A stretch of 64,000 nt of DNA. It comes from Devosia ureilytica. Lineage in GTDB: Bacteria > Pseudomonadota > Alphaproteobacteria > Rhizobiales > Devosiaceae. A program made the translations under genes and the position numbers. Position 1 is the stretch's first letter. The number at the start of each line of letters is the position of its first letter. The notes below the pieces were generated by a model that made no database searches, was not told the origin of the DNA, and saw only the letters and a program-made list of their open reading frames with translations. Location of the stretch: contig NZ_JAMZCU010000006.1 of NCBI RefSeq assembly GCF_024273195.1, positions 186,001 to 250,000 of the forward strand. The letters run 5' to 3'. Below are positions 1 to 64,000 of this stretch, one piece after another.

Positions 1-2
1 AG

Positions 3-191
3 GCCAATCGTCAGACCATGGCCATGCCGGCCTATGAACAGGTCATCAAGGCCTCGCACAATTTCAATATGCTCGACGCCCGCGGTGTGATCTCGGTCAC
101 CGAGCGGCAGAGCTATATCCTGCGCATCCGCGAATTGGCCAAGGCCTGCGGCGAAGCCTGGCTCCAGACCGCCGGCGGCGGCGCGGAGTAA
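3..191 (+). CDS. glyQ: Glycyl-tRNA synthetase alpha subunit, C-terminal end (partial)
   Basis: The frame is open from the window edge to a TAA at 189-191. The visible 62 residues are the C-terminus of the class II glycyl-tRNA synthetase alpha chain, recognisable from a [13 protein letters not shown] segment followed by [17 protein letters not shown], a conserved helix that ends the family. With the beta chain this subunit makes the alpha2beta2 enzyme that charges tRNA-Gly in the cytoplasm. The beta gene (glyS) lies about 4 kb downstream on the same strand, separated by four other genes, so the pair is not directly adjacent here. The start lies outside the window. Confidence 0.93.
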
Positions 192-211
192 TCTGCCGCC
201 AAGGTCCTTCT

Positions 212-240
212 GCCTCCCTCCCCACCATGGGGAGGGAGGC
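212..240. repeat. GC-rich 29-bp perfect palindrome
   Basis: Two 13-base arms (GCCTCCCTCCCCA and its complement) flank three bases, 20 bp after the glyQ stop and just beyond the 3' end of the convergent rnk-like gene. There is no T-run, so it is not a classic intrinsic terminator, although it could fold in transcripts from both sides. The CCTCCCTCCCC core recurs in the inverted-repeat element at 24618-24754. Confidence 0.6.
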
Positions 241-256
241 GATGGAACTGATCCAT

Positions 257-664
257 CTACACGCTGACTGAGGCGTCCACCTTCACAATGGTCAGCTTGT
301 GGCGCTTGTCGGCGCGGTCGTGCCAGGTAATCGACTGACCGGCCTTGAGCCCGATCAAGGCCGCGCCGATGGGCGTCATCACCGAGATACGCCCTTCAGC
401 AATATCGGCGTCCACTGGATAAACCAGCGTCACAGTCTGCTCCTGCCCCGAATTGGTCTGGTAGGTAACGCGGGCGCCCATGCGCACCACGCCCTCGGGC
501 AGCTTGGCGTCATCAACCACCTTGGCGCGATCAAGCTCCGTCAGCAGAATTTCGGCCAGGTTGGCATTGCGGTCCAGTCCTGCCTCGGCCAGCGCGGTCA
601 GCTTGGCGTGATCGTTCTTGCCCAGGGTCAGGGGTGGGGTGAGGTCGCGACGGATTTCGGTCAT
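257..664 (-). CDS. rnk: Rnk-like GreA/GreB-domain transcription factor
   Basis: This 135-residue protein has the layout of the nucleoside diphosphate kinase regulator Rnk: a short N-terminal coiled-coil-like region (about residues 15-50) and a GreA/GreB C-terminal FKBP-like domain (about 55-130) with VMTPIGAALIGLKAGQ. Family members bind RNA polymerase near the secondary channel but lack the long antiparallel coiled coil needed for transcript cleavage. The length matches E. coli Rnk (136). It is transcribed convergently toward glyQ with a palindrome between them. The start is the only ATG giving the family length. The specific name rnk, rather than a general GreA-like protein, is an inference from size. 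Confidence 0.82.
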   Translation of the reverse strand: MTEIRRDLTPPLTLGKNDHAKLTALAEAGLDRNANLAEILLTELDRAKVVDDAKLPEGVVRMGARVTYQTNSGQEQTVTLVYPVDADIAEGRISVMTPIGAALIGLKAGQSITWHDRADKRHKLTIVKVDASVSV

Positions 665-958
665 TCTTTTTGTCCTTGATGGCGTCCGGCGCGCGCAAAC
701 ATGCGGCGCTCGTGGATGGTCATGCGATAATGTGGAAATGGGCGCCGACGAAGCACGTGAGCCCTAAACAGGCTCCGGCGTGAGCATGCCTAGGGCGTCT
801 ATCCTTCGGGGAGGATGATGCAGCGATGGCTGGGGCGCATATTCATGCTTGAAAGCTAGGGATTGGCTGGCCGAAGTCAAGTGCTTGCCCTCTCCGGCGT
901 TGCAAACAACGGGCCAAACTGCCAGTCTCCGGGCCGAAATCGCTTGAGGGAGCGCACA

Positions 959-1516
959 ATGTTCGGTTGGGTCATTCTTGCCCTGGTGGTCGGCATCGCC
1001 GGCTATGCCATCGTCATCTACAACAGCCTGGTTTCGAACCGGCAAATGGTGCGCGAGGGCTGGTCGGGCATCGACGTGCAATTGAAGCGCCGCACCGACC
1101 TCATCCCCAATCTCATGGAGACGGTGAAGGGCTATATGGTCCATGAGCGCGAAACGCTCGACGCCGTGGTCAATGCCCGCGCCAAGGCCACGAGCGCTGC
1201 TTCATCTGGTCCCGCCGCGCGCGCCCAGGCGGAAGGCGAGCTGTCCTCGGCGCTGGGGCGCCTCCTGGCGGTGGCAGAGGCCTATCCCGACCTCAAGGCC
1301 AACACCACCTTCCTTGAATTCCAGTCGGCCCTGCAGGGCGTCGAGGACGAAATCCAGATGTCTCGCCGCTACTACAATGGCGCGGTGCGCAACCTCAACA
1401 TTCAGGTGGAAAGCTTCCCCTCCAACGTCGTCGCCAATGCTTTCAAATTCGAGCAGGCCGAATATTTCGAGCTCGAGAACGAAGCCGACCGCGCCGTGCC
1501 GCAGGTGAAGTTTTAG
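959..1516 (+). CDS. lemA: LemA family protein
   Basis: A 185-residue protein with one N-terminal membrane helix (residues 2-22, FGWVILALVVGIAGYAIV), then the characteristic LemA helical body: YNSLV, RREGW-like REGWSGIDVQLKRR and DLIPNLMETVKGY. LemA proteins sit in the inner membrane with the coiled body exposed; their role is not settled. The ATG at 959 was chosen over an upstream in-frame start because a GAGGGAG ribosome site (946-952) lies six bases before it and the membrane helix then begins at residue 2. It is followed by the DUF2207 gene, its usual partner, in the same orientation. Confidence 0.92.
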   Translation: MFGWVILALVVGIAGYAIVIYNSLVSNRQMVREGWSGIDVQLKRRTDLIPNLMETVKGYMVHERETLDAVVNARAKATSAASSGPAARAQAEGELSSALGRLLAVAEAYPDLKANTTFLEFQSALQGVEDEIQMSRRYYNGAVRNLNIQVESFPSNVVANAFKFEQAEYFELENEADRAVPQVKF

Positions 1517-1595
1517 CATTCCGACGGCCATGTCCATCGGCGGTCACCCCGACCAAGGGGCGGGGTGACATCGAGTGTGGGGACGCAAACCAGAC

Positions 1596-3500
1596 ATGAT
1601 CATCACGGGTTTCACGCGGTTACTCGCCATTGTCGTCGCCTCGCTCGCCCTCGCGCTGCCCACCGTGGCGCGCGAGGAAATCCGCGCCTTCGCCAGTGAT
1701 GTCGAGCTGCGCACCGATGGCTCGGTGGCGGTGCTCGAAACAATTGACGTCAATGCAGAGGGCAGTCAGATCCGGCGCGGCATCTACCGCGATATTCCGG
1801 TGACCATGCAGGGCGCCAGCGGCAACAAGATCCGCATCGACCTCGACGTCCAGGCGGTGACCCGCGCTGGCCAGGCCGAAATGTTCCGGGTCGAGCGCAT
1901 GGGCGATTTCCAGCGCATCTGGATTGGCGATCCCGACGTTCTGATCGGGTTTGGCGTGCATCGCTACACCATCAGCTACACCATGGATCGCATGGCCCGG
2001 CCCACCAAGAAGGGCGACGAACTCTATTGGAACGCCACCGGCAATTATTGGGATTTTCCCATTCTGACCTCGGTGGCGCGCGTGCGCCTGCCCGGGGGGG
2101 CGGTGCTCAAGGATATTGCCGCCTACACTGGCGTTGTCGGCTCGACCGAAAGGGACGTGGCCATTACCCGCGAAAGCGACACGACCGCCATCTTCCGCAC
2201 CCAGCGCCCGCTGGCTTCGGGCGAGGGCATGAGTTTTGCAGTCTCGTTCCAGAAGGGCGTCGTTGCCTATCCCGAGGGCATGGCCGCCCTGTTGCAGGCC
2301 GCTTCCGACCTGCGCGAAGTCTGGCTACCGGTTCTCGCGGTCATTTTGCTGCTGGTCTACAGCTTTGCCGCCTGGATGCGTGTGGGGCGCGATCCGCCAA
2401 AGGGCACGATCATCCCGCTGTTCCATCCGCCGCGCGATTTCTCGCCGGCCCTGACCCACTATGTCAATAAATGGGGCTTTGCCAATTCCGGTTGGACCGC
2501 AATGACGGCGGCAATTTTCAATCTCGGGGTCAAGGGCCTCGTCACCATTCGCAATCCCGACAAGACCCTCACCGTCGCCACGACCGGCAGGAAGCCGGAC
2601 ACCAAGCTGCCGGTCGGCGAGCAGGTTCTGTACGGCTATTTCAGCAGCCGCGGCGCGGTCACCTTTGACAAAGCCAATGGCAGGGACCTCGACTCCAAGC
2701 GTACTGAGTTTGTCGGCGCCATCGAAAGTGAAAACCGCAAGGTCTGGTTCAACCACAACTGGGGCTTTGCCGGCTTCGGCTTCGTCCTTGCCGCACTGAT
2801 GATCCTTGGCATGGTGGTGCTCGACGTCCTCGAACCGATCTGGCTGTTCGTGGCCCTGTTCGGCGGGGTTTTTGTGGGCGTCGTCGCCGGGGTGCTGTTC
2901 AGCACCATCAAGTCGGGCGGGCTGTTCCAGCGCTTCATGACGATCATCTTTATTGGCGTTTTCGCCTTCAATATGGGCGGCGGGCTGCTGGAAACCTTCA
3001 CCGGCGTCACCATCAATTCCGCCGCCTTGGCCGCCGGTTCCATGGTGGTGATCTGCGTGATCTTCACCGTGCTCATGCGCGCCCCCACCGTGCAGGGCCG
3101 CAAGGTGATGGACGAGATCGACGGTTTCCGGCTCTACCTCGAAACCGCCGAGAAAAACCGGCTCAACATCGTCGATGAGCCACCCATGACCATCGCGCGC
3201 TTCGAGCGCATCCTGCCCTATGCCATCGCGCTCGAAGTGGAAAAACCCTGGGCCGAACACTTCGAGGCTGAACTGAAGCGCAATGCCGTCAGCGACGAGC
3301 AGGCGAGCTATTCGCCGAGCTGGTATTCGGGCAGCCGCAATTTTTCCTCGGGTGGAATTTCCCGGGCCGTGGCTACCGCTTCGTCCGGCATGGCCGCCGC
3401 CATGGTCGCGGCGCAACCGGTGCAGGCCAGCTCTTCCGGCTCAGGCGGCGGTGGTTCATCGGGCGGCGGCGGTGGCGGTGGTGGTGGTGGCGGCTGGTAA
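1596..3500 (+). CDS. DUF2207 domain membrane protein
   Basis: A protein of about 634 residues with a signal peptide (ITGFTRLLAIVVASLALALPTVA), a DUF2207 extracytoplasmic beta-rich region (about 25-220), a membrane helix near 245, a cytoplasmic wing (PPRDFSPALTHYVNKWG), then two to four further helices around 395-480. The C-terminus is a Ser/Gly tail ending in a run of glycines and a final Trp. This LemA plus DUF2207 pairing is widespread and probably forms a membrane complex of unknown role. A GTG at 1575 is an alternative start, but ATG 1596 puts the signal peptide at the true N-terminus. The Gly-run coding end overlaps the convergent gene by 45 bp. Confidence 0.88.
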   Translation: MIITGFTRLLAIVVASLALALPTVAREEIRAFASDVELRTDGSVAVLETIDVNAEGSQIRRGIYRDIPVTMQGASGNKIRIDLDVQAVTRAGQAEMFRVERMGDFQRIWIGDPDVLIGFGVHRYTISYTMDRMARPTKKGDELYWNATGNYWDFPILTSVARVRLPGGAVLKDIAAYTGVVGSTERDVAITRESDTTAIFRTQRPLASGEGMSFAVSFQKGVVAYPEGMAALLQAASDLREVWLPVLAVILLLVYSFAAWMRVGRDPPKGTIIPLFHPPRDFSPALTHYVNKWGFANSGWTAMTAAIFNLGVKGLVTIRNPDKTLTVATTGRKPDTKLPVGEQVLYGYFSSRGAVTFDKANGRDLDSKRTEFVGAIESENRKVWFNHNWGFAGFGFVLAALMILGMVVLDVLEPIWLFVALFGGVFVGVVAGVLFSTIKSGGLFQRFMTIIFIGVFAFNMGGGLLETFTGVTINSAALAAGSMVVICVIFTVLMRAPTVQGRKVMDEIDGFRLYLETAEKNRLNIVDEPPMTIARFERILPYAIALEVEKPWAEHFEAELKRNAVSDEQASYSPSWYSGSRNFSSGGISRAVATASSGMAAAMVAAQPVQASSSGSGGGGSSGGGGGGGGGGGW

Positions 3501-4049
3501 GGTCCGTTCCACAATTGTCACAGGCATGCCTGAAATGGCCTTGAGCACGCGCAGATATTGGCGGAATGGCCGCGAGTCGTAGAGCAGCAGCTCGATTGGC
3601 CGCCACAGGGCAACCCAGCCGGCAATGATCAGGCCCTCACTGAAAAGGCGCTGGACGAACGCTGGCAGCCAGGCAGTTGCCGAAAACATGCTCGACAGCG
3701 CCATGCAGCAGGCCAGAAAACCCAGGCCAAGCCATAGGGCATCGCGTCCGGCATGTAGGGTGCGCCCCAGGGAGCGGGTGACCTCCGTGATGCGCGCCTG
3801 GGTGTATCCGGCCAGTGCGTCACCGATACGCTGGCTCAGCTCCGCATGTTCGGGCTGCGGGGGCACTGTAATAGTGATCCGCGCCTGCGCCCGGTCCTGC
3901 GGCGGCAGCATCCTGGTCAGCTGTTCAATCCTGTGGACGCCTGAGCTGGTTTCAAACCGGCCGGCCAGCGGATCAGCAAGCGGCGGCGTAAAGAGCTCAT
4001 CGAGGGTCTCAAGCTCTATCGCAATGGTCGGCGCACCCGCGGTTGACAT
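3456..4049 (-). CDS. Hypothetical two-helix membrane protein
   Basis: A 197-residue protein with no recognised family. Residues 1-100 are soluble and charged, with an ITITVPP segment suggesting a beta strand. Two hydrophobic helices follow (about 103-122, LWLGLGFLACCMALSSM, and 135-150, EGLIIAGWVALW), and then PIELLLYDSRPFRQYLRVL. The short tail is Ala/Thr repeats read from the antisense of the DUF2207 Gly run. Codon use resembles its neighbours, so it looks like a resident gene. It is convergent with the DUF2207 gene and its promoter would lie in the 4050-4179 gap shared with glyS. Confidence 0.7.
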   Translation of the reverse strand: MSTAGAPTIAIELETLDELFTPPLADPLAGRFETSSGVHRIEQLTRMLPPQDRAQARITITVPPQPEHAELSQRIGDALAGYTQARITEVTRSLGRTLHAGRDALWLGLGFLACCMALSSMFSATAWLPAFVQRLFSEGLIIAGWVALWRPIELLLYDSRPFRQYLRVLKAISGMPVTIVERTLPAATTTTATAAAR

Positions 4050-4179
4050 GGCATCCCCATATGGTTGGGCTTCACAATAGATCGCAGGCGCTCATCTGGC
4101 GACTCCGCGCGCCAGCCCCATGGACTTTGGGCCGTTCGGTTGCTAGGCAAACGACGCCTGAAAAGAACCGGTTACCACC

Positions 4180-6204
4180 ATGCCCGAACTGCTGCTTGAA
4201 CTCTTCTCCGAGGAAATCCCCGCCCGCTTTCAGCGCCGTGCGGCCGAGGACCTCAAGAAGGCTGTCACCAATGCTCTGGTTGATGCAGGTCTGGTCTATG
4301 AGGGCGCCAAGGCCTTTGTGACCCCGCGCCGCCTGGCGCTGTCGGTGTCCGGCCTGCCGGCGCGCTCTCCCGATACGCGCGAAGAGAAAAAAGGCCCCAA
4401 GCTTGGTGCGCCACAGCCGGCCATCGATGGTTTCCTGCGCGCCGCGGGCCTCTCGTCCATCGACCAGGCCAAGGTGGAAAGCGATCCCAAGAAGGGCGAC
4501 TTCTATGTGGCAGTGATTGAAAAGCCGGGCGCCGATGCGGTCGACCTGCTTTCGGACATCCTGCCAAAGGTGATGACCGATTTCGGCTGGGCCAAGTCGA
4601 TGCGCTGGGGCTCGGGGAGCTTCAATTGGGTGCGCCCGCTGCGCGCCATTACCGCCACCTTCGGCACCGAGAACGACGAACCTGTTCAGATTCCGTTCAT
4701 GATCGCAGGCCTGGAGGCCGGCCAGACAACGTTCGGGCATCGGTTCCTTGCGCCAGACGCCATCCGCGTCAAGCGTTTCGACGACTACCAGATCGCGCTC
4801 GAGCGCGCCAAAGTGGTGCTCGACATCGACCGCCGCAAGGATATCATTCGCACCGACGCCGATAATCTCGCGTTCGCCCAAGGACTTAGCGTTATCCATG
4901 ACGAGGGCCTGCTGGAAGAAGTTGCGGGCCTGGTCGAGTGGCCCAATGTGATGATGGGTTCGTTCGATCCCGAATTCCTCAAGCTGCCCGAGGAAGTCAT
5001 CATCGCCACCATCCGCGCCAACCAAAAGTGCTTCTGCCTCCGCGATGGCTCCGGGAAGTTGGCTCCCAATTTTATTATCACTGCCAACACTATACCCGCC
5101 GACGGCGGTGCCGTTGTAGTAGCTGGCAATGAGCGCGTTATTCGTGCGCGTTTGTCTGATGCGGCCTTTTTCTATCAGGGTGACCTTGCTATTCCGCTGG
5201 AGCACGGCCTTCCCAAGCTCGAAGACATGGTGTTCCACGCCAAGCTGGGCACTCAGTTCGCCATGGTCGAACGCCTGGTGCACCTGGCAGCCGAAATCGC
5301 CCCCCAGGTGGGCGCCGATGTCGAGATGACCCGCCGCGCCGCCATGCTCGCCAAGGCCGATCTCGTCACCGGCATGGTCGGCGAATTCCCCGAATTGCAA
5401 GGCCTCATGGGACGCTACTACGCAACCGCTCAGAAGGAACCGGCGGCCATCGCCCATGCCCTCGAAATGCACTACAAGCCAGTCGGCCCTTCCGACCGCG
5501 TGCCGACGGAGCCAGTGTCGATTGCCGTGGCGTTGGCCGACAAGCTCAATGTACTCTCTGGTTTCTGGTCGATCGACGAAAAGCCCACCGGCTCGCGCGA
5601 CCCATTCGCTCTGCGCCGCGCGGCTCTCGGCGTCATCCGTATCATCACCGAGAATGGGCTGAAATTCCCGCTCAAGGTCGAGCCTGATCTGCTGGCCTTC
5701 TTCCATGACCGCCTCAAGGTGACCTTGCGCGACGCCGGCGCCCGCCACGATCTGGTGGACGCGGTTATCGCTTCGGACAGCAACGATATGCTGCAGATCA
5801 CCCAGCGCGCCGAAGCCCTGTCGAGCCTGCTTGCCAGTGATGATGGCGCCAATCTTTTGGCTGGTTACAAGCGCGCCGCCAATATCCTGGCGGCCGAGGA
5901 AAAGAAGGACGGCAAGACCTTTGCCGGCGCTGTCGATCAGGTCGCGCTCAAGCTGCCCGAAGAAACCGCGCTGGCCTTTGCCGTTGACGCCGTCCATGCG
6001 GCTGTGGCTGCACATGTCGCCAAGGATGACTACAAGGGCGCCATGGCCGAGCTGGCAACGCTGCGCGCGCCGGTCGATGCCTTTTTCACCGCGGTGCTGG
6101 TCAATGACGCCGACCCGGCAGTCCGCGCCAACCGCCTCAATCTGCTGGCGCGCCTGCGCGACACCATGCATCTGGTGGCCGATTTCGGAAAGGTCGCTGG
6201 ATAA
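4180..6204 (+). CDS. glyS: Glycyl-tRNA synthetase beta subunit
   Basis: A 674-residue beta chain starting with the family signature [18 protein letters not shown]. It supplies the tRNA-binding and anticodon-recognition parts of the tetrameric glycyl-tRNA synthetase. Visible landmarks are [18 protein letters not shown] (about 133-150), the HD-like central region with [19 protein letters not shown] (about 390), and a C-terminal DALR-type anticodon-binding helix bundle ending in [20 protein letters not shown]. The length is normal for alphaproteobacteria. It is separated from glyQ by the lemA/DUF2207 genes and the two minus-strand genes. Confidence 0.96.
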
Positions 6205-6270
6205 ACGAGAGACCTGCCTGCAGCGCCTGCGGGTCTCGCTGTCGTTTCCTGTTCAATCCTGGGGTTCAGC

Positions 6271-7257
6271 ATGAGCGTAGGCCTAATCGCCCTTCTCGAC
6301 GATGTCGCGGGCCTTGTGAAAGTGGCCGCTGCGTCCCTGGACGACGTTGCGGGCCAGGCGGCCAAGGCGGGGGCCAAGGCTGCCGGCGCGGTTATCGACG
6401 ATGCCGCTGTGACACCGAATTACGTCCATGGCTTTTCGGCCGAGCGCGAACTGCCCATTGTCGCCAAGATCGCCCGGGGCTCGATCCGCAACAAACTGCT
6501 GTTCCTGTTGCCCGCTGCGCTGCTCCTCTCGATATTCGCCCCATGGCTGATTACGCCCCTGCTCATGATCGGCGGGGCCTATCTCTGTTACGAAGGGGCG
6601 GAAAAGGTATTTCATCTCGTCGCGCCTCACCAGGCCGAGGTTCATGAAGCCGCGCTCGAGCATACCGCCATCGCGCCCGCTTCGCTTGAGGAGCAGAAGG
6701 TTGCCGGCGCCATCAAGACCGATTTCATTCTCTCGGCCGAGATCATGACCATTATCCTGGCTGCGGTGGAGGCTCCCGATTTCTGGACGCGCGCCGCCGT
6801 GCTGGCCATGGCGGGCATCGGCATTACCATCCTCGTCTATGGGGCCGTGGCGCTGATCGTCAAAGGCGACGATTTCGGCGTCTGGCTGGCCCGCAATGCG
6901 CGCACTAGTGCGGGCCGCGCCACCGGCCGGGGTATTGTCGTTGCCATGCCTGTCCTGATGCAGGCGCTCAGCCTTATCGGCACTGCCGCCATGACCTGGG
7001 TCGGCGGCAGCATTGTCGTGCATGGTCTCTACGAATTTGGCCTCGATTGGCCTGAGCATCTCATCGAAGCCGCAGCCCACTGGGCGGAAAGCGCCTTCCC
7101 GGCCATCGCTGGCTTTGCCGGATGGTTTGCCACGGCAGGCTTCGATTTCCTCTTCGGCCTGGCGCTCGGCGCTCTGCTCATTCCTGTCGTGGGCTATGTC
7201 GTGACGCCGGTATGGAAAGTGATCAAGTCGGCGCTACCGATGCGGCGTGCGGCCTAA
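6271..7257 (+). CDS. DUF808 inner membrane protein (YedI-like)
   Basis: A 328-residue polytopic protein of the DUF808/YedI family. The N-terminus reads SVGLIALLDDVAGLVKVAAAS, typical of the family, and is followed by about seven hydrophobic segments, including LLFLLPAALLLSIFAPWLI, AAVLAMAGIGITILVYGAVAL and a final AGFDFLFGLALGALLIPVVGYV. The family's function is unknown. It lies 66 bp after glyS in the same orientation. The gap contains an imperfect GAGACC/GGTCTC hairpin without a T-run, so read-through from glyS is possible. Confidence 0.88.
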   Translation: MSVGLIALLDDVAGLVKVAAASLDDVAGQAAKAGAKAAGAVIDDAAVTPNYVHGFSAERELPIVAKIARGSIRNKLLFLLPAALLLSIFAPWLITPLLMIGGAYLCYEGAEKVFHLVAPHQAEVHEAALEHTAIAPASLEEQKVAGAIKTDFILSAEIMTIILAAVEAPDFWTRAAVLAMAGIGITILVYGAVALIVKGDDFGVWLARNARTSAGRATGRGIVVAMPVLMQALSLIGTAAMTWVGGSIVVHGLYEFGLDWPEHLIEAAAHWAESAFPAIAGFAGWFATAGFDFLFGLALGALLIPVVGYVVTPVWKVIKSALPMRRAA

Positions 7258-7365
7258 ACTCGTCACGCTCGAAACGTCGGCTCCAGCGGCCGCTCGCGCT
7301 TCGGGCGAGGGGCGTGGCGAGCGTGCAGGTCTCTCAAAGGAACAGATGGCGATCCTGGGTCCCTG

Positions 7366-7836
7366 TCAGACAGGTGGCGTCAGCCCGGCGACCTTCTTGC
7401 CTTTGAACGGCGCCATACCTTCGCGCGCCAATTCGTCGGCGCGCTCATTCAATTCGTCCCCGGCGTGGCCTTTGACCCAATGCCAGGAAATCTCGTGACG
7501 TTTCGTCGCCTCATCCAGCGCCTGCCATAGCTCGACATTTTTCACCGGCTTCTTGTCGGCGGTGCGCCAGCCGTTGCGCTTCCAGCCATGAATCCAGCTC
7601 TGGACGCCGTTTTTGACATATTGGCTGTCGGTGTGCAGATCCACCGCGCAGGCGCGGGTCAGGGCGTTAAGCGCCTCGATGGCCGCGGTCAATTCCATGC
7701 GGTTGTTGGTGGTTAGCGCCTCGCCGCCCTTCAGTTCCTTGCGGTGCGCCCCAAACTGCAGGATAGCCCCCCAGCCGCCCGGACCCGGATTTCCCGAACA
7801 GGCGCCGTCGGTGTGGATTGTGACTGAGTCAGACAT
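7366..7836 (-). CDS. rnhA: Ribonuclease HI
   Basis: A 156-residue enzyme that cleaves the RNA strand of RNA-DNA hybrids. The four acidic catalytic positions are visible: Asp10 in [19 protein letters not shown], a Glu near 48 in [13 protein letters not shown], an Asp near 70 in LHTDSQYV, and an Asp near 134 in [12 protein letters not shown]. The ATG at 7836 gives exactly the family length and starts two residues before the first strand. The first 8 bp overlap the end of the GNAT gene upstream, so translation is probably coupled in an ispH-GNAT-rnhA operon. Confidence 0.95.
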
Positions 7837-8356
7837 GGACGGGTAGCCGATAGATATGGAACTGGCATGTGAGCCCGAGATGGTCGACCTCGACATGGGT
7901 TTTTTCCATGCCGATTTTCTCGAGGATCGCGAGGGAAGGGGCGTTGCGGACATCGGCCATGCCGATGAAGTGCTCGCCTTTGTTATTGGCGAAGAACCAG
8001 TCACGCAATCCCAATGCCGCTTCCTTGGCATAGCCTGCCCCGTGATAGCCCTCGAACAGGGCGTATCCTAGTTCCGGTTCACCGGTGGGGGGATAAATGC
8101 CGAAGCCGGCCCGGCCAACAAAGGCGCCGTCGGATTTGCGGGTGAGCCGCAACTTGCCCAATTGCCGGGTCTCGAATAGGTCGATCCAATGGGCGACGGA
8201 CTTTTCTGCCTGCTCTCGGGTCCATGGGGCGCCGCTCACCGTCAGGTAGCGCGCGACATTGGGGCTGCCGTGCAACGCCACCAGATCATCGAGCTGATCC
8301 ATGCGCCAGCCTGAGAGAACGAGGCGCTCGGTCTCGAAAAGCTCGAGACCGCTCAT
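7829..8356 (-). CDS. GNAT family N-acetyltransferase (RimJ/RimL-like)
   Basis: A 175-residue acetyltransferase of the RimJ/RimL-like (Acetyltransf_3) branch, starting [22 protein letters not shown]. The fold's later motifs are present: [37 protein letters not shown], with the acetyl-CoA pyrophosphate loop around GAGYAKE, and [16 protein letters not shown] at the C-terminus. The substrate is unknown. The ATG overlaps the ispH stop in an ATGA arrangement (8353-8356), and its own end overlaps the rnhA start, showing tight co-translation. Confidence 0.88.
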
Positions 8357-9324
8357 CGGGCAGAGTTCGCTTCCAGGTCGCGCAAGACGCGGGGGATGTT
8401 GAAGGCAATGTTCTCTTCGGCTGTGGTCTTGGTTTCGACCGTGACCGTATAGCGCTCGGCAAAGGCGTCGATTACCTCCTCCACCAGGCTTTCCGGCGCC
8501 GATGCGCCCGCGCTGACGCCCAGCGAGGTGAGGTTGCCATAGAGTGACCAATCAATGTCGCTGGCCCGGTCCACCAGGGTCGCGACCTTGCAGCCACTCC
8601 GCAGGGCCACTTCCACCAGCCGCTGTGAATTGGATGAATGGGGCGAGCCCACCACAATCATCGCATCGACCAGCGGCGCCACCGCCTTGATTGATTCCTG
8701 CCGATTAGTGGTTGCGTAGCAGATGTCTTCCTTGTGTGGGCCATTGATGGCGGGGAAGCGGGCACGCAGGGCAGCCACGATTTCGCGCGTGTCGTCGACC
8801 GACAGTGTTGTCTGGGTCACGAAGGCCAGCGTTTCTGGATCTTTTGGGTTGAACGCATTGGCGTCAGCCACTGTCTCGATCAGTGTCACCGCGCCCACCG
8901 GTAGCTGGCCCATGGTGCCGATCACTTCGGGGTGACCGGCATGACCGATCAGCACGATTTCATGGCCTTCCTCGAAATGGCGCGAGGCTTCCACATGGAC
9001 CTTTGAGACCAGTGGGCAGGTCGCATCGAGGAAAAACATGTTGCGGCTCTTGGCATCGGCCGGCACGCTTTTGGGCACGCCATGGGCAGAGAACACAACG
9101 GGCGCCTCGGTCTCGGGGATTTCGTCGAGTTCTTCAACAAACACGGCGCCCTTGGCCTTGAGCCCTTCCACCACATATTTGTTATGCACGATGGCGTGGC
9201 GCACATAGACCGGCGCGCCATATTTCTGGAGCGCCAGCTCCACGATCTGTATCGCGCGGTCAACGCCAGCGCAGAATCCGCGCGGTGCGCAGAGCAGAAT
9301 GTCGAGATGCGGCCTTTTTTCCAT
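8353..9324 (-). CDS. ispH: 4-hydroxy-3-methylbut-2-enyl diphosphate reductase
   Basis: IspH (LytB), the last enzyme of the methylerythritol phosphate isoprenoid pathway, which reduces HMBPP to IPP and DMAPP with a [4Fe-4S] cluster. The three cluster cysteines are visible in [28 protein letters not shown] and [10 protein letters not shown]. The proton-relay region AHGVPKSV and the [11 protein letters not shown] substrate loop are intact. The start is set at ATG 9324, giving [16 protein letters not shown] and about 323 residues; an upstream TTG-type extension adds ten residues unlike the family. It leads the ispH-GNAT-rnhA operon. Confidence 0.95.
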
Positions 9325-9425
9325 GCAGATCAGATGCTTTCGTCGCCCCTGCAAGTCAAGTCCTGTTGCAGCCGGGGCAGGGCATGGGCAATATGCAAGT
9401 GATAGTATGACCAGGACGGTTCCAG

Positions 9426-11714
9426 GTGAGTTTGGCGCAGGAAATGTTTGCGATTGCCCCAGCCATGGGGAAGGCGAACCTGAGCGCTGGCCAATTGAAG
9501 CTGCTTACCGGCAAGGCGCGATGGATCTTTCGAGTCGGCGAAGCTGGTTTCCCGACAGTGCCGACTATCGCCATCACCCGCGCCGCCTGGGAGGAGTTGC
9601 AGTCGGAACGGTCGCGGCAGGACACGCGATTGCGCACCCATTGGGTGGCCTGCCTCTATAAGCTCGTCGCCAAGGACGGCAATCCGCCTCAACTGGTCGT
9701 GCGCACCTCCGCATCGGCGCACAATAGTGGTCTGGCACCAGCGCGGCTGGGTATTGCTGCTCCCACCGCCCCCGAAGACGCGGTCGACCCCAGCCGCCCG
9801 CTGGCCAAGGCGATCAAGCAGGCCTTTGAGAGTTATGGCTTTTTCGGGCGCGGCTGGACCGGCCCGCGCCACGAGGACGACCGCGGTCGCCAGATTGTGC
9901 TAGTACAGGCGCGCATGGACGGCGAAATTGAGCAGTTCCTGACGCGCAATGCGACCACCGGGAGTTTGGGGCCGGCGCCCCTCAATGGCAGCCCTTTGCC
10001 GCGCCTGCCCGAGGGTGTCGGCGCACTGATCGAATTGCTCGATGCCAAGGCCGGACGGCACATGGCTTGCCTCGTCGCGATCAACAAGAAACAGGTGACC
10101 TTCCTCTCCGCGCGCCCCGTGCAGGCCGGCGCCGGGGCCGAGTTGGAAGCGGCCGTGGACCGCGTCGAGCGCAAGATATGGACGCCGCACAATGCGGTCA
10201 GTCGCGTCGATGCCAGCCGGTTGGCGTTGATGCTGCATCCGCGGCTGAAGTCCCCCGAGGAGGTGACGCCGATAGCCATGGGGCTCGGAGTCTCGCCGGG
10301 CGCTGCCAGCGGCATCATCACCTTCAGCGCCGACGACGCGGCGCGGCTGCGCGCCCGGGGCAAGCATTGCATTCTCGTGGTCAACGAAACCGGCCCCGCC
10401 GATATCGAGGGCATGAAGGCGGCCACGGGCATTCTCACCGCACGGGGCGGCATGTCGAGCCACGCGGGCGTCATCGCCCGCATCACCGGCAAGCCCTGTG
10501 TCGCCGGCGTGCGTAGCCTGACTGTGGATACGCTGGAAATGGTGTGCCGCATCGGTGATCGCGAGTTCCGCGCCGGCGATCGGTTGACCATCGATGGCAC
10601 CGATGGCGCGGTGTATCTGGGCAATCTGCCGTTGGCGCAGCCGCAGATCGGCGGTGCCATCAGCAAGCTCCTGAGCTGGTCTGATGCCAGCCGCAGAATT
10701 GCCGTGCGCACAAATGTGGAGACGGTCGAATCGGCGCAGACGGCACTGAGTTTTGGAGCCGAGGGCATTGGCCTGGCGCGCTCCGAACACATGTTCTTTT
10801 CGCCCGAGCGCATGGTGGCGCTGCGGCGCATGATCCTCTCCGAGGACGAGGATGCGCGCTCCCGGGCGTTGGCCGGGTTGGTGGACTTCCAAACCGGCGA
10901 CTATTCGGCGCTGTTCTCGGCCATGCGGGGATTGCCGGTCACGGTACGCCTGTTCGATCCCCCCCTGCACGAATTCCTGCCACGCACCGACGAGGAAATC
11001 GAAGATACCGCAGCGTCGCTCGGCGTCGCCGTGAGGGCGCTTCGCCTGCGACTTGAACGCATTGCCGAGATCAATCCCATGCTTGGGCACCGCGGCGTGC
11101 GCCTTGCCATCACCTATCCCGAAATCCTGCAGATGCAGATGCAGGCGGTGCTTGCCGGTGCCCGCGCCGCCAGTGAGCGGCAGGCCGAACCAGTCGTTAT
11201 TGAGGTCATGGTGCCTTTCGTTTCGACGGCAACGGAAGTCTCCTGGGTCCGCGAGCGGGTATTTGCCATGCTCGAGAATTCCGGGCTCACTCGTTCGGAC
11301 CGTGTGCGGTTCTCCTTCGGCACCATGATTGAATTGCCACGCGCCTGCCTGCGCGCTGGGGACATTGCCTCGATGGTGGATTTCATCTCGTTTGGCACAA
11401 ATGATCTGACCCAGACCACCTTTGGTATTTCGCGAGACGACGCGCCTGCATTCCTCGCCGCCTACCATCGCAAGGGCGTCTATGAGCGCGATCCCTTCGT
11501 CACCATCGACGAGAAGGGCGTGGGCGAAATGATCACCATTGCCATCGCACGGGGCAAGGCAGCCAATCCCCGCCTCAAGATCGGCATTTGCGGCGAACAT
11601 GCCGGCGATCCTACCTCGCTGCAGTTCTTTGCCGGCCTGGGCGTCGACTATGTCAGCTGCTCACCCTATCGTGTTCCGGTTGCCCGGCTGACCTTGGCCC
11701 AGGCGTCCGCTTAA
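9426..11714 (+). CDS. PPDK-like PEP-utilising protein with decayed ATP-binding domain
   Basis: A 762-residue relative of pyruvate phosphate dikinase, about 120 residues shorter than normal. The central phosphohistidine domain is intact ([21 protein letters not shown], His near residue 346). So is the C-terminal PEP/pyruvate barrel, with SFGTNDLTQ, the active-site Cys in [10 protein letters not shown], and [15 protein letters not shown]. The N-terminal ATP-grasp region is shortened: the usual GEFLxNAQGEDVV block and the D-x-E-F...Q-T-R catalytic strand are absent, replaced by [23 protein letters not shown]. Inference: it cannot use ATP normally and may act as a regulatory or alternative phosphotransfer protein. 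The start is GTG 9426; ATG 9444 is the alternative. Confidence 0.85.
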
Positions 11715-11798
11715 ATAGATGGCGTTCCGTACCTATATCGGAATGGCGGAAGAACCAGCCGGCAAGAAGCCGGGACCTTGGGAAGGGGCATTGCGTTC

Positions 11799-12356
11799 GT
11801 GAAAAGACTTATTTTCCTCCTGGCATTGCCTGTGCTCCTCGTGTTGGGTTTGCCGGCCGCCGCGCAATCGGGCGCACAATGCGCCACCATCGACGATGAT
11901 ACCGAGCGCCTGACCTGCTACGACGACCTGTTCAGAACCGGCACTCCGGTGGGCACTGAAGGACCCAGTGTCGTCCTCCAGTCCGAGCAGCTCATCCCGG
12001 CGCGTCCCAGCGGCAGGGCGCCGGCGACCATCACGGTCTATTGTGAGGCCGACATGCTCAAGGTCGCTTTCGGCTTTGCCGGCAATTCGATGTCGGCGCT
12101 GGGCCGAGATACCGGCATAACCCTGCAATATGACCTGGCACGGGCCCGAAGCTCCACCTTGCCCGTCAATGAGGATAATACGGCCATTCTCATCGACAAT
12201 ACGGCCGACGCACGGACCTTTCTCGATGGGCTGATCGGGGCCACCAATCTGACGGTGCGCGTCACCCCGGCCAGCACGCGGTCGCTGTCGGTCCGCTTCC
12301 GGGTCGCATCCTTTGCCGATGAAGTGGCTCCAGTGATCGCCGCCTGCGGGCAGTAG
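11799..12356 (+). CDS. Secreted VasI/TagO-like hypothetical protein
   Basis: A protein of about 185 residues beginning with a clear signal peptide (KRLIFLLALPVLLVLGLPAAAQ). The mature part resembles small exported proteins related to VasI/TagO: an early Cys pair in CATIDDDTERLTCYDDLF, then a beta-rich body with ITVYCEADMLKVAFGF. That resemblance is loose, and no type VI genes are nearby. GTG 11799 is preferred to TTG 11778, because GGAAGGGG (11781-11788) is then a ribosome site at a reasonable distance and the signal peptide starts immediately. It stands alone between the PPDK-like gene and the wall hydrolase. Confidence 0.68.
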   Translation: MKRLIFLLALPVLLVLGLPAAAQSGAQCATIDDDTERLTCYDDLFRTGTPVGTEGPSVVLQSEQLIPARPSGRAPATITVYCEADMLKVAFGFAGNSMSALGRDTGITLQYDLARARSSTLPVNEDNTAILIDNTADARTFLDGLIGATNLTVRVTPASTRSLSVRFRVASFADEVAPVIAACGQ

Positions 12357-12542
12357 AACACTGCGTCCACCTGCCGCACCGCGGCTGTGGAACCGCCCCA
12401 ACCCCGCCACATCCGCGCCTTTTGGGCGCCCTGAAGCCCATTTACCCAGCGCTAACCTTAATAACCGATCATCATGACCGTCGGCATTTGAGCGTCACAT
12501 TTGCCGAGCGTAGTTCGTGTTGCGTAGCGTTGAGTATTATTT

Positions 12543-13610
12543 ATGGTCCTTTCCCACCGGCCAGTGGTGCGTTCGCGCCCGGTCAGAGCGGTTAGCCGAG
12601 GCATTGTCCTCGCCAGGACGCTGGCGATGGCAATCGTGGCTCCCCTTGCCTATGTCGGCCTTGCCGGCGCGGCTTTCGGTCCCGGCTCGGCCCCCTTGGG
12701 GACGATGGGCCTGCCTGGCAGCCAGGTTCAGCCCGTTGCAATCGCCCAGGCGAACCTGAGCTATTCAGGCATCGACCCGGTCATTACCGGCAATGTCGAT
12801 CATCTCTTCGACAGCGTTAGCTTCACCGGTCCCAATCGCGCCGCCAAGACCGACCGTGTGCGTCCGGCGGTGGATGCGCTGGCCATTTCCAAAAGCTTCG
12901 AAGAAGCGCGGCTGCAGATCGCGGCTCTGCGCGCTCCCGCGGATCCGGCGGCACTGGGTCAATCGAGCTTCGCCCAGGCGGATGCGGCCCCCAATGAGGC
13001 CGGCCCGCGCATGTCGGTTGCCGCACTGCATCCCAATGCGGCAGCGGCACTGGATGCTATTGCCGGCATTGCGCCCAAATCCGACGAGACACTTTCGGGC
13101 GTGACTCTGCCCGAGGCCGTCCCCGAGCAACTCGCCTACGCTCGCGCCACTACGCCTGCAATCGGCAGTGCCGCCAGGGGCGACGCGATGGAAGTGTCCG
13201 ACAAGGAACTGTGGTGCCTGGCAACCGCAATCTATTTCGAGGCGCGCGGCGAGACCTATCGCGGTCAGGTGGGTGTGGCGCAGGTCGTGCTCAACCGGGT
13301 CAAGGATCATCGCTATCCCGACACGATCTGCGGCGTAGTGTTCCAGAACCAGAACCGTCGCAACTCCTGCCAGTTCTCATTCGCCTGCGACGGCATTCCC
13401 GAAACTGTCACCGAGCGAGAGCCTTGGGTCCAGGCCGAGGAAATCGCTTCAAAGGTGACAGCCGGCGAGCTTTATCTGACGGAAGTGGGCGAAGCGACGC
13501 ATTATCACGCTACTTATGTGCGGCCCGCCTGGGCACCGCGCATGACCAAGCTCACCCAGATCGGGCTGCATGTTTTCTACAAGTTCAAGTCGGGCTGGCT
13601 GTTCGGATAA
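12543..13610 (+). CDS. SleB-type cell wall hydrolase
   Basis: A 355-residue protein with a basic N-terminus and one membrane or signal helix (TLAMAIVAPLAYVGLAGAAF, about 24-43), a low-complexity Ala-rich linker (about 60-210), then a SleB/Hydrolase_2 catalytic domain (about 220-350). The domain shows WCLATAIYFEARGE, with the catalytic Glu in ARGE, then GQVGVAQVVLNRVKDHRYPDTICGVVFQ, NSCQFSFACDG and a final HYHATYVRPAW. Related enzymes cleave peptidoglycan as lytic transglycosylase-like hydrolases in spores, and they are common in alphaproteobacteria outside sporulation. It probably acts in the periplasm during envelope growth. Confidence 0.9.
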   Translation: MVLSHRPVVRSRPVRAVSRGIVLARTLAMAIVAPLAYVGLAGAAFGPGSAPLGTMGLPGSQVQPVAIAQANLSYSGIDPVITGNVDHLFDSVSFTGPNRAAKTDRVRPAVDALAISKSFEEARLQIAALRAPADPAALGQSSFAQADAAPNEAGPRMSVAALHPNAAAALDAIAGIAPKSDETLSGVTLPEAVPEQLAYARATTPAIGSAARGDAMEVSDKELWCLATAIYFEARGETYRGQVGVAQVVLNRVKDHRYPDTICGVVFQNQNRRNSCQFSFACDGIPETVTEREPWVQAEEIASKVTAGELYLTEVGEATHYHATYVRPAWAPRMTKLTQIGLHVFYKFKSGWLFG

Positions 13611-13720
13611 CCCGTTTGCAGTCCGATAGTGCATTTGTGCATATGACTTCGTCGGCTTTCTGCAATTTCGTTTGAATTGGTTTCGTGGTCTTTTTAGGCG
13701 AGAAGACCACGGAGACCTTC

Positions 13721-14389
13721 ATGTCGAGTAGCACCAGCACCACCGGGAATCGGCTTTCCCTGGCTGCATTGATTGTCCTCGGGCTTTTGCCACTCCTGCC
13801 GGCAATCGGACGCATGGTGCTACGCTTTGCCGATGTGGAAGTGCCGCCCGAAGTGGTTGCCGATACGGCCCGCTTTTTCACCATGCCCGTGCCGGTGGTG
13901 CTGCATATCGTCGGCGGTTGCCTGTTCAGCCTGCTTGGTGCACTGCAATTCTCGCCCGCGCTGCGGCGGCACTCCTGGCACCGGATGTCCGGACGGATTC
14001 TGGTGGTGTCGGGGTTGGTTGCGGCGCTGTCGGCCCTTTGGCTCACCCAGTTCTATCAGCATCCGCCCAGCGAAGGCCCGTTGCTCTACTGGTTCCGCAT
14101 CCTTGCCGGGTCTGCAATGGTGTTCTTTCTGCTGCGCGGCTTCCTGGCGGCAAGGGCGCGGCGGTTTGATCGGCATATGGCCCATATGACGCGCGCCTAC
14201 GCAGTTGGACTGGGCGCCAGCACACAGATGCTAATCGGCATACCCTGGCTGCTGCTTTTCGGCGAGCCATCTCCCATTGTGGGCGATTTGCTCCTGGCCA
14301 TGGGCTGGGTCATCAACCTGGCAGTGGCGCAATGGGCGCTGGGGCGGCGCCAAGGGCATCGCCTCCGGGCGCTACCGGCCACCGCCTGA
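13721..14389 (+). CDS. DUF2306 membrane protein
   Basis: A 222-residue protein with six to seven hydrophobic helices, starting near residue 14 (LAALIVLGLLPLLPAIG). Family features are HIVGGCLFSLLGALQFSP, RRHSWHRMSGRILVVSGLVAALSALWLT, and a third helix pair followed by FDRHMAHMTRAYAVGLGA. The conserved His residues (H in HIVGG, W-H-R and H-M) suggest a metal- or haem-linked membrane protein, but the family's role is unknown. ATG 13721 has a GGAG site eight bases upstream and removes an N-terminal extension that begins with GTG 13685. Confidence 0.82.
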   Translation: MSSSTSTTGNRLSLAALIVLGLLPLLPAIGRMVLRFADVEVPPEVVADTARFFTMPVPVVLHIVGGCLFSLLGALQFSPALRRHSWHRMSGRILVVSGLVAALSALWLTQFYQHPPSEGPLLYWFRILAGSAMVFFLLRGFLAARARRFDRHMAHMTRAYAVGLGASTQMLIGIPWLLLFGEPSPIVGDLLLAMGWVINLAVAQWALGRRQGHRLRALPATA

Positions 14390-14396
14390 GTTGAAC

Positions 14397-14852
14397 TCAG
14401 TAGCCGACGGTGCGCCCGGTCAATCTCAGGACTGAATTGCCGGAACGGCTCGAAAAGTTGAACCAGCTGCCGTTGCTCCAGAACCGCATCCAATTGGCGC
14501 GATTTGGAGCGACTTCGGTGACGTCGACGCCTGGATAGAGAACGTGTTTTGAGGTGAGGCCATCGGTGGAATAGGTGCCGGTTGCAGTGGTGGAGATGCT
14601 GACATAGCTCACCCTGCCGCCTTCGATCTTCTTGACCGTGGCGCTGGACAGCGGGTCCGTAGAGACCCAGTCCGCATAGTCGACCTCGTAGTCGCGTCCT
14701 TCGAACTTGACGAGCTTATCGGTGTCGAAGCCGGCCGGCATCTCGTCGGCGATGGCTTGAAGCACGAAGCCGGGTCCAATGGCAGCGATGGTAGTCGCGC
14801 AAACGGCGCCAAGGGTCATGCCCATCAGCATATGGCGAGTCGGCAGGTTCAT
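14397..14852 (-). CDS. Hypothetical exported protein
   Basis: A protein of about 151 residues with an N-terminal hydrophobic segment (MLMGMTLGAVCATTIAAIGPGFVL) that is a signal peptide or anchor. The rest is a beta-rich secreted domain without known motifs: GRDYEVDYADWVSTDPLS, then YVSISTTATGTYSTDGLT, then WMRFWSNGSWFNFSSRSG. No family was recognised. The ATG at 14852 (NLPTRHML) is preferred over an upstream ATG at 14876 because it places the hydrophobic stretch closer to the N-terminus. It is convergent with the DUF2306 gene, with only eight bases between stops. Confidence 0.6.
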   Translation of the reverse strand: MNLPTRHMLMGMTLGAVCATTIAAIGPGFVLQAIADEMPAGFDTDKLVKFEGRDYEVDYADWVSTDPLSSATVKKIEGGRVSYVSISTTATGTYSTDGLTSKHVLYPGVDVTEVAPNRANWMRFWSNGSWFNFSSRSGNSVLRLTGRTVGY

Positions 14853-14966
14853 GGCGGACGTCCCGTTCTGTTCCAATTCGGCACAGGTGCCTTAACGGAT
14901 CAGTAACCATGATTGTTCGATTGCGGAACGGCTAAATCACCTTAGGGTTAATCTGCACAGGCGTTC

Positions 14967-15584
14967 TCAGGCGTGCGGGATGGAGCCGCTAATGGTTTCA
15001 AACGCTTCGATAAAACGCTCATGCGCCTGCTGCGTGGGCCAAGGACGGATGAGCCGGTCAAAAGCATCGACGTCAAACGCTGACTGTCCCGGTTCGCCAA
15101 ATAGGCGTCGCGCTTCGCTCGGATCAAAACCGGCCAGATGCGTCGCCTCGAAAAAAGCGGCCTCGCGGTCGGCTTTCTTGATCAGCTTGGCCAGTGCCGC
15201 CGTCATCGTGGCCGGCAGCGAAAAGCGCAGGAAAATGGCCGACAGCAGGCGGTTCTCGACATCCTTGTAATTGCCGCCCATTGCCGCCTTGAACGGGGAG
15301 ATGATGTCGCCCATCACATATTCGGGGGCGTCGTGGAGCAACGCCTGTAGCCGGGCCGCCGCGCTGGCGTCGGGGTTGGACGCGCGAAACAGCTCAAGCA
15401 CCAGCACAGAATGTTGGGCCACCGAGAACGGATAGTCGCCCTGCGTCTGCCCGTTCCAGCGAGCAACGCGCGCCAGCCCATGGGCGATGTCGGACAGCTC
15501 CACATCGACGGGGGACGGATCAAGAATATCAAGACGGCGACCAGACAGCATACGCTGCCAGGCGCGGGCACTTTGGCGGGACAT
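14967..15584 (-). CDS. HD-domain phosphohydrolase (YfbR-like)
   Basis: A 205-residue HD-superfamily hydrolase. The metal-binding pattern is readable: FSVAQHSVLVLELF supplies the first His, LQALLHDAPEYVMGDI the HD pair, and KKADREAAFFEA a later Asp. This spacing resembles YfbR-like 5'-nucleotidases, which dephosphorylate deoxyribonucleoside monophosphates; the substrate here is unproven. The ATG at 15584 is used, since the longer frame would begin with a TTG. It faces ygfZ, which lies 62 bp upstream on the same strand. Confidence 0.85.
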   Translation of the reverse strand: MSRQSARAWQRMLSGRRLDILDPSPVDVELSDIAHGLARVARWNGQTQGDYPFSVAQHSVLVLELFRASNPDASAAARLQALLHDAPEYVMGDIISPFKAAMGGNYKDVENRLLSAIFLRFSLPATMTAALAKLIKKADREAAFFEATHLAGFDPSEARRLFGEPGQSAFDVDAFDRLIRPWPTQQAHERFIEAFETISGSIPHA

Positions 15585-15646
15585 CGGCAATCAGACGGGC
15601 TAGCGAACTGTTGTCACCAGCAATAGTCCGATTCGAGACAGTTCAG

Positions 15647-16489
15647 TCACTCGTCTTCTGCAATCACTTCGCCCAGACGGTATGTCGCCCAAACAGGCAA
15701 AGCGATATCGACCGGCTTGCCACCGACTGTCACCGCCGCCGGATCCGTGATCCGGTCAAGGCGCACGCTGGCAAGCGCAGTTCCGTCTACCACCTGTCCG
15801 ACGATACCGGCCTCGCGCCCGCCGGCCATCACAGCACTACCCGCAGGCGCGTCAATGCCGGAGAGGATCACCGGGCGTCGGCGGGCCGTACCGCGATGCT
15901 TCATGCGCGAGACGACTTCCTGTCCCACATAGCAACCCTTGGCAAAATCGATGCCCTCGAGAATGTCTAGGCCAATATCATGGGCGAAAGCATCATTGGC
16001 CGGGAAGTCGTTGCCCTGATGCATAATGCCCGCGCCAATGCGTTCGCGATGGTATGGCGCGTCGTCCTGAACCCATTCGTCAGTTGCGTCCACCGGCGAT
16101 ATCGCCCGCCATCCCATGTTGATTGGCCCCAACCGATCTGCGTGGCGAATACCATCGGGTTCCGCATCCTGCGCAAAACCGACACGATGGGACTCACGCA
16201 AATCGTCGATCACCACCTGCGCTCGCAGGCGATACATCTTCATCCGCTTGAAGAAATCGTCGGCCACCGATTGGTGCACGTCGAGCCAGAGCGCGCCTTC
16301 TGCATGTCCCGCCAAGCCCTCGGCCAGAATCTTGCCTTGCGGCGATAGAAGAGCCCAAGCGGCAGCCTTTTCCCCATCGCCGTTTCCGGCGCTGGGAATT
16401 TCGCCCGTGACCACATCGTTGAGCAGGCGGTGCGCATCGGGACCGGAAAACCGGAACAGCGCGCGGTCGGGGCGCAGATGAATGGTCAT
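15647..16489 (-). CDS. ygfZ: Folate-dependent YgfZ/IbaA-type protein
   Basis: A 280-residue member of the YgfZ family, a folate-binding relative of the glycine cleavage T-protein needed for maturation or repair of some Fe-S enzymes. The signature KGCYVGQEVVSRMKHRG (near 190-206) is intact, including its conserved Cys. The N-terminus has RALFRFSGPDAHRLLNDVVTGEI, typical of the aminomethyltransferase-like fold. It starts from ATG 16489 and is divergent from pyrC, sharing a short intergenic region of about 70 bp. Confidence 0.92.
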   Translation of the reverse strand: MTIHLRPDRALFRFSGPDAHRLLNDVVTGEIPSAGNGDGEKAAAWALLSPQGKILAEGLAGHAEGALWLDVHQSVADDFFKRMKMYRLRAQVVIDDLRESHRVGFAQDAEPDGIRHADRLGPINMGWRAISPVDATDEWVQDDAPYHRERIGAGIMHQGNDFPANDAFAHDIGLDILEGIDFAKGCYVGQEVVSRMKHRGTARRRPVILSGIDAPAGSAVMAGGREAGIVGQVVDGTALASVRLDRITDPAAVTVGGKPVDIALPVWATYRLGEVIAEDE

Positions 16490-16558
16490 GGTGGCTTGCC
16501 TCGTCGGACGCCCATGCTAAACCGGCCATGAGAGATGACCAGCAGCGGGACCCGAGAC

Positions 16559-17884
16559 ATGGCGCAGTATGATACGATTTTCAAGAACGCCACCGTGGTC
16601 AATCAGGACGGCGAAGGTCTCGCAGACATTGCGGTGACCGGAGGCAAGATCGTCGCGCTGGGCCGAATCGACGGTAGTGCAGCCGAAGTCGTCGATTGCA
16701 AAGGCCTGCACATCCTGCCCGGCGTCATCGACACCCAGGTGCATTTCCGCGAGCCGGGCCTGACCCACAAGGAAGACCTCGAGAGCGGTTCGCTCGGCGC
16801 AGTCATGGGCGGCGTTACGGGTGTGTTTGAAATGCCAAATACCAATCCGCTGACCACCACCCGCGAAACCTTTGAGGCCAAAATCGCCGCGGGCACCAAC
16901 CGCATGCACTGCGATTTCGCCTTCTATATCGGCGGAACCCACGAGAATGTGGACGAGCTGCCTATGCTCGAAAAGCTGCCCGGTTGTGCGGGCGTAAAGG
17001 TGTTCATGGGCTCGTCCACCGGCTCGCTGCTGGTGCAGGACGACGCCGGCGTGGAAGCCATTCTTCGGGCCATTTCCCGACGCGCTGCATTCCACTCCGA
17101 GGACGAATATATGCTCGAGGAGCGCAAGCATCTGCGCGTTCCCGGCGATCCGTCCAGCCACCCAGTCTGGCGCTCGCCGGAAGTGGCGATGAGTTGTACC
17201 ACGCGGCTGGTCAACCTCGCGCGCAAGACCGGCAAGCGCATCCACGTGCTGCATATCTCGACCAAGGAAGAGATCGTCTATCTCGCCGATCACAAGGATG
17301 TAGCCAGCGTCGAGGTGACGCCACATCACCTGACACTCGACGAAACGGCCTATACCCGCCTGGGCACCTATGCCCAGATGAACCCGCCAGTGCGCGACAA
17401 GTCGCACCGGGAAGGTATCTGGAAGGGCGTGGCCAATGGTGTCGCCGATATCCTCGGCTCAGACCACGCGCCCCATACGCGGGAGGAAAAGGACCATGCC
17501 TATCCGGCCAGTCATTCAGGCATGACCGGGGTGCAGACGCTGGTGCCGACCATGCTCGACCACGTCAATGCCGGGAACCTGTCGCTGCAGCGCTTTGTCG
17601 ATATGACCAGCCACGGCCCCAATCGCCTGTTCGGGATTGCAGGCAAGGGCCGTATCGCCGTCGGTTATGATGCCGACCTCACCATTGTCGATATGAAACG
17701 GCGCGAGACCATTACCAATGAGTGGATCAGGAGCCGCGCCGGCTGGACGCCCTATGATGGCGTGACCGTCACTGGCTGGCCGGTTGGCACCATTGTGCGC
17801 GGCAACACGGTAATGTGGCAGGGCGAACTGGTGACCCCGAGCCAGGGTCAGCCGATGCGCTTCCTGGAATCGCTGGCGGGGTAG
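16559..17884 (+). CDS. pyrC: Dihydroorotase-family amidohydrolase
   Basis: A protein of about 441 residues, annotated as dihydroorotase in Hyphomicrobiales. It would form dihydroorotate from carbamoyl aspartate in pyrimidine synthesis. Family motifs are GLHILPGVIDTQVHFREPGLTHKED, VFMGSSTGSLLV, HVLHIST, VEVTPHHLTL, LGSDHAPHT and NRLFGIAGKGRIAVGYDADL. The usual HxH metal pair reads QVH here, a substitution shared by many rhizobial homologues, so the metal site may differ from classical enzymes. The ATG at 16559 (AQYDTIFKNATVV) matches homologue starts; ATG 16535 is possible. It is divergent from ygfZ. Confidence 0.87.
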   Translation: MAQYDTIFKNATVVNQDGEGLADIAVTGGKIVALGRIDGSAAEVVDCKGLHILPGVIDTQVHFREPGLTHKEDLESGSLGAVMGGVTGVFEMPNTNPLTTTRETFEAKIAAGTNRMHCDFAFYIGGTHENVDELPMLEKLPGCAGVKVFMGSSTGSLLVQDDAGVEAILRAISRRAAFHSEDEYMLEERKHLRVPGDPSSHPVWRSPEVAMSCTTRLVNLARKTGKRIHVLHISTKEEIVYLADHKDVASVEVTPHHLTLDETAYTRLGTYAQMNPPVRDKSHREGIWKGVANGVADILGSDHAPHTREEKDHAYPASHSGMTGVQTLVPTMLDHVNAGNLSLQRFVDMTSHGPNRLFGIAGKGRIAVGYDADLTIVDMKRRETITNEWIRSRAGWTPYDGVTVTGWPVGTIVRGNTVMWQGELVTPSQGQPMRFLESLAG

Positions 17885-17909
17885 GGGCAGGCAGCGAACC
17901 GCGGGCTGG

Positions 17910-18188
17910 CTACTGCAAGATCCGGTCGAGATTGTATTCGCCGTTGCGGATGCGCTCGGGGAGCTGTTCGATCAGATCGGCCGTGGCCTCGTCGCCATGC
18001 ATCTTGACGAAGGTGGCGAGCGCCGCAAACAGCGAGGCATGCGCTAACGACGCGGATTCGAGACCGTCTTCCTCGGCGCTGTTCCAGGCTTCCGCCAGAT
18101 ATTCGAGGGCCAGCTGCCGCTCCGACTGGTTGCGGTCGAACGGGCCGATCCCCGACGCGGGCGAAAAAAGGGATTTGGTCGTGCTCAT
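17910..18188 (-). CDS. Small conserved hypothetical protein
   Basis: A protein of about 92 residues, mostly alpha-helical and acidic: RQLALEYLAEAWNSAEEDGLESASLAHASLFAALATFVKMHGDEATADLIEQLPERI. No domain was recognised, though a similar small protein is seen in related genomes by general pattern. It has no signal or membrane segment and is probably cytoplasmic. An ATG four codons earlier (18200) is an alternative start. It ends 25 bp after the convergent pyrC stop. Confidence 0.6.
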   Translation of the reverse strand: MSTTKSLFSPASGIGPFDRNQSERQLALEYLAEAWNSAEEDGLESASLAHASLFAALATFVKMHGDEATADLIEQLPERIRNGEYNLDRILQ

Positions 18189-18284
18189 GGGTCCGGGCAT
18201 AGCATGCCCCGGTCTCCGCTCAATGGAGGAAGTAAGCCGAAGGTTAACGGCGGGTAGGCAATTGCATGGACTGACCCGCGTCGC

Positions 18285-18650
18285 CTATTCGGCAAACCGC
18301 GTATGAATGTCCCGCGCCAGCCGCTGTGCCTCGCTCAAAAGCCGCGCCAGCGCCTCCTGTGAAGCCGGGGTGCAATGGCGGTGAAACCTGGAAAATGCGG
18401 TGTATCCGGTGTTAAATGCGCCGGCCAGGCGCTGCCGCCGATCCTCGTCAGGTTCATCGAGATCGATCAGCTCGGCGGCCTGTGCGCGCCAGTCCTCATC
18501 GCCGGCCTCGCATAGCGGCTGCAGGAAGTAGAGGCTCCCCATGATCTCGGCCAGCCGCTCCATCTGCCGCTGATAAGGCGGGTCGACGGCGAGGGCGGGA
18601 TTGGCCAGGGACAGGGCCAGGACCGCCAAGATGAACGCGCGTTTCAGCAT
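18285..18650 (-). CDS. TIGR02301-family exported protein
   Basis: A 121-residue protein with a signal peptide (LKRAFILAVLALSLANPALA, cut near residue 21). The mature domain matches the alphaproteobacterial TIGR02301 pattern: SLYFLQPLCEAGDEDWRAQAAELID, then EDRRQRLAGAFNTGYTAFSRFHRHCTPASQEAL, with conserved Cys in PLC and HCT. The function is unknown and it is expected in the periplasm. It stands alone between the 92-residue gene and the Nudix gene, all on the minus strand. Confidence 0.8.
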   Translation of the reverse strand: MLKRAFILAVLALSLANPALAVDPPYQRQMERLAEIMGSLYFLQPLCEAGDEDWRAQAAELIDLDEPDEDRRQRLAGAFNTGYTAFSRFHRHCTPASQEALARLLSEAQRLARDIHTRFAE

Positions 18651-18700
18651 TTAAAGGGAACCTGAACGGGTCTGTGAGGTGGAACCATCATGCCCACTTC

Positions 18701-19102
18701 CTACCAGCTTAGCCCCAGGACTTTGAAGCACTCTCTGATCACGTCATCGAGGCGAGACGTGGTGCGCAACGCCAGGAGCATGCCGGGGTCGGCCCATTTG
18801 TGGTCGCTGATTTCGTCGGACGGCCGGATCGTGCCGGAAAAATCGGTGGTGGCAAACACGGCCAGCCGATAGGTGCCGTCACGCCCCAGCGCCTGCACCA
18901 GGGCCTGCTTGGGGTTACGGATGGCAAGGCCCAGCTCCTCCTGCACCTCGCGGATCGCGCATTGCTCCACCGTTTCGCCGGGGTCCATGCGCCCGCCCGG
19001 GAAGGTCCACAGGTTTTGATAGGGCGCATAGGCGCGCTTGATCAGCAGAACCTTGCTGTCACGGACAAGCGCGACGCTGGCGGCATTGGGAAGTTCGGTC
19101 AT
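18701..19102 (-). CDS. Nudix hydrolase
   Basis: A 133-residue Nudix pyrophosphohydrolase. The Nudix box reads GGRMDPGETVEQCAIREVQEELGL (about residues 35-58) with all catalytic positions, including the REVQEEL glutamates. The N-terminus (SVALVRDSKVLLIKRAYAP) is the first strand of the fold. The substrate cannot be told from sequence; small ADP-ribose-type or nucleotide substrates are typical. ATG 19102 removes an upstream extension that would overlap the promoter of the divergent SRAP gene. The two genes share about 75 bp of intergenic DNA. Confidence 0.9.
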   Translation of the reverse strand: MTELPNAASVALVRDSKVLLIKRAYAPYQNLWTFPGGRMDPGETVEQCAIREVQEELGLAIRNPKQALVQALGRDGTYRLAVFATTDFSGTIRPSDEISDHKWADPGMLLALRTTSRLDDVIRECFKVLGLSW

Positions 19103-19177
19103 GGCCGGGAACGGTTCGACTGGTTTGCGATTCGGGTAATCTGAGACTACCTCTGCACTGGTAAAGGAGACACGCCC

Positions 19178-19918
19178 ATGTGTGGACGCTATGCCTCGAC
19201 CCTGCCACCCGAAATGATGGAAGAGCTGTTCAAACTTCTGAACAGCGTCGAGATCGTGCCGCGCTACAATATTGCGCCGACCCAGCCCATCGTGGCCATA
19301 TGGGAGGCCGAGGGACGGCGCGAGGCCCATTTTGCACGCTGGGGCTTCGTGCCCGGATGGGTCAAGGACCCGCGCGAGTTTCCGCTATTGGTCAATGCAC
19401 GCGCAGAGAGCATGGCTGAAAAGCCGGCTTTCCGCGACCGGGTGAAACACGGCCGCTGCATCGTGCCGGCCAGCGGTTATTACGAATGGCACACCGGTCC
19501 TGACAAGAAAAAGCAGCCCTATTACATCACCCGTGCCGATGGGCAGCCGATGGCGCTGGCGGGGCTCTATTCAACCTGGATGGGGCCCAATGGCGAGGAG
19601 ATCGACAGTGTTGCCACCATTACTGTCGCCGCCAACCCGCAGCTGTCAGTAATTCACGACCGCATGCCGGCCATTCTGATGGGCGAAAATCAACAGGACG
19701 ACTGGCTCAATGTGCGCGACATCCGTAGTGCCGAGGCGGCCCAGATGGCGCTGCCGCTGGAGGATGGGGTGCTGAAATTCCATCCCGTTTCAACACGGGT
19801 CAATTCGGCCCGAGATGACGATCCGGGGCTGATCGAGCCAGTATCGCTGGACAAGCCGGAGCGCCCGGCGGCGAAGCCGAAAAAGGTGGCCGGCGGCGGG
19901 CAGATGGATTTGTTCTGA
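19178..19918 (+). CDS. SRAP/YedK-family DNA-protein crosslink protein
   Basis: A 246-residue SRAP domain protein (HMCES/YedK family). The processed N-terminus is MCGRYA, where Cys2 forms a thiazolidine crosslink with abasic sites in single-stranded DNA. Other conserved parts are FARWGFVPGW, NARAES, CIVPASGYYEW, with the active Glu, and a His in SVIHDRMPAIL. It protects abasic sites from error-prone processing and is often damage-induced. A strong AAAGGAG site (19163-19169) lies eight bases before the ATG. The Nudix gene is divergent. Confidence 0.94.
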   Translation: MCGRYASTLPPEMMEELFKLLNSVEIVPRYNIAPTQPIVAIWEAEGRREAHFARWGFVPGWVKDPREFPLLVNARAESMAEKPAFRDRVKHGRCIVPASGYYEWHTGPDKKKQPYYITRADGQPMALAGLYSTWMGPNGEEIDSVATITVAANPQLSVIHDRMPAILMGENQQDDWLNVRDIRSAEAAQMALPLEDGVLKFHPVSTRVNSARDDDPGLIEPVSLDKPERPAAKPKKVAGGGQMDLF

Positions 19919-19930
19919 GGCAAAGTGCCA

Positions 19931-20072
19931 TTCCTCTCCCCCTCGGGGAGAGGTGGCCGGAGCCAAGCGCAGGTCGGTGGGGGGTAACGCTCCATATTCG
20001 CTGAAGCATCCCCCTCATCTGGCGCTGCGCGCCACCTTCTCCCCGATGGGGGAAGAATAGAGGGGTGTCCCC
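19931..20072. repeat. Dispersed GC-rich palindromic intergenic element
   Basis: This stretch between the SRAP stop and the hemerythrin-gene stop carries a 21-bp palindrome (CCTCTCCCC at 19933-19941, complement at 19945-19953), a GTGGGGGG-type block, and CCCCTCATCTGGCGCTGCGCGCC followed by TTCTCCCCGATGGGGG. Such compound palindromes are a familiar dispersed repeat in Hyphomicrobiales intergenic DNA. No coding potential is seen. Confidence 0.6.
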
Positions 20073-20633
20073 TCACATGATCTCGTAATAGCCCAGCGCG
20101 TCGCCGATGGCGTCTTCTTCGTAGTGGAGATGGCTGAGCAGCACCTTTTCGAGCGCCCGAAACACGGTGACCGCGGTCTCAAAATTGTCAGCCCCCGGCG
20201 CATCAGCCAGGGCAACGAGCGCGTCGATCAGCTTTTCGAGGAGGGTGTGAACCACCACATGCTCGGCCTGCAATCGGTCGGCAATGGCCTTGAAGGCCGG
20301 GCCTTGCGCGGCAATGGCGGGGAACACCGCCTGATCCTCGATAGAGTGGTGGCCATGGACGAACTGGCAATATTGTCCGCAGAGCGTTCCGAAGCGGCGA
20401 TAGTTCGAGACCATGACGAGGTCAGCGGTTTCCGCTTTTACCTCTTCGGCCGTTGCCTTGCCTTCGGAGGCGCGGGCGATCAGGCGCCCGAGCACCACCA
20501 TATTGTCGCGCAGATGATCATGGATCTGCTTGAGGTGTTCGCCCGGCGCTTTCTGCGCATCGGTCAGGCCCTCAAGTCGGGGGATCGGAGGACGCGTGGC
20601 GTCGTCAAGAAATTGAATGTCTTTGAGCAGCAT
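20073..20633 (-). CDS. Hemerythrin HHE-domain protein
   Basis: A protein of about 186 residues with a hemerythrin-like four-helix bundle that would hold a di-iron centre. Ligand-bearing helices are HLKQIHDHLRDNM, QFVHGHHSIEDQAVFPAI, HVVVHTLLEKL and LLSHLHYEEDAIGDALGYYEIM. Members sense or carry oxygen or nitric oxide, or protect Fe-S proteins; the role here is open. ATG 20633 (LLKDIQFLDDATRPP) is preferred to an upstream frame that overlaps the neighbouring gene's end. It is on the minus strand after the 185-residue gene. Confidence 0.86.
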   Translation of the reverse strand: MLLKDIQFLDDATRPPIPRLEGLTDAQKAPGEHLKQIHDHLRDNMVVLGRLIARASEGKATAEEVKAETADLVMVSNYRRFGTLCGQYCQFVHGHHSIEDQAVFPAIAAQGPAFKAIADRLQAEHVVVHTLLEKLIDALVALADAPGADNFETAVTVFRALEKVLLSHLHYEEDAIGDALGYYEIM

Positions 20634-20688
20634 GCAGGAACAGATGGGCTGTGTTTGAAACCGGTGCAAGAAGGCACACAGGAGTGAC

Positions 20689-21246
20689 CTAAAACTCACC
20701 CAGGAAAATCTTGTGCTCCGCTGCTGCTTCTTGGGATGCGTCGAGTATCTCGTCTAAGGCCAAACATAAATCTCTCAGGTCGCAAAACGACATTGGGCCC
20801 CTATCGGACTTAAAGAATAATACCGGCTTAAGCCTGTAGAGCTCCCTGTTTGTGATCATTTCAAGGGTGGAGGTGAAGTCAATATTGTCCTTCATCTGAT
20901 ATGAAAAGCTAAAAATCTCGATGAATGACGAGTGGATGACTTTGTTCAATGTATCGTGCAAAGTCTGATCTTCGGGCTTGGTCTTTTCGTCTGCCCATAA
21001 GGTGTCTGGAGAAAGAGCCGATACGCGCCGTGTCAGCGAGAGGTTCCGGAGCGACAAGGAGTCAATCAGTCGCCTGCATGCGATCGCGACATTTAGGACA
21101 TCGTCTGTAGCAAGCTGTGCTTGTCTAAATGTCACTTCGTACGAGTATCCTCCAACCTCTCCGGTCTCTGCGAAGCAGGCGAGTCTCGCAAGGCGCACCG
21201 CGGTTTGCTCATAGGCATGTCGAACGATGGTCTCTTTTGGAGTCAT
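20689..21246 (-). CDS. Hypothetical protein, AT-richer than neighbours
   Basis: A 185-residue predicted helical protein of no known family, with LARLACFAETGEVGGYSYEVTF near the N-terminus and LCDLRDLCLALDEILDASQE near the C-terminus. The coding DNA is visibly less GC-rich than both flanks (stretches such as ttaaagaataataccggctt), and its codon choice is unlike its neighbours, which suggests recent acquisition. Its ATG overlaps the stop of the FAD-oxidase gene (ATGA at 21243-21246), so it is translationally coupled to a resident gene. The function is unknown. Confidence 0.62.
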   Translation of the reverse strand: MTPKETIVRHAYEQTAVRLARLACFAETGEVGGYSYEVTFRQAQLATDDVLNVAIACRRLIDSLSLRNLSLTRRVSALSPDTLWADEKTKPEDQTLHDTLNKVIHSSFIEIFSFSYQMKDNIDFTSTLEMITNRELYRLKPVLFFKSDRGPMSFCDLRDLCLALDEILDASQEAAAEHKIFLGEF

Positions 21247-22658
21247 CCAAGCATCTTCCCCGGGTTCAAAATCCCGTGCGGATCAAGTGCAGTCTTGATG
21301 GCGCGCATCATTTCCAGCGCCACCGGGTCCTTCACCTGTTTGAGCAGGTCCACCTTGAGCTGCCCGATGCCGTGTTCGGCCGAGACCGAACCACCATGGC
21401 GCAAGACGACCTCATAGATTGCCGCGTGCATGGCCTCGTCATATTGCGCCATGAAGGCCTTGGGATCAGCGCCCACGGGCATGGAGAAGTTGAAGTGGAT
21501 ATTGCCGTCGCCCATGTGCCCAAACGGCACCGGGCGGATGCCGGGCGCGATCTTTTCGGCAGCGGCCGTGCCTTCGGCAATCAGCGCCGGCACCGCAGCG
21601 ATGGGCACTGAAACGTCATGCTTGATCGAGGCCCCCTCGCGGCTTTGGCACTCGCTCATCTGTTCGCGGAAGGCCCACATGCGGGTGCGCTCGGCCAGGG
21701 CCTCGGCGATGGTTGCGTCGGCTATCAGCTCTTCGTCGAAAGCCGCTTCCAGCGCCGCTTGGAGGGAACCTGGCTCGGTGCCGGCCATGCGGGTCAAGTC
21801 GATCAACGCGTACCAGGGCGAGGCGCTGGCGGTGGGATCGGCATCGAGCATGCCGTGGCGCAACTGGATGTCGAGGCCGATATGCGGGATCAGCTCGAAG
21901 GCGTTGAGCCGCGATCCGACGCGCTGGCGCATCAGTTGGAACAGGTCGAGCGCCGCTTCGGGCGAGGCGACATTGACCAGGGCCGTCTCATAGTCTTCGG
22001 GCAGGGGATAGAGTTTGAGACTGGCCGCCGTGATGATGCCCAGCGTGCCCTCGGCGCCAACAAGCAGGTCCTTGAGGTCATAGCCGGTATTGTCTTTTTT
22101 GAGGGCATTGAGGCCGTTGTAGAGCCGCCCATCGGCCAGCACCGCCTCGACCCCCATGGTCAGCTCGCGCGCATTGCCATAGGCCAGCACATTGACGCCC
22201 CCGGCATTGGATGAGAGCACGCCGCCTATGCGCGCCGACCCCTGCGAGGCCAGCCAGAGCGGAAACATGGCGCCCGCGGCCTCTGCGGCCCTGTGGGCGT
22301 TCTCGAGGATGACACCGGCCTCCGCCGTCATCACCCCGGCGGCTGTGTCCACCGAGCGGATGCGGTCGAGCTTGTGGAGGCTGAGGATGACTTCATTGCC
22401 CAGAAGCGGCACCTGCGCGCCGACCAGCCCGGTATTGCCGCCTTGGGGGATGATGCCGACGCGATTTTCGTTCGCCCAGCCCATCACCGACTGCACAGCC
22501 TCCACGCTGGGCGGCGTTACCACCGCGGCGGCGCCTTGATGGAAGCGCTTGCGTGGTTCGTTGAGATAGGCGCCCATTTTGCCGGCATCCGTCACCACCG
22601 CATCGCTGCCCACGCGGTCAACAAGGGCGGCGGCGATTTGAGCGGCGGTCAGGGGCAT
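21243..22658 (-). CDS. FAD-linked oxidase (D-lactate/D-2-hydroxyacid dehydrogenase type)
   Basis: A protein of about 471 residues with an FAD-binding type 4 (PCMH) domain (about 40-220, including GIIPQGGNTGLVGAQVPL and GSARIGGVLSSNAGGVNVL) and an FAD-oxidase C-terminal domain with FGHMGDGNIHFNFS and SAEHGIGQLKVDLL. These cytoplasmic or membrane-attached flavoenzymes oxidise D-lactate, D-2-hydroxyglutarate or glycolate. The exact substrate is not decidable here. ATG 22658 (PLTAAQIAAALVD) is chosen, because the longer frame adds residues that overlap the upstream region shared with the divergent phosphatase gene. Confidence 0.9.
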   Translation of the reverse strand: MPLTAAQIAAALVDRVGSDAVVTDAGKMGAYLNEPRKRFHQGAAAVVTPPSVEAVQSVMGWANENRVGIIPQGGNTGLVGAQVPLLGNEVILSLHKLDRIRSVDTAAGVMTAEAGVILENAHRAAEAAGAMFPLWLASQGSARIGGVLSSNAGGVNVLAYGNARELTMGVEAVLADGRLYNGLNALKKDNTGYDLKDLLVGAEGTLGIITAASLKLYPLPEDYETALVNVASPEAALDLFQLMRQRVGSRLNAFELIPHIGLDIQLRHGMLDADPTASASPWYALIDLTRMAGTEPGSLQAALEAAFDEELIADATIAEALAERTRMWAFREQMSECQSREGASIKHDVSVPIAAVPALIAEGTAAAEKIAPGIRPVPFGHMGDGNIHFNFSMPVGADPKAFMAQYDEAMHAAIYEVVLRHGGSVSAEHGIGQLKVDLLKQVKDPVALEMMRAIKTALDPHGILNPGKMLG

Positions 22659-22783
22659 GGCAACAATCCAGAACAGATCAGCATTGAGTGTGATGCGCTT
22701 GCTCGCGCGACCTCCCATGTGCCACAAGCGGAGCGACGACTCCAGACTTGCAAAGGCCGCGCCTTGCCTGCGCGGATGTGACC

Positions 22784-23425
22784 ATGACCACCCCCGACTG
22801 GCCTGATTTCTATTTTGCGCGCCACGGTGAAACCGACTGGAACCGCGAGCAACGCTATCAGGGCAGCCGAGATATCCCGCTCAACCGCACCGGCCAGTTG
22901 CAGGCAGACGCCAATGGCGTGCTGTTGCGGCAGCTCCTGGAGCGCGACGGCGTCGATCCGACCTCGCTCAACTGGTTTGCCTCGCCGCTGAGCCGTGCTT
23001 CGGAAACCATGGACCGCATGCGCGCTGCCTTCGATGTCGCGCTGCCACCGGTCATCCACGACAAGCGCCTGATCGAGATTTCCTTCGGTACATTCGAAGG
23101 ACGCCTGCATGCGGAAATCGCCAGCCAACATGCGGCGCTGGCGCCCGGTGAACGCGACGAAAGCTATTGGAAGTTCCGGCCCCAGGACGGCGAGAACTAT
23201 GAAGACGTCGCCGAGCGCCTCGTCGACTTTGCCCACGCCCTGACCCATCACGCCGTGGTCGTCGCCCATGGCGGCGTCTTGCGGGTGCTGCGGCACCTGG
23301 TGGAAGGCGCTCCACGCAGCGACGTGCTCAACTGGCCACCGCCACAGGGCGCAATCGCCCATTTCGTCGGTGGCCGGATGACGCTCCACTCCGCGACCAA
23401 CACCTGGGATGCCGAGGTCGATTGA
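22784..23425 (+). CDS. Histidine phosphatase superfamily protein
   Basis: A 213-residue phosphoglycerate-mutase-like enzyme. The catalytic motif is YFARHGETDWNREQRYQG (His near residue 12), with the second half FASPLSRASETMDRM and a C-terminal HAVVVAHGGVLRVL supplying the second active His. Such enzymes dephosphorylate varied substrates; a mutase role is less likely because the usual mutase loop is absent. ATG 22784 is used. It is divergent from the FAD oxidase and lies 49 bp before aroC in the same direction. Confidence 0.9.
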   Translation: MTTPDWPDFYFARHGETDWNREQRYQGSRDIPLNRTGQLQADANGVLLRQLLERDGVDPTSLNWFASPLSRASETMDRMRAAFDVALPPVIHDKRLIEISFGTFEGRLHAEIASQHAALAPGERDESYWKFRPQDGENYEDVAERLVDFAHALTHHAVVVAHGGVLRVLRHLVEGAPRSDVLNWPPPQGAIAHFVGGRMTLHSATNTWDAEVD

Positions 23426-23474
23426 CCTGGCGCCCAGCCCTGCCTAGAAAGCCCTCAACCCAAGGGGCTGCGCT

Positions 23475-24590
23475 ATGTCTTTCAATACGTTCGGGCATCT
23501 CTTCCGTTTCACCACCTGGGGCGAAAGCCATGGTCCGGCGCTGGGCGTGGTGGTGGACGGTTGTCCGCCCGGCCTGACGCTGACGCCTGAGATGATCCAG
23601 CGTGATCTGGATCGTCGCAAGCCTGGTCAGAGCAAGTTCACGACGCAGCGCCGCGAGGCCGACGCGGTGAAAATCCTCTCCGGCGTCTTCGAGGACGAAC
23701 GTACCGACGGGCCGCGCACCACCGGCACACCGATTTCGCTGTTGATCGAAAACACCGACCAGCGCTCGAAAGACTATTCGGAAATCCGCGACAAATATCG
23801 TCCGGGCCACGCCGACTATACCTATGACCAGAAATACGGCATCCGCGACTATCGTGGCGGCGGCCGCACCTCGGCGCGCGAAACCGCGGCCCGCGTTGCG
23901 GCAGGCGCTGTGGCCCGCCAGGTGCTCGCTGGCGTGACCATCCGCGCCAGTCTCGTGCAGATGGGACCGCACAAGATCGATTATGCCAATTTCGATTGGG
24001 AGACGGTCGGAACGAACCCATTCTTCTGCGCCGACGCGAAAGCAGCCGTTCTGTGGGCCGATTATCTCGATGCGCTTCGCAAGGAAGGCAATTCGGTGGG
24101 TGCTGTCATCGAGGTTGTCGCCGAAGGTGTGCCCGCAGGTTGGGGCGCGCCCATCTATGGCAAGTTGAGCGCCGATCTGGCCTCCGCCATGATGAGCATC
24201 AATGCAGTCAAGGCGGTCGAAATCGGGGCGGGGTTCGAGGCGGCAGGCCTCACGGGTGTCGAAAACGCCGACCAGATGCGGGCGGGCGAGGGCAAACCCT
24301 ATTTCCTCTCCAACCACGCCGGCGGCATTCTGGGCGGTGTGTCCAATGGCGATCCGGTTGTGTGCCGCTTCGCGGTCAAGCCGACCTCATCCATCCTCAC
24401 CCCGCGCCAGACGGTCACCACGGCCAATGAGGATACCGACATCATCACCAAGGGCCGGCACGACCCCTGTGTCGGCATTCGCGCCGTGCCGGTGGGCGAA
24501 GCCATGATGGCGCTGGTGCTGGCCGACCACATGCTGCGCCACCGCGGCCAGACGGGCCGCGAAGGGGCGGTTGGGTTTCAAAGGAATTAA
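23475..24590 (+). CDS. aroC: Chorismate synthase
   Basis: A 371-residue flavin-dependent enzyme that makes chorismate from EPSP, the last step of the shikimate pathway. Signatures are [53 protein letters not shown] and a C-terminal [26 protein letters not shown]. The length and order match the family. It begins at ATG 23475. Confidence 0.97.
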
Positions 24591-24617
24591 GTCTAGCAAC
24601 CAAGCCCGCGTTCATCG

Positions 24618-24754
24618 CCTCCCTCCCCTTGATGGGGAGGGAATGAGGGTGGGGTGTCACACGCACACGGGCCCCTGAACGAGGCCACCCCAACCAGCTT
24701 TGCTACGGTCCTGCGGACCGAGCGACGCTACCCTCCCCATCAAGGGGAGGGAGG
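24618..24754. repeat. MITE-like element with 20-bp terminal inverted repeats
   Basis: A 20-base sequence at 24618-24637 (CCTCCCTCCCCTTGATGGGG) recurs as its exact reverse complement at 24735-24754. Between them are 97 bp with no open frame, including GGGTGGGGTGTCAC and GGTCCTGCGGACC (itself palindromic). Perfect 20-bp ends and a non-coding core resemble a miniature inverted-repeat element. It occupies the gap between aroC and the convergent MBL hydrolase and may act as a bidirectional hairpin. Confidence 0.6.
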
Positions 24755-24763
24755 GGCCAGAGT

Positions 24764-25681
24764 TCAAGCGAGCTCCAACCGCACTCCGAATAGTCCGCGC
24801 TTCACGCGCAGGAGCGCCAGCCCTTCCAAATATTCCACATGCGCCATGATCGTCATGCGCGCCGCGATGCGCACCTTTACCGGTTGGGTCGGATAGATCG
24901 CATCGGCTACCGCGCCGATCCTGTGCGCACCATGCCTGACCGCTGCGAGCACCTGTTTATTCCGCATCTGCCGGTGCGCCCACAACGCCCTGGCATGCGC
25001 CTTGCCATCGGCAATGGGGCCGCCATGGGCGGGCAGATAGCGCGAATAGGGCAGGGCGATGACCTTGTCGAGCGAAGCCAGATAATCCGCCATGGAGCCA
25101 TCCGGCACCGAGACAAGCGTCGAATTCCAGCCCATCACATGGTCTCCCGAGAGCAGGTTGTCGGTGCCGACAATCCCGAAGGCAAGGTGATTGGCGCAGT
25201 GTCCGGGCGTTGCATGCACGGAAAGCTCGAGATCGCCCGCAGCGATGATTTCGCCATCAAGCAGCGTGCGGTCCGGCACCAGGTCCCAGTCGCAGGATTT
25301 GCGAATCGGGTTGCGCTCAAAACGGCGCAGCGGCCGCGACAGCCGGTGGGGGCCACCAAACCAGAGTGGTGCCCCCAGCCTGTCCCCCAGACGGCGCGCC
25401 GAGGCGCTGTGATCGCGATGGGTGTGGGTGAGCAGGATTGCCGTCACCGCGCGCCCGTCCATGGCGGCCAGCAGCGCCGTTTCATGGGCCGCATCCAGTG
25501 GTCCGGGATCGACCAGCGCCAGCCGATCATGCCCCACAAGGAAGGTGTTGGTGCCCGTAAACGTATAGGCCGAGGCATTGGGTGCCGTGACCCGCACAAC
25601 GCCAGGCAATTGCGCGATTGGCTCGCCCGTTTGCGGCAAAAAATCGGTGTCGTAGTGCGGGGTCGGGGAGGTGGTTGCCAT
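24764..25681 (-). CDS. MBL-fold metallo-hydrolase (LACTB2-like)
   Basis: A protein of about 305 residues of the metallo-beta-lactamase fold. The metal motif is LLTHTHRDHSASA (about 80-92), followed by HATPGHCANHLAFG and LLSGDHVMGWNSTLV, then YLPAHGGPI. A C-terminal winged-helix-like region (IYPTQPVKVRIAARMTIMAHVEYLEGLALL) resembles the LACTB2 group, whose members act on RNA. The substrate is unproven. ATG 25681 is preferred over an 18-residue longer start that reaches into the divergent bioY leader. Confidence 0.88.
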   Translation of the reverse strand: MATTSPTPHYDTDFLPQTGEPIAQLPGVVRVTAPNASAYTFTGTNTFLVGHDRLALVDPGPLDAAHETALLAAMDGRAVTAILLTHTHRDHSASARRLGDRLGAPLWFGGPHRLSRPLRRFERNPIRKSCDWDLVPDRTLLDGEIIAAGDLELSVHATPGHCANHLAFGIVGTDNLLSGDHVMGWNSTLVSVPDGSMADYLASLDKVIALPYSRYLPAHGGPIADGKAHARALWAHRQMRNKQVLAAVRHGAHRIGAVADAIYPTQPVKVRIAARMTIMAHVEYLEGLALLRVKRGLFGVRLELA

Positions 25682-25775
25682 TGCGCTGCTGGTAACGAGA
25701 AAGTAAGAAGCTGGGGTCGGAACAGCGCTCGCCATGAGGGACGACGCGGTTCACTTCAAGCATGGAAGGTATGAA

Positions 25776-26390
25776 ATGGCTGTGACTTTGACCACGCCCA
25801 ACACGCTGCTCGGTGCATTCCAGCCCAAGAGCGACGTTGCCAAGCTGGCAACCAATGCTGCAATCGTGCTGCTGGGCACGATGCTGATCGCCGCTGCCGC
25901 CAAGGTCAACGTGCCGGTCTGGCCCGTGCCGGTGACGCTGCAGAGCTTTGCCATCGCCGCCCTTGCCGCTGCCTTTGGCATGCGCATCGGCGTTGCTACC
26001 GTTGCCGCCTACCTGCTTGAGGGCGCAATGGGCTTGCCGGTCTTCGCCACTGGCGGCGGGCTTGCCTATCTCGTCGGCCCCACCGGCGGCTTCCTGATCG
26101 GCTTCCTCGCCCAGGCCGCTATCATCGGCTACGCCGCCGACCGTGGCGCCTCCAACCGCCCCTTCACCCTGTTCGGCGCCATGATGGTGGCCACGATTGT
26201 GCTCTATGCCTTCGGCTTTGCCTGGCTGGTGGCCATGGCCGGTCAGGCCGCCTGGGTTGACCAGACCAACGTCGTCGCTTCGGCCTTCGCCAAGGCCGTC
26301 CAGCCCTTCCTCGTCTGGGACACGCTGAAGATGGCCTTCGCGGCCCTTTCGGTGACCGGGCTGTGGGGCCTGATCGGCTCCAAGCGCTAA
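25776..26390 (+). CDS. bioY: Biotin transporter BioY
   Basis: A 204-residue S-component of an energy-coupling-factor transporter that takes up biotin. Helices include IVLLGTMLIAAAAKVNVPVWPVPVTLQSFAIAALAAAFG and the family motif AYLLEGAMGLPVFATGGGLAYLVGPTGGFLIGF. No bioM/bioN is beside it, so it would act alone or with a shared ECF module. ATG 25776 has a GGAAGG site (25764-25769); an earlier start at 25734 is possible but overlaps a region without family homology. A strong terminator follows. Confidence 0.93.
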   Translation: MAVTLTTPNTLLGAFQPKSDVAKLATNAAIVLLGTMLIAAAAKVNVPVWPVPVTLQSFAIAALAAAFGMRIGVATVAAYLLEGAMGLPVFATGGGLAYLVGPTGGFLIGFLAQAAIIGYAADRGASNRPFTLFGAMMVATIVLYAFGFAWLVAMAGQAAWVDQTNVVASAFAKAVQPFLVWDTLKMAFAALSVTGLWGLIGSKR

Positions 26391-26410
26391 GCGCGACCCG
26401 CAGATTGTGA

Positions 26411-26441
26411 AAAGGGCCGGTGGAAACGCCGGCCCTTTTTT
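26411..26441 (+). terminator. Intrinsic terminator of bioY
   Basis: A perfect 10-bp stem (AAAGGGCCGG at 26411-26420 with CCGGCCCTTT at 26429-26438), an 8-base loop, and a T-run to 26441, located 20 bp after the bioY stop. Confidence 0.9.
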
Positions 26442-26469
26442 CATGCTGGCATGCCGACCGTGTCGGCAT

Positions 26470-26501
26470 AAAAAACCCCGACCTCGCGAGAGGCCGGGGT
26501 T
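26470..26501 (-). terminator. Intrinsic terminator downstream of tRNA-Pro
   Basis: Stem 26474-26485 pairs with 26490-26501 with one A/C mismatch around a GCGA loop. Read on the minus strand it is followed by a run of T (the A-run at 26470-26475), so it ends the tRNA-Pro transcript. Confidence 0.85.
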
Positions 26502-26504
26502 GAT

Positions 26505-26581
26505 TGGTCGGAGTAGAGTGATTCGAACACTCGACCCCCTGCTCCCGAAGCAGGTGCGCTACCAGGCTGCGCTATACTCCG
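26505..26581 (-). tRNA. tRNA-Pro (anticodon CGG)
   Basis: The minus strand gives a 77-nt cloverleaf: CGGAGTA acceptor pairing with TACTCCG, a D-arm with AGCGCAGCCTGGTAGCGC, an anticodon stem CCTGC/GCAGG with loop TTCGGGA (anticodon CGG), a T-arm GAGTGTTCGAATCACTC, and an encoded CCA end. It is followed by an intrinsic terminator. Confidence 0.96.
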
Positions 26582-26753
26582 TCAGGGTCGCGACATGTCG
26601 GGAAAACCTGGGCGGTCAGAAATCCGCCCCCGTCACGATGTGGCGGCTTTATAGCTGCGGTCCGGGCGCTGTTCAAGCGGTTCCCACAACCTTTTCTCTG
26701 GCCTCAGATCGAGTTGCGCAGTGCCGCCGAACGGTGTAGGAACCGCGCCAAGT

Positions 26754-26828
26754 TGGGGCGTCGCCAAGCGGTAAGGCACCGGTTTTTGGTACCGGCATTC
26801 CCAGGTTCGAATCCTGGCGCCCCAGCCA
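26754..26828 (+). tRNA. tRNA-Gln (anticodon TTG)
   Basis: A 75-nt cloverleaf: TGGGGCG acceptor with CGCCCCA, a D-arm with GCCAAGCGGTAAGGC, an anticodon stem CCGGT/ACCGG with loop TTTTGGT (anticodon TTG), a T-arm CCAGGTTCGAATCCTGG, and an encoded GCCA end. A site-specific recombinase gene begins 121 bp downstream, so its 3' end is the likely integration site of the following island. Confidence 0.96.
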
Positions 26829-26949
26829 GATTTCTCGCTCCCGCCCCGTTGCCCCTGCGTTTCAAGCTTTTGCGTCCTATTGGCGCGCCAAGCCGAAACT
26901 TGGATTCGCAGTAACTGGGGTACAGGCCTGCACTACTAAGGCAGGTATC

Positions 26950-28944
26950 ATGGGTCGTGGACCACACCTTTGTCGTCGGGGCGCTGTCTACTACTGGCAG
27001 CGCCGGTTGCCGACTCATCTCGCAAACCGCTTGCGAATCTCTCATGTCAAGGTGAACCTCAGAACCAAGGACGTCGCCATTGCGCGCCGGCTGGTCCCGC
27101 CACTCGACGCGCTGGCGATGGAGGTTTTCATGAATGAGACGCAGCAGTTGAGCCGCGAACAGATGGCCGACATCTTCAAGGCCGCGCTCACCGAGCATCA
27201 GGCCAAGCTTGGCCTTCTGGCGGATATCGAACGGGCGAACCCCACCGCCGAGCGATCGGTGCTGCTCGAGGACGAAGTCGCGCAGGGTATTGCCTATACG
27301 CTTCTGGCCGAACAGGGCGCGAGCGCGCGGTTTCCACTGCCCGAGCAGCAGAAATGGATCAAAAACGGCCACGATACCGGTTTCCTCGTCAAGGTCTTCG
27401 AACACCTCGAGCGCCTGCGGGACGACAGGGGCATTAAGATTTCGCGGCAGCGTCTTGCCGGTCATGTGATGAACGCCGGTGCTGAGGCTAACGCCGTCAA
27501 CCTGACACGGGCCCAGCCGATCTATCTGCGCGCCTTGGGGGCCGCTCTGCTCGCCGCCGGGGATCGATATGGCGACGCGGTCGCATCCGAACTGGATTTC
27601 GCCGCGCTGATCGAGGAGGTTCGGAACGCCGGTTCCGATGGTGCGGTTGGTCCGGCGGACCCGCCAATACCATCGCTGGATCATGCGCAGTTGCAAGGAG
27701 CCCTTGCAGCGGGCGTGCCACCGGAGGGAACTCCGTCGGCGAACGTAGAGGCAACCGTTGAAGCTGCTGCGGTTGGTACCTCAAGCACCATTGCCTTCGT
27801 GTCGGCCGCGCTCGAAAGCAAGCGCCGGCAGGATAGTGAGTGGGACGACAAGACCTGCCGCCAGGCGCGGTTCATCTTCACGCTTTTCGACCGCTATCTC
27901 CGTGAGGTCCATGGCCTTGACGACTTATGTCTGGTGCGCCAGCCGCATCTGGCTGGGTTCGATAGCTTTCTGCGCGGGCTGCATGCGAATTTCGGGAAAA
28001 GCATCAGGGACACCGAGCGCTCGATCACGGAAATCCGGTCGCTTGCAGGAGCGCAAGTGCCAAAACACGGCGCCCTCCAGGGCGCCACGCGCAACCGCCA
28101 TCTGACCTTCTTGGGCCAGTTGATCGTCTATGCGCGCACCGGCCTGGGTCTTGCCATCGATCCATCGCTGTCGACGACGGCCTTCCGCGCGCGCAGGAAC
28201 AAGCGCGGCCGCGACCAGCGTGCAGTCCCAGACAAGGCGGCAGTCGAAAAGCTGTTTCTGCGGCCGATATTCACGGGATGCGCAAGCTGGGACGATATTA
28301 ATACGCCCGGCCCTGAGTTCTTTCACCGGGCGGAATTCTTCTGCTCGCTGCTGGCCACCTACGCGGGGGCGCGGCGCGAGGAATATTGCGGTTTGGCTGT
28401 CGACGATGTCATCACCGACAATGGCGACATTCCTTATATCCACATCGCGCCCAACGATTTCCGCCGCATCAAGAATTTGCAATCGGTGCGCAATCTGGCG
28501 CTCCATCCCGAGATCGTTCGGCTTGGTTTTCTCGACTATGTAGAGGCAATCAAGGCGCTCGGTTACCGGCGTCTGTTTCCTGACCTCTTCTCGCCGTCTA
28601 CGAAAAGCCCCTTGGGCGACCGGCTTTACGACCAGATGCTGCCGTCCTTGCGTGCTGTTGGATTTACGCCGCATCAGATCCGTCATTTCTTTGGAGACGA
28701 GCTGAAGCAGGGGGAAGTGCTGAAAGAATTCCGGGCGGACTTACTTGGTCATGGCGGTGAATCGGAAACGACAGAGCGCTACTGTAATCCTCTGAGCATC
28801 AAGGGGCAGATGCCCCATCTTCTCAAGCTGCCCATGGTGTCCGCCCACATTGAGCGTCGCCCAATCCGGTTGTTGCCTTGGATCCTAACTCGGGACATCG
28901 CGCCGTGGTCCAGGGCAGCGAAGACCGGGAGCGGAAACCCGTAA
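26950..28944 (+). CDS. Large tyrosine recombinase/integrase
   Basis: A 664-residue site-specific recombinase. The C-terminal catalytic domain (about 430-640) shows the first Arg in ATYAGARREEYCGL, a long insertion, RNLALHPEIVRLGF, the HxxR box in TPHQIRHFFGDELK, and LLGHGGESETTERYCNPL with the later His and nucleophile Tyr. The N-terminal 400 residues hold a DUF6538-like start (LCRRGAVYYWQRRLPTHL) and a SAM-like core-binding domain near 280-400. It starts at ATG 26950, beside tRNA-Gln, which is typical for integrases of genomic islands. It is longer than most integrases because of the extended N-terminus. Confidence 0.9.
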   Translation: MGRGPHLCRRGAVYYWQRRLPTHLANRLRISHVKVNLRTKDVAIARRLVPPLDALAMEVFMNETQQLSREQMADIFKAALTEHQAKLGLLADIERANPTAERSVLLEDEVAQGIAYTLLAEQGASARFPLPEQQKWIKNGHDTGFLVKVFEHLERLRDDRGIKISRQRLAGHVMNAGAEANAVNLTRAQPIYLRALGAALLAAGDRYGDAVASELDFAALIEEVRNAGSDGAVGPADPPIPSLDHAQLQGALAAGVPPEGTPSANVEATVEAAAVGTSSTIAFVSAALESKRRQDSEWDDKTCRQARFIFTLFDRYLREVHGLDDLCLVRQPHLAGFDSFLRGLHANFGKSIRDTERSITEIRSLAGAQVPKHGALQGATRNRHLTFLGQLIVYARTGLGLAIDPSLSTTAFRARRNKRGRDQRAVPDKAAVEKLFLRPIFTGCASWDDINTPGPEFFHRAEFFCSLLATYAGARREEYCGLAVDDVITDNGDIPYIHIAPNDFRRIKNLQSVRNLALHPEIVRLGFLDYVEAIKALGYRRLFPDLFSPSTKSPLGDRLYDQMLPSLRAVGFTPHQIRHFFGDELKQGEVLKEFRADLLGHGGESETTERYCNPLSIKGQMPHLLKLPMVSAHIERRPIRLLPWILTRDIAPWSRAAKTGSGNP

Positions 28945-29450
28945 ACGGCCTTTTGTGGCCCTTTTCGCGCCGATGTTCGCAGAAATCGAAAGAACCAATT
29001 TTAGTGAATTGCAGGTGGATCGGCACATGACGCAGTGCATTGCCGGTCTTGTAGCCACGCGTACCGTCTTCTTGGTTCGCATCCTCCGCCAACTCCAATA
29101 CCAGGGTCGGGCGACCGCATCAGTCCTGTAGCTGACCGAATTCGAGAAGACCGATCTCGGTCACCCACATGCCAGTATGAACTGTGGCAAGCGGCGCCCA
29201 ATAGGGGTGATCATCGGCAAAGATCTTTTTTCCGACGAGTAGCGATGGTGTCGACTGGCGCTGCCACTTTAGACCGGCAGGAGGTGATAGCGGTGATCTC
29301 GGCGTCGTCGAATGGCGACAGCGCAAGCTGACTTTTCGTTCGTTTCGGGGCTTCTTCATCTAGACCTGTCACGATGCGCATATCGATCCATACACCATCT
29401 TGAAGACGATTGGTCGCGACGAACGCACCGAGGTTAAGATCTCAAAGGTT
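28945..29450 (-). pseudogene. Broken phage-type integrase fragment
   Basis: Read on the minus strand, the middle of a second tyrosine recombinase is recognisable in pieces. One frame gives APKRTKSQLALSPFDDAEI, as before a catalytic domain. After a frameshift near 29240 it gives KKIFADDHPYWAPLATVHTG, MWVTEIGLLEFGQLQD (where the catalytic Arg is expected but Trp is read), a TGA at 29120-29122, and then in the same frame EDGTRGYKTGNALRHVPIHL with QFTKIGSFDFCEHRREKG. The HxxR and Tyr end is missing; homology stops against the intact integrase end. It is an older, unrelated integrase. Confidence 0.66.
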
Positions 29451-29914
29451 CATCGCGGCTATCTGCGCAAGGACCGGACTCGCGACGAGGTCGGCGGATC
29501 GACAAGGTCGTCTTGCCGATCGGACCGTCATGGCGGTTAAGAACCGGTTGAAGAGCCAGGGCCGAGTGCGTTCGGCCGATGTGCCATCTGCGGGTTGCTT
29601 GGTCGCTCCAAGTTTGTCCGGCGAAGAACGATCAGACCATCGACGCCGGTGTAGCGCGTCAATCGGGAGCGACCATCACGCCGAGCTAGTGCCTATTCCG
29701 CGTGTGTTCAGACCGTTCTTTCCGACTCGGGAGCCCGCGATCTTGGTTCTGCCGCCTCGCATGTGCCGCCTCCTTCTCCGATGCCTTCGCATCCACCATG
29801 CTGGCTTCGGCAATCCCTCCGGCTGTCGATATTGCGCACCCGGTGACATTTTCTTTTCGACACCCCCGTTACCTCCTCGCACCCGGTGATCGCACCGGGC
29901 GCGATGGCAACGCG
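29451..29914. other. Island DNA without a recognisable gene
   Basis: About 460 bp between the integrase fragment and the 156-residue gene. Frames longer than 100 codons exist on the plus strand, but their translations are Arg/Pro/Cys-rich without domain patterns and have poor ribosome sites. It probably contains decayed island DNA. Confidence 0.5.
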
Positions 29915-30382
29915 TTACTGATTCAGTTCCCGCAGCTGTTTTACGACCGCTCGGCTGAGCTTTTGACGGGTCCGGAGATACCAGGCAGCGCGAAGGTCTT
30001 CTAGCTCGTCCATGAGTCGCTGGAACGCTATGTGGCCCTCCGCTTCGTCGTAGCCCGCCTCCAATAGTTCCCTGATTGACAAGGCACGAAGGATGGCGGC
30101 GGCGTCCCCCTTGTCGCGGACCAGAGTCAACAAAACATTGGACGCGGCAATTCGGACCGCTTCGCTATCGGGTGCGAGCTGCAACGCCTGGGTCTGCTTA
30201 TAGTGGGCAGTGCGGGCATTATGTTTTTCTCGAGCCTCGTCCCGGGCGGGTTGATTGGGCAAGTCTAGATCGACATAGGCGAGGGCATCATCCCCCAACA
30301 AGACCTTTAGACGTTTTCGAAGCTCGGTCGGATCGTGCTTGCCGGGTTTGCGGTCGGAGCCTGAGTTCGCAGTATTTGTCAT
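29915..30382 (-). CDS. Hypothetical helical protein of the island
   Basis: A protein of about 156 residues, predicted all-helical and charged, with no signal peptide. Readable parts are ELRKRLKVLLGDDALAYVDLDL, ARDEAREKHNARTAHYKQTQAL and AFQRLMDELEDLRAAWYLRTRQKLSRAVVKQLREL. No family was recognised. It follows the MarR-like gene with an eight-base gap, so both are probably one transcript. ATG 30382 is chosen over a TTG at 30394. It may be a partner of the regulator or of the ParA module. Confidence 0.65.
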   Translation of the reverse strand: MTNTANSGSDRKPGKHDPTELRKRLKVLLGDDALAYVDLDLPNQPARDEAREKHNARTAHYKQTQALQLAPDSEAVRIAASNVLLTLVRDKGDAAAILRALSIRELLEAGYDEAEGHIAFQRLMDELEDLRAAWYLRTRQKLSRAVVKQLRELNQ

Positions 30383-30390
30383 TTCTGTCC

Positions 30391-30813
30391 TCAAGCCTCC
30401 GCCGATCTGGGCTGGCCGATAGTCTGGACGATCTCGGGTGCCAGGACGAGGTCGAGTTCGTAGAGTAGGTTCTTGCCCCGCTCGGAAACGGCGACGTATC
30501 GGTTACGTCGATCCTTGGGATCGCTCTGCTTTTCAAGCAAGCGCAGCCCCGGGCGGCTTTCAGTGCCATCGCAAAGCTGATCGATCTGTCTGGCTATCGT
30601 CGGATACTTCTGACCGGGAGCATGAGCCACGACGTCCGAGACGGAGACAAACTGCCCTTCCCTGTCCGGAACCAGCCCCACACGCAATAGCGTGGATAGC
30701 TGCCCCAGGCTCATGGTCGGATAGCGGAGTTGAACAATGTGGAGCGCGTGCGCGACGTTTTCCAGTTGGGGACTGTCGAATGGCTCGCGGGCGCCGAGAA
30801 ACAAGAAGAACAT
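30391..30813 (-). CDS. MarR-like winged-helix regulator
   Basis: A 140-residue protein with MarR/winged-helix features: a helix-turn-helix region around VSVSDVVAHAPGQKYPTIARQIDQLC (about 55-80) and a wing-like LLEKQSDPKDRRNRYVAVSERGKNLLYELD (about 93-122) matching the DxRRxxVxLTxxG pattern. It likely binds DNA as a dimer. It is divergent from the parA-like gene, and a 7-bp inverted repeat (30842-30862) lies between them, so autoregulation and control of parA are plausible. An AGGAG site precedes the ATG. Confidence 0.76.
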   Translation of the reverse strand: MFFLFLGAREPFDSPQLENVAHALHIVQLRYPTMSLGQLSTLLRVGLVPDREGQFVSVSDVVAHAPGQKYPTIARQIDQLCDGTESRPGLRLLEKQSDPKDRRNRYVAVSERGKNLLYELDLVLAPEIVQTIGQPRSAEA

Positions 30814-30841
30814 GATCGCGCTTGACTCCTATATGTGCTTG

Positions 30842-30862
30842 CTTAATCTTATATCGATTAAG
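30842..30862. promoter_or_regulatory. Inverted-repeat operator between divergent regulator and parA genes
   Basis: CTTAATC at 30842-30848 and GATTAAG at 30856-30862 are perfect complements separated by seven bases, in a short AT-rich gap. The dyad lies 29 bp from the MarR-like start and 22 bp from the preferred parA GTG start, where a dimeric regulator could cover both promoters. Confidence 0.5.
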
Positions 30863-30884
30863 AATAATATCAAGAGGTGCCTTT

Positions 30885-31637
30885 GTGCGTCGACCCATCT
30901 TGTCCCAATTGGCTTTCGGGACCGGTCTGCCCATGGCGCCCGGCCATCGGGCCGTTGACATCATCAACGCCCGGCGCAAGGCCGGCTCCATCGTCGCCGT
31001 CATCGCAAATGGGAAGGGTGGGTGCGGGAAGTCGACCCTCACAATCAACATGGCGATCGGTTATGGGCTACGGAAGCAGCGGGTGCTTGTCGTGGATGCA
31101 GATATCGAACAGAAGACGGTAAGCAAGTGGCCGAGACCTGCAGGGCTCATGGGTCCGAAGGTGGTGACCTGGCCGACGGTCGAAATTCTCGACAAGCTGG
31201 CTGAGGTCATCGGACAGTATGATGTCGTGCTCATTGACATGGCGGGACGCGATGACCGTGCCGCAGCACCCGTGATGGCCATCGCGGACATGCTGATTTC
31301 TCCAGCCAAGCCTTCACATCAGGATTTGTCGGAACTGGATCGTTTCGTGAGGGTCGCGAAGGTAAGGAATATTTCGCATCTCGTGGTTTTCAACGAAGCT
31401 ACCCGTGAGATGACAGGTGAACTCGGCCAACTCGTAAAAGAGTTTGCGCGGTTCAAACCCTTCCTGCCGACCGCGATTCAGCAGTTGGCAGGCTATCGCC
31501 GCGCCTATGCCTTTGGGCGCGGTGTGCTCGAGTATAAGGGCGCTCATCCGGCCAAGGAGAATTTTGACCGCGTGTTTCGGCAGATCGACATGGCGATCCA
31601 ACAGGCCCGCGCAAAATCGGGATTGGTACAGCCATGA
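30885..31637 (+). CDS. ParA/MinD-family partition ATPase
   Basis: A 250-residue deviant-Walker ATPase. Walker A is ANGKGGCGKSTLTINMA with the ParA-type signature Lys, Walker A' region VLVVDADIEQKTVSKW, and Walker B YDVVLIDMAGRDDRA. It would segregate DNA by ATP-dependent dimerisation on the nucleoid. GTG 30885 is chosen: an AAGAGGTG site (30872-30879) lies five bases upstream, and an ATG 48 bases further (30933) is the alternative. It overlaps the following small gene by ATGA and sits in the integrase island, as expected for plasmid or ICE partition. Confidence 0.85.
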   Translation: MRRPILSQLAFGTGLPMAPGHRAVDIINARRKAGSIVAVIANGKGGCGKSTLTINMAIGYGLRKQRVLVVDADIEQKTVSKWPRPAGLMGPKVVTWPTVEILDKLAEVIGQYDVVLIDMAGRDDRAAAPVMAIADMLISPAKPSHQDLSELDRFVRVAKVRNISHLVVFNEATREMTGELGQLVKEFARFKPFLPTAIQQLAGYRRAYAFGRGVLEYKGAHPAKENFDRVFRQIDMAIQQARAKSGLVQP

Positions 31638-31945
31638 CGCGAGAACCCAAGACAGAAACAGATCAGCCAAGCCTGTTCAAGATGCTGAAGGCAGCCATGG
31701 ACGCCGAAGTCGACATCGTTCCGGCTGCCATCGATGACGATGCCATCGCCCGGACCAGTTGCCGCATTCCCCGTGCGGTCCTGGCAGAAGTGGCGGCATT
31801 GGCCCAGGCCAATCGGATGAGCGTGAGCCTGCTCATCAATCTCTTGCTCGACACTTATCTTGTGGGGCAGGGACGTCCGGGTTATGCGGTGCTGGCGCCG
31901 GAATATCCAGACTTCGTACTGCGCAAAAAGACGCGGACAGACTAA
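31634..31945 (+). CDS. Small ribbon-helix-helix-like partner of ParA
   Basis: A 103-residue protein whose ATG overlaps the parA stop (31634-31637). The middle part, TSCRIPRAVLAEVAALAQANRMSVSLLINLLLDTYL (about 41-76), reads as a strand and two helices of the ribbon-helix-helix type. In ParA loci the downstream RHH gene encodes the centromere-binding protein (ParG/Omega-like). The assignment is inference from context and this pattern. An array of tandem 8-bp repeats begins 50 bp after its stop. Confidence 0.68.
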   Translation: MTREPKTETDQPSLFKMLKAAMDAEVDIVPAAIDDDAIARTSCRIPRAVLAEVAALAQANRMSVSLLINLLLDTYLVGQGRPGYAVLAPEYPDFVLRKKTRTD

Positions 31946-31994
31946 GCATTTTTAGTAAATCCTATTGACGCGGCAGGGCGAAGCGCCAACCCTT

Positions 31995-32050
31995 CGATGC
32001 CGCGATGCCGCGATGCCGCGATGCCGCGATGCCGCGATGCCGCGATGCCG
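31995..32050 (+). repeat. Seven tandem copies of an 8-bp repeat
   Basis: CGATGCCG is repeated seven times without a mismatch across 56 bp. It lies 50 bp after the RHH-like gene and is outside any credible gene. It may be an iteron array bound by the RHH protein (a centromere), or a simple repeat prone to slippage. Confidence 0.92.
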
Positions 32051-32307
32051 AATAGAACGCGTCTTTCTTGCGAAGACTGCTACCAACACTGTTATGAGCG
32101 GACCCGAGGTGGAGCTGAAATTGCTTGGCGAGCCTGAAGCCCACACCATAGGCCTCGATACTGGCGACTAAGTTCAACGCGCAGCTTTGGTCTCAACTCA
32201 CGGCGTTGGTGGCGCCTGCTACAGCACCAAACGCTCTAAAAATCCTAGAATTTTTCGCCATTTGGACGGACGACGACTTGCTCGTGCTACTTTGCACGAA
32301 GTCAAAA
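32051..32307. other. Intergenic segment between repeat array and MFS gene
   Basis: About 260 bp without a supported gene. A plus-strand frame from 32206 overlaps the end of the minus-strand MFS gene and looks like a shadow. Nothing else is recognised. Confidence 0.5.
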
Positions 32308-33573
32308 TCAGTTCGGCTCATGCACGACGAGATCACTGAGGTGCACAGCGTCCTCATCACCGACAACGGACACGGCGGCGCTCGTGCCAAGGTCGAACGT
32401 CTGTTTTTCCTCGATGCGAAGCCCTTCTCGGCGACTGAGCCTGAAGCCGACATACCCCATCAGCACGATCTGGATTACCGCATTGGCCATGAAAAACCCT
32501 GGGTTGCCTAGAAGTTCCATGCTGGCCGAGGACAGCAGTGGGCCGATAGTTGAACCTATGCCATTGAGCAGCAGCAGACCCGCAGAGATTTCGACGTAAT
32601 CGGATCGATCTGCGAAATCAAAAACGTGGGCAGCCGCAATGGCATAGCTCGGCAGGAGACCGGCTCCAAAAGCTGCCGCCAATGCAAACCAGGCGAGCTT
32701 GGTGCCTGACGTGAGCCAGAGCGCAGCCCCCACTGTGACGCAAAGTAGCGCGAGGCCGATAAGGACTTTGCGGCGATCCACGTGGTCGGATATTCGGCCG
32801 GCCGGCAGCTGCGCTATCGCGCCGCCCAGGACAGCCGCACTCATGAACCAGGCTGCGTCGCTGATGTCGCCGCTGACAGTGCTAGCATAGGCTGGGGCCA
32901 AGGCCCAAAACGAACCCGTTGCCAGTCCGATAATGAAAATTGCGACAGTTCCTGTTGGCGATAGACGAAACATCTGCATCGGACGAAAACGAACCACGGT
33001 AACTGGAGGCGGCTGGCTTGATCGGGTCATGACAATGGGCACCGCGGCGAGCGAGACCAGAACCGAAGCGATGGAGAATAGGATAAATGAGGAGGGAAGG
33101 AACAACGTGACCATCATCTGCCCGATGGTGATGACCGTGAAATTTACCGTCACGTAGGTTGAGATAAGACCCCCGCGTGTTTCATTGGTGGCCTGGTCGT
33201 TGAGCCAGCTTTCAACCACTAGGTAGAGGCCGGCTAAACAGAAGCCGGTGATCAGCCGAAGGATGATCCAGACAATCGCCTCGACCGCCATCGGATAGCC
33301 CAGTGCAGCCGCAGACGCGATTGCCACCAGTGCCGCGAAGGTGCGGATATGACCCACCCGCATGATCATGCGGGGCGTGAAGGCGCAACCGAGCACAAAT
33401 CCAAAGAAGTAGCCCGATCCAAGCAGGCCGATCTGGAGAGCGCTGAATCCCTCCAAGCCGCCGCGAATGGGCAGGAGCATCAGTTGCAAACCATTACCCA
33501 TAATTAGAAAAGCGACGCTCAGCAGGATCGAAAAAGCCGCCAGTACCGGCGCTGGCCTGACGATGGATTCCAT
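32308..33573 (-). CDS. MFS transporter linked to the ectoine locus
   Basis: A 421-residue major facilitator with about 12 hydrophobic segments, of the YcaD/YfkF-like type: FLIMGNGLQLMLLPIRGGLEGFSALQIGLLGSGYFFGFVLG at the start, RLITGFCLAGLYLVVESWLND in the first half, and GGAIAQLPAGRISDHVDRRKVLIG as the MFS motif A-like loop. It ends with a charged cytoplasmic tail. It lies 32 bp after ehuA in the same direction, so it is probably the last gene of the ect-ehu run. The substrate is unknown; a compatible solute or precursor is an inference from position only. Confidence 0.85.
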   Translation of the reverse strand: MESIVRPAPVLAAFSILLSVAFLIMGNGLQLMLLPIRGGLEGFSALQIGLLGSGYFFGFVLGCAFTPRMIMRVGHIRTFAALVAIASAAALGYPMAVEAIVWIILRLITGFCLAGLYLVVESWLNDQATNETRGGLISTYVTVNFTVITIGQMMVTLFLPSSFILFSIASVLVSLAAVPIVMTRSSQPPPVTVVRFRPMQMFRLSPTGTVAIFIIGLATGSFWALAPAYASTVSGDISDAAWFMSAAVLGGAIAQLPAGRISDHVDRRKVLIGLALLCVTVGAALWLTSGTKLAWFALAAAFGAGLLPSYAIAAAHVFDFADRSDYVEISAGLLLLNGIGSTIGPLLSSASMELLGNPGFFMANAVIQIVLMGYVGFRLSRREGLRIEEKQTFDLGTSAAVSVVGDEDAVHLSDLVVHEPN

Positions 33574-33605
33574 GGCAGTTCGCTCCTGTCCCTATACTGC
33601 TTGCA

Positions 33606-34379
33606 TCAACTCAGCACAGCCTTGAGAAACTCGCGCGTGCGCTCTTCATTGGGATCGGTAAACAGATCTTCGGGGGCGCCTTCTTCGCGGATGCGGCCTT
33701 GGTCAAAAAAGCAGACCCGGTCAGAGATTTCGCGGGCGAAGCGCATTTCATGTGTCACCAGCAGGATGGTCAGGTCGTGCTCCTCGGCGAGTTTGCCGAT
33801 GACATTGAGCACTTCACCCACCAATTCCGGATCGAGCGCCGAAGTTGGCTCGTCAAACAGGAGGACATTTGGGCGCATTGCCAGAGCCCGGGCAATACCG
33901 ACGCGCTGCTGCTGCCCGCCCGAGAGCTGGTGCGGATATTTCTGCGCCTGGTCGGCAAGGCCAACCAGCTCCAGCAATTCCTCGGCGCGATCTTTTGCGT
34001 CCTTCTTTGACAGGCCGAGCACCTTGGTCGGCGCCTCGGTGATGTTGCGCAGCACGGTCATGTGCGGGAACAGATTGAACTGCTGAAACACCATGCCCAG
34101 CTGTGCCCGCATCTTGCGCAGATGCGCCTCGCTCGCGGGGACCAGCGACCCGTCTGGCCCTCTTTCATGCCAGAGCGGTTCGCCGGCCACGGTGACCACA
34201 CCGCCATTGATGCTTTCGAGCGTCATCAGAATGCGCAGCACGGTTGACTTGCCGGAGCCCGATGGTCCGATGATCGAAACCTTCTCGCCGCGATTGACTT
34301 CGAAATTGAGCTTGTCGAGCACGGTCAGCTCGCCAAAGCGTTTGACGACATTATCGAATTTGATGATCGGATCGGTCAT
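33606..34379 (-). CDS. ehuA: Ectoine/hydroxyectoine ABC transporter ATP-binding protein EhuA
   Basis: A 257-residue ABC ATPase of the polar amino acid uptake type. Walker A is [15 protein letters not shown], the signature [17 protein letters not shown], Walker [17 protein letters not shown], and the switch His is in LVTHEMRFA. With EhuB, EhuC and EhuD it imports ectoine and hydroxyectoine. Its ATG overlaps the ehuD stop (34376-34379, ATGA). The family name rests on context with ehuB/ehuC/ehuD and the ect genes as well as sequence type. Confidence 0.9.
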
Positions 34380-35068
34380 TTCAAGGGAATCCCCTGTTTG
34401 GGCAGCCAGGTGTCGAGCAGACGTACACCGGTCGAGGCAACCAAGGTCATGATGAGATAGAGCGCGCCGACCATGGAAAGCGGCACCAGATAGTCAAAGG
34501 TGCGGTCGCCGACGATCTTGGCGACGTTGAGCATTTCGAGCACCGTAACCACCGAGAGCACGGGCACGTCCTTCATGATCGAGACGAGGTAATTGCCCAT
34601 GGCCGGCACGATGCGCGGCGCCGCCTGCGGCACGACGATATGGGTGAAGGTGCGGGCCGAAGAGAGGTTGAGCGCCCGCGCCGCTTCGCGTTGGTCAGTG
34701 CCGACGGCTTCAAGGCCCGCCCGGTACACTTCCGACGTATAGGCGCTGTACTGGATGCCCAGAGCCAGGGCACCGGTCATGAAAGCGGGCAGCACGATGC
34801 CGTATTCGGGCAGCACGTAATAGAGAAAGAACAGCTGCACCAGGAGCGGCGTATCGCGGATGAACTCGGTGACGACCTTGGCCGGCCAGGAGATGAAGCG
34901 CGACGGCGCCGCTTTGAGGACGGCCCAGACAAGCCCCAGGACCAGCGCGACCAGAAAGCCGAGCACTGTAGCCTGGATGGTCACGACCATGCCGGTAAGC
35001 AGGATCGGCAGGATGGAAACTGCAAAGGCGAGGGGACTGGAAAGGTCCCATTGATATCCAAACAGCAT
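34376..35068 (-). CDS. ehuD: Ectoine/hydroxyectoine ABC transporter permease EhuD
   Basis: A 230-residue amino-acid-type permease with about five membrane helices. The conserved cytoplasmic loop contacting the ATPase is visible around [33 protein letters not shown]. The family [24 protein letters not shown] segment follows a first helix [27 protein letters not shown]. It pairs with EhuC as the membrane channel. It lies three bases after ehuC and overlaps ehuA. Confidence 0.9.
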
Positions 35069-35071
35069 GGG

Positions 35072-35743
35072 TCAACTCCTCGCCGTGCGCCAGCGGCTCA
35101 CATAGGTTTCGAGCCCGCGCATCACGGCGGTCAGCACCAATGCCATGCCGAAATAGGTAACCAGCAGCATCGAATAGATGGTGGTGCTGTCTTGGGTGAA
35201 GTTGCGGATCTGTTCGGCACGGAAGGTGAGGTCGCCCAGGCTGATTAGTGAGACCAGCGCGGTGTCCTTGAGATTCTGTACGGCCAGATTGCCGAAGGAC
35301 GGCATCATTTCGGGCACGGCCTGTGGAATGGTGACGTTCCACAGGGTCTGGCGCGGAGTGAAGTTGAGGGCCCGCGCCGCCTCGTGCTGGTCGGTATGCA
35401 CCGACTGAATCGCGCCGCGCACCACTTCGGCCCCATAGGCGCCGATATTGAGCCCCAGAGCCAGAACCCCGGCAAGCACCGGCGGCAACCTGAGGTCGAT
35501 ACCGATGGCTATGCCGGCCAACGGCAGCGCAAAATAGAGCCAGAACAGCTGCACCAGCAGGGACGTTCCGCGGAATACCTCGATATAGGCAACCGAAACA
35601 CCCTTGATGGCCCAGTTGGATGACAGCTTGCCGATGCCGAAGACAAAGGCCAGCGCAGCACCCAGAATGGTCGAATAGACCGTGAGCTGTATGGTGACCC
35701 ACGCCCCCTCCATCAGGGGCGGGAAATATTCAGTCCAATGCAT
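35072..35743 (-). CDS. ehuC: Ectoine/hydroxyectoine ABC transporter permease EhuC
   Basis: A 223-residue amino-acid-type permease, paralogous to EhuD. It has LMEGAWVTIQLTVYSTILGAALAFVFG at the first helix, RGTSLLVQLFWLYFALPLAG in the second region, and the EAA-like loop HEAARALNFTPRQTLWNVTIPQAVPEMMPSFGN. It forms the channel with EhuD. It lies 81 bp after ehuB; the gap holds a GC-rich inverted segment that may lower downstream expression relative to the binding protein. Confidence 0.9.
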   Translation of the reverse strand: MHWTEYFPPLMEGAWVTIQLTVYSTILGAALAFVFGIGKLSSNWAIKGVSVAYIEVFRGTSLLVQLFWLYFALPLAGIAIGIDLRLPPVLAGVLALGLNIGAYGAEVVRGAIQSVHTDQHEAARALNFTPRQTLWNVTIPQAVPEMMPSFGNLAVQNLKDTALVSLISLGDLTFRAEQIRNFTQDSTTIYSMLLVTYFGMALVLTAVMRGLETYVSRWRTARS

Positions 35744-35824
35744 GCTTGGTTTCCGTGCAGTGGTTGAAACGCGCTGAGGGCGGGCGCCGGAGCACCCGCC
35801 CAGATACGCGCTGAAAAGGCCGGA

Positions 35825-36691
35825 TTATTCGGCCGCGCAAAGCTCTTCGGTGGTCCGCTGATCCGAGCCGTCGACGTCCGACTGGGTGAACCCGTAACCC
35901 ATCAGGGTCTCGGACCATTCGGGGGTCTGCTTGAACTCGGCGAGGGCCTCGTTCACGGCGTCGCGCAGGTCCTCGTTGCCCGAAGCGAAGGTGAAACCAC
36001 CCCAGCTACGCACTTCCTCGCCATCAATGACGGGGTCGGTGAACTCACCGGCCACTTCCACACCATCGTTCTGGCCTGCAAGACCGCTGGCGGTGAGGCT
36101 GGTGGCTGCATAGGCGTCGGCACGACCGGTGGAAACAGTCGAAATAGCATCCGCATTGGCGGCTATGGTGACGAGATTGGCTTCGTCAACGCCCAGCTTC
36201 TGCATCATTTCGAGCTGGTCAGCGCCAGCCATGATGGCGACCTTGAGGTCGGGGTTTTCTACGAAATCCGAATAGGCATGGATGTCCTTGGGATTGCCGG
36301 CAGCAACCAGCAGGCCTTCACCATAGGACGTGTTGGGCTCGGAAAAGAGCACCTGCTGGCAGCGGTCCGGCAGGATGGCCATTTCGGCGGCAACCATGTC
36401 GAAGCGATCAGCCTGCAGGCCCGGGATCAGCGAGGAGAAATTGGTGGTGACCCACTCGATGTTCTCGACGCCCAGCTTTTCCATGATGGCCTTGGCCACG
36501 TCTGGACCCGCACCCATGGCTTCGCCATTGGGATCGACATAGCCGTAGGGAATCTCGTTCGCCACGGCGATGCGGATGGAACCGGTATCCTGGATTTCGG
36601 CCAGCGTTGCAGCGCTGACAGCGGTGGAGGCAAGAGCCGAAGCGGCAATGGCCGACAGTGCCATGACTGCGGTTTTTCCGATTTTGGTCAT
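35825..36691 (-). CDS. ehuB: Ectoine/hydroxyectoine-binding periplasmic protein EhuB
   Basis: A 288-residue family 3 solute-binding protein with a signal peptide (KTAVMALSAIAASALASTAVSA, cut near residue 28). The mature start TLAEIQDTGSIRIAVANEIPYGYVDPNGEAMGAGPDVAKAI is characteristic of EhuB, which captures ectoine and hydroxyectoine in the periplasm. ATG 36691 is chosen, since the longer frame adds 23 residues that would precede the signal peptide. The gene lies 72 bp after ask in the same direction. Confidence 0.92.
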   Translation of the reverse strand: MTKIGKTAVMALSAIAASALASTAVSAATLAEIQDTGSIRIAVANEIPYGYVDPNGEAMGAGPDVAKAIMEKLGVENIEWVTTNFSSLIPGLQADRFDMVAAEMAILPDRCQQVLFSEPNTSYGEGLLVAAGNPKDIHAYSDFVENPDLKVAIMAGADQLEMMQKLGVDEANLVTIAANADAISTVSTGRADAYAATSLTASGLAGQNDGVEVAGEFTDPVIDGEEVRSWGGFTFASGNEDLRDAVNEALAEFKQTPEWSETLMGYGFTQSDVDGSDQRTTEELCAAE

Positions 36692-36763
36692 GTGTGTTCT
36701 CCTGTTTCTTGGTCTTCGGGCGATTGAAGCCGACGGCTGCCCATCCCTGCTGCCGGCCATGGA

Positions 36764-38221
36764 TCAGGCCGCCGCGTGCAATCTCTGTTGCGGCGCGACA
36801 TCCCAGTCTTCGATCAGGCCCTTGTGCAGGGCCGCGATTGTGGCTTCGAACTGCTCGGGTTCGACGATGACCTGCAGGTCGACCTTGCGAAGCAGGTCGT
36901 GCACGCCGAGCGGCTCGATGCCGGCATCGGACAGGGCACGCATGGCTTGGGCGAGTACCCGGGTCGAGCCCAGGTCGCGGCCAATGGCCGAGACCAGCGC
37001 GATCTTGCGCAGCGAAATTTCGGCGCTCTGAAAGACCGACGACAGGTCGGCCTCGACCCGCTTGATCGCCTTCATCGAGCCCTTGAGAAAGTGAGTGATG
37101 GTATTGGCGTTCGAGGTCTTGGCTATGATCCAGACCATGTGGCGCTTGAGCGCCTCGAGGATTTCGACGTCATAGCCTTTCACTCCGACCATGTTCTGGT
37201 CGTAGAATTCGAACGCATAGACATTGGACAGGCCGGTGACGATCTCCACCTGCGGCGCCTGCGCGTCGAGATCGGAACGGATGACGGTGCCCGGATGCTC
37301 GGGCTCGAAGGCATTCTTGACCCGCAGCGGTATGCCGGCCTGTCGGAGGCTCTTGGCGGCCCAGGGATGGATGGCCTCCATCCCCATGTTGGAAAGCTGG
37401 TCGGCCACGTCGTAATTGGTCTCGCCGATGACGCGCACCGCGTCGGGAGATACCAGACGCGGATCGGCGCTCGAAAGGTGAAACTCCTTGTGGATGATCG
37501 CCTCCCGGGCCCCGGTAACCACTGTCAACCGCGACAGCGTCACTTCGCTGTAACCCCGGTCATAGGTGCCCATCAGTGCCTCGCGGCATTGGGTATAGCC
37601 GGTGACGATCGGTAGCTCAGCGCTGAGGTCGACATCCGCCAGTGCGCGCTCGATGGTCTCGTCGAGTGTGTATTGGGCCTCGTCGCGCCAGCCGGTGAGA
37701 TCGATCATGCGGGCCCGCACGCCGTTGAGGTTGAGCAGCAGGCTGGTGTTGAAGGCCGATTGGGCCTCCCCTAGCGAGGCGAGCATTTCGCGCACCGTCA
37801 ACAAATGCTGCTGCAGCTGGAAGTGCCCGAAGGAGCACAACCGCGACAGGTCGATAAGGCAGGAGCGAACCCCCTCGATCCGCTCGCGCGCGAAACGGTT
37901 GGCCGACTGCCGCGCGCCTTCGTCCGAAAAGATGCACTCATTTTGGGCATACATCTTGTCGGCAACAGCGGTCAGCGCGTCGCCCCAGGCCCAGCCACTT
38001 TCGGCGCTGGCAAAAAGCGCGTAGACGCCGGGTTCGCCCGATTTCTTGTGCTCAAGCAGATCGTCCGTCATTCCGGCATAGGCCGAAACAACGAAGATGC
38101 GCTGATAGAGATCCGCGCCTTTGCGGTCGCCAATCAGAACTGTCTCAAGCAGTTCCTTGGTCCGGGACATCGACGTGCCGCCGATTTTTTCGACAGTGTG
38201 GCGCGTGGTTTGGTCGGTCAT
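36764..38221 (-). CDS. ask: Ectoine-specific aspartate kinase Ask_Ect
   Basis: A 485-residue aspartate kinase of the specialised type found in ectoine operons. The N-terminus HTVEKIGGTSMSRTKELLETVLIG carries the kinase KxGGTS motif, and RIFVVSAYAGMTDDLL continues the fold. The C-terminal part (about 340-480) holds ACT-like regulatory repeats (KGYDVEILEALKRHMVWIIAKTSNANTIT, EISLRKIALVSAIG). It phosphorylates aspartate to supply aspartate semialdehyde for ectoine, with altered feedback control compared with the lysine-pathway enzyme. It follows ectD after a 69-bp gap. Confidence 0.94.
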   Translation of the reverse strand: MTDQTTRHTVEKIGGTSMSRTKELLETVLIGDRKGADLYQRIFVVSAYAGMTDDLLEHKKSGEPGVYALFASAESGWAWGDALTAVADKMYAQNECIFSDEGARQSANRFARERIEGVRSCLIDLSRLCSFGHFQLQQHLLTVREMLASLGEAQSAFNTSLLLNLNGVRARMIDLTGWRDEAQYTLDETIERALADVDLSAELPIVTGYTQCREALMGTYDRGYSEVTLSRLTVVTGAREAIIHKEFHLSSADPRLVSPDAVRVIGETNYDVADQLSNMGMEAIHPWAAKSLRQAGIPLRVKNAFEPEHPGTVIRSDLDAQAPQVEIVTGLSNVYAFEFYDQNMVGVKGYDVEILEALKRHMVWIIAKTSNANTITHFLKGSMKAIKRVEADLSSVFQSAEISLRKIALVSAIGRDLGSTRVLAQAMRALSDAGIEPLGVHDLLRKVDLQVIVEPEQFEATIAALHKGLIEDWDVAPQQRLHAAA

Positions 38222-38290
38222 ATGGTCTCCAGCCGCTTCCCATTTGGGGAGCGGAGACGGTCAATTATCGATTGCGGTTCAAGTACGACC

Positions 38291-39220
38291 TCAGCCAATC
38301 TTGCCGGCCTCGATGCTGATGGGACCCTTTGGATCGCGCGAGCTGAGGAAGGGCGGCCGCGGGGACTTGGCAGCAAAGGGCGCGCCGACCCGGTTGGCCC
38401 AGGCGTTGTAAACGAAGAAGGCATTGGAGCGCGGGAAGGGCGTGATGTTGCCGTTCGAGCCATGCATGGTGTTGCAGTCGAACAGAACGACAGTGCCGGC
38501 CTTGCCCGAGGCATATTCAATGCCGTGTTCCTTGGCCATGCGCGTGAGGCTCTCATGGCTAGGGACGCCCACTTCCTGCTTCTTGAGCGAGGTCTTGTGG
38601 TTGTCCTCCGGCGTTTCGCCGGCGCAGGCGACGAAGTTCCTGTGCGTGCCTGGCATCAGCATAAGCGGGCCGTTGAGCGCGTCATTGTCCGTAAGCAGGA
38701 TCGAGGCTGAGATGGCGCGCATGCGCGGCATGCCATCTTCGGCGTGCCAAGTCTCGAAATCGGAGTGCCAGTAGAATTCCTTGCCGGTAAAGCCGGGCTT
38801 GTAGTTGAGGCGCGACTGATGGAGATAGACATCGTCATCGAGCAGGAAGCTTACCGCGCCGGCAACGCGCCGGTCACGGGCCAGACGGTCAAACAGGGTG
38901 TTCTCCTCGTCAAGCCGAAACACGGTGCGCACCTCGTCCGAGCCGGGCTCGGTGATGACATTGTCGGTGGCGATTTCGGCATCGCCCGAACGCATGTGGG
39001 CGGATTCTTTCTGCAGGGCAGCGATCTCTGCCGGGGAGAAAACATCCTTGAGGATCAAATAGCCGTTCTTTTCAAAGCTGTCGGTCTGCGCACGCGTTAG
39101 CGGCGCTTCCCGGGTCCACTTGCCCCAGACGACGGGGTCTTTGCGCTCCTGCCACTTTTCAGCGGGCAGGCGTGTGGGGTAGTCGTCGTGACTGGCGGTA
39201 TCGAAAGCTGACTGGGTCAT
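38291..39220 (-). CDS. ectD: Ectoine hydroxylase
   Basis: A 309-residue Fe(II)/2-oxoglutarate dioxygenase that hydroxylates ectoine to 5-hydroxyectoine. The signature FYWHSDFETWHAEDGMPRM supplies the first His and Asp iron ligands, and LFDCNTMHGSNGNITPFPRSN the second His and the 2-oxoglutarate Arg. PLMLMPGTHRNFVACAGETPEDNH is also typical. The N-terminus reads YPTRLPAEKWQERKDPVVWG as in the family. It is in the ectABCD-ask run. Confidence 0.97.
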   Translation of the reverse strand: MTQSAFDTASHDDYPTRLPAEKWQERKDPVVWGKWTREAPLTRAQTDSFEKNGYLILKDVFSPAEIAALQKESAHMRSGDAEIATDNVITEPGSDEVRTVFRLDEENTLFDRLARDRRVAGAVSFLLDDDVYLHQSRLNYKPGFTGKEFYWHSDFETWHAEDGMPRMRAISASILLTDNDALNGPLMLMPGTHRNFVACAGETPEDNHKTSLKKQEVGVPSHESLTRMAKEHGIEYASGKAGTVVLFDCNTMHGSNGNITPFPRSNAFFVYNAWANRVGAPFAAKSPRPPFLSSRDPKGPISIEAGKIG

Positions 39221-39257
39221 GTTTTCGCCTTTCAGTTTGAAGTTTCTCGGGACGCGA

Positions 39258-39650
39258 TCACGCGTCTTCGGAGACCGGGGCGTAGGAGCCGTCCTCGCGG
39301 TGAACTTCCTGACCGGTGACCGGCGGATTGAAGCAGCACGCCATCACCATCTCGCTCTTGGCGGTCAGGCGATGCTTGTCGTTGAGGTTGAGGGCATACA
39401 TGACGCCCGGGCGGATTTGGTGCACCACGCCGGTATCCAACTCCTCGATGGAGCCTTCACCGGAGACGCAATAGACGCTCTCGAAGTGGTGCTTGTAGTT
39501 GAACACATGGCTGGTGCCCGCATGGATGCGGGTGATGTGAAAGCTGAAGCCCATCTCGTCGCCGGCCAACAGCAGTCGGGTGCTGTCCCAGCCGTTTGAA
39601 TGGACGAGGCGGTCAGTCATTCGTGCGGAATCGAGATCTCTGACGATCAT
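39258..39650 (-). CDS. ectC: Ectoine synthase
   Basis: A 130-residue cupin enzyme closing the ring of N-gamma-acetyl-diaminobutyrate to ectoine. It shows [16 protein letters not shown] at the start and the family core [26 protein letters not shown] with [15 protein letters not shown], where Glu, Tyr and His metal-binding positions are expected. The length matches the family. It lies 13 bp after ectB. Confidence 0.97.
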
Positions 39651-39663
39651 GGATGCGGTCTCC

Positions 39664-40953
39664 CTATTCGGCAGCAGCGCGGTGGGACCCCAGGATAGCG
39701 TTAAAGGCGCTTTCCATGATGTCGATGCCGGCGGTCAGCTGTTCGAGGGAAATTGTGAGCGGGCACAACACCTTGACGACTTCGTCAAAGCTGCCTGACG
39801 TTTCGATGATGAGGCCCTTGGCAAAGCAGGCCTTGCAGATCGCAGAGGCATTTTCGCCTGAGCCTGCATCGATCCCCACCATCATGCCGCGCCCCTTGGT
39901 GGTCAGGCCATGCTCGTCGGCAATGGCGCCAAGGCGTTCGCCTAGATAGCGGGCCTTCTCGTTCACCGCAGTGATGAACTGATCATCGGACCAGAACTTT
40001 TCCAGCGCCGCAGCGGCTGTGGCGAAGGCGTGGTTATTGCCACGGAAGGTGCCGTTATGCTCGGCCGGCTTCCAGATGTCGTGCTGGGGCTTGATTAAGG
40101 TCAGGGCGAGGGGCAGGCCCATTCCCGACAGCGACTTTGCCATGGTGATGATGTCTGGCGACAGCCCCATGTCGTCGAACGAGAAGAAGCCGCCAGTGCG
40201 ACCGCAGCCGGCCTGGATGTCATCGACGATGAACAGGGCGCCGTGCTTTTTGGCGATGGCCTGGATCTGACGCAGCCACTCGGGGGAGGCGGCGTTAAGC
40301 CCGCCTTCGCCCTGCACGGTTTCCACGATAATCGCTGCAGGTGCGTCCATGCCGCTGGACGGGTCCGACAGTTCGCGGTCCAGCAAGTCGGCGGTGTTGA
40401 TATCGGGGCCGTGGTAGCGGTCATAGGCTGCGCGGTCCACGCCAGAGAGCGGCATTGCTGCGCCGCCGCGATGCTTGCCGTTGCCGGTTGCCGCCAGAGC
40501 GCCCATGGTCACGCCGTGAAAGCCATTGGTGAAGGAAATGATATTAGTGCGGCCGGTGACCTTGCGGGCCAATTTCAAGGCCGCTTCAACAGCATTTGCG
40601 CCGGTGGGGCCGGTGAACTGCAGCTTGTGCTGCATATTGCGCGGACGCAGGATCAAGCGCTCAAAGGTCGCGAGGAAATTTTCCTTGGCGTCGGTGTACA
40701 TGTCCAGGCCATGGGCGATGCCATCGTTCGAGATATATTCGATCAGCGCGGCCTTGAGGTCCGGATCGTTGTGGCCATAGTTCAGGGTCGAGCATCCGGC
40801 GAGAAAATCGGTGTAGCCCTTGCCAGACGTGTCATAGATGGTCGCGCCCAGCGCCCGGTCGAACATCTTGGGAAAGCTGCGGGAATAGGAACGGACGCGG
40901 CTTTCAACGCGCTCGAAGGTATTGATAGGCGTGATGGATGCGGTCGTGGCCAT
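39664..40953 (-). CDS. ectB: Diaminobutyrate-2-oxoglutarate transaminase
   Basis: A 429-residue class III PLP aminotransferase that makes L-2,4-diaminobutyrate from aspartate semialdehyde. The start ([29 protein letters not shown]) is diagnostic for EctB. The Schiff-base Lys is in [18 protein letters not shown], and [21 protein letters not shown] is the cofactor-binding region. It follows ectA after a 50-bp gap. Confidence 0.97.
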
Positions 40954-41003
40954 AAGGGCGTCTCCTGGACTTAGGCAGTAGGGATAAGGTTGAAGCAGCG
41001 AGG

Positions 41004-41570
41004 TCAGGCGCTGCTGAGCGCCGCAATTTGCTTTAAATTGAATGGGCCAATGCTGACCCCATATTCACCGTCGTGGTGACCGTCGAAGTGGTCGTCTTTG
41101 TCGAACATTTCGACCTGACGCATCTGGGCGTCGAGCCTGCGCGCAATGGCGGTGAACAGGCCCCAGCTCGACTCATTGTCGTGCGTGATCGTGCATTGCA
41201 GCGTCGTCACGGCGCGGCAGACGGGGCGGGACAGAACATCGCCGATCAGGCGGCGACCGAGGCCCTGGCTGCGCGCGACGTCGCTGACACAGACCTGCCA
41301 GACGAACAGCGTGTCTGGCTGCTCGGGCAGGATATGCCCCGAAACCCAGCCGACCACCGCACCATCATGTTCGGCTATGGCGCAGGTCGAAGCAAAATGC
41401 GTGCACTGCAACAGGTTCGCATAGATCGAATTGTCGTCGAGCGATTCTGTCGACTTGATCAGCGCCCACACTCTGACGCCATCCGTACTTTCAGGCGCAC
41501 GAATAGTCGCCTTGGGTGCCTCCCGACCAAGGACGCCAGCATCGAACAGCACTGAATTGCCATAAATCAT
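41004..41570 (-). CDS. ectA: L-2,4-diaminobutyrate acetyltransferase
   Basis: A 188-residue GNAT enzyme that acetylates diaminobutyrate. The signature region RAPESTDGVRVWALIKSTESLDDNSIYANLLQCTHF is diagnostic, and VWQVCVSDVARSQGLGRRLIGDVL is the acetyl-CoA binding loop. It is first in the ect run. It reads away from ectR across a 285-bp AT-rich control region. Confidence 0.96.
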   Translation of the reverse strand: MIYGNSVLFDAGVLGREAPKATIRAPESTDGVRVWALIKSTESLDDNSIYANLLQCTHFASTCAIAEHDGAVVGWVSGHILPEQPDTLFVWQVCVSDVARSQGLGRRLIGDVLSRPVCRAVTTLQCTITHDNESSWGLFTAIARRLDAQMRQVEMFDKDDHFDGHHDGEYGVSIGPFNLKQIAALSSA

Positions 41571-41638
41571 GGTGACGAAGGTTAGCCATATCGAACTAAA
41601 TTACAACCCACAATCAAGCCAAAATTTGACTCCGCAGC

Positions 41639-41653
41639 ACGATGAGTCATCGT
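41639..41653. promoter_or_regulatory. 15-bp palindrome in the ectA/ectR control region
   Basis: ACGATGAGTCATCGT is a perfect palindrome around a central G, 69 bp upstream of ectA and 203 bp upstream of ectR. It is a candidate site for the MarR-type EctR or another dimeric regulator. Confidence 0.5.
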
Positions 41654-41716
41654 CGAATCGATTAAAAGCGCTTTTTATTCAGCGACTTGATGCCAATGTG
41701 CGCGAGCCGATATAGT

Positions 41717-41729
41717 TTTGAAATTCAAA
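41717..41729. promoter_or_regulatory. 13-bp AT-rich palindrome in the ectA/ectR control region
   Basis: TTTGAAATTCAAA is a perfect dyad around one A, roughly midway between the divergent ectA and ectR genes. AT-rich dyads of this kind are typical for MarR-family operators; assignment to EctR is inference. Confidence 0.45.
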
Positions 41730-41855
41730 GAAATGGTCTGGAGCTTCAGAAATAGCTTCATCGAAACTAATTATGTGCTAATATGACGGCAACGTAATAT
41801 CTTGGGTTCGGTTGTCGGGGGCGATACAGTGGCTTGATATTCACCGGGTGGCGCA

Positions 41856-42398
41856 GTGGAAGATCGGACCAAACTTGCCTTGACGGCCATGCGCAAGATT
41901 CTGCGCGCGACCGAGCGGAACTCCAGGCAGCTCCTGCGCGAAACAGGGCTGACACCGTCCCAATTGATTTTCATGCAGCTTCTCGACGGCGAGAACGAGC
42001 AAACGGCGGGCTATGTTGCCGGCCGCATGGGAATTACCCAAGCCACCACCACGGCCCTACTGCAAAAGCTTGAAAGCCTGGGCATGATTCAGCGTCGGAG
42101 GGGCGAAAAAGATAGACGCCAGGTCCTGCTGTCGTTGACTGAGCCAGGACGGAGGGTGCTGGAGATTGCGCCCGAGGGTGCCCACGCCCAGTTCCACCAA
42201 CACTTCCTGGCGTTGCAGGACTGGGAGCAGTCAATGCTCATTGCGGCGCTGGAACGTATTGCTGCCATGCTGGGCGATGACGATCCGGGGGTTGCTGCCG
42301 TGCTTGACGCGTCCGAACTCCTGTCGGAGCGATCAGCCGTACCCGCAAGGGTAGCAACCAGCAATTCTCCAGAATCGAACCGGCGAGATCAAACCTAG
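41856..42398 (+). CDS. ectR: MarR-family regulator of ectoine genes (EctR)
   Basis: A 180-residue MarR-type regulator. The winged helix is visible in TAGYVAGRMGITQATTTALLQKLESLGMIQRRRGEKDRRQVLLSLTEPGRRVLE (about 50-105), with the conserved DRRQVLLSLTEPG wing. Its divergent position next to ectA is the usual place for EctR, which in methylotrophs and halophiles represses ect genes. The start is GTG 41856; an internal ATG at 41889 is possible. The C-terminal 30 residues are not conserved in type and run into the remnant zone. Confidence 0.86.
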   Translation: MEDRTKLALTAMRKILRATERNSRQLLRETGLTPSQLIFMQLLDGENEQTAGYVAGRMGITQATTTALLQKLESLGMIQRRRGEKDRRQVLLSLTEPGRRVLEIAPEGAHAQFHQHFLALQDWEQSMLIAALERIAAMLGDDDPGVAAVLDASELLSERSAVPARVATSNSPESNRRDQT

Positions 42399-42570
42399 GG
42401 TGCCGTCACCGACAAGGCAGCGAACGGGTTATGCTTGACGACGCCGTTGGCCGCAACTCCATTCGCAATGCGGGTTTCCGCTTCATCATGACTGGGGGGC
42501 GTCGACGCTCCGCCTCCTCTATATAGATTGCACACGAACGATATTCTGGCAGAGCTCCGCCCAAAGCCTT

Positions 42571-42989
42571 TCAGTGGCGGTCGCACCCGAGGGGTCTGGC
42601 CCATGATGGCCAGCGGTTCGCCACCGTGCTGGAAATGACGATGTGATGCCTGGTGTCAACGGCAGCCTGGACGTTGTAGCCGACGACACTGCGATCGTCG
42701 CGCCCAGTTGCCATGGCTCGGGCATCCGGATCGGTGAGCGAGATCTGCCCATCGGGGTGGCATCCAACGTTCGGCCAATCTCCAGGTTCCCGAGGCGCCC
42801 ACGCCGCGCCTCCAACTGCTCGGCCAGGTGATTGATCCGCGGTGTGGCCGGGCGGGTCTTCGGGATTTTGGCGGAAACCTCCGTCTTTTCCTGCTGGATA
42901 TGGGGCCTTTGGTTCGGTCGGCATTTTTCCGGCAGAGGCATCATCTCCTCACAGCTTGTCGCCTTGTCAGCCGCACTGGCCGTCATCAA
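42571..42989 (-). pseudogene. IS1182-type transposase remnant
   Basis: The minus strand reads ISLTDPDARAMATGRDDRSVVGYNVQAAVDTRHHIVIS, the conserved middle of IS1182-family (DDE) transposases, with VVGYNVQ and AVDT intact. A shifted frame upstream gives ATPRINHLAEQLEARRGRLG, the helix that normally precedes it. No complete frame, ends or terminal repeats are visible, so it is a frameshifted internal fragment. It marks an old insertion between the ectoine locus and the plasmid-like block. Confidence 0.75.
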
Positions 42990-43071
42990 CGTCCAGGCTC
43001 AGTTTCCGCACTGTGTTTTCGATCTTACTATGGTCCAACAGGATCTGGATGGCCCGTGGGCACTAAAACGC
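42990..43071 (-). pseudogene. C-terminal fragment of a small tyrosine recombinase
   Basis: In one minus frame RAIQILLDHSKIENTVRKLS with LDVDD then a stop is read, which matches the last helix and strand of integron/XerC-like recombinases around the usual LLGHTKxExTVRYLG motif. The catalytic Tyr position reads Lys (VRKLS instead of VRYLG) and the frame stops upstream, so it is dead. It directly abuts the IS1182 remnant. Confidence 0.5.
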
Positions 43072-43693
43072 GGCAAGGGCTCGGCAGCCTATCCCACTAT
43101 TTAGAGTTCTTTCGCTTTGGCTGCCCGCCGCATGGCGACATGGGGGGCTGGGCCGTATCCTGATCCGGCTGCCCTGCGCTGCCAGCATCAGCGGCGTGAC
43201 CTTTCTCAGCAACACTCCGGGGATGCTGCGCCCCTAAGAGAACAAATGCAGTGGTCGGCGTGCATCGAAAAGCACGCCGTTGCATCGTTATCAACGCAAA
43301 CCTGATGCCAGTTCTTCGGTCCTTCGGCCTAAAAATGCCGGTCTGCAACCGACACACATCTCTCCGTCTCATCGTCGTAAGCGGACCGTCCGGTCTGGGG
43401 AGATCGAGACGACCAAGTGGATGACAGAAATGGGGCGCAGTTCGGGCCGTCCGCTACTCGAAAGTCTCCTCGCCTACAGCATTTCTGGATCCGTTTCCGA
43501 ACAATGCTAGCACATTGCAACCGTTTAAACGCACAGCATCGGGCCAGGCTATCAGCCTTTGTTCTCCGCTATCGTTCCTCTAACGAGCATAATCTTGTCG
43601 GCAAACTCGCCCGCAGAGGCGTCAAGTGCGTGATCCTGGGGATCCACAATCCGGGTCGCGGAACCGCGGCACTACCGCCAGTCACCATGTCAC
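43072..43693. other. Non-coding remnant zone
   Basis: About 620 bp with only short overlapping frames that do not resemble proteins. It probably consists of further mobile-element debris between the recombinase fragment and the TKWCT-motif gene. No hairpin terminator, tRNA or clear repeat was seen. Confidence 0.5.
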
Positions 43694-44407
43694 ATGCCCA
43701 CGAATCTCAACCGCGCCGATTTTGTACTTATCGACCATCTGCAGGCGACCTGGGTCCGCGCGGGCCGAGAAAACCTGGACCCATATCTTTCCGTCGAGCG
43801 TGAAAAACGTGTCTTTCCTCTGATCTGCCTGTTCGACCCCACGGATGGTTTCTACCACGGTTGGCTTTCTCACTGGCGCCGCCGGCTCTGGGACCAGAGA
43901 GGGTTTCGGACGAGCGTGGACCTCATGCAGCTGCAAGACGTCCGGAGAGCGCTTGCTCGATTCCATGCCCTCAAAGACGAGCTGCCGGTCGAGCAGCGGG
44001 ATATCGGTCAGTACCGAACAGTGGATGACCTGAGGTCAATCATTCCGACCCGGATTGCAGAAACCCAGAGGCGGAAAGAACGCGAAAGCCTCAAAGTAGA
44101 AGCCTATCGCCAATCCGAAATTCTCTACCGCGATGGGAGATGGATGGTAGTGCGGCTGAAGGGTTTTGCCGCAGCCCGATTCTGGGGCTTAGGGACAAAG
44201 TGGTGCACGACCAGTGCCGAACACATCTACCTCAACTACGCCGGCAAAGGTGACCTTCTGGTTTTCCTGACACCGCACGGAAAATACCAACTCGCCCCCG
44301 CCAGCCGTATGTTCCGGGATGAGCGCGACGACCCCATCGACGTGAGGATTTTCCGTGGCCCGCCGCCGGCATTCATGAGTTTGGTGAGCAGCTATCTGGG
44401 CCAATGA
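43694..44407 (+). CDS. Hypothetical protein with a GLGTKWCTTS motif
   Basis: A 237-residue protein without a recognised family. The C-terminal third reads MVVRLKGFAAARFWGLGTKWCTTSAEHIYLNYAGKGDLLVFLTPHGKYQLAP. The GTKWCT core followed by a Tyr and a K-Y-Q strand recurs in proteins of phages and mobile elements (PcfJ-like and others), where the role is not settled. The N-terminal half is charged and partly helical (LQDVRRALARFHALKDELP). It follows the remnant zone and precedes the plasmid-like block in the same direction. The start is ATG 43694. Confidence 0.62.
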   Translation: MPTNLNRADFVLIDHLQATWVRAGRENLDPYLSVEREKRVFPLICLFDPTDGFYHGWLSHWRRRLWDQRGFRTSVDLMQLQDVRRALARFHALKDELPVEQRDIGQYRTVDDLRSIIPTRIAETQRRKERESLKVEAYRQSEILYRDGRWMVVRLKGFAAARFWGLGTKWCTTSAEHIYLNYAGKGDLLVFLTPHGKYQLAPASRMFRDERDDPIDVRIFRGPPPAFMSLVSSYLGQ

Positions 44408-44754
44408 CGGCACGAGACACTGCCCAATGGCAGGGACCTAAACGTATGGAGAGGCAGGCTCGGCGCTGTGCGGTGCCGATCATTCTGGACGGGCGCAAAG
44501 CGGAAAAAGCAGGTCCTTGCGCGCCTTAATCTATTCTCCACCTCATGCGTGCGGCGGCACGGCACCAAAAATTAACCACGATTCACGCTGACGTAGAATG
44601 GGGATTGCCAAGTCAAAACGGATCCCGCAGCCTTTTCAGATGATGCCAATTCCGGCGTCGAAACGGTTGAAACACCCCCTGCAAGGGGCGGCCGACGGAA
44701 GGTCTGCAAACCCGCCGTCGACCTGACCGACATCAAACTGTTAGGAGCAGTTCA
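44408..44754. other. Control region before the plasmid-like operon
   Basis: About 350 bp without a gene. It contains CCCCCTGCAAGGGGCGG (a GC-rich short dyad) and ends with a TAGGAGCAG ribosome site for the next gene. It is likely to hold the promoter of the 44755-48995 run; no clear -35/-10 pair stood out. Confidence 0.45.
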
Positions 44755-46050
44755 ATGAAGGCTAATGCCACTTCTAGCGGCCGCATGGCTGCATGCAACC
44801 CCCATTCCCCAACATCTGATCTGCCCGCATCGGGCGGTACGGATCTGACGCATCCCGGGCTGATCAGCCATCCGATGCTGACGCCGAGTGTGCAGGTGCA
44901 GATCCTGTCCGCGGTCGATGCAACCGGTTCGGCGAGTATCAGCGACATCATCGCCGAGCTTCCCAGTCATGACGATCCGGTCAGCGCCGTGTTTGCTCTC
45001 GTGGCTGCCGGTGCTTTGGTCGTGCTGTCGGAAGGCATCATCGATGCCCACACCATTTTGGCCCGGCGTCTGCCGTCCGACCAATCCGGTGACCTCGTCC
45101 CGGTTGACGCGGCTCCTTCACCAGTCCCTTCGCGCGAATGCCTGGAAGACAAGCTCGCCACTGCGCAGTGGACCGACGTTGTGGCCGACACTGACGCTGA
45201 GTTGCCGCCCGAATTGGTTCAGGTCCCAGCTTCATCACTGCAGCCCCGGATCCTTCGTGGATCCGGCAGGCATCGCGCTGCCTTTAAATATGCCCCCGGT
45301 CTGCAGCAGCCTGGCGTCTATATCCAGCTCTGCGGCGACCAAGCCTATATCGGTTATGGCAGCGATGTCGGCTTCCGGATCGCCATGGGCAAACAGATGG
45401 ACGCTCTGCCTGACACCATCCTCGTCATCACTGATGCCAGTAATGGCCTGACAGAGGAAGACGGGCTCGCCCTCGAGCGGATCTTGTGGGGTTACGTGTC
45501 GGACGATGCCGACTTCACTGTGGTCAACAAGCAGCCCGACGGCGCCCCGATCAGCGTCGACCGCTATGACCAGCTGGTTCAGTTCACCGCACAGGTGGTT
45601 CTGGCCCTGCGTCGGGCCGGCATCATGTTCCTCGAGGGTTCAGTGCGTCAGCGCTTGGCCGGTCCACGCGCGGAACCCGATCGCCTCGGAGCGGTCCGTC
45701 CCTTCGAGTCCATTCCCGAAGGCCGGGTGATGGAACTCAACTATCGCGGTCTGACGGCACTGGCCGCAGAGCGTGATGACGGGACCTGGTTGCTGCTGCG
45801 CGGCAGCGACGTGCGTATCGACACGGTAAAATCCGCATCTGCCAATGCGTCCTTCCAAAGGGCGGCATGGCTGCATTCGGGATTGTTGGAGCTGGCCGAG
45901 GATGGCAGCTGCTATGTCCTCATGCGCGACATGGTCTTTTCTTCGGGCAGTGCCGTCGGCCATTTCGTCTCTGGCAGCAAAGGCTTCGGCCTGGCCTGCT
46001 GGCAGCCCATAGACCCGGACGACTGTGAGGTCGACGCGCTCGCTCTTTAG
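44755..46050 (+). CDS. GIY-YIG nuclease-like and DUF4357-domain protein
   Basis: A 431-residue protein. Residues about 185-290 resemble a GIY-YIG endonuclease: QQPGVYIQLCGDQAYIGYGSDVGFRI gives GVY and YIG ten residues apart with the following Arg, and GLTEEDGLALERILWGYV gives the expected Glu. Residues about 350-431 (LMRDMVFSSGSAVGHFVSGSKGFGLACWQPI) match DUF4357, which often follows GIY-YIG domains. The N-terminal 130 residues are unassigned, with a possible winged-helix segment near 46-80. An AGGAG site precedes the ATG. It overlaps nothing but runs directly into the AAA/M41 gene 85 bp later. Confidence 0.72.
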   Translation: MKANATSSGRMAACNPHSPTSDLPASGGTDLTHPGLISHPMLTPSVQVQILSAVDATGSASISDIIAELPSHDDPVSAVFALVAAGALVVLSEGIIDAHTILARRLPSDQSGDLVPVDAAPSPVPSRECLEDKLATAQWTDVVADTDAELPPELVQVPASSLQPRILRGSGRHRAAFKYAPGLQQPGVYIQLCGDQAYIGYGSDVGFRIAMGKQMDALPDTILVITDASNGLTEEDGLALERILWGYVSDDADFTVVNKQPDGAPISVDRYDQLVQFTAQVVLALRRAGIMFLEGSVRQRLAGPRAEPDRLGAVRPFESIPEGRVMELNYRGLTALAAERDDGTWLLLRGSDVRIDTVKSASANASFQRAAWLHSGLLELAEDGSCYVLMRDMVFSSGSAVGHFVSGSKGFGLACWQPIDPDDCEVDALAL

Positions 46051-46135
46051 CGCGCGTCCGGCATTCCGCTTCCCACACCCTTTCCTCATCTTCTGTTCAA
46101 GGCGCGGCTTCGGCCGCCGCCGATGGAGAACACGC

Positions 46136-48097
46136 ATGTCTCTTTCCACTCTCAACCGTAAGTCCCGCAAGGACACCAATGACAAGACCAGTGCGGGATC
46201 CGCTTCCGACACAGCACCGCGCGAGCTCGAGCGTCCCGGTGAGGCTTTGGGCCGGCTGCTGCTCGACAGGGCCCTTACCCCCAAGCTGCGCAGGCTGTTC
46301 AAGTCTGCGGCGAAGCTCATCATCATCAAGACCAAGGATGAGGCCACCGCCCGGCTGCTCGACACATACATCGCAGCCGAGGATCATAACGTGGTCGTCG
46401 AAGCCTATTGCGAGCCGCCGCGCCCGGGCAAATCGCAGGACCTTAATGGCCGGCACGAGTTGGCAAAACTGCAATGGGGGCGCACGGTCATCCTCATCTC
46501 CCCCGATCCGGAGCGCATCCTGGTCCCTGAGGCGCTGGTTGGTGCGGATGTCATCATCACCGTAGCACCGCCGAACCTGGCCGTGGTCCGGCAGACAATC
46601 CAGGCGGTCACCGGTCAATCTGTACGGGGGCTGCATCGTGCCGATATCGAAGGCCTTGGCGTCGAAAATTTTGTCACCGCCATCCGGCCGCTGCTTTCGG
46701 CGCGAGAATGCGTGTTCAATCTGCGCCGGGCTTCCAAAACTTTGCGCAAGGATGTCGGCGCAGGGACGACAGTTACCCTTTGGGACCTGGCAATGACGCG
46801 CTCGGTGTCCGCCTGGGCACTCGAAACGCTGGAATTAATGGGAAAGGTGGAAGAGGGAAAGCTCAAGTCGGCGAGCCTCATCCATGCCTGCCTCGAAGGA
46901 CCGCCCGGCACGGGCAAGACCACACTGGCCGAAGCTCTGGCCGGTTCGGCTGGCTGGACGTTTGTGCGGACCTCCGTCGGCGAATGGTTTGCAAGTTCCG
47001 GCGGACACCTGGGTGATGTCATTCGCGCAGCTCGCAGGTTTTTCGACGAGATCGCGCTGGCCACCACCCCGGTCGTCGGTCTGATCGACGAAATCGATAG
47101 TCTGCCCAACCGCGCTGCAATGGATGAAAAGGACAGCCAGTGGTGGACGCCCGTCGTCACTTTCGTTCTCACGGAAATCGACAAGCTTAGGCATGCGGGA
47201 AAACCCATCTTGCTGCTCGGCGCCACCAATCATTTTGAGAAGCTGGATGGGGCCCTTATCCGTCCCGGCCGGCTGGAGCGGCGGGTGCCGGTCCTCTTGC
47301 CCGATGCCATGGACCGGCAGCGGCTGTTTGCTTGTTTCCTTGGGGACAGGCTGCCCGTATCCGCAGTGGTCCAACTGGCGCGGCTGGCAATTGGTGCAAG
47401 TCCGGCGCGCATCAAGAGCTGGTGCGAAACGGCCCTGGCGCAGGCCCAAAAAGCGGGGCGCCCTCTGGTCCTGCGCGACGTACTGGACCTGGTCGCGCCG
47501 CCCGATGGCCGTTCACCGCACAAGGACCGCGCCGTAGCCCTGCACGAAGCCGGTCACGCTGTGGTTGCGATTGAATTGGGGCTGCCGGTCCACGAGGTGT
47601 CTATCCTGGGTATTGGCGAGATCGGGGGTTATGTGAAATCGGGTGATACCGACACTAGCCTTCTCACCCGGGAACAGATTGAGCGCGTCGGAACCATGAT
47701 GCTGGGCGGTCGGGCTGCAGATGAGGCTTTGGGCTCTGGAGGCCATGCCGGGGCCGCGGCAGACTTAGAAAGCGTCAATTCCCTGTTGCGCGCAGCCATT
47801 TTGGACTTCGGTCTCTATGGTTCACTACGGACAGCGAAGAACACGGACCATCGGGACTTTAAGAATGGTGTTCCTCTTGCCATCGTCATCGACATCGAAC
47901 TCAACCGCTGCCTCAAGCGGGCCACGGACATCGTCATCCGGCGGCAGACTGACATTGCCCGCCTTGTCGACGCCCTGCTCGACGAACGAGTCATTACCGG
48001 TGAGCGGCTTGACGAAATCCTCGATGCCGAAAGCGTCCAAGCCGATCTGCCTTCTGACCTGGACCAGACCTTGGCTCTGGCGGAGGCGTCATCATGA
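46136..48097 (+). CDS. Soluble FtsH-like AAA+ ATPase with M41 zinc-protease domain
   Basis: A 653-residue protein combining an AAA+ module and an M41 peptidase, as in FtsH, but with a long unrelated N-terminus and no membrane helix. Walker A is EGPPGTGKTTLAEAL (about 254), Walker B VVGLIDEIDS (about 313), and the SRH motif reads LDGALIRPGRLERRV with the Arg finger. The protease has HEAGHAVVAIELG (His-Glu zinc site near 469) and a later Asp in AGAAADLESVNSLL. The first 230 residues are unassigned. ATG 46136 with a GGAG site is chosen over an upstream start that overlaps the previous gene. It is likely a cytoplasmic degrading machine of a mobile element. Confidence 0.85.
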   Translation: MSLSTLNRKSRKDTNDKTSAGSASDTAPRELERPGEALGRLLLDRALTPKLRRLFKSAAKLIIIKTKDEATARLLDTYIAAEDHNVVVEAYCEPPRPGKSQDLNGRHELAKLQWGRTVILISPDPERILVPEALVGADVIITVAPPNLAVVRQTIQAVTGQSVRGLHRADIEGLGVENFVTAIRPLLSARECVFNLRRASKTLRKDVGAGTTVTLWDLAMTRSVSAWALETLELMGKVEEGKLKSASLIHACLEGPPGTGKTTLAEALAGSAGWTFVRTSVGEWFASSGGHLGDVIRAARRFFDEIALATTPVVGLIDEIDSLPNRAAMDEKDSQWWTPVVTFVLTEIDKLRHAGKPILLLGATNHFEKLDGALIRPGRLERRVPVLLPDAMDRQRLFACFLGDRLPVSAVVQLARLAIGASPARIKSWCETALAQAQKAGRPLVLRDVLDLVAPPDGRSPHKDRAVALHEAGHAVVAIELGLPVHEVSILGIGEIGGYVKSGDTDTSLLTREQIERVGTMMLGGRAADEALGSGGHAGAAADLESVNSLLRAAILDFGLYGSLRTAKNTDHRDFKNGVPLAIVIDIELNRCLKRATDIVIRRQTDIARLVDALLDERVITGERLDEILDAESVQADLPSDLDQTLALAEASS

Positions 48098-48699
48098 GCA
48101 TCGCCGCAGAAACCAAATCTTTGATCGAGGCCTGCCTCGCCGGGGATCCCGCTCTTGCGTCTCTGGCCGTCGTGGGGACCGCTCCTGAGACCCTGTCTGC
48201 GCATATCGCGCCAGGGCGTCCGGTCAAAGCCATCGGCGGATCGGGCTTTTCCCCTCACCCGCCGTTCAATCGCGAAACCCTCGTGGAACTGATTGTGCGC
48301 ATGCAGCGCCTGCGTTGGAGCCGGTCGACACCATTTAATCCGAAGGGCTGGCCGCCGGAAGATCGAGACCTGCGGGCGCTTCACAGCAAGCACGACAAGG
48401 CGGTTGTGGGCTTTGAATGCGGTCCTGGCTGGACCGATCTTTTGGACGCCGCCTTCTCCTGGCTGAACGAGATCGCACCTACCAGAGACTGGGCGCCAAG
48501 CCAGATCAAAGAGAAGTTCGGGACACTGAGGTTCTATTGGCATGGCGACCTGCCGGACCTTGGCGATGAAATCATCTCGGCGGCCGAACATATCTCCGGC
48601 CACCTCTGCGAAATGTGCGGCACCCACGGGCACCTGCGTAAGGATATCGGTTGGTGGAGTGTGCGCTGCCGTGAACACGCCAAGGAGCCCTGGTCATGA
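48094..48699 (+). CDS. Hypothetical protein with C-terminal Cys-rich domain
   Basis: A 201-residue protein whose ATG overlaps the AAA/M41 stop (ATGA, 48094-48097). The C-terminal half matches a widespread unnamed domain of phage and plasmid proteins: WTDLLDAAFSWLNE, WAPSQIKEKFGTLRFYWHGDLPD, then AEHISGHLCEMCGTHGHLR and GWWSVRCREHA, where CxxC and CxxH could bind a metal. The N-terminal 90 residues are unassigned. It overlaps the next gene by ATGA too. Confidence 0.72.
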   Translation: MSIAAETKSLIEACLAGDPALASLAVVGTAPETLSAHIAPGRPVKAIGGSGFSPHPPFNRETLVELIVRMQRLRWSRSTPFNPKGWPPEDRDLRALHSKHDKAVVGFECGPGWTDLLDAAFSWLNEIAPTRDWAPSQIKEKFGTLRFYWHGDLPDLGDEIISAAEHISGHLCEMCGTHGHLRKDIGWWSVRCREHAKEPWS

Positions 48700-48995
48700 G
48701 CCGGGTGTCTGCCAAAAAGCTGAAGAGAGCGTTGAAGGATTGGGAGAGGCTGGCCAGCGGGCACTCGCCCAGTCCAGACGATCTGTCCAATGCGCCGCTG
48801 CTGACGGACTGGGAGCCACGGTGGACCGCGACGGGTGTCATGTACTTAATCGGGCAGGTTCGGGGGCATCCAAAGCTTCAAGACGGGCCGTGCAGCACGT
48901 CCATCGTGCTGGCAGCCGATGTCCAGCAGGGCTGGGCCCGTACCTTGAGCCGATACTACAGGCTCGGCCCGCAGCATGGAGAGACCCTCCATTAA
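48696..48995 (+). CDS. DUF6634-like small protein
   Basis: A 99-residue protein overlapping the preceding stop (48696-48699, ATGA). The C-terminal part GQVRGHPKLQDGPCSTSIVL and QQGWARTLSRYYRLG matches the DUF6634 pattern seen in rhizobial plasmids and islands, of unknown function. It is the last member of the overlapping run that begins with the AAA/M41 gene. Confidence 0.7.
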   Translation: MSRVSAKKLKRALKDWERLASGHSPSPDDLSNAPLLTDWEPRWTATGVMYLIGQVRGHPKLQDGPCSTSIVLAADVQQGWARTLSRYYRLGPQHGETLH

Positions 48996-49046
48996 CTCAG
49001 GCCGGTCCGCGCCAATCGCGGACCGGCGACCCGACCTCACTCAATA

Positions 49047-49076
49047 TTGCAGTACGGTTCTAAACCGTACTATACT
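49047..49076 (+). promoter_or_regulatory. Promoter with internal palindrome for the kfrA-like gene
   Basis: TTGCAG (49047-49052) and TATACT (49071-49076), 18 bp apart, form a good sigma-70-like promoter. Between and overlapping them lies a perfect inverted repeat: AGTACGGTT (49051-49059), CTA, then AACCGTACT (49063-49071). This is the expected arrangement for KfrA, which represses its own promoter through a palindromic operator. Confidence 0.75.
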
Positions 49077-49101
49077 AAACCAAAACTTACAGGAGCTCAC
49101 C

Positions 49102-49677
49102 ATGAGCGCTGAAATCGCAAGCCTTGAGAAAGTCCGCGCCGCGGTGGCGCAGCTTCACCTCAACAATCAACGTGCCACCGCCGACGCCGTCATTGCCGCA
49201 ATCGGCGGCGGATCCAAGCCGACAGTCTTGAGGCATCTGAAGACTTTACGCGAAGAGCTGCCGCAGGTGACGGAGGACCTTCCGGCTGGCGTCCTCGATC
49301 TGGTCCGGCCAATCGTCGCGCAGATCTTTGCCGAGGGCAGCAAGGCTGAAGCGGCGCGAACCCGCGATCAGATTGAACGACTGCATCGGATGCTTGGCGA
49401 CCTGGAGGCCGAATTGGAAACTCTAGGATCGGTCAATGCGGCGTTGGACGACCAGGTTATCGACCTCGGCAAGGAGCTTGAAAGATCTAGCAAAGCTCTT
49501 TCGAGCGCCGAGGCGCTGATCATGTCCAAGAATCGCAAGATCGAGAAACTGGCAGCACAACTCAGCGAAAAGGAAATGGCCGCCCAGCGCCAACTCGCCG
49601 CGGCCATGAAAGGGTTCGATGAGAGGCTTACAACTCTTGCCAAGCAGTTGGCTACTGCCAGTGAGGACACGAAATAG
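49102..49677 (+). CDS. KfrA-like DNA-binding coiled-coil protein
   Basis: A 191-residue protein with the KfrA N-terminal DNA-binding domain (SLEKVRAAVAQLHLNNQRATADAVIAAIGGGSKPTVLRHLKTLREEL, about residues 6-53) followed by a long coiled coil (about 85-185; IERLHRMLGDLEAELETLG and later KNRKIEKLAAQLSEKEMAAQ). KfrA proteins of plasmids bind their own promoter and help in plasmid maintenance. ATG 49102 is supported by an AGGAG site (49091-49095). Its operator palindrome is embedded in the promoter just upstream. Confidence 0.83.
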   Translation: MSAEIASLEKVRAAVAQLHLNNQRATADAVIAAIGGGSKPTVLRHLKTLREELPQVTEDLPAGVLDLVRPIVAQIFAEGSKAEAARTRDQIERLHRMLGDLEAELETLGSVNAALDDQVIDLGKELERSSKALSSAEALIMSKNRKIEKLAAQLSEKEMAAQRQLAAAMKGFDERLTTLAKQLATASEDTK

Positions 49678-49872
49678 CGCAATGGGGCTGCGTTCAAACC
49701 CCCGAGCTTGTTGGGCGACACCTCTGGCTACCAGTGACAAGAACCCTGTTTCGTGCTTGGCACAAGTAGAACGGACCGATTGCCACCCGCCCATTCCGGC
49801 CATTCGACGGGTGTCCGACACCGCCCAGAAGGGTCATGTCATTCGCTCCTGACGAACGGGACAGACGTCGAG

Positions 49873-49901
49873 TTGACGAACATTCCTCCGCGCCGTACCA
49901 A
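49873..49901 (+). promoter_or_regulatory. Sigma-70-like promoter for the 114-nt RNA element
   Basis: TTGACG (49873-49878) and TACCAA (49896-49901) are 17 bp apart, placing the transcript start near 49908, right before the hairpin-rich element. Confidence 0.5.
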
Positions 49902-49907
49902 TTGGGG

Positions 49908-50021
49908 CATGATGATCGAAAATCGCATGGTCGTAGTAGGTGCGCGCATGGGCACGGCAGCATAGCTGCCAGGCAAAGGCACCCATGCGCGGAGAAATCA
50001 GCCCCTTTAAGGGGCTTTTTT
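49908..50021 (+). ncRNA. Candidate small RNA or leader with terminator
   Basis: The about 114-nt transcript would fold into a nested structure. GCGCATGGG (49944-49952) pairs with CCCATGCGC (49982-49990) and encloses GGCAGC-ATA-GCTGCC (49956-49970). It ends in a terminator at 50000-50021. An 18-codon frame (49909-49965, starting ATGATGATC) begins at the predicted transcript start, so a leader peptide is also possible. The efflux gene starts two bases after the terminator T-run, so the element could attenuate it. No known RNA family was recognised. Confidence 0.42.
50000..50021 (+). terminator. Intrinsic terminator before the efflux gene
   Basis: AGCCCCTT pairs with AAGGGGCT around one T, and the T-run extends to 50021. 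It ends the short RNA element or attenuates the downstream MFS gene, whose ATG is at 50023. Confidence 0.8.
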
Positions 50022-50022
50022 A

Positions 50023-51252
50023 ATGCCTCGTTTCCAACGCAAGCAATTGGCTTTGATCATGTCAGGTTCATCAGCTTCTCCTCGCCTATTTACGTTAGTC
50101 TTTCTGTCGGCACTTGCTATCCTGCCGATCAACTTCTTTCTCCCATCTCTTCCCCAAATGGCCGCCGAATTTGGCGTCGATTATGGACTGATGGGGCTTT
50201 CGCTGGCGGCCTATGCCATTGTGTCAGCGTGCCTGCAGCTCGTTTTGGGCCCGCTCTCGGACCGTTTTGGTCGCCGGCCCGTAATCCTCGGGGCGCTGAC
50301 GATATTTATCGCTGCGACAATCGGGTGCGCCCTGGCGCCGGATGCCTGGACCTTTCTGGCCTGCCGGATGGTGCAAGCCGTGATCGCACCAACCTACGGG
50401 GTGGCGCTCGCCGTGATCCGTGACACGACCACTCGAGAACAGTCGGCTAGCCGGTTCGGCTATCTGGCCATGGCGTGGGCCGTTGCACCCATGCTCGGCC
50501 CGACGGCAGGCGGGCTGCTCGATCAGCTATTTGGCTGGAGGGCCAGCTTCTGCATTCTGGCGCTTTTTGGAATCGCAGTCCTGGCATTGTGTTGGACCGA
50601 CCTGCGCGAAACGAACACCTCGCGATCCATGACAATGCTGGAGCAGTATAAGGCCTATACCGAACTACTCGGCTCCAGGCGCTTCCTGGCCTATTGCCTA
50701 TGTATGGCCTTCTCGGTGGGCGCCTTCTACGCCTTCCTGGCGGGCGCCCCGCTGGCCGCTTCAGCCTTTGATCTATCGCCGGCAGTTCTGGGTCTCTACA
50801 TGGGCTCGATCACAGCCGGCTTCATGCTTGGCAGTTTTCTTGCCGCGCGGCTCGCCGGCAAACTCCCGCAAGCCAACCTGCTGATTGCAGGAAGGATTGT
50901 GGCTTGCGCGGGGCTCTTGTTCGGCATCGTCCTGTACTTTGCCGGCGTCGAACATGTGGCGGCATTGTTCGGGCCATGCTTTTTCGTCGGACTGTCGAAC
51001 GGACTTACGCAGCCAAGCGCCAATGCCGCGGCGATGTCGGTTCGCGCAACCCAGATGGGAAGCGCCGCCGGTCTCGCCGGCGCGATCACCGTCGCCGGTG
51101 CTTCCATCATGGCAGCGATCGCAGGAGCTGTTTTGACGGAAGAGAATGCCCGGTCTGGCCTGCTCATGGTGATGCTGGCCTCAGCGATTGCCGCCCTGGG
51201 TGCAGCCCTGTTTGCGCGCCATCTCGAGACTGATACGCCCCAAACGACATAA
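50023..51252 (+). CDS. Bcr/CflA-type MFS multidrug efflux transporter
   Basis: A 409-residue MFS exporter of the Bcr/CflA drug-resistance group with about 12 helices. The start LPINFFLPSLPQMAAEFGVDYGLMGLSLAAYAI is typical, motif A is GPLSDRFGRRPVILGAL, and motif C-like glycines follow in MLGPTAGGLLDQLFGWR. It would expel drugs with proton antiport. An internal ATG at 50059 (SGSSASPRL) may be the real start; the ATG at 50023 has AAGGGG nine bases upstream inside the terminator stem, which would couple its translation to that structure. Confidence 0.86.
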   Translation: MPRFQRKQLALIMSGSSASPRLFTLVFLSALAILPINFFLPSLPQMAAEFGVDYGLMGLSLAAYAIVSACLQLVLGPLSDRFGRRPVILGALTIFIAATIGCALAPDAWTFLACRMVQAVIAPTYGVALAVIRDTTTREQSASRFGYLAMAWAVAPMLGPTAGGLLDQLFGWRASFCILALFGIAVLALCWTDLRETNTSRSMTMLEQYKAYTELLGSRRFLAYCLCMAFSVGAFYAFLAGAPLAASAFDLSPAVLGLYMGSITAGFMLGSFLAARLAGKLPQANLLIAGRIVACAGLLFGIVLYFAGVEHVAALFGPCFFVGLSNGLTQPSANAAAMSVRATQMGSAAGLAGAITVAGASIMAAIAGAVLTEENARSGLLMVMLASAIAALGAALFARHLETDTPQTT

Positions 51253-51711
51253 ACAACGGAGCACGCGTCACGTCTGCTGCGGGGAATACGAAACGTTGCC
51301 CCCTATTTCTGCGACGGGGTCTGGAGTCGCCAAGCGTCAACTGCGCCCAAAACAGTCACTGAAGCTGTCAAACAGGCAGCCGGAAAGCGGATACCAAATC
51401 TGTTGGAGAGGAAAAGTACAGCAGGCAGTCCGCGCTGACCAATTAAATTCAAGTACTCGAGCTACTAGCGATCGGCGGCCTGCGTCACTCGGACAGCCCG
51501 CCGGCAGATTTCAGCGATGGCCGCCGCGACGGTGACTCCGGCCAGCTTGAGAAACACTCCAAACTCTCGGCCCTCAGCCACGCCTGTCCGCCAGTAGACG
51601 CCACCCGAAGGCAAACGGCGCCGAATACGGCCACTATGGTCTATACCCTTCTACTGAAGGCGCGCCGAGCTGGTTGGCTAGGTTGGCTGCAGCAACCAGT
51701 AGATGCGCGTG
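51253..51711. other. Intergenic region between the efflux gene and napC
   Basis: About 460 bp lying beyond the convergent 3' ends of the efflux gene and napC. No frame resembles a protein and no terminator with a T-run was found. An AT-richer patch (AATTAAATTCAAGTACTCGAG) lies near 51442. It may hold remnants that are not recognisable. Confidence 0.45.
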
Positions 51712-52389
51712 TCAATGGGAGACCGCCTCCACCGACGCAGGGGCCTCGGGAAGCTGTTCGCCTTGCAGTTCAGGTGGGACCTTCCAACCCGGATCAACGC
51801 CCGTCATGTCTGGCAATTCGTGTGCGATGCCCTTGTGACAATCGATGCAGGTTGCTTCCCCGGTCAGCAGGTACTGGCTGTGGATCTCTGCGGCGCGGGG
51901 CGCCTGCCGGGACAAGTCCATCGCCACGGCCGAATGACAATTGCGGCATTCAAGACTGTCATTTGCCTTCAGCCGAGCCCATTCGTGCTGGGCGAGCTCG
52001 AGGCGATGCTCAAGGAATTTCTGGCGCGTATCGATGGAGCCGAAGATGTGGCCCCAGACCTCCTTCGACGCCTGCATCTTGCGTGCGATCTTGTCGGTCC
52101 AATCGTGTGGCACGTGGCAATCCGGACAGGTGGCCCGAACGCCCGAGCGGTTTGCGAAATGCACGGTGCGCGTCAATTCCTCGAAGACGTTGGCTTCCAT
52201 CTCGTGACAGGAAATGCAGAACTCCTCGCGATTGGTGAATTCCATCGCCGTGTTGAAGCCGCCCCAGAACAGCACGCCCCCCATGAACCCGCCGAGAGTC
52301 AGCACGCCCAGGCCCATGGTGCCGGCAGGAGTGATGAGTATCTTCCAGGCCCAACGGACGACCGATTTTATCCAACCGAACAGTTTCAT
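51712..52389 (-). CDS. napC: Tetrahaem quinol dehydrogenase NapC
   Basis: A 225-residue NapC/NirT protein with one N-terminal membrane helix ([22 protein letters not shown], about 25-45) and four CxxCH haem sites: CISCH, CPDCH, CRNCH and CIDCH. It passes electrons from the membrane quinol pool to NapAB in the periplasm. The ATG overlaps the napB stop (52386-52389, ATGA). It is the last gene of the napEDABC order. Confidence 0.95.
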
Positions 52390-52865
52390 TCCGAGCCCAC
52401 AGGTTTGGCGCCGAGATCGATCATGTCCACGAAGTCGTTCTCCACCAGGGGGGCGACGTCGGCCTGCGGCACATGGCAGGCCGTGCAGAAGTATCGGCGG
52501 GGCGACACGTCAGCCAGCATCTGTCCCTCGCGGGTCATGAAATGGGTGATGCTAATCATGGGAGCTCCGGACCCTTGCGTGAACTCCCTATTGTGGCACG
52601 ACATGCAGCGGTTGGTGTTCACCGACAATTGGTAGCCCTGGATCGAATGCGGGATCACTGGGGGCTGTTCGGGGTAGGCCCGCATCTGCCGCACATCATC
52701 TGTAACCCAACGCGGAATCGGATCGGCCTCGACATCGGACATCGGATCCGTTGGGCCACGCAACTCGGGCGCAAACTGCGCCAGCGCGCTGCCGGCGAGG
52801 ATACCGACTGCGAGAATGACGCTCATGAGGACCGTCAGGCGACGGGAATGATCTTTACCGCGCAT
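52386..52865 (-). CDS. napB: Periplasmic nitrate reductase dihaem subunit NapB
   Basis: A 159-residue dihaem cytochrome with a signal peptide ([18 protein letters not shown], cut near residue 29) and two CxxCH sites (CMSCH and CTACH). It carries electrons from NapC to NapA. Its full-length start (52865) overlaps the napA end by 31 bp; an alternative ATG at 52826 would begin directly at the hydrophobic core. Confidence 0.93.
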
Positions 52866-55339
52866 TTCTTGAAGTCCGTCTGCTTGGAAATCGGATCGGT
52901 GGCGTCCAGGGTGACCTTGTTGATCAACCTGCTGGCATCGAACCAGGGTACGAAGATCACGCCGCTGGGCATGCGGTTGCGCCCTTGGGTTTCAATGCGA
53001 CAACGAATCTCGCCTCGCCTCGACACGATGCGCACTTCCATTCCCTGGTTGAATCCTCTTTCGCGGGCATCAGCGGCGTTCATGAAGCAAACCGCTCCGG
53101 GGAAGGCCTTGTACAGTTCTGGAACACGCATGGTCATCGACCCGGAGTGCCAGTGCTCCAGCACCCGGCCAGTCACCAGCCAGAGATCGTATTCGTCGTC
53201 AGGCGACTCGGCGGGCGGTTCGTAGGGGACAGCGAGAATGACGGCGCGCTTGTCCGCCTGACCGTAGAATTCGACTTCAGAACCGGGTGTCACGTAGGGG
53301 TCGTAGCCCTCGCGGAAGCGCCAAAGAGTTTCCTCGCCGTCGACGACGGGCCAGCGAAGACCACGAACCTCGTGATAGGTGTCGTAGGGCGCGAGATCAT
53401 GTCCGTGTCCACGACCGAACTCGGCATACTCCTCGAAGAGGCCCTTCTGCGGATAGAAGCCGAATGCCGCGGCCTCCCAATTGTCGTACTCGGAGCTGAC
53501 CTCCGACTCGGAGAACTTGTCGACCTTGCCATTGCGGTAGAGGACGTCGAACAGGGTCTTGCCTCTATAATCCGGGTTTGCGTCCAGCACGTCAGCGGGC
53601 CACACCTCATCTGTGGTGAAGTACTTGGAGAACTCCATCAGCTGCCAGAGATCGGACCTGGCATCGCCTGGCGCATCGACCAGTTGGTGCCAGACGTGGG
53701 TGCGGCGCTCTGCGTTCCCATACGCGCCTTCTTTCTCGACCCACATGGCTGCTGGCAGGACGATGTCCGCGGCGCTTGCAGTGATGGTCGGATAGGCGTC
53801 CGAGACGACGATCAGATTGTCCGGGTTCCGATAGCCCGGATAGGTTTCATTGCTGTTGTTCGGCGCCGCCTGAAGGTTGTTGTTGACCTGTATCCAATAG
53901 AAATTCAGGTCGCCGTCCTTGAGACGCCGGTCCTGCTCAACGGCATGATAGCCAGGCTCGGCCGGCAAGAGCCCAGCGGGCAGTCGCCATATCTCCTCGG
54001 CATGATGGCGGTGCTCATCGTTGGTTACCACCATGTCCGCTGGTAGGCGATGGGCAAACGTGCCGACCTCGCGCGCCGTCCCGCAGGCCGATGGCTGACC
54101 CGTCAGCGAGAAGGGACTATTGCCCGGTTCGGAGATTTTGCCGGTCAGGAGGTGCAGATTGTAGACCATCTGGTTGGCCCAGACGCCACGAACATGCTGG
54201 TTGAATCCCATGGTCCAAAGCGACATGACTTTCGTGGAGGGATCTGCGTAGAGCTCGGCCAGTTCCTCGAGGAACCCATGCTCCACCCCGCTGATCTCCG
54301 AAGCGCGCTCCAACGTGTATTCCGAGACAAGCTCACTGAAGGCCTCGAAATCGATCGGGTCCATCTGGCCGGCCGTCGCGGCGCCAGTGGCCGCTTGTTC
54401 CAGAGGATGCTCGGGACGCAATCCATAGCCGATGTCGGTCATGCCGCGCATGAACTTGGTATGCTTGTTGACGAAATCCTCGTTGACTCGACCAGTCGTG
54501 ATGATGTGGTTGGCGATGTAGTTCAGGATCGCCAGGTCCGTTCCTGGCTTGAAGATGATCGGGACGTCGGCCAGATCCATGCTTCGATGGGTGAAAGTCG
54601 AAAGCACCGCGCAGCGTACATGGGGATTGCCGAGGCGTCGATCGGCAAGACGCGTCCAGAGGATCGGATGCATCTCGGCCATGTTCGAGCCCCAGAGAAC
54701 GAAGGCGTCGGCATGCTCGAAGTCGTCGTAGCATCCCATCGGCTCGTCGATGCCAAAAGTGCGCATGAAAGCGGTGGCGGCCGAGGCCATGCAGTGTCGT
54801 GCGTTGGGGTCGAGATTGTTGGAGCGGAAGCCGGCGCGCATCAGCTTGGTCGCGGCATAGCCTTCGAAGATCGTCCACTGTCCGGAGCCGAACATGCCAA
54901 GTGCCTTCGGACCCTTCTCACGCAGCACCTGTTTGACCTTGTCGGACATCACCGTGAAGGCCTCGTCCCATGTGACGGGCTCCAGCTCGCCATTCTTGTC
55001 GTAAACGCCTCCGGTCCGACGCATCAAAGGGGTCGTGAGGCGGTCCTCGCCGTACATGATCTTGGAGAGAAAGTAGCCTTTCACGCAGTTCAGGCCACGG
55101 TTCACCTCGGCCTGCATGTCGCCGTGGGTAGCGACCACATGTCCGTCCTTGACCCCGACCATCACGCCACAGCCCGTGCCGCAGAAACGGCAAGGTGCCT
55201 TCGACCACTTTATCTCGAGCGTCTCGACGCCCCCGGCGACCGGTTGCGCGGCCGCGGGCAAGGCTATGCCGGCAGCTGCCGCCGCGACCGCAGCGGCTTG
55301 AGCCTTCAGGACGTCACGTCGGTTGAGCTCCAGTGTCAT
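52835..55339 (-). CDS. napA: Periplasmic nitrate reductase catalytic subunit NapA
   Basis: An 834-residue molybdoenzyme that reduces nitrate to nitrite. A Tat signal is present ([28 protein letters not shown]). The [4Fe-4S] cysteines lie in [13 protein letters not shown] and a later GLNCVKGYF, and the bis-MGD ligand Cys is within [39 protein letters not shown] is typical. It is matured with NapD, whose gene overlaps its start by 26 bp. ATG 55339 is used, since a longer frame would reach into napD. Confidence 0.97.
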
Positions 55340-55652
55340 GACGCATCTCCTCCTCAACGACGGCTTGTTCGAACACCATGCTGGCGGCAAGTACTCCGCC
55401 CATCAGGTTTATCGTGGTCAGCTTCTCGCCCAGTTCGCCAGGACCGCTTCCCTCGAGCACAAGGACGATCTTGCCCTCGCCACTTGCGACCACTTCCACA
55501 CCCGGCATTTCCGCCAGGCGTTGGGAAAGGTCGGGAACTAGCGACGGAAGCGCGCGTACGATCGCGCTGGAGACATGATGCCGGGATGTCTTGTTCGCGC
55601 CGATCCTGCCCAGCATGACGTCCCGGCGGGTCAATGCGTTGTCATTGGCCAT
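55314..55652 (-). CDS. napD: NapA signal-peptide chaperone NapD
   Basis: A 112-residue protein with a NapD ferredoxin-like chaperone domain ([44 protein letters not shown]). NapD binds the NapA Tat peptide and delays export until cofactor loading. The N-terminal [17 protein letters not shown] is an extension also seen in other alphaproteobacterial NapD proteins. ATG 55652 avoids an upstream frame that overlaps napE. It overlaps napA by 26 bp. Confidence 0.9.
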
Positions 55653-55654
55653 GA

Positions 55655-55843
55655 TCAATGCCCCCCCGTAGGTGGACCGGGTGGGCCGAAGATCATCTGC
55701 CAGATCCAAACAACCAGGCCATAGCTGCCGACGAAGACGACAGCAACGATCGGCCAGATGCCGAAGGCCAGCACCAGGAATGCGATGATTTCTGAGCGCC
55801 GCCTTGACGGCGTCGTGACGCCTGCTTCAGGATGCTCGGTCAT
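55655..55843 (-). CDS. napE: Small membrane protein NapE
   Basis: A 62-residue protein with one membrane helix (SEIIAFLVLAFGIWPIVAVVFVGSYGLVVWIWQMIFG). The RRRSEIIAFLxLAxxIWPI start is the NapE signature. Its role is unclear. It is the first gene of the napEDABC operon and sits three bases before napD. Confidence 0.92.
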   Translation of the reverse strand: MTEHPEAGVTTPSRRRSEIIAFLVLAFGIWPIVAVVFVGSYGLVVWIWQMIFGPPGPPTGGH

Positions 55844-55974
55844 GCCTCAACCAGCCCGATCTTCATCCACTCAAACTCACAAGGAGTTTAAAGGCGTCAT
55901 CTCGAAGGTCAACCCACGATTTGCCGATATTGTGATCACGTTAAGAAAGAAGGTCGTCTTTTCGTCATGCTAGT

Positions 55975-55988
55975 TTGCGTTTTCGCAG
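55975..55988. promoter_or_regulatory. NnrR-like box between napE and ccmI
   Basis: TTGCGTTTTCGCAG matches 13 of 14 positions of a palindromic TTGCGnnnnCGCAA site, as used by the NO-responsive regulator NnrR in alphaproteobacteria. It lies about 132 bp upstream of napE and 100 bp upstream of ccmI, so it could serve both. A second dyad with core GTGATCAC is at about 55930-55944. Confidence 0.6.
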
Positions 55989-56087
55989 GGATGGTCATTG
56001 ATCTTTTCGGTAAGGCGATGATCGTTCTCGCCCGAGAGCAGCCGTCGACCTTGAAAATATGATGCATTTTCTCAGTAAATACTTCGC

Positions 56088-57149
56088 ATGATTTCGGTTT
56101 GGATAGCAGCGCTGGTGGGAGCGCTGTTGGTCTTGGGCTGGTTGCTGCAGTCATACTGGAGCGCCTCGGGCGACGCGAGACGTGAAGCTGGCCCAACGGA
56201 GCCCTTCCGGGATGTGCTCGCGGAGATAGAGGCCGACACGGTGTCAGGAAAGCTGTCGGTCAATGAAGCGGAAGTCGCAAAAGCGGAACTCGCCCGTGAA
56301 GTGCTCAGGGCTCGGCACGAAGCCCACACCTCACCGAAACAGTCCTTCGGGCCGGGGATGATGGTGACAGGTGCACTGCTGATCGTTGGTTTGACTGTCG
56401 GGGGCTACGCGACCCACGGAAGCCCTCATTTGCCCGGACGGCCCCTAGCCGAGCGAACGGAGGCGACAGGCTATGAGAGCCTTGTACAGCGTATCGAGTC
56501 CCACCTACTGGGTGATCCCGATGATGCGGATGGATGGCGTGCACTTGCGACCCTGAGAATGGAAATGGGTGCATTCGAGCAAGCCGCTGAGGCATATCGC
56601 ACGGCACTGGGAATAGGTCCTGCAACGGCCGATGGGCAGACGGATCTGGCGGAGGCTCTTCTATTCCTTGGTAGCGGCGCTGCCCGCGCGGAAGCCATGG
56701 AGCTCTTGCGCTCCGCCGCCACATCGGACGAGACCCATGTTCGATCCAGGCTCTATCTCGCATCGGAGCTGACGCGTGCCGGTGAGAAAGACGAAGCTAT
56801 ACAGCGTTGGCAACAAGCGATGGAAATGGCAGCCGGAGATGAACCCTGGCTGGATGCCGCTCGACAGGGGCTCGTCGTGGCCCGGGGAGGTGGCGATGCA
56901 ACGCTGGTCGACGAGGCCGAAATGATCTCCGGCATGGTCGAAGGGTTGCACGCAAGGTTGTTCGCCGATGGCGGCAGCCTAGAGGAGTGGACGCAGCTGG
57001 TCAGGTCGTATCTCGTATTGAACGATCCAGCGAGCGCTCAACGATCCTATGACGCCGCTGTGTTGGCCTATCCATTGGCCTCCGTGCGGCAGGATCTTGA
57101 CGCGCTCGCGTCGGATGCCGGCCTCGCAACGGAAGGAGAAGGCGAATGA
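56088..57149 (+). CDS. ccmI: Cytochrome c maturation protein CcmI
   Basis: A 353-residue apocytochrome chaperone. It has two membrane helices (ISVWIAALVGALLVLGWLLQ at 2-21 and MMVTGALLIVGLTVGGYA near 90-107) with a short cytoplasmic loop between, then a periplasmic TPR-rich domain: DDADGWRALATLRMEMGAFEQAAEAYRTALG and ETHVRSRLYLASELTRAGEKDEAIQRWQQAM. CcmI presents the apocytochrome to the haem lyase. It is divergent from napE and overlaps ccmE by four bases (57146-57149). Confidence 0.88.
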   Translation: MISVWIAALVGALLVLGWLLQSYWSASGDARREAGPTEPFRDVLAEIEADTVSGKLSVNEAEVAKAELAREVLRARHEAHTSPKQSFGPGMMVTGALLIVGLTVGGYATHGSPHLPGRPLAERTEATGYESLVQRIESHLLGDPDDADGWRALATLRMEMGAFEQAAEAYRTALGIGPATADGQTDLAEALLFLGSGAARAEAMELLRSAATSDETHVRSRLYLASELTRAGEKDEAIQRWQQAMEMAAGDEPWLDAARQGLVVARGGGDATLVDEAEMISGMVEGLHARLFADGGSLEEWTQLVRSYLVLNDPASAQRSYDAAVLAYPLASVRQDLDALASDAGLATEGEGE

Positions 57150-57619
57150 CCAGTGGGGCCAGTGGCCGGAAAGGCTTCACTCGCAAGCAGAAGCGGCTTG
57201 TGATCATCGCAGGCTTGGCAGTTGTATTGGCCATCTCCACCGCCCTGGTGCTGACGGCGTTGCGCGATCAAATCGTATTCTTCTATGCGCCCAGCGATTT
57301 GTCGACCCGAGAGGTCGCGCCGGGTCAGCCGATTCGACTCGGGGGCTTGGTCAAGGAAAGCAGTTGGTCGCGCAGTGGCCAGGAGAATGTTTTCGTCATT
57401 ACCGATGGTGCGCAAGAAATATCGACCCGGTTCACCGGAATCCTCCCGGATCTCTTCCGGGAAGGACAAGGCGTTGTCGCCGAGGGCGCCATCGCCGCTG
57501 ATGGTCGTTTCGAGGCGAGCAATGTTCTCGCCAAGCATGACGAGAACTATGTGCCAAAGGAAGTCGTCGAAGCTCTGAAAGCGCAAGGAGAATGGCGCGC
57601 GGAGAGTGCAGAGCAGTGA
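57146..57619 (+). CDS. ccmE: Periplasmic haem chaperone CcmE
   Basis: A 157-residue chaperone with one N-terminal membrane helix (RLVIIAGLAVVLAISTALVLTAL) and a beta-barrel OB-fold. The haem-binding site is LAKHDENYVPKEV, with the covalent His and the HxxxY Tyr. It receives haem from CcmC and hands it to CcmF. It overlaps the ccmI stop and the ccmF start. No ccmABCD genes are in the window. Confidence 0.94.
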   Translation: MTSGASGRKGFTRKQKRLVIIAGLAVVLAISTALVLTALRDQIVFFYAPSDLSTREVAPGQPIRLGGLVKESSWSRSGQENVFVITDGAQEISTRFTGILPDLFREGQGVVAEGAIAADGRFEASNVLAKHDENYVPKEVVEALKAQGEWRAESAEQ

Positions 57620-59613
57620 GCATCGAGATCGGGCATTTCGCATTGTTACTGGCAGCGTCGGTCGCCACCGTGGCCGCGATGGGTGGACTATCTCTATGGC
57701 GCGGTGGCGCCCGCCTCGCTGCGGTCATGCGGCGCGCAGCCCTTCTGCAATTCATCTTGGTCGCTGTGTCTTTCGTCACGATCGTGCAAGCGTTCGTGGT
57801 GTCGGATTTCTCATTGCGCTTGGCCGCGAGCCATTCCCATTCCCTCAAGCCTCTCATCTTCAAGATCTCCGGCGTCTGGGGCAATCACGAAGGCTCGATG
57901 CTGCTTTGGGTGCTGATCCTGGTGCTGTTCGGTGCGCTGGTCGCCGCATTGGGCAAGCGGCTTCCGTCCGATCTATGCAATCTGGTGCTGGGTACGCAGA
58001 GCCTTCTCACGGCAGCGTTTGCCGGATTCCTGCTGTTCACTTCAAACCCATTCGAGCGCTTGGAACTGCCTCCGCTCGAGGGCAACGACCTGAACCCGAT
58101 ACTGCAGGACTTCGGGCTCGCAGTGCATCCGCCACTGCTCTACGCAGGCTATGTGGGATTCTCGATCTGCTTTTCCTTTGCCATCGCCGCCCTGGTATCG
58201 GGGCGCATCGATCAGGCCTGGGCGCGCTGGGTTCGACCCTGGACCATGCTGAGCTGGACCTTTCTCACCCTTGGCATCGCCATGGGATCGTATTGGGCCT
58301 ACTACGAACTCGGCTGGGGAGGCTGGTGGTTCTGGGACCCAGTGGAGAATGCCAGCTTCATGCCGTGGCTGGCGGGTACCGCTTTGCTCCATTCGGCGCT
58401 GGTGATGGAGAAGCGGAACGCTCTGAAGATCTGGACCATCTTTCTCGCCATCATAACCTTCTCCCTCTCGCTCCTGGGCACGTTTCTCGTTCGCTCTGGC
58501 ATCCTGACCTCGGTCCATACGTTCGCCAGCGATCCGACGCGCGGACTTGTGATCCTGGCAATGTTGGCGATGTTGATAGGCAGCGCGTTCCTGCTGTTCG
58601 CGATCCGCGCGCCAGCGTTGCGCCAAGGTGGACTGTTCGCACCCATCAGCCGCGAAGGAGCTCTGATTCTCAACAACCTCTTCCTGGCGACCGCCGTAGG
58701 TGCCGTCCTGATCGGAACTCTGTATCCCCTGTTGCTCGACGCACTCACCGGCACCACCATCTCGGTCGGCGCTCCCTTTTTCAACCTGACCTTTGGGGCG
58801 CTGATGGCCCCGCTCTTGCTCGTCTTGCCCTTCGGTCCGCTGTTGGCATGGAAACGTGCGGATCTGGTCGCAGCCGGCCAACGACTTCTGGGGGTGGCGG
58901 TCCTGACGGTGGGCCTCGTCATCGTCGTGATGGCCCTGCGTGGTGTGTCCGTTTCGCTGGTGCCGGTCGGGCTCCTGCTCGGGTTCTGGGTGATGTTGGG
59001 TTCGTTCGCGGAGCTGATCGAGCGTAGCAAGCTGGGTCGCATCGCCGTTGGCGAGAGTCTTCGCAGGCTCAAGGGTCTGCCGCCCTCTATCTGGTCGACC
59101 GCAGCGGCCCATTGCGGTGTGGGGCTCACGGTATTGGGGATCGTTTCGGTGACGGCGTGGGAGACGGAACTGGTCACTACGCTCAACCCCGGGCAAGAAG
59201 CGATGCTCTCCGGCTACCGCATCCAGTTCGACAGTTTCGATCAAGGACGAGGGATGAACTACCTCGTGGATAGTGGTCGCTTCACCATCACAGCACCGTC
59301 CGGTGCGCAGTCAGAGATGGTACCCGAGCGACGTACGTACTTTGCCAGTGGAATGCCCACTACCGAGGCGGCAATCAGGACGGACGGTTTGTCGCAGTTC
59401 TATCTTCAGCTCGGAGAACCTCAGTCCGACACGCATGTGGTTCGGGCCTGGTACAAGCCGAACATCCTTCTCCTCTGGATCGGGGCCCTGGTCATGGCCG
59501 GCGCTGGGAGCTATTCGCTGCTGGACCGTCGCCGACGCGTTGGGGTGCCCGGTGCAAGTCGTTATAGTTCAAGCGTTGCCCGGGGCCCGAGCACCCCGTC
59601 CGGCATTGCGTGA
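57616..59613 (+). CDS. ccmF: Haem lyase subunit CcmF
   Basis: A 665-residue polytopic haem lyase subunit with about 13 to 15 helices. The WWD haem-handling domain is GWWFWDPVENASFMPWLAGTALLHSA (about 241-265), and HEGSMLLWVLILVLFG and HPPLLYAGYVGFSICF are further conserved His-bearing segments. GTG 57616 is the start: it overlaps the ccmE stop (GTGA) and follows GGAGAG. The C-terminal tail after the last helix is Ser/Pro-rich. The usual ccmG and ccmH do not follow, so this is a partial set. Confidence 0.94.
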   Translation: MSIEIGHFALLLAASVATVAAMGGLSLWRGGARLAAVMRRAALLQFILVAVSFVTIVQAFVVSDFSLRLAASHSHSLKPLIFKISGVWGNHEGSMLLWVLILVLFGALVAALGKRLPSDLCNLVLGTQSLLTAAFAGFLLFTSNPFERLELPPLEGNDLNPILQDFGLAVHPPLLYAGYVGFSICFSFAIAALVSGRIDQAWARWVRPWTMLSWTFLTLGIAMGSYWAYYELGWGGWWFWDPVENASFMPWLAGTALLHSALVMEKRNALKIWTIFLAIITFSLSLLGTFLVRSGILTSVHTFASDPTRGLVILAMLAMLIGSAFLLFAIRAPALRQGGLFAPISREGALILNNLFLATAVGAVLIGTLYPLLLDALTGTTISVGAPFFNLTFGALMAPLLLVLPFGPLLAWKRADLVAAGQRLLGVAVLTVGLVIVVMALRGVSVSLVPVGLLLGFWVMLGSFAELIERSKLGRIAVGESLRRLKGLPPSIWSTAAAHCGVGLTVLGIVSVTAWETELVTTLNPGQEAMLSGYRIQFDSFDQGRGMNYLVDSGRFTITAPSGAQSEMVPERRTYFASGMPTTEAAIRTDGLSQFYLQLGEPQSDTHVVRAWYKPNILLLWIGALVMAGAGSYSLLDRRRRVGVPGASRYSSSVARGPSTPSGIA

Positions 59614-59640
59614 CACCTTTATGGGGGTTGGTTGCTGAGC

Positions 59641-60072
59641 CTACCGACTGTTTAGAATCCGCAGGGCTGATGCTTTGAATCTCGGCTTCTGCAGGACGAG
59701 GTCCGCGATTGCGGAATCGATCCGCCGTGCCAGAAGTCGAGCAAACAAGGACGAGCTCTCGGGTTCAACGAGGCGCAGAAACCACTGTCGGAGCGGCCGC
59801 AGATTGATGGGCCCTGTGCCGCTGAGCGCGCGGTAGAGGTTGCGAGTTAGCGCGGAGCACGTCGAGACCGGAGCGCGCTCCAGAACGATTTCCCGGATGG
59901 AGTTGGACACCGCATCCCAATTGCCACCGGCGATGTGATGGAGCACGTTGCCGAAGTGCGGGTGCTGTTTGAGGTTCGCCAGCAGAACTGCGATCAGCTC
60001 CTCGACAGCGATCGCATTGCCGTCGCTGCGCAGCAGGGCCTCGCAATGCGGAGAAATCGGTTCCAGTTTCAT
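59641..60072 (-). CDS. Hypothetical protein under a possible FNR/NnrR-like site
   Basis: A 143-residue protein with no recognised family, helical and rich in Arg/Leu: ELIAVLLANLKQHPHFGNVLHHIAGGNWDAV, then RALSGTGPINLRPLRQWFLRLVE and SALRILNSR. Several His residues (HPHF, HHI) might bind a metal. It is convergent with ccmF and has an FNR/NnrR-like box 55 bp upstream (60127-60140), so it probably belongs to the local anaerobic or NO response. Confidence 0.6.
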   Translation of the reverse strand: MKLEPISPHCEALLRSDGNAIAVEELIAVLLANLKQHPHFGNVLHHIAGGNWDAVSNSIREIVLERAPVSTCSALTRNLYRALSGTGPINLRPLRQWFLRLVEPESSSLFARLLARRIDSAIADLVLQKPRFKASALRILNSR

Positions 60073-60126
60073 CTCTTGCTCCTACCCGTGGTCAGATCGA
60101 GCATAGAGCTGAGATTGGAGTGGTCT

Positions 60127-60140
60127 TTGTTGCGGAGCAA
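60127..60140. promoter_or_regulatory. FNR/NnrR-like box upstream of the 143-residue gene
   Basis: TTGTTGCGGAGCAA has the TTG-n8-CAA form and the right 14-bp length for CRP/FNR-family sites. It lies 55 bp upstream of the minus-strand gene starting at 60072. Confidence 0.5.
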
Positions 60141-60179
60141 ACGGCTGCGCTCCACCGGCGATGCAAGACCAGTTGTCGT

Positions 60180-60434
60180 CTAAAGGGTCGGCAAGCGCTG
60201 CAGGAATTCCCGATTGCGACAATACTCGGGGGCGGACGCCAGGTGGACCTCGGTTTTTACGAGCTTGGCACATTCATTGGCGTCGGTGCAGAACATGCAC
60301 CTATTGACGGCGCCACGCAATTCCTGCGCGGCATAGATGCTGCCAGGTACGTGCGCTGAGAGATCGCGGTTCATGGCGACGGCCATGTCGAACATGCGGT
60401 CGGTGCGGGCGAACATGCTTCCAATAAATGACAT
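60180..60434 (-). CDS. DUF6455 small cysteine protein
   Basis: An 84-residue protein with four Cys in the pattern of DUF6455: RCMFCTDANEC (C46, C49, C55) and EYCRNREFLQRL (C72), likely a small metal or Fe-S site. An AQELRGAVNRC segment precedes it as in the family. DUF6455 proteins are common near redox and denitrification genes in alphaproteobacteria; the function is unknown. FNR/NnrR-like boxes lie in its upstream gap. Confidence 0.8.
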   Translation of the reverse strand: MSFIGSMFARTDRMFDMAVAMNRDLSAHVPGSIYAAQELRGAVNRCMFCTDANECAKLVKTEVHLASAPEYCRNREFLQRLPTL

Positions 60435-60487
60435 CGGTCAGTCCTCCAGTGGTTCGGTCCACAATAGCACAGCGCCGGTCATCGTCC

Positions 60488-60501
60488 TTGATCCGGAGCA
60501 A
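60488..60501. promoter_or_regulatory. FNR-like box in the DUF6455/ABC divergent gap
   Basis: TTGATCCGGAGCAA matches the FNR consensus TTGATnnnnATCAA except one base in the second half. It lies 54 bp from the DUF6455 start and about 170 bp from the substrate-binding gene. Confidence 0.55.
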
Positions 60502-60540
60502 ACCAGCGTTCTTTAGGCAGTGGCCCAATCGCATTGCTGT

Positions 60541-60554
60541 TTGATCTGCCGCAA
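60541..60554. promoter_or_regulatory. Second FNR/NnrR-like box in the same gap
   Basis: TTGATCTGCCGCAA combines an FNR left half (TTGAT) with an NnrR-like right half (CGCAA). It is 115 bp before the TTG start of the substrate-binding protein, a position suited to activating that operon. Confidence 0.55.
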
Positions 60555-60668
60555 ACAGCCAAAAGAAAACATGACTAGAAAACTCGATTTAAGCGGGCGT
60601 GTCGCCCGCTCTCATCTTGGCTCCGGTGAGCAACCCGAGTAGCAACTCGACATACGCAGGACATAGCC

Positions 60669-61661
60669 TTGAGCACTTCCTTCAAGATCACGCGTCGCAC
60701 AGCCCTGGTTGGCCTTGCGGGCACTGCCATTACTCTTGCCACACCTGCTCTTTTGCGGGCAGCACCTGCCGCGCGGCTGGCGCTCTACGGCCCGCCGGCC
60801 GGACCCACCATTACCCTTGCCCATGCGGTGGCGACAGGAGCGCTGGGCGAGATCGCGCAAGATGTCAGCCTAACCGTTTGGCGAAATCCGGATGAGCTGC
60901 GTGCCGGGCTGACCTCTGGAACCATCGACCTTTCCGTGGTGCCCGCCCAGGCGGCGGCGACGCTCTACAATCGCGGCATGGGCGTTAGGCTGGTCAATGT
61001 GATGACCAACGGCCTGCTCTATGTCATCGCGCCCGAACAGATGCTCAACGGCTTTGCCGATCTCGCCGGCAAGCGCCTGGCCGTGCCATTCCCCAACGAC
61101 ACGCCGGACTTCATCGTGCGCGCCCTGCTGGCCAGGCACGGCATTGCCGACAGCGTCGAGCTGACGCCGGCAGGCTCCCCCATGGAAGCGGCCCAACTGC
61201 TCATGACCGGTCGCATCGATGCGGCTGTCTTGTCCGAGCCTGTCGCGACCGTGATTGGCATCCGCGGCCGTGAAGCCGGTCGTACCCTTGCGCGCGCGAT
61301 CAACCTTCAGGAGGAATGGGGGCGGGTCACGGGCCTGGGACCGGTCGTTCCGCAGGCCGGTCTGGCCGTGACCAAGCGCTTCAGCGAGGACCATGGCGAC
61401 CTTATTGCGCCGCTCCAGGCCCTTCTGGTAAATGCCACCGCCCAGATGATCGGTGCTCCCGCCGAGGCGGCCGAGCACGCCTCGGGACCGCTTGAGCAAC
61501 CCGCGTCCGTGCTGGCGCAATCCATCCCGCACTGCAACCTGACGGCAACCCCGGCATCGGAAGCGCGGCCAGCGCTGGAGGCCATGTTCTCGCTGATGGC
61601 TGAGAGCGATCCGGCAATCATCGGCGGCAGACTGCCCGACGATGGCTTCTATGCGCTCTAA
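60669..61661 (+). CDS. Tat-exported ABC substrate-binding protein (NMT1/TauA-like)
   Basis: A 330-residue periplasmic protein with a Tat-type signal (FKITRRTALVGLAGTAITLATPALLRA). The mature fold reads like nitrate/sulfonate/thiamine-precursor binding proteins: PTITLAHAVATGAL, LTSGTIDLSVVPAQAAATLYN, LAGKRLAVPFPNDTPDFIVRALL, and AQLLMTGRIDAAVLSEPVATVIG. The ligand is unknown. TTG 60669 is taken as the start, with AGGA about seven bases before. It forms an operon with the permease, ATPase and NnrS genes, 13 bp before the permease. Confidence 0.87.
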   Translation: MSTSFKITRRTALVGLAGTAITLATPALLRAAPAARLALYGPPAGPTITLAHAVATGALGEIAQDVSLTVWRNPDELRAGLTSGTIDLSVVPAQAAATLYNRGMGVRLVNVMTNGLLYVIAPEQMLNGFADLAGKRLAVPFPNDTPDFIVRALLARHGIADSVELTPAGSPMEAAQLLMTGRIDAAVLSEPVATVIGIRGREAGRTLARAINLQEEWGRVTGLGPVVPQAGLAVTKRFSEDHGDLIAPLQALLVNATAQMIGAPAEAAEHASGPLEQPASVLAQSIPHCNLTATPASEARPALEAMFSLMAESDPAIIGGRLPDDGFYAL

Positions 61662-61674
61662 CAAGTGAGGCCGC

Positions 61675-62487
61675 ATGGTGGGCTTTGTGGGTGATCGTCT
61701 CGGCCGCTTGGGCCGGTTCGCCTGGTCAGGCTGGTCGGGACTCGCCGCTGTCGCCCTACTGGCCGCGGTGTGGCAGGCGGGGCACGAGGCCTATGGCGAC
61801 TTCATCCTGCCAAGTCCGATGGCCACGGCGCTCGCTGCCATTGGATTGTTGGCTGCACCCGAGAACTGGACCCTGTTGCTCGTCACGATGCGACGCGCGC
61901 TGTCGGGTTTTTTCCTTGCCGGTATTCTGGGAGCACTGTTGGGGGTGATCGCCGGCTATGCGCCGGCAGTGATGCGACTGTCGCGGCCTCTGCTGACGGT
62001 GGCCCTCGGGGTGCCGCCCATCGCCTGGATCGTTCTGACGATGATTTGGTTCGGCGCTTCCGACGCCACAGTCGCCGCGACGATCCTGGTATCGGCCACA
62101 CCGGTTGTCTTCGTGGCCGGGGCCGAGGGAGTCATGACACGCGACAGGGGCCTCGATGCCATGGCCGAGGTCTTCGGCGCAGGTCCGATCCGGCGCTTCC
62201 TGAGCGTCGGTCTGCGGCAAGTTTGCGCCCACCTGCTGCCGGCCCTGGCCCTGGCTCTGGGCACGAGCTTCAAGGTGGCGGTCATGGCAGAGCTGCTGGC
62301 CAATGCCGGCGGCGTCGGCGGCGCCCTGGCGCGCACGCGGGCAATGCTCGACATCACTGGCGCCCTCGCGTGGGTCATGCTGTCGGTCGTCGCCCTGGTG
62401 GTTGGCGAATACGGGCTCGTCAGGCCTGTGCGCGCCGAATTGGAACGCTGGCGCGAGGCTGCACAGCCCTGGGGAGTGAAGCGATGA
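61675..62487 (+). CDS. ABC transporter permease (SsuC/TauC-like)
   Basis: A 270-residue permease of the sulfonate/nitrate/taurine type with about six helices. The contact loop reads VFGAGPIRRFLSVGLRQVCAHLLPALALALGTSFKVAVMAELL, and LLTVALGVPPIAWIVLTMIWFG is the preceding family segment. It works with the binding protein and ATPase. The stop overlaps the ATPase ATG (62484-62487). Confidence 0.88.
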   Translation: MVGFVGDRLGRLGRFAWSGWSGLAAVALLAAVWQAGHEAYGDFILPSPMATALAAIGLLAAPENWTLLLVTMRRALSGFFLAGILGALLGVIAGYAPAVMRLSRPLLTVALGVPPIAWIVLTMIWFGASDATVAATILVSATPVVFVAGAEGVMTRDRGLDAMAEVFGAGPIRRFLSVGLRQVCAHLLPALALALGTSFKVAVMAELLANAGGVGGALARTRAMLDITGALAWVMLSVVALVVGEYGLVRPVRAELERWREAAQPWGVKR

Positions 62488-63233
62488 CCGCACTAACCCT
62501 CACTGGCGTCGGGCATGCCTTCTTCGGACGTACGGTGCTGTCCCGGGTATCGCTCTCGATCCGGCGCGGCGAGGTCGTGGCGCTTGTTGGTCCATCCGGA
62601 TGCGGGAAATCGACCCTCGCGCACATAGCTGCGGGTCTGATCAGCGCCAGGGAGGGCAGGGTGGCCAACCACTATCGCCGCCACGCCATGGTGTTTCAGG
62701 ACCCGCGCCTGTTGCCGTGGCGGGGCGCAGCGGGGAACATCGCATATCCGCTGGAACTCTCGGGCATGTCGCGTAGGGAGAGGGACCTGCGCGTCCGTCA
62801 GTCCGCGCGCATGGTCCAGCTCGAGGGTCAGGATCTGGACAAGTTTCCGGTGGAGTTGTCCGGGGGCATGCGCCAGCGCGTCGCCATTGCCCGCGCCATG
62901 GCCATCGAACCTGACTTTGTCTTCTTCGACGAACCCTTCACAGCGCTCGACGTCGCCCTCAAGCGACGCATGCAAGATCTGGTGATCGCAGCCGCGCGGC
63001 ATAACCGGTTCGCCGCACTCTTCATCACGCATGACCTCATGGAGGCGATCCGGGTGGCCCATCGCATCCTCGTCATGCACCATAAAGGGCAGGGGCTGGT
63101 CGGCGAGCGCATTGTAGATGGTGAACCTGGGAATCGCGACGACGCTAGCATCTTCGCCAGCATGCAGGCCTTCCTGCGTTCTGATATCGCCTTTGCCCAT
63201 GTCCATGATGTCGATGAAAGGCGCCGGACGTGA
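62484..63233 (+). CDS. ABC transporter ATP-binding protein (SsuB/TauB-like)
   Basis: A 249-residue ATPase. Walker A is VGPSGCGKSTLAHIAAG, the signature ELSGGMRQRVAIARAMA, Walker B FVFFDEPFTALDVAL, and the switch His is in LFITHDLMEAIRVA. A PEP-like MVFQDPRLLPWRGA Q-loop is typical of SsuB/TauB. It overlaps the permease stop by ATGA, and its own stop overlaps the NnrS start (GTGA, 63230-63233), so all four genes are coupled. The last 40 residues are an extension with unusual composition. Confidence 0.9.
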   Translation: MTALTLTGVGHAFFGRTVLSRVSLSIRRGEVVALVGPSGCGKSTLAHIAAGLISAREGRVANHYRRHAMVFQDPRLLPWRGAAGNIAYPLELSGMSRRERDLRVRQSARMVQLEGQDLDKFPVELSGGMRQRVAIARAMAIEPDFVFFDEPFTALDVALKRRMQDLVIAAARHNRFAALFITHDLMEAIRVAHRILVMHHKGQGLVGERIVDGEPGNRDDASIFASMQAFLRSDIAFAHVHDVDERRRT

Positions 63234-64000
63234 GCTCGTCGACGCCTGCAACGCGGACCATGCCGCTCAGGCACGTGCTTGCGGATGAGGGGTTCCGGCT
63301 CTTCTTTCCGCTGGCGGCCTTGCATGCCGCTCTCTGGCCGTTTCTCTGGATTGCGCTCTGGTCTTTCGACCTGCCGCTTGCGCGCGACGTTCCACCCAGC
63401 TTGTGGCATATGCAGGAGATGATCGTCGGCAGTTGGGGCGCTGCCCTGATAGGGTTCCTCACCACGGCCGCGCCGGAATGGACGGGAACTGCCCGCCTGC
63501 GCGGTCGGGCGCTCTGGCTATTGGCGGCGTCATGGGGGCTGGCCAGAATTGTCGGCTTCCTGGCTAGCGAACAGTTGCTCATCGTTGCTGGTTTGGCAGA
63601 TCTGAGCTGGTTGCTGGCCCTGATCCTCTACATTTACCGGATCTCCATTCAGCGCCGCACCGATCGCCTCGTCGCATTCGTCATATGGCTAGCAGCACTG
63701 GCAGTGGCCACCGTAGCCGCTCGCGCCGGAATGCTCATGGGCGACTTCGAGTTCAGCCGTGATGCTTCCCTCGCTTCCGGCTACATCTTTCTTGGTCTTC
63801 TGGGTCTCGCTCTGGCGCGCATCACTGTGCCCGTGACCAACCACGTCCTCGACCCGAGCGAGGAAACGGCAGCATATCGGCCGCATCCCGGACGCCAGAA
63901 CCTGGCCCCCGGGCTGGTCGCACTGGCCATAGCCGGTGACTGGCTTGGCCTATCCCCGGCCGTGAGCGGCTATCTCTGGATCGCAGCTGGCGCCGGCTTC
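63230..64000 (+). CDS. nnrS: NnrS family haem/copper membrane protein (partial)
   Basis: The frame stays open to the window end (257 codons). It has about eight hydrophobic segments so far and the NnrS signature LWHMQEMIVGSWGAALIGFLTTAAPEWTG, where the His binds haem and copper, followed by RLRGRALWLLAASWGLARIVGFL. NnrS proteins protect against nitrosative stress and are controlled by NnrR. GTG 63230 overlaps the ATPase stop; ATG 63260 (PLRHVLADEGF) is the alternative. The remaining C-terminus lies beyond the window. Confidence 0.88.
   Translation, partial: MSSSTPATRTMPLRHVLADEGFRLFFPLAALHAALWPFLWIALWSFDLPLARDVPPSLWHMQEMIVGSWGAALIGFLTTAAPEWTGTARLRGRALWLLAASWGLARIVGFLASEQLLIVAGLADLSWLLALILYIYRISIQRRTDRLVAFVIWLAALAVATVAARAGMLMGDFEFSRDASLASGYIFLGLLGLALARITVPVTNHVLDPSEETAAYRPHPGRQNLAPGLVALAIAGDWLGLSPAVSGYLWIAAGAGF

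Follow-up and report, generated by a model that had tools for sequence, protein, structure and literature searches.

A predicted structured leader RNA heads a candidate nuclease-AAA+/M41 protease module of mobile elements in Devosia

A block of genes in Devosia ureilytica, found within the 64,000-nucleotide stretch of DNA that we analysed (the window), appears to combine a leader RNA, a GIY-YIG/DUF4357 nuclease, a soluble AAA+/M41 protease and exchangeable accessory genes (Table 1). From its sequence we read the block as a DNA-processing module, for mobility or maintenance, of integrative elements of the Hyphomicrobiales that would stand under a shared RNA switch, and we see the chances of this reading as evenly balanced. 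The accessory genes here encode a CxxC protein, a DUF6634 protein and a KfrA-like protein; elsewhere a tyrosine recombinase is found. The initial annotation had described five same-strand genes, three of them joined by ATGA overlaps, and so we found them: all five lie on the forward strand, and the overlaps connect the M41, CxxC and DUF6634 genes. The unit-carried leader, the gene at 43694-44407 and the borders of the unit are additions to that description.

Table 1. Features of the block and of the unit that carries it (window coordinates)
Feature	Position	Strand	Basis
Mobile unit, ~6.4 kb	43425-49804	.	Homology to L034 and L033; flanks differ
Dispersed intergenic repeat, left copy (ATGACAGAAATGGGGCGC)	43421-43438	+	Inverted relative to right copy
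237-aa protein, no significant Pfam family	43694-44407	+	Same unit
Promoter-like site TTAACC-16-TAGAAT	44572-44599	+	Consensus match; stretch conserved in L033, L034
Structured leader, overlapping nuclease start codon	44661-44766	+	Covariance model, predicted fold
Leader helix P0	44664-44668/44725-44729	+	Predicted
Leader H1	44676-44688	+	Predicted
Leader H2	44690-44723	+	Predicted
Leader H3, overlaps ribosome-binding site, then nuclease start codon	44736-44752	+	Predicted
GIY-YIG/DUF4357 nuclease, 431 aa	44755-46050	+	Predicted from profile comparison and motif
Soluble-type AAA+/M41 metalloprotease, 653 aa	46136-48097	+	Pfam domains, invariant residues
CxxC protein, 201 aa (CxxC at 172, 175)	48094-48699	+	No Pfam family at E<=1
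DUF6634 protein, 99 aa	48696-48995	+	DUF6634, 2.2e-15
Palindrome GTACGGTTCTAAACCGTAC upstream of kfrA	49052-49070	+	Conserved palindrome, putative operator
KfrA-like DNA-binding protein, 191 aa	49102-49677	+	KfrA_N, 4.3e-14
Dispersed repeat, right inverted copy, at right end of unit	49768-49805	-	Clear in L033, L034

GIY genes are present in 36 of 136 Devosiaceae genomes, and at 39 of 46 merged GIY-YIG/DUF4357 loci an AAA+/M41 gene lies directly downstream on the same strand (85 nt after the GIY gene in the window); of the seven loci without it, three lie at the end of a contig and the other four are fragmentary or broken genes. For nuclease and protease genes this refutes the idea that the homologues do not occur side by side. 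The pair recurs widely, but among the loci read the full block was found elsewhere only in two close species, D. riboflavina and D. equisanguinis, within a unit of about 6.4 kb. A tree of 86 of the 91 M41 genes (five shorter than 540 aa were left out) places PD-(D/E)XK-like partners nested in the group with GIY partners, which requires at least two partner changes; the nuclease partners of the M41 protease have most likely been exchanged.

Over 6392 bp the unit shares 86% identity with its counterpart in D. riboflavina (L034), and over 6214 bp 85% with that in D. equisanguinis (L033); the flanks differ in each. On the right, homology of the flank to other Devosia (L256, L257) sets in at 49861, about 56 bp beyond the end of the unit. 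Ectoine-type and nap-type genes flank the unit on either side, and a probable degraded transposase stretch lies at 42519-42989. These mosaic surroundings would suit the view that the block is debris of unrelated genes joined by rearrangement, to which we give practically no credence: pair and unit are conserved in many genomes, and the adjacency of M41 and GIY genes at 39 of 46 loci refutes it. The pattern of the bounding repeat, allowing up to three mismatches, matched 16 genome positions, compared with 3 for a reversed control pattern, and the match of left to right copy in the window alone is not significant: its alignment score of 26 compares with a mean of 19 and a maximum of 39 for shuffled sequence. 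We rejected these repeats as terminal inverted repeats of a transposon; they are copies of an intergenic repeat dispersed many times per genome and so are no evidence of a particular transposase. No empty site turned up: in the matches listed for 75 Devosia genomes the flanking genes were adjacent only in the window itself. Among the unit's six proteins tnsA, tnsB and tnsC of Tn7-like transposons are absent, and no replicase, relaxase or integrase/recombinase was recognised in the unit, so that the window itself lends no support to the integrated plasmid proposed in the initial annotation. Relatives of the 237-aa protein adjoin the nuclease-protease pair in L033, L034, L038 and L039. Judged by consensus alone, the region holds two promoter-like matches, where 1.2 are expected.

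Mobile-element genes do accompany the pair elsewhere. A tyrosine recombinase gene directly follows 15 of 91 M41 genes, and Tn7-like tns-family genes are among the next four genes at 19 of 91. Relaxase-family genes occur near GIY-M41 pairs at L039 (MobA_MobL, 2e-9), L046 and L048, ParA-family genes at these three loci and L065, and some relatives of the pair are located on plasmids. Together with the linkage of the pair, this context supports the earlier proposal of a module of mobile elements. Of 135 sampled neighbours, 9 matched Phage_integrase, a count that includes the recombinases of the operons themselves; the family is not among the best 25 of the 172 families of 135 control genes.

The accessory genes largely matched their earlier descriptions. 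KfrA_N scores 53.6 bits in the last protein (cut-off 26.1), and the predicted operator before its gene is borne out by a palindrome, GTACGGTTCTAAACCGTAC, that is identical in L034 and differs by one base in L033, with none expected from 100 shuffles. A KfrA_N domain and a palindrome at the gene's own promoter are shared with plasmid KfrA proteins such as that of RA3, for which an excerpt of PMC7783346 reports interaction with segrosome proteins. Unlike plasmid KfrA, this one is joined to a nuclease-protease module, at just 4 of 43 loci; the CxxC protein is encoded at 9 and DUF6634 at 14 of them. The DUF6634 assignment was confirmed, and DUF6634 genes also adjoin M41 genes lacking a GIY partner. 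"Cys-rich" was an overstatement for a protein with 5 Cys in 201 residues, although it does carry a CxxC close to the C terminus.

The identity of the nuclease as a GIY-YIG/DUF4357 protein, claimed previously, is supported indirectly, by profile comparison and a conserved motif, and not by direct domain matches: DUF4357 (residues 370-417) scores 1.3e-4, below the curated Pfam cut-off, and the window nuclease has no match at the Pfam GIY-YIG gathering score, with a single weak one (E 0.02) among 33 relatives. Two more distant homologues of ten scanned, L188 and L191, pass the GIY-YIG cut-off. Comparison of the family profile with that of nine relatives, these two included, gave 99.9% over 256 aligned columns; since the nine were picked by the nuclease profile (A1) or as neighbours of a plasmid M41 match, their likeness to A1 is partly selection, from which the Pfam GIY-YIG matches are exempt. 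Y189, Y198, G200, R208 and E241 are invariant in an alignment of 33 sequences, and we take them to represent the GIY...YIG motif with its catalytic Arg and Glu, in a GIY-YIG part spanning about residues 187-262. The N-terminal part resembles a winged helix. Two AlphaFold2 models, each built from 3 sequences only, were of no use (pLDDT 31, for the nuclease, and 36), and a PDB profile search with the nuclease produced nothing credible, the best match having E 0.5. The GIY-YIG and DUF4357 pair is common to PDC-S14 and stand-alone relatives; unlike these, the Devosia nuclease has an extra N-terminal region, an M41 partner and a leader in front. The occurrence of DUF4357 in GIY-YIG-domain proteins is also noted in an excerpt of PMC4619093. 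At L172 and L173, where M41 and leader are present, no Pfam family was matched.

The protease carries AAA (3.2e-23) and Peptidase_M41 (8.1e-17) domains in one chain, as FtsH does. K261, E319, N365, R376, R379, H470, E471, H474 and D543 are invariant among 42 sequences and presumably form the Walker motifs, arginine fingers, HExxH and Asp zinc ligand; zinc-protease and ATPase residues are present in FtsH as well. FtsH is also the best solved relative in a PDB profile search (2ce7, 8.4e-74), and the relatives among the best 60 of 318 matches are AAA+ proteins of FtsH and Cdc48 types. In contrast to FtsH, the Devosia protease shows no N-terminal membrane anchor, has a different N-terminal region of about 230 residues and is encoded in mobile elements next to nucleases. 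The absence of a membrane helix, as annotated initially, held for the N terminus, whereas the strongest 19-residue window, an internal one starting at residue 133, has a borderline value, 1.76 by the Kyte-Doolittle scale alone; the host's own FtsH reaches 2.29 by this measure, and windows above 1.6 occur in 27 of 86 relatives.

Nuclease and AAA+ genes are combined in other defence operons, and the initial annotation had suggested an anti-invader role. The nuclease would then cut foreign DNA, and the AAA+/M41 protein would sense the invader or trigger the response by degrading an inhibitor. The PADLOC profile closest to the nuclease is the defence candidate PDC-S14 (8.7e-19; a profile without a curated cut-off), and the AAA domain of the protease resembles IetA (5.9e-18). 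IetAS is a defence system composed of an AAA+ ATPase and an S8 protease, and it shares with our block the AAA+ plus protease theme; it differs in that here an M41 protease is fused to the AAA domain and a nuclease is the partner, and no S8 (subtilisin-type IetS) protease was found in the block by Pfam. The patchy spread of GIY genes and the swapped nucleases would fit defence, and on plasmids individual loci have an ABC-three-component, Lit-family or TIR protein nearby. However, the NCBIfam FtsH model, which covers M41 too, matches the protease far better (7.4e-40; 137.3 bits, below its 600-bit cut-off) than the IetA-type model does (3.4e-17), and the leader is common to recombinase genes too. 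PADLOC protein-family matches numbered 5 among 135 neighbours of GIY-M41 loci (sampled from 255) versus 28 among 135 control genes (from 206), several control matches being models of one protein, so the context gave no positive support. We regard defence as unlikely, yet as deserving some weight.

Another reading would make the block an addiction module, with the nuclease as a toxin held down by protease and leader and set free upon loss of the element. The adjacent genes, the leader ahead of the nuclease, the mobile-element setting and the KfrA-like maintenance gene fit. But protease relatives stand without a nuclease at 53 of 92 M41 places (a GIY partner is present at 39), GIY-YIG/DUF4357 relatives outside Devosiaceae commonly have no M41 gene within about 1.5 kb (19 of 25 loci), and an antidote in the form of an AAA+ protease longer than 600 residues would be unusual. 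We consider it very improbable.

The leader is predicted to form a three-way junction and a hairpin at the ribosome-binding site. We gathered 32 leader sequences (12 GIY pieces lacking the anchor pattern were not gathered), of which L050, nearly identical to L049, as well as L224 and L226 did not enter A9. The model matches the forward strand of the window with E 1.7e-19, the window sequence being among the 29 used to build it. Across 82 sequences, 22 of 25 pairs showed changes in both partners, and the covariation score was 0.332, compared with 0.152 for shuffled (0/500) and at most 0.082 for slid alignments; as the 25-pair structure was derived from single-sequence folds, the first pair counts lean on it, and so does the 82-sequence score, since A11 was fitted to that model. 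MAFFT with RNAalifold alone recovered just 5 pairs. Taken by itself, the fold of the window leader does not stand out (z -1.73, equalled by 8 of 200 shuffles), and single-sequence folds of eight leaders do so only in part (z -1.44 to -4.21). H3 and H4 are less certain: CTG..CAG pairing is present in 53 of 82 sequences, and the stretch after the start has a mean z of -1.4. Searching Rfam 15 (4227 families) gave no match, with best E values at chance level in the window stretch (0.72) and at another leader copy (0.65). A small conserved-looking ORF upstream of the nuclease was rejected, being the leader read in frame.

The folded element might instead act as a DNA site for recombination or cleavage, as a cruciform or single strand. 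It adjoins recombinase and nuclease genes, one-sided change occurs in only 4 cells of helix 3, sequence likeness extends beyond the start codon, and the structure-read att sites of integrons provide a precedent. An RNA is favoured by the G-U pair of helix 1, kept in 59 of 82 sequences, with U-G at the neighbouring pair in 25 of 82, by the strand-specific match in the window (78 versus 14 bits), by the ribosome-binding site in or beside hairpin H3, and by the fixed distance to the start codon, -8 or -11 in 30 of 41 GIY genes. We hold a DNA site to be improbable.

The leader precedes 41 of 43 GIY genes, including 12 of 14 outside model building (the broken nuclease gene of L060 is in two pieces, one of which was not counted). 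At L051 it is present by eye, although the script counted it as missing; the called start lies upstream of it. It also heads 4 of 6 PD-(D/E)XK-like-M41 operons and was matched at 40 further places, among them 15 AAA+/CoiA-nuclease pairs and 10 recombinase genes; 11 had no listed gene within 1.7 kb, five of these at contig ends. The matches L354 and L355 appear to be false. The leader also occurs in other Hyphomicrobiales: the 24 places read (of 27) and 25 GIY loci outside Devosiaceae stood apart from the leader models, and there it was found at 5 of 6 GIY loci with M41 versus 4 of 19 without. Tn7-like-type M41 loci have no convincing leader, so that leader and M41 are not inseparable. Structured RNAs ahead of mobile-element genes form a general class, with which the Devosia leader shares a covarying RNA before recombinase or nuclease genes; unlike them, it matches no Rfam 15 family. 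That it precedes nuclease genes and further genes for DNA processing on mobile elements points to an undescribed switch common to them.

In a DNA-processing module of this kind, the leader would keep translation of the first gene off until it is opened by a signal, possibly a protein or small RNA that binds the loops of its hairpins. The nuclease would then nick or cut at a specific site or DNA structure, either in the element or in its target. There the AAA+/M41 machine could unfold and degrade a bound protein, be it nuclease, recombinase or partition protein. Such degradation would keep the reaction brief, with the element retained or moved. KfrA would repress its own gene and may contribute to partition.

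Tentatively, and with rather less confidence, we propose an undescribed mobile-element machine: an exchangeable nuclease (GIY-YIG, PD-(D/E)XK-like or CoiA-like) and an AAA+ motor with or without M41, often with a recombinase, all expressed under the control of a single, new structured-RNA class. Its twin hairpin loops would bear a locus-specific recognition sequence and perhaps belong to the machine beyond their role in the switch. A literature search, mostly without subscription papers, revealed nothing on the gene pair or the leader RNA in titles and the beginnings of abstracts. Motif and gene pair are compact. If the proposal is true, one RNA class would mark and control DNA-processing operons of integrative elements across the Hyphomicrobiales, so that a scan for the RNA could reveal mobility or maintenance genes to which no protein family gives a name, and soluble M41 proteases, freed from the membrane, would be linked to DNA transactions of mobile elements.

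Reading of the sequence bore out the five genes that the initial annotation had described, and a sixth gene lies beside them (see the table); the genome carrying them is 3.8 Mb. Pfam matches above cut-off were AAA and Peptidase_M41 in the M41 protein, DUF6634 and KfrA_N, and the DUF4357 match of the first protein, the GIY-YIG nuclease (GIY), was below it. In the nuclease alignment (33 relatives) Y189 (GVY), Y198 and G200 (YIG), R208 and E241 are invariant, and this set makes up the GIY-YIG active-site pattern. Profile-profile comparison with nine relatives, two of which exceed the Pfam GIY-YIG cut-off, aligned 256 columns spanning the GIY-YIG and DUF4357 parts at 99.9% probability. The ATPase and protease residues of the M41 protein are kept across 42 sequences. 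This protein had been described as FtsH-like without a membrane helix, and the host's own FtsH has an N-terminal membrane segment whereas none like it was seen here; it also scores far under the FtsH cut-off. The nearest named relatives of the block are in Devosia riboflavina (locus L034) and D. equisanguinis (L033), whose M41 proteins are 92% and 91% identical, respectively.

Features of the block and its surroundings (window coordinates)
Feature	Position	Strand	Remark
Second mobile-element trace	27052-31945		
Ectoine cluster (as read)	32308-42398		
Dispersed intergenic repeat	43421-43438		around ACGGCMGRAATGGGGCGC
Extra gene of the unit	43694-44407		sixth gene
Leader	44661-44766	+	structured RNA-like element
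GIY	44755-46050	+	GIY-YIG/DUF4357 nuclease
M41	46136-48097	+	soluble-type AAA+/M41 metalloprotease
CxxC protein	48094-48699	+	
DUF6634	48696-48995	+	
KfrA-like	49102-49677	+	
Atu_C8	49911-50031		Rhizobiales sRNA (Rfam, 78.7 bits), just beyond the unit's right border
nap-type cytochrome genes (as read)	51712-55709		

The window resembles L034 over 43425-49804 (6392 bp, 86%) and L033 over 43429-49622 (6214 bp, 85%), and to the right similarity to other Devosia begins at 49861. The flanks on both sides differ among the three, so this is a six-gene unit of ~6.4 kb that has other neighbours in each of the three species. A dispersed repeat has inverted copies at both unit ends, clear in L033 and L034 and not significant in the window alone. 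Copies of the repeat listed in the table are clustered in some Devosia genome regions (G019:C43, G041:C1). One gene from each flank (ectoine side, nap side) was traced in other Devosia, and the two were not neighbours there. The second mobile-element trace holds a 630-aa integrase-like protein (Phage_integrase 1.3e-5, slightly under cut-off) near tRNA-Pro and tRNA-Gln, a ParA-type ATPase, and a small protein whose family also comes after ParA near some GIY-M41 pairs.

Among 136 Devosiaceae genomes, relatives of GIY (E<=1e-10) were found in 36, at 46 merged places, and relatives of M41 (E<=1e-45) in 56, at 92 places. M41 lies directly downstream on the same strand at 39 of the 46 GIY places; three of the other seven are at contig ends (G068, G078, G080) and four are fragments or broken genes (G047, G055, G061, G070). 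Among the loci read, the GIY-M41 pair recurs widely and the whole unit is present in three species. A GIY partner is present at only 39 of the 92 M41 places. As upstream partner of 91 M41 genes in the fetched loci we found GIY (41), a ~200-aa family, F6 (13), a PD-(D/E)XK-like protein (6; labelled by eye, and a Pfam scan of one gave no match), a metallophosphoesterase (3) or another partner (28). When 86 M41 proteins were placed in a quick tree, one group held the GIY (38 of 39) and PD-(D/E)XK-like partners, the latter needing at least two changes; the other held the F6, Tns and metallophosphoesterase types, with a strong leader only in L078.

A tyrosine recombinase follows directly in 15 of the 91 M41 genes, and tns-family genes are within the next four genes in 19, with Pfam backing for the recombinase (6e-13) and TniB/TnsC (8e-13) and weak, below cut-off matches for TnsA and TnsB. 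At L201, L203, L204, L209, L215, L216, L221 and L225 tns-family genes of the Tn7-like type come shortly after a soluble M41 gene, which in most cases is accompanied by an overlapping gene of ~75 aa and is possibly an accessory part of these transposons. Since L215 and L217 share 2501 bp around M41 (90%) between different flanks, blocks around M41 evidently shuffle. Near GIY-M41 pairs there are relaxase-family genes (L039, L046, L048; MobA_MobL checked on L039), ParA-family genes (L039, L046, L048, L065) and genes reading as serine recombinases (L039, L046, L065). The Bosea plasmid pB32-2 carries a GIY-M41 pair, and on Methylorubrum and Bradyrhizobium plasmids M41 relatives adjoin DUF6634 or a metallophosphoesterase.

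DNA upstream of diverged nuclease genes is still recognisable. The predicted fold of the leader there is a three-way junction (P0, H1, H2), then a small hairpin, H3, ahead of the start codon, with a CTG..CAG pairing in 53 of 82 sequences; many are also predicted to form a hairpin 3′ of the start codon (mean z of that stretch only -1.4). The margin by which single sequences beat shuffles varied (z -1.44 to -4.21 in eight; window -1.73), so the argument for the structure depends on covariation. In alignments that are both biased towards the proposed structure, changes on both sides were seen in 16 of 25 pairs (29 sequences) and 22 of 25 (82 sequences), the latter scoring 0.332 versus 0.152 shuffled (0/500) and <=0.082 slid. 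The leader model scores 78 bits on the plus and 14 bits on the minus strand of the window. At the leader no match to an Rfam family was found; one copy (L322, 6620-6695) resembles the antisense RNA of plasmid R1162 below threshold (28.5 bits, E 0.65), and this resemblance is probably chance. The H1 and H2 loops have sequence in common in the GIY group (mean longest common string 4.8 versus 3.3 shuffled, 0/500), both containing CTGCAA in the window and CTTCCAA in L065, and at several GIY loci the two loops have little in common; likeness is weak at non-GIY loci (2.9 versus 2.4, also 0/500).

The leader precedes 41 of 43 GIY genes examined. Of the 43, 29 had gone into building the model, and the remaining 14 have the leader in 12 cases; the called start codon is at -8 or -11 in 30 of the 41. 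It occurs in 59 of the 136 Devosiaceae genomes (E<=0.1). At 40 further places it is followed by a two-gene operon of an AAA+ ATPase and a CoiA/DUF6035-type nuclease (15, including L326, L328, L331 and L339), the ATPase alone (2), a tyrosine or serine recombinase (10, six preceded by a ~127-aa family and one with a GIY remnant), that family alone (1) or a GIY remnant (1); none of these genes was within 1.7 kb at 11, five of them at contig ends. Four of six PD-(D/E)XK-like-M41 operons have the leader (E<=0.0065) and two have weak matches (0.0091 and 0.033, second model). In sixty loci (random regions, other-type M41, plasmid loci except L078) the only match below 0.05 was a partial one at L083 (0.017). 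Across the order, 30 of 297 genomes have the leader, six of these being Devosiaceae (E<=0.01), and across the class 4 of 289 have it, including the window's own genome (E<=0.001). We read 24 of the 27 places outside Devosiaceae; a GIY relative lies downstream on the same strand within ~1.5 kb at 10, several of these GIY relatives being weak matches. Among 25 GIY loci outside Devosiaceae the leader was present at 5 of 6 with M41 versus 4 of 19 without (one-sided Fisher 0.012).

A defence role of the block is possible: the best PADLOC profile for the nuclease, PDC-S14, belongs to a candidate defence system, and the M41 protein has an AAA domain like that of IetA, the ATPase of the IetAS defence system. 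However, sampled neighbours showed no enrichment of known defence genes, and recombinase genes also carry the leader, which points away from defence. As their genes read, what the operons behind the leader consistently share is DNA processing on mobile elements, by nucleases, AAA+ motors and recombinases. A weak promoter match and conservation suggest that the leader is transcribed, and translational control by it fits, because the ribosome-binding site is in or beside the hairpin right before the start codon. All steps beyond the conserved leader-gene order are inferred. KfrA, with its conserved putative operator, would fit a maintenance role; interaction of RA3 KfrA with segrosome proteins is reported (PMC7783346). 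Given the DNA-processing theme and the fit with translational control, we therefore favour a putative role of the block in mobility or maintenance, in which the protease would end or reset a nucleoprotein step.
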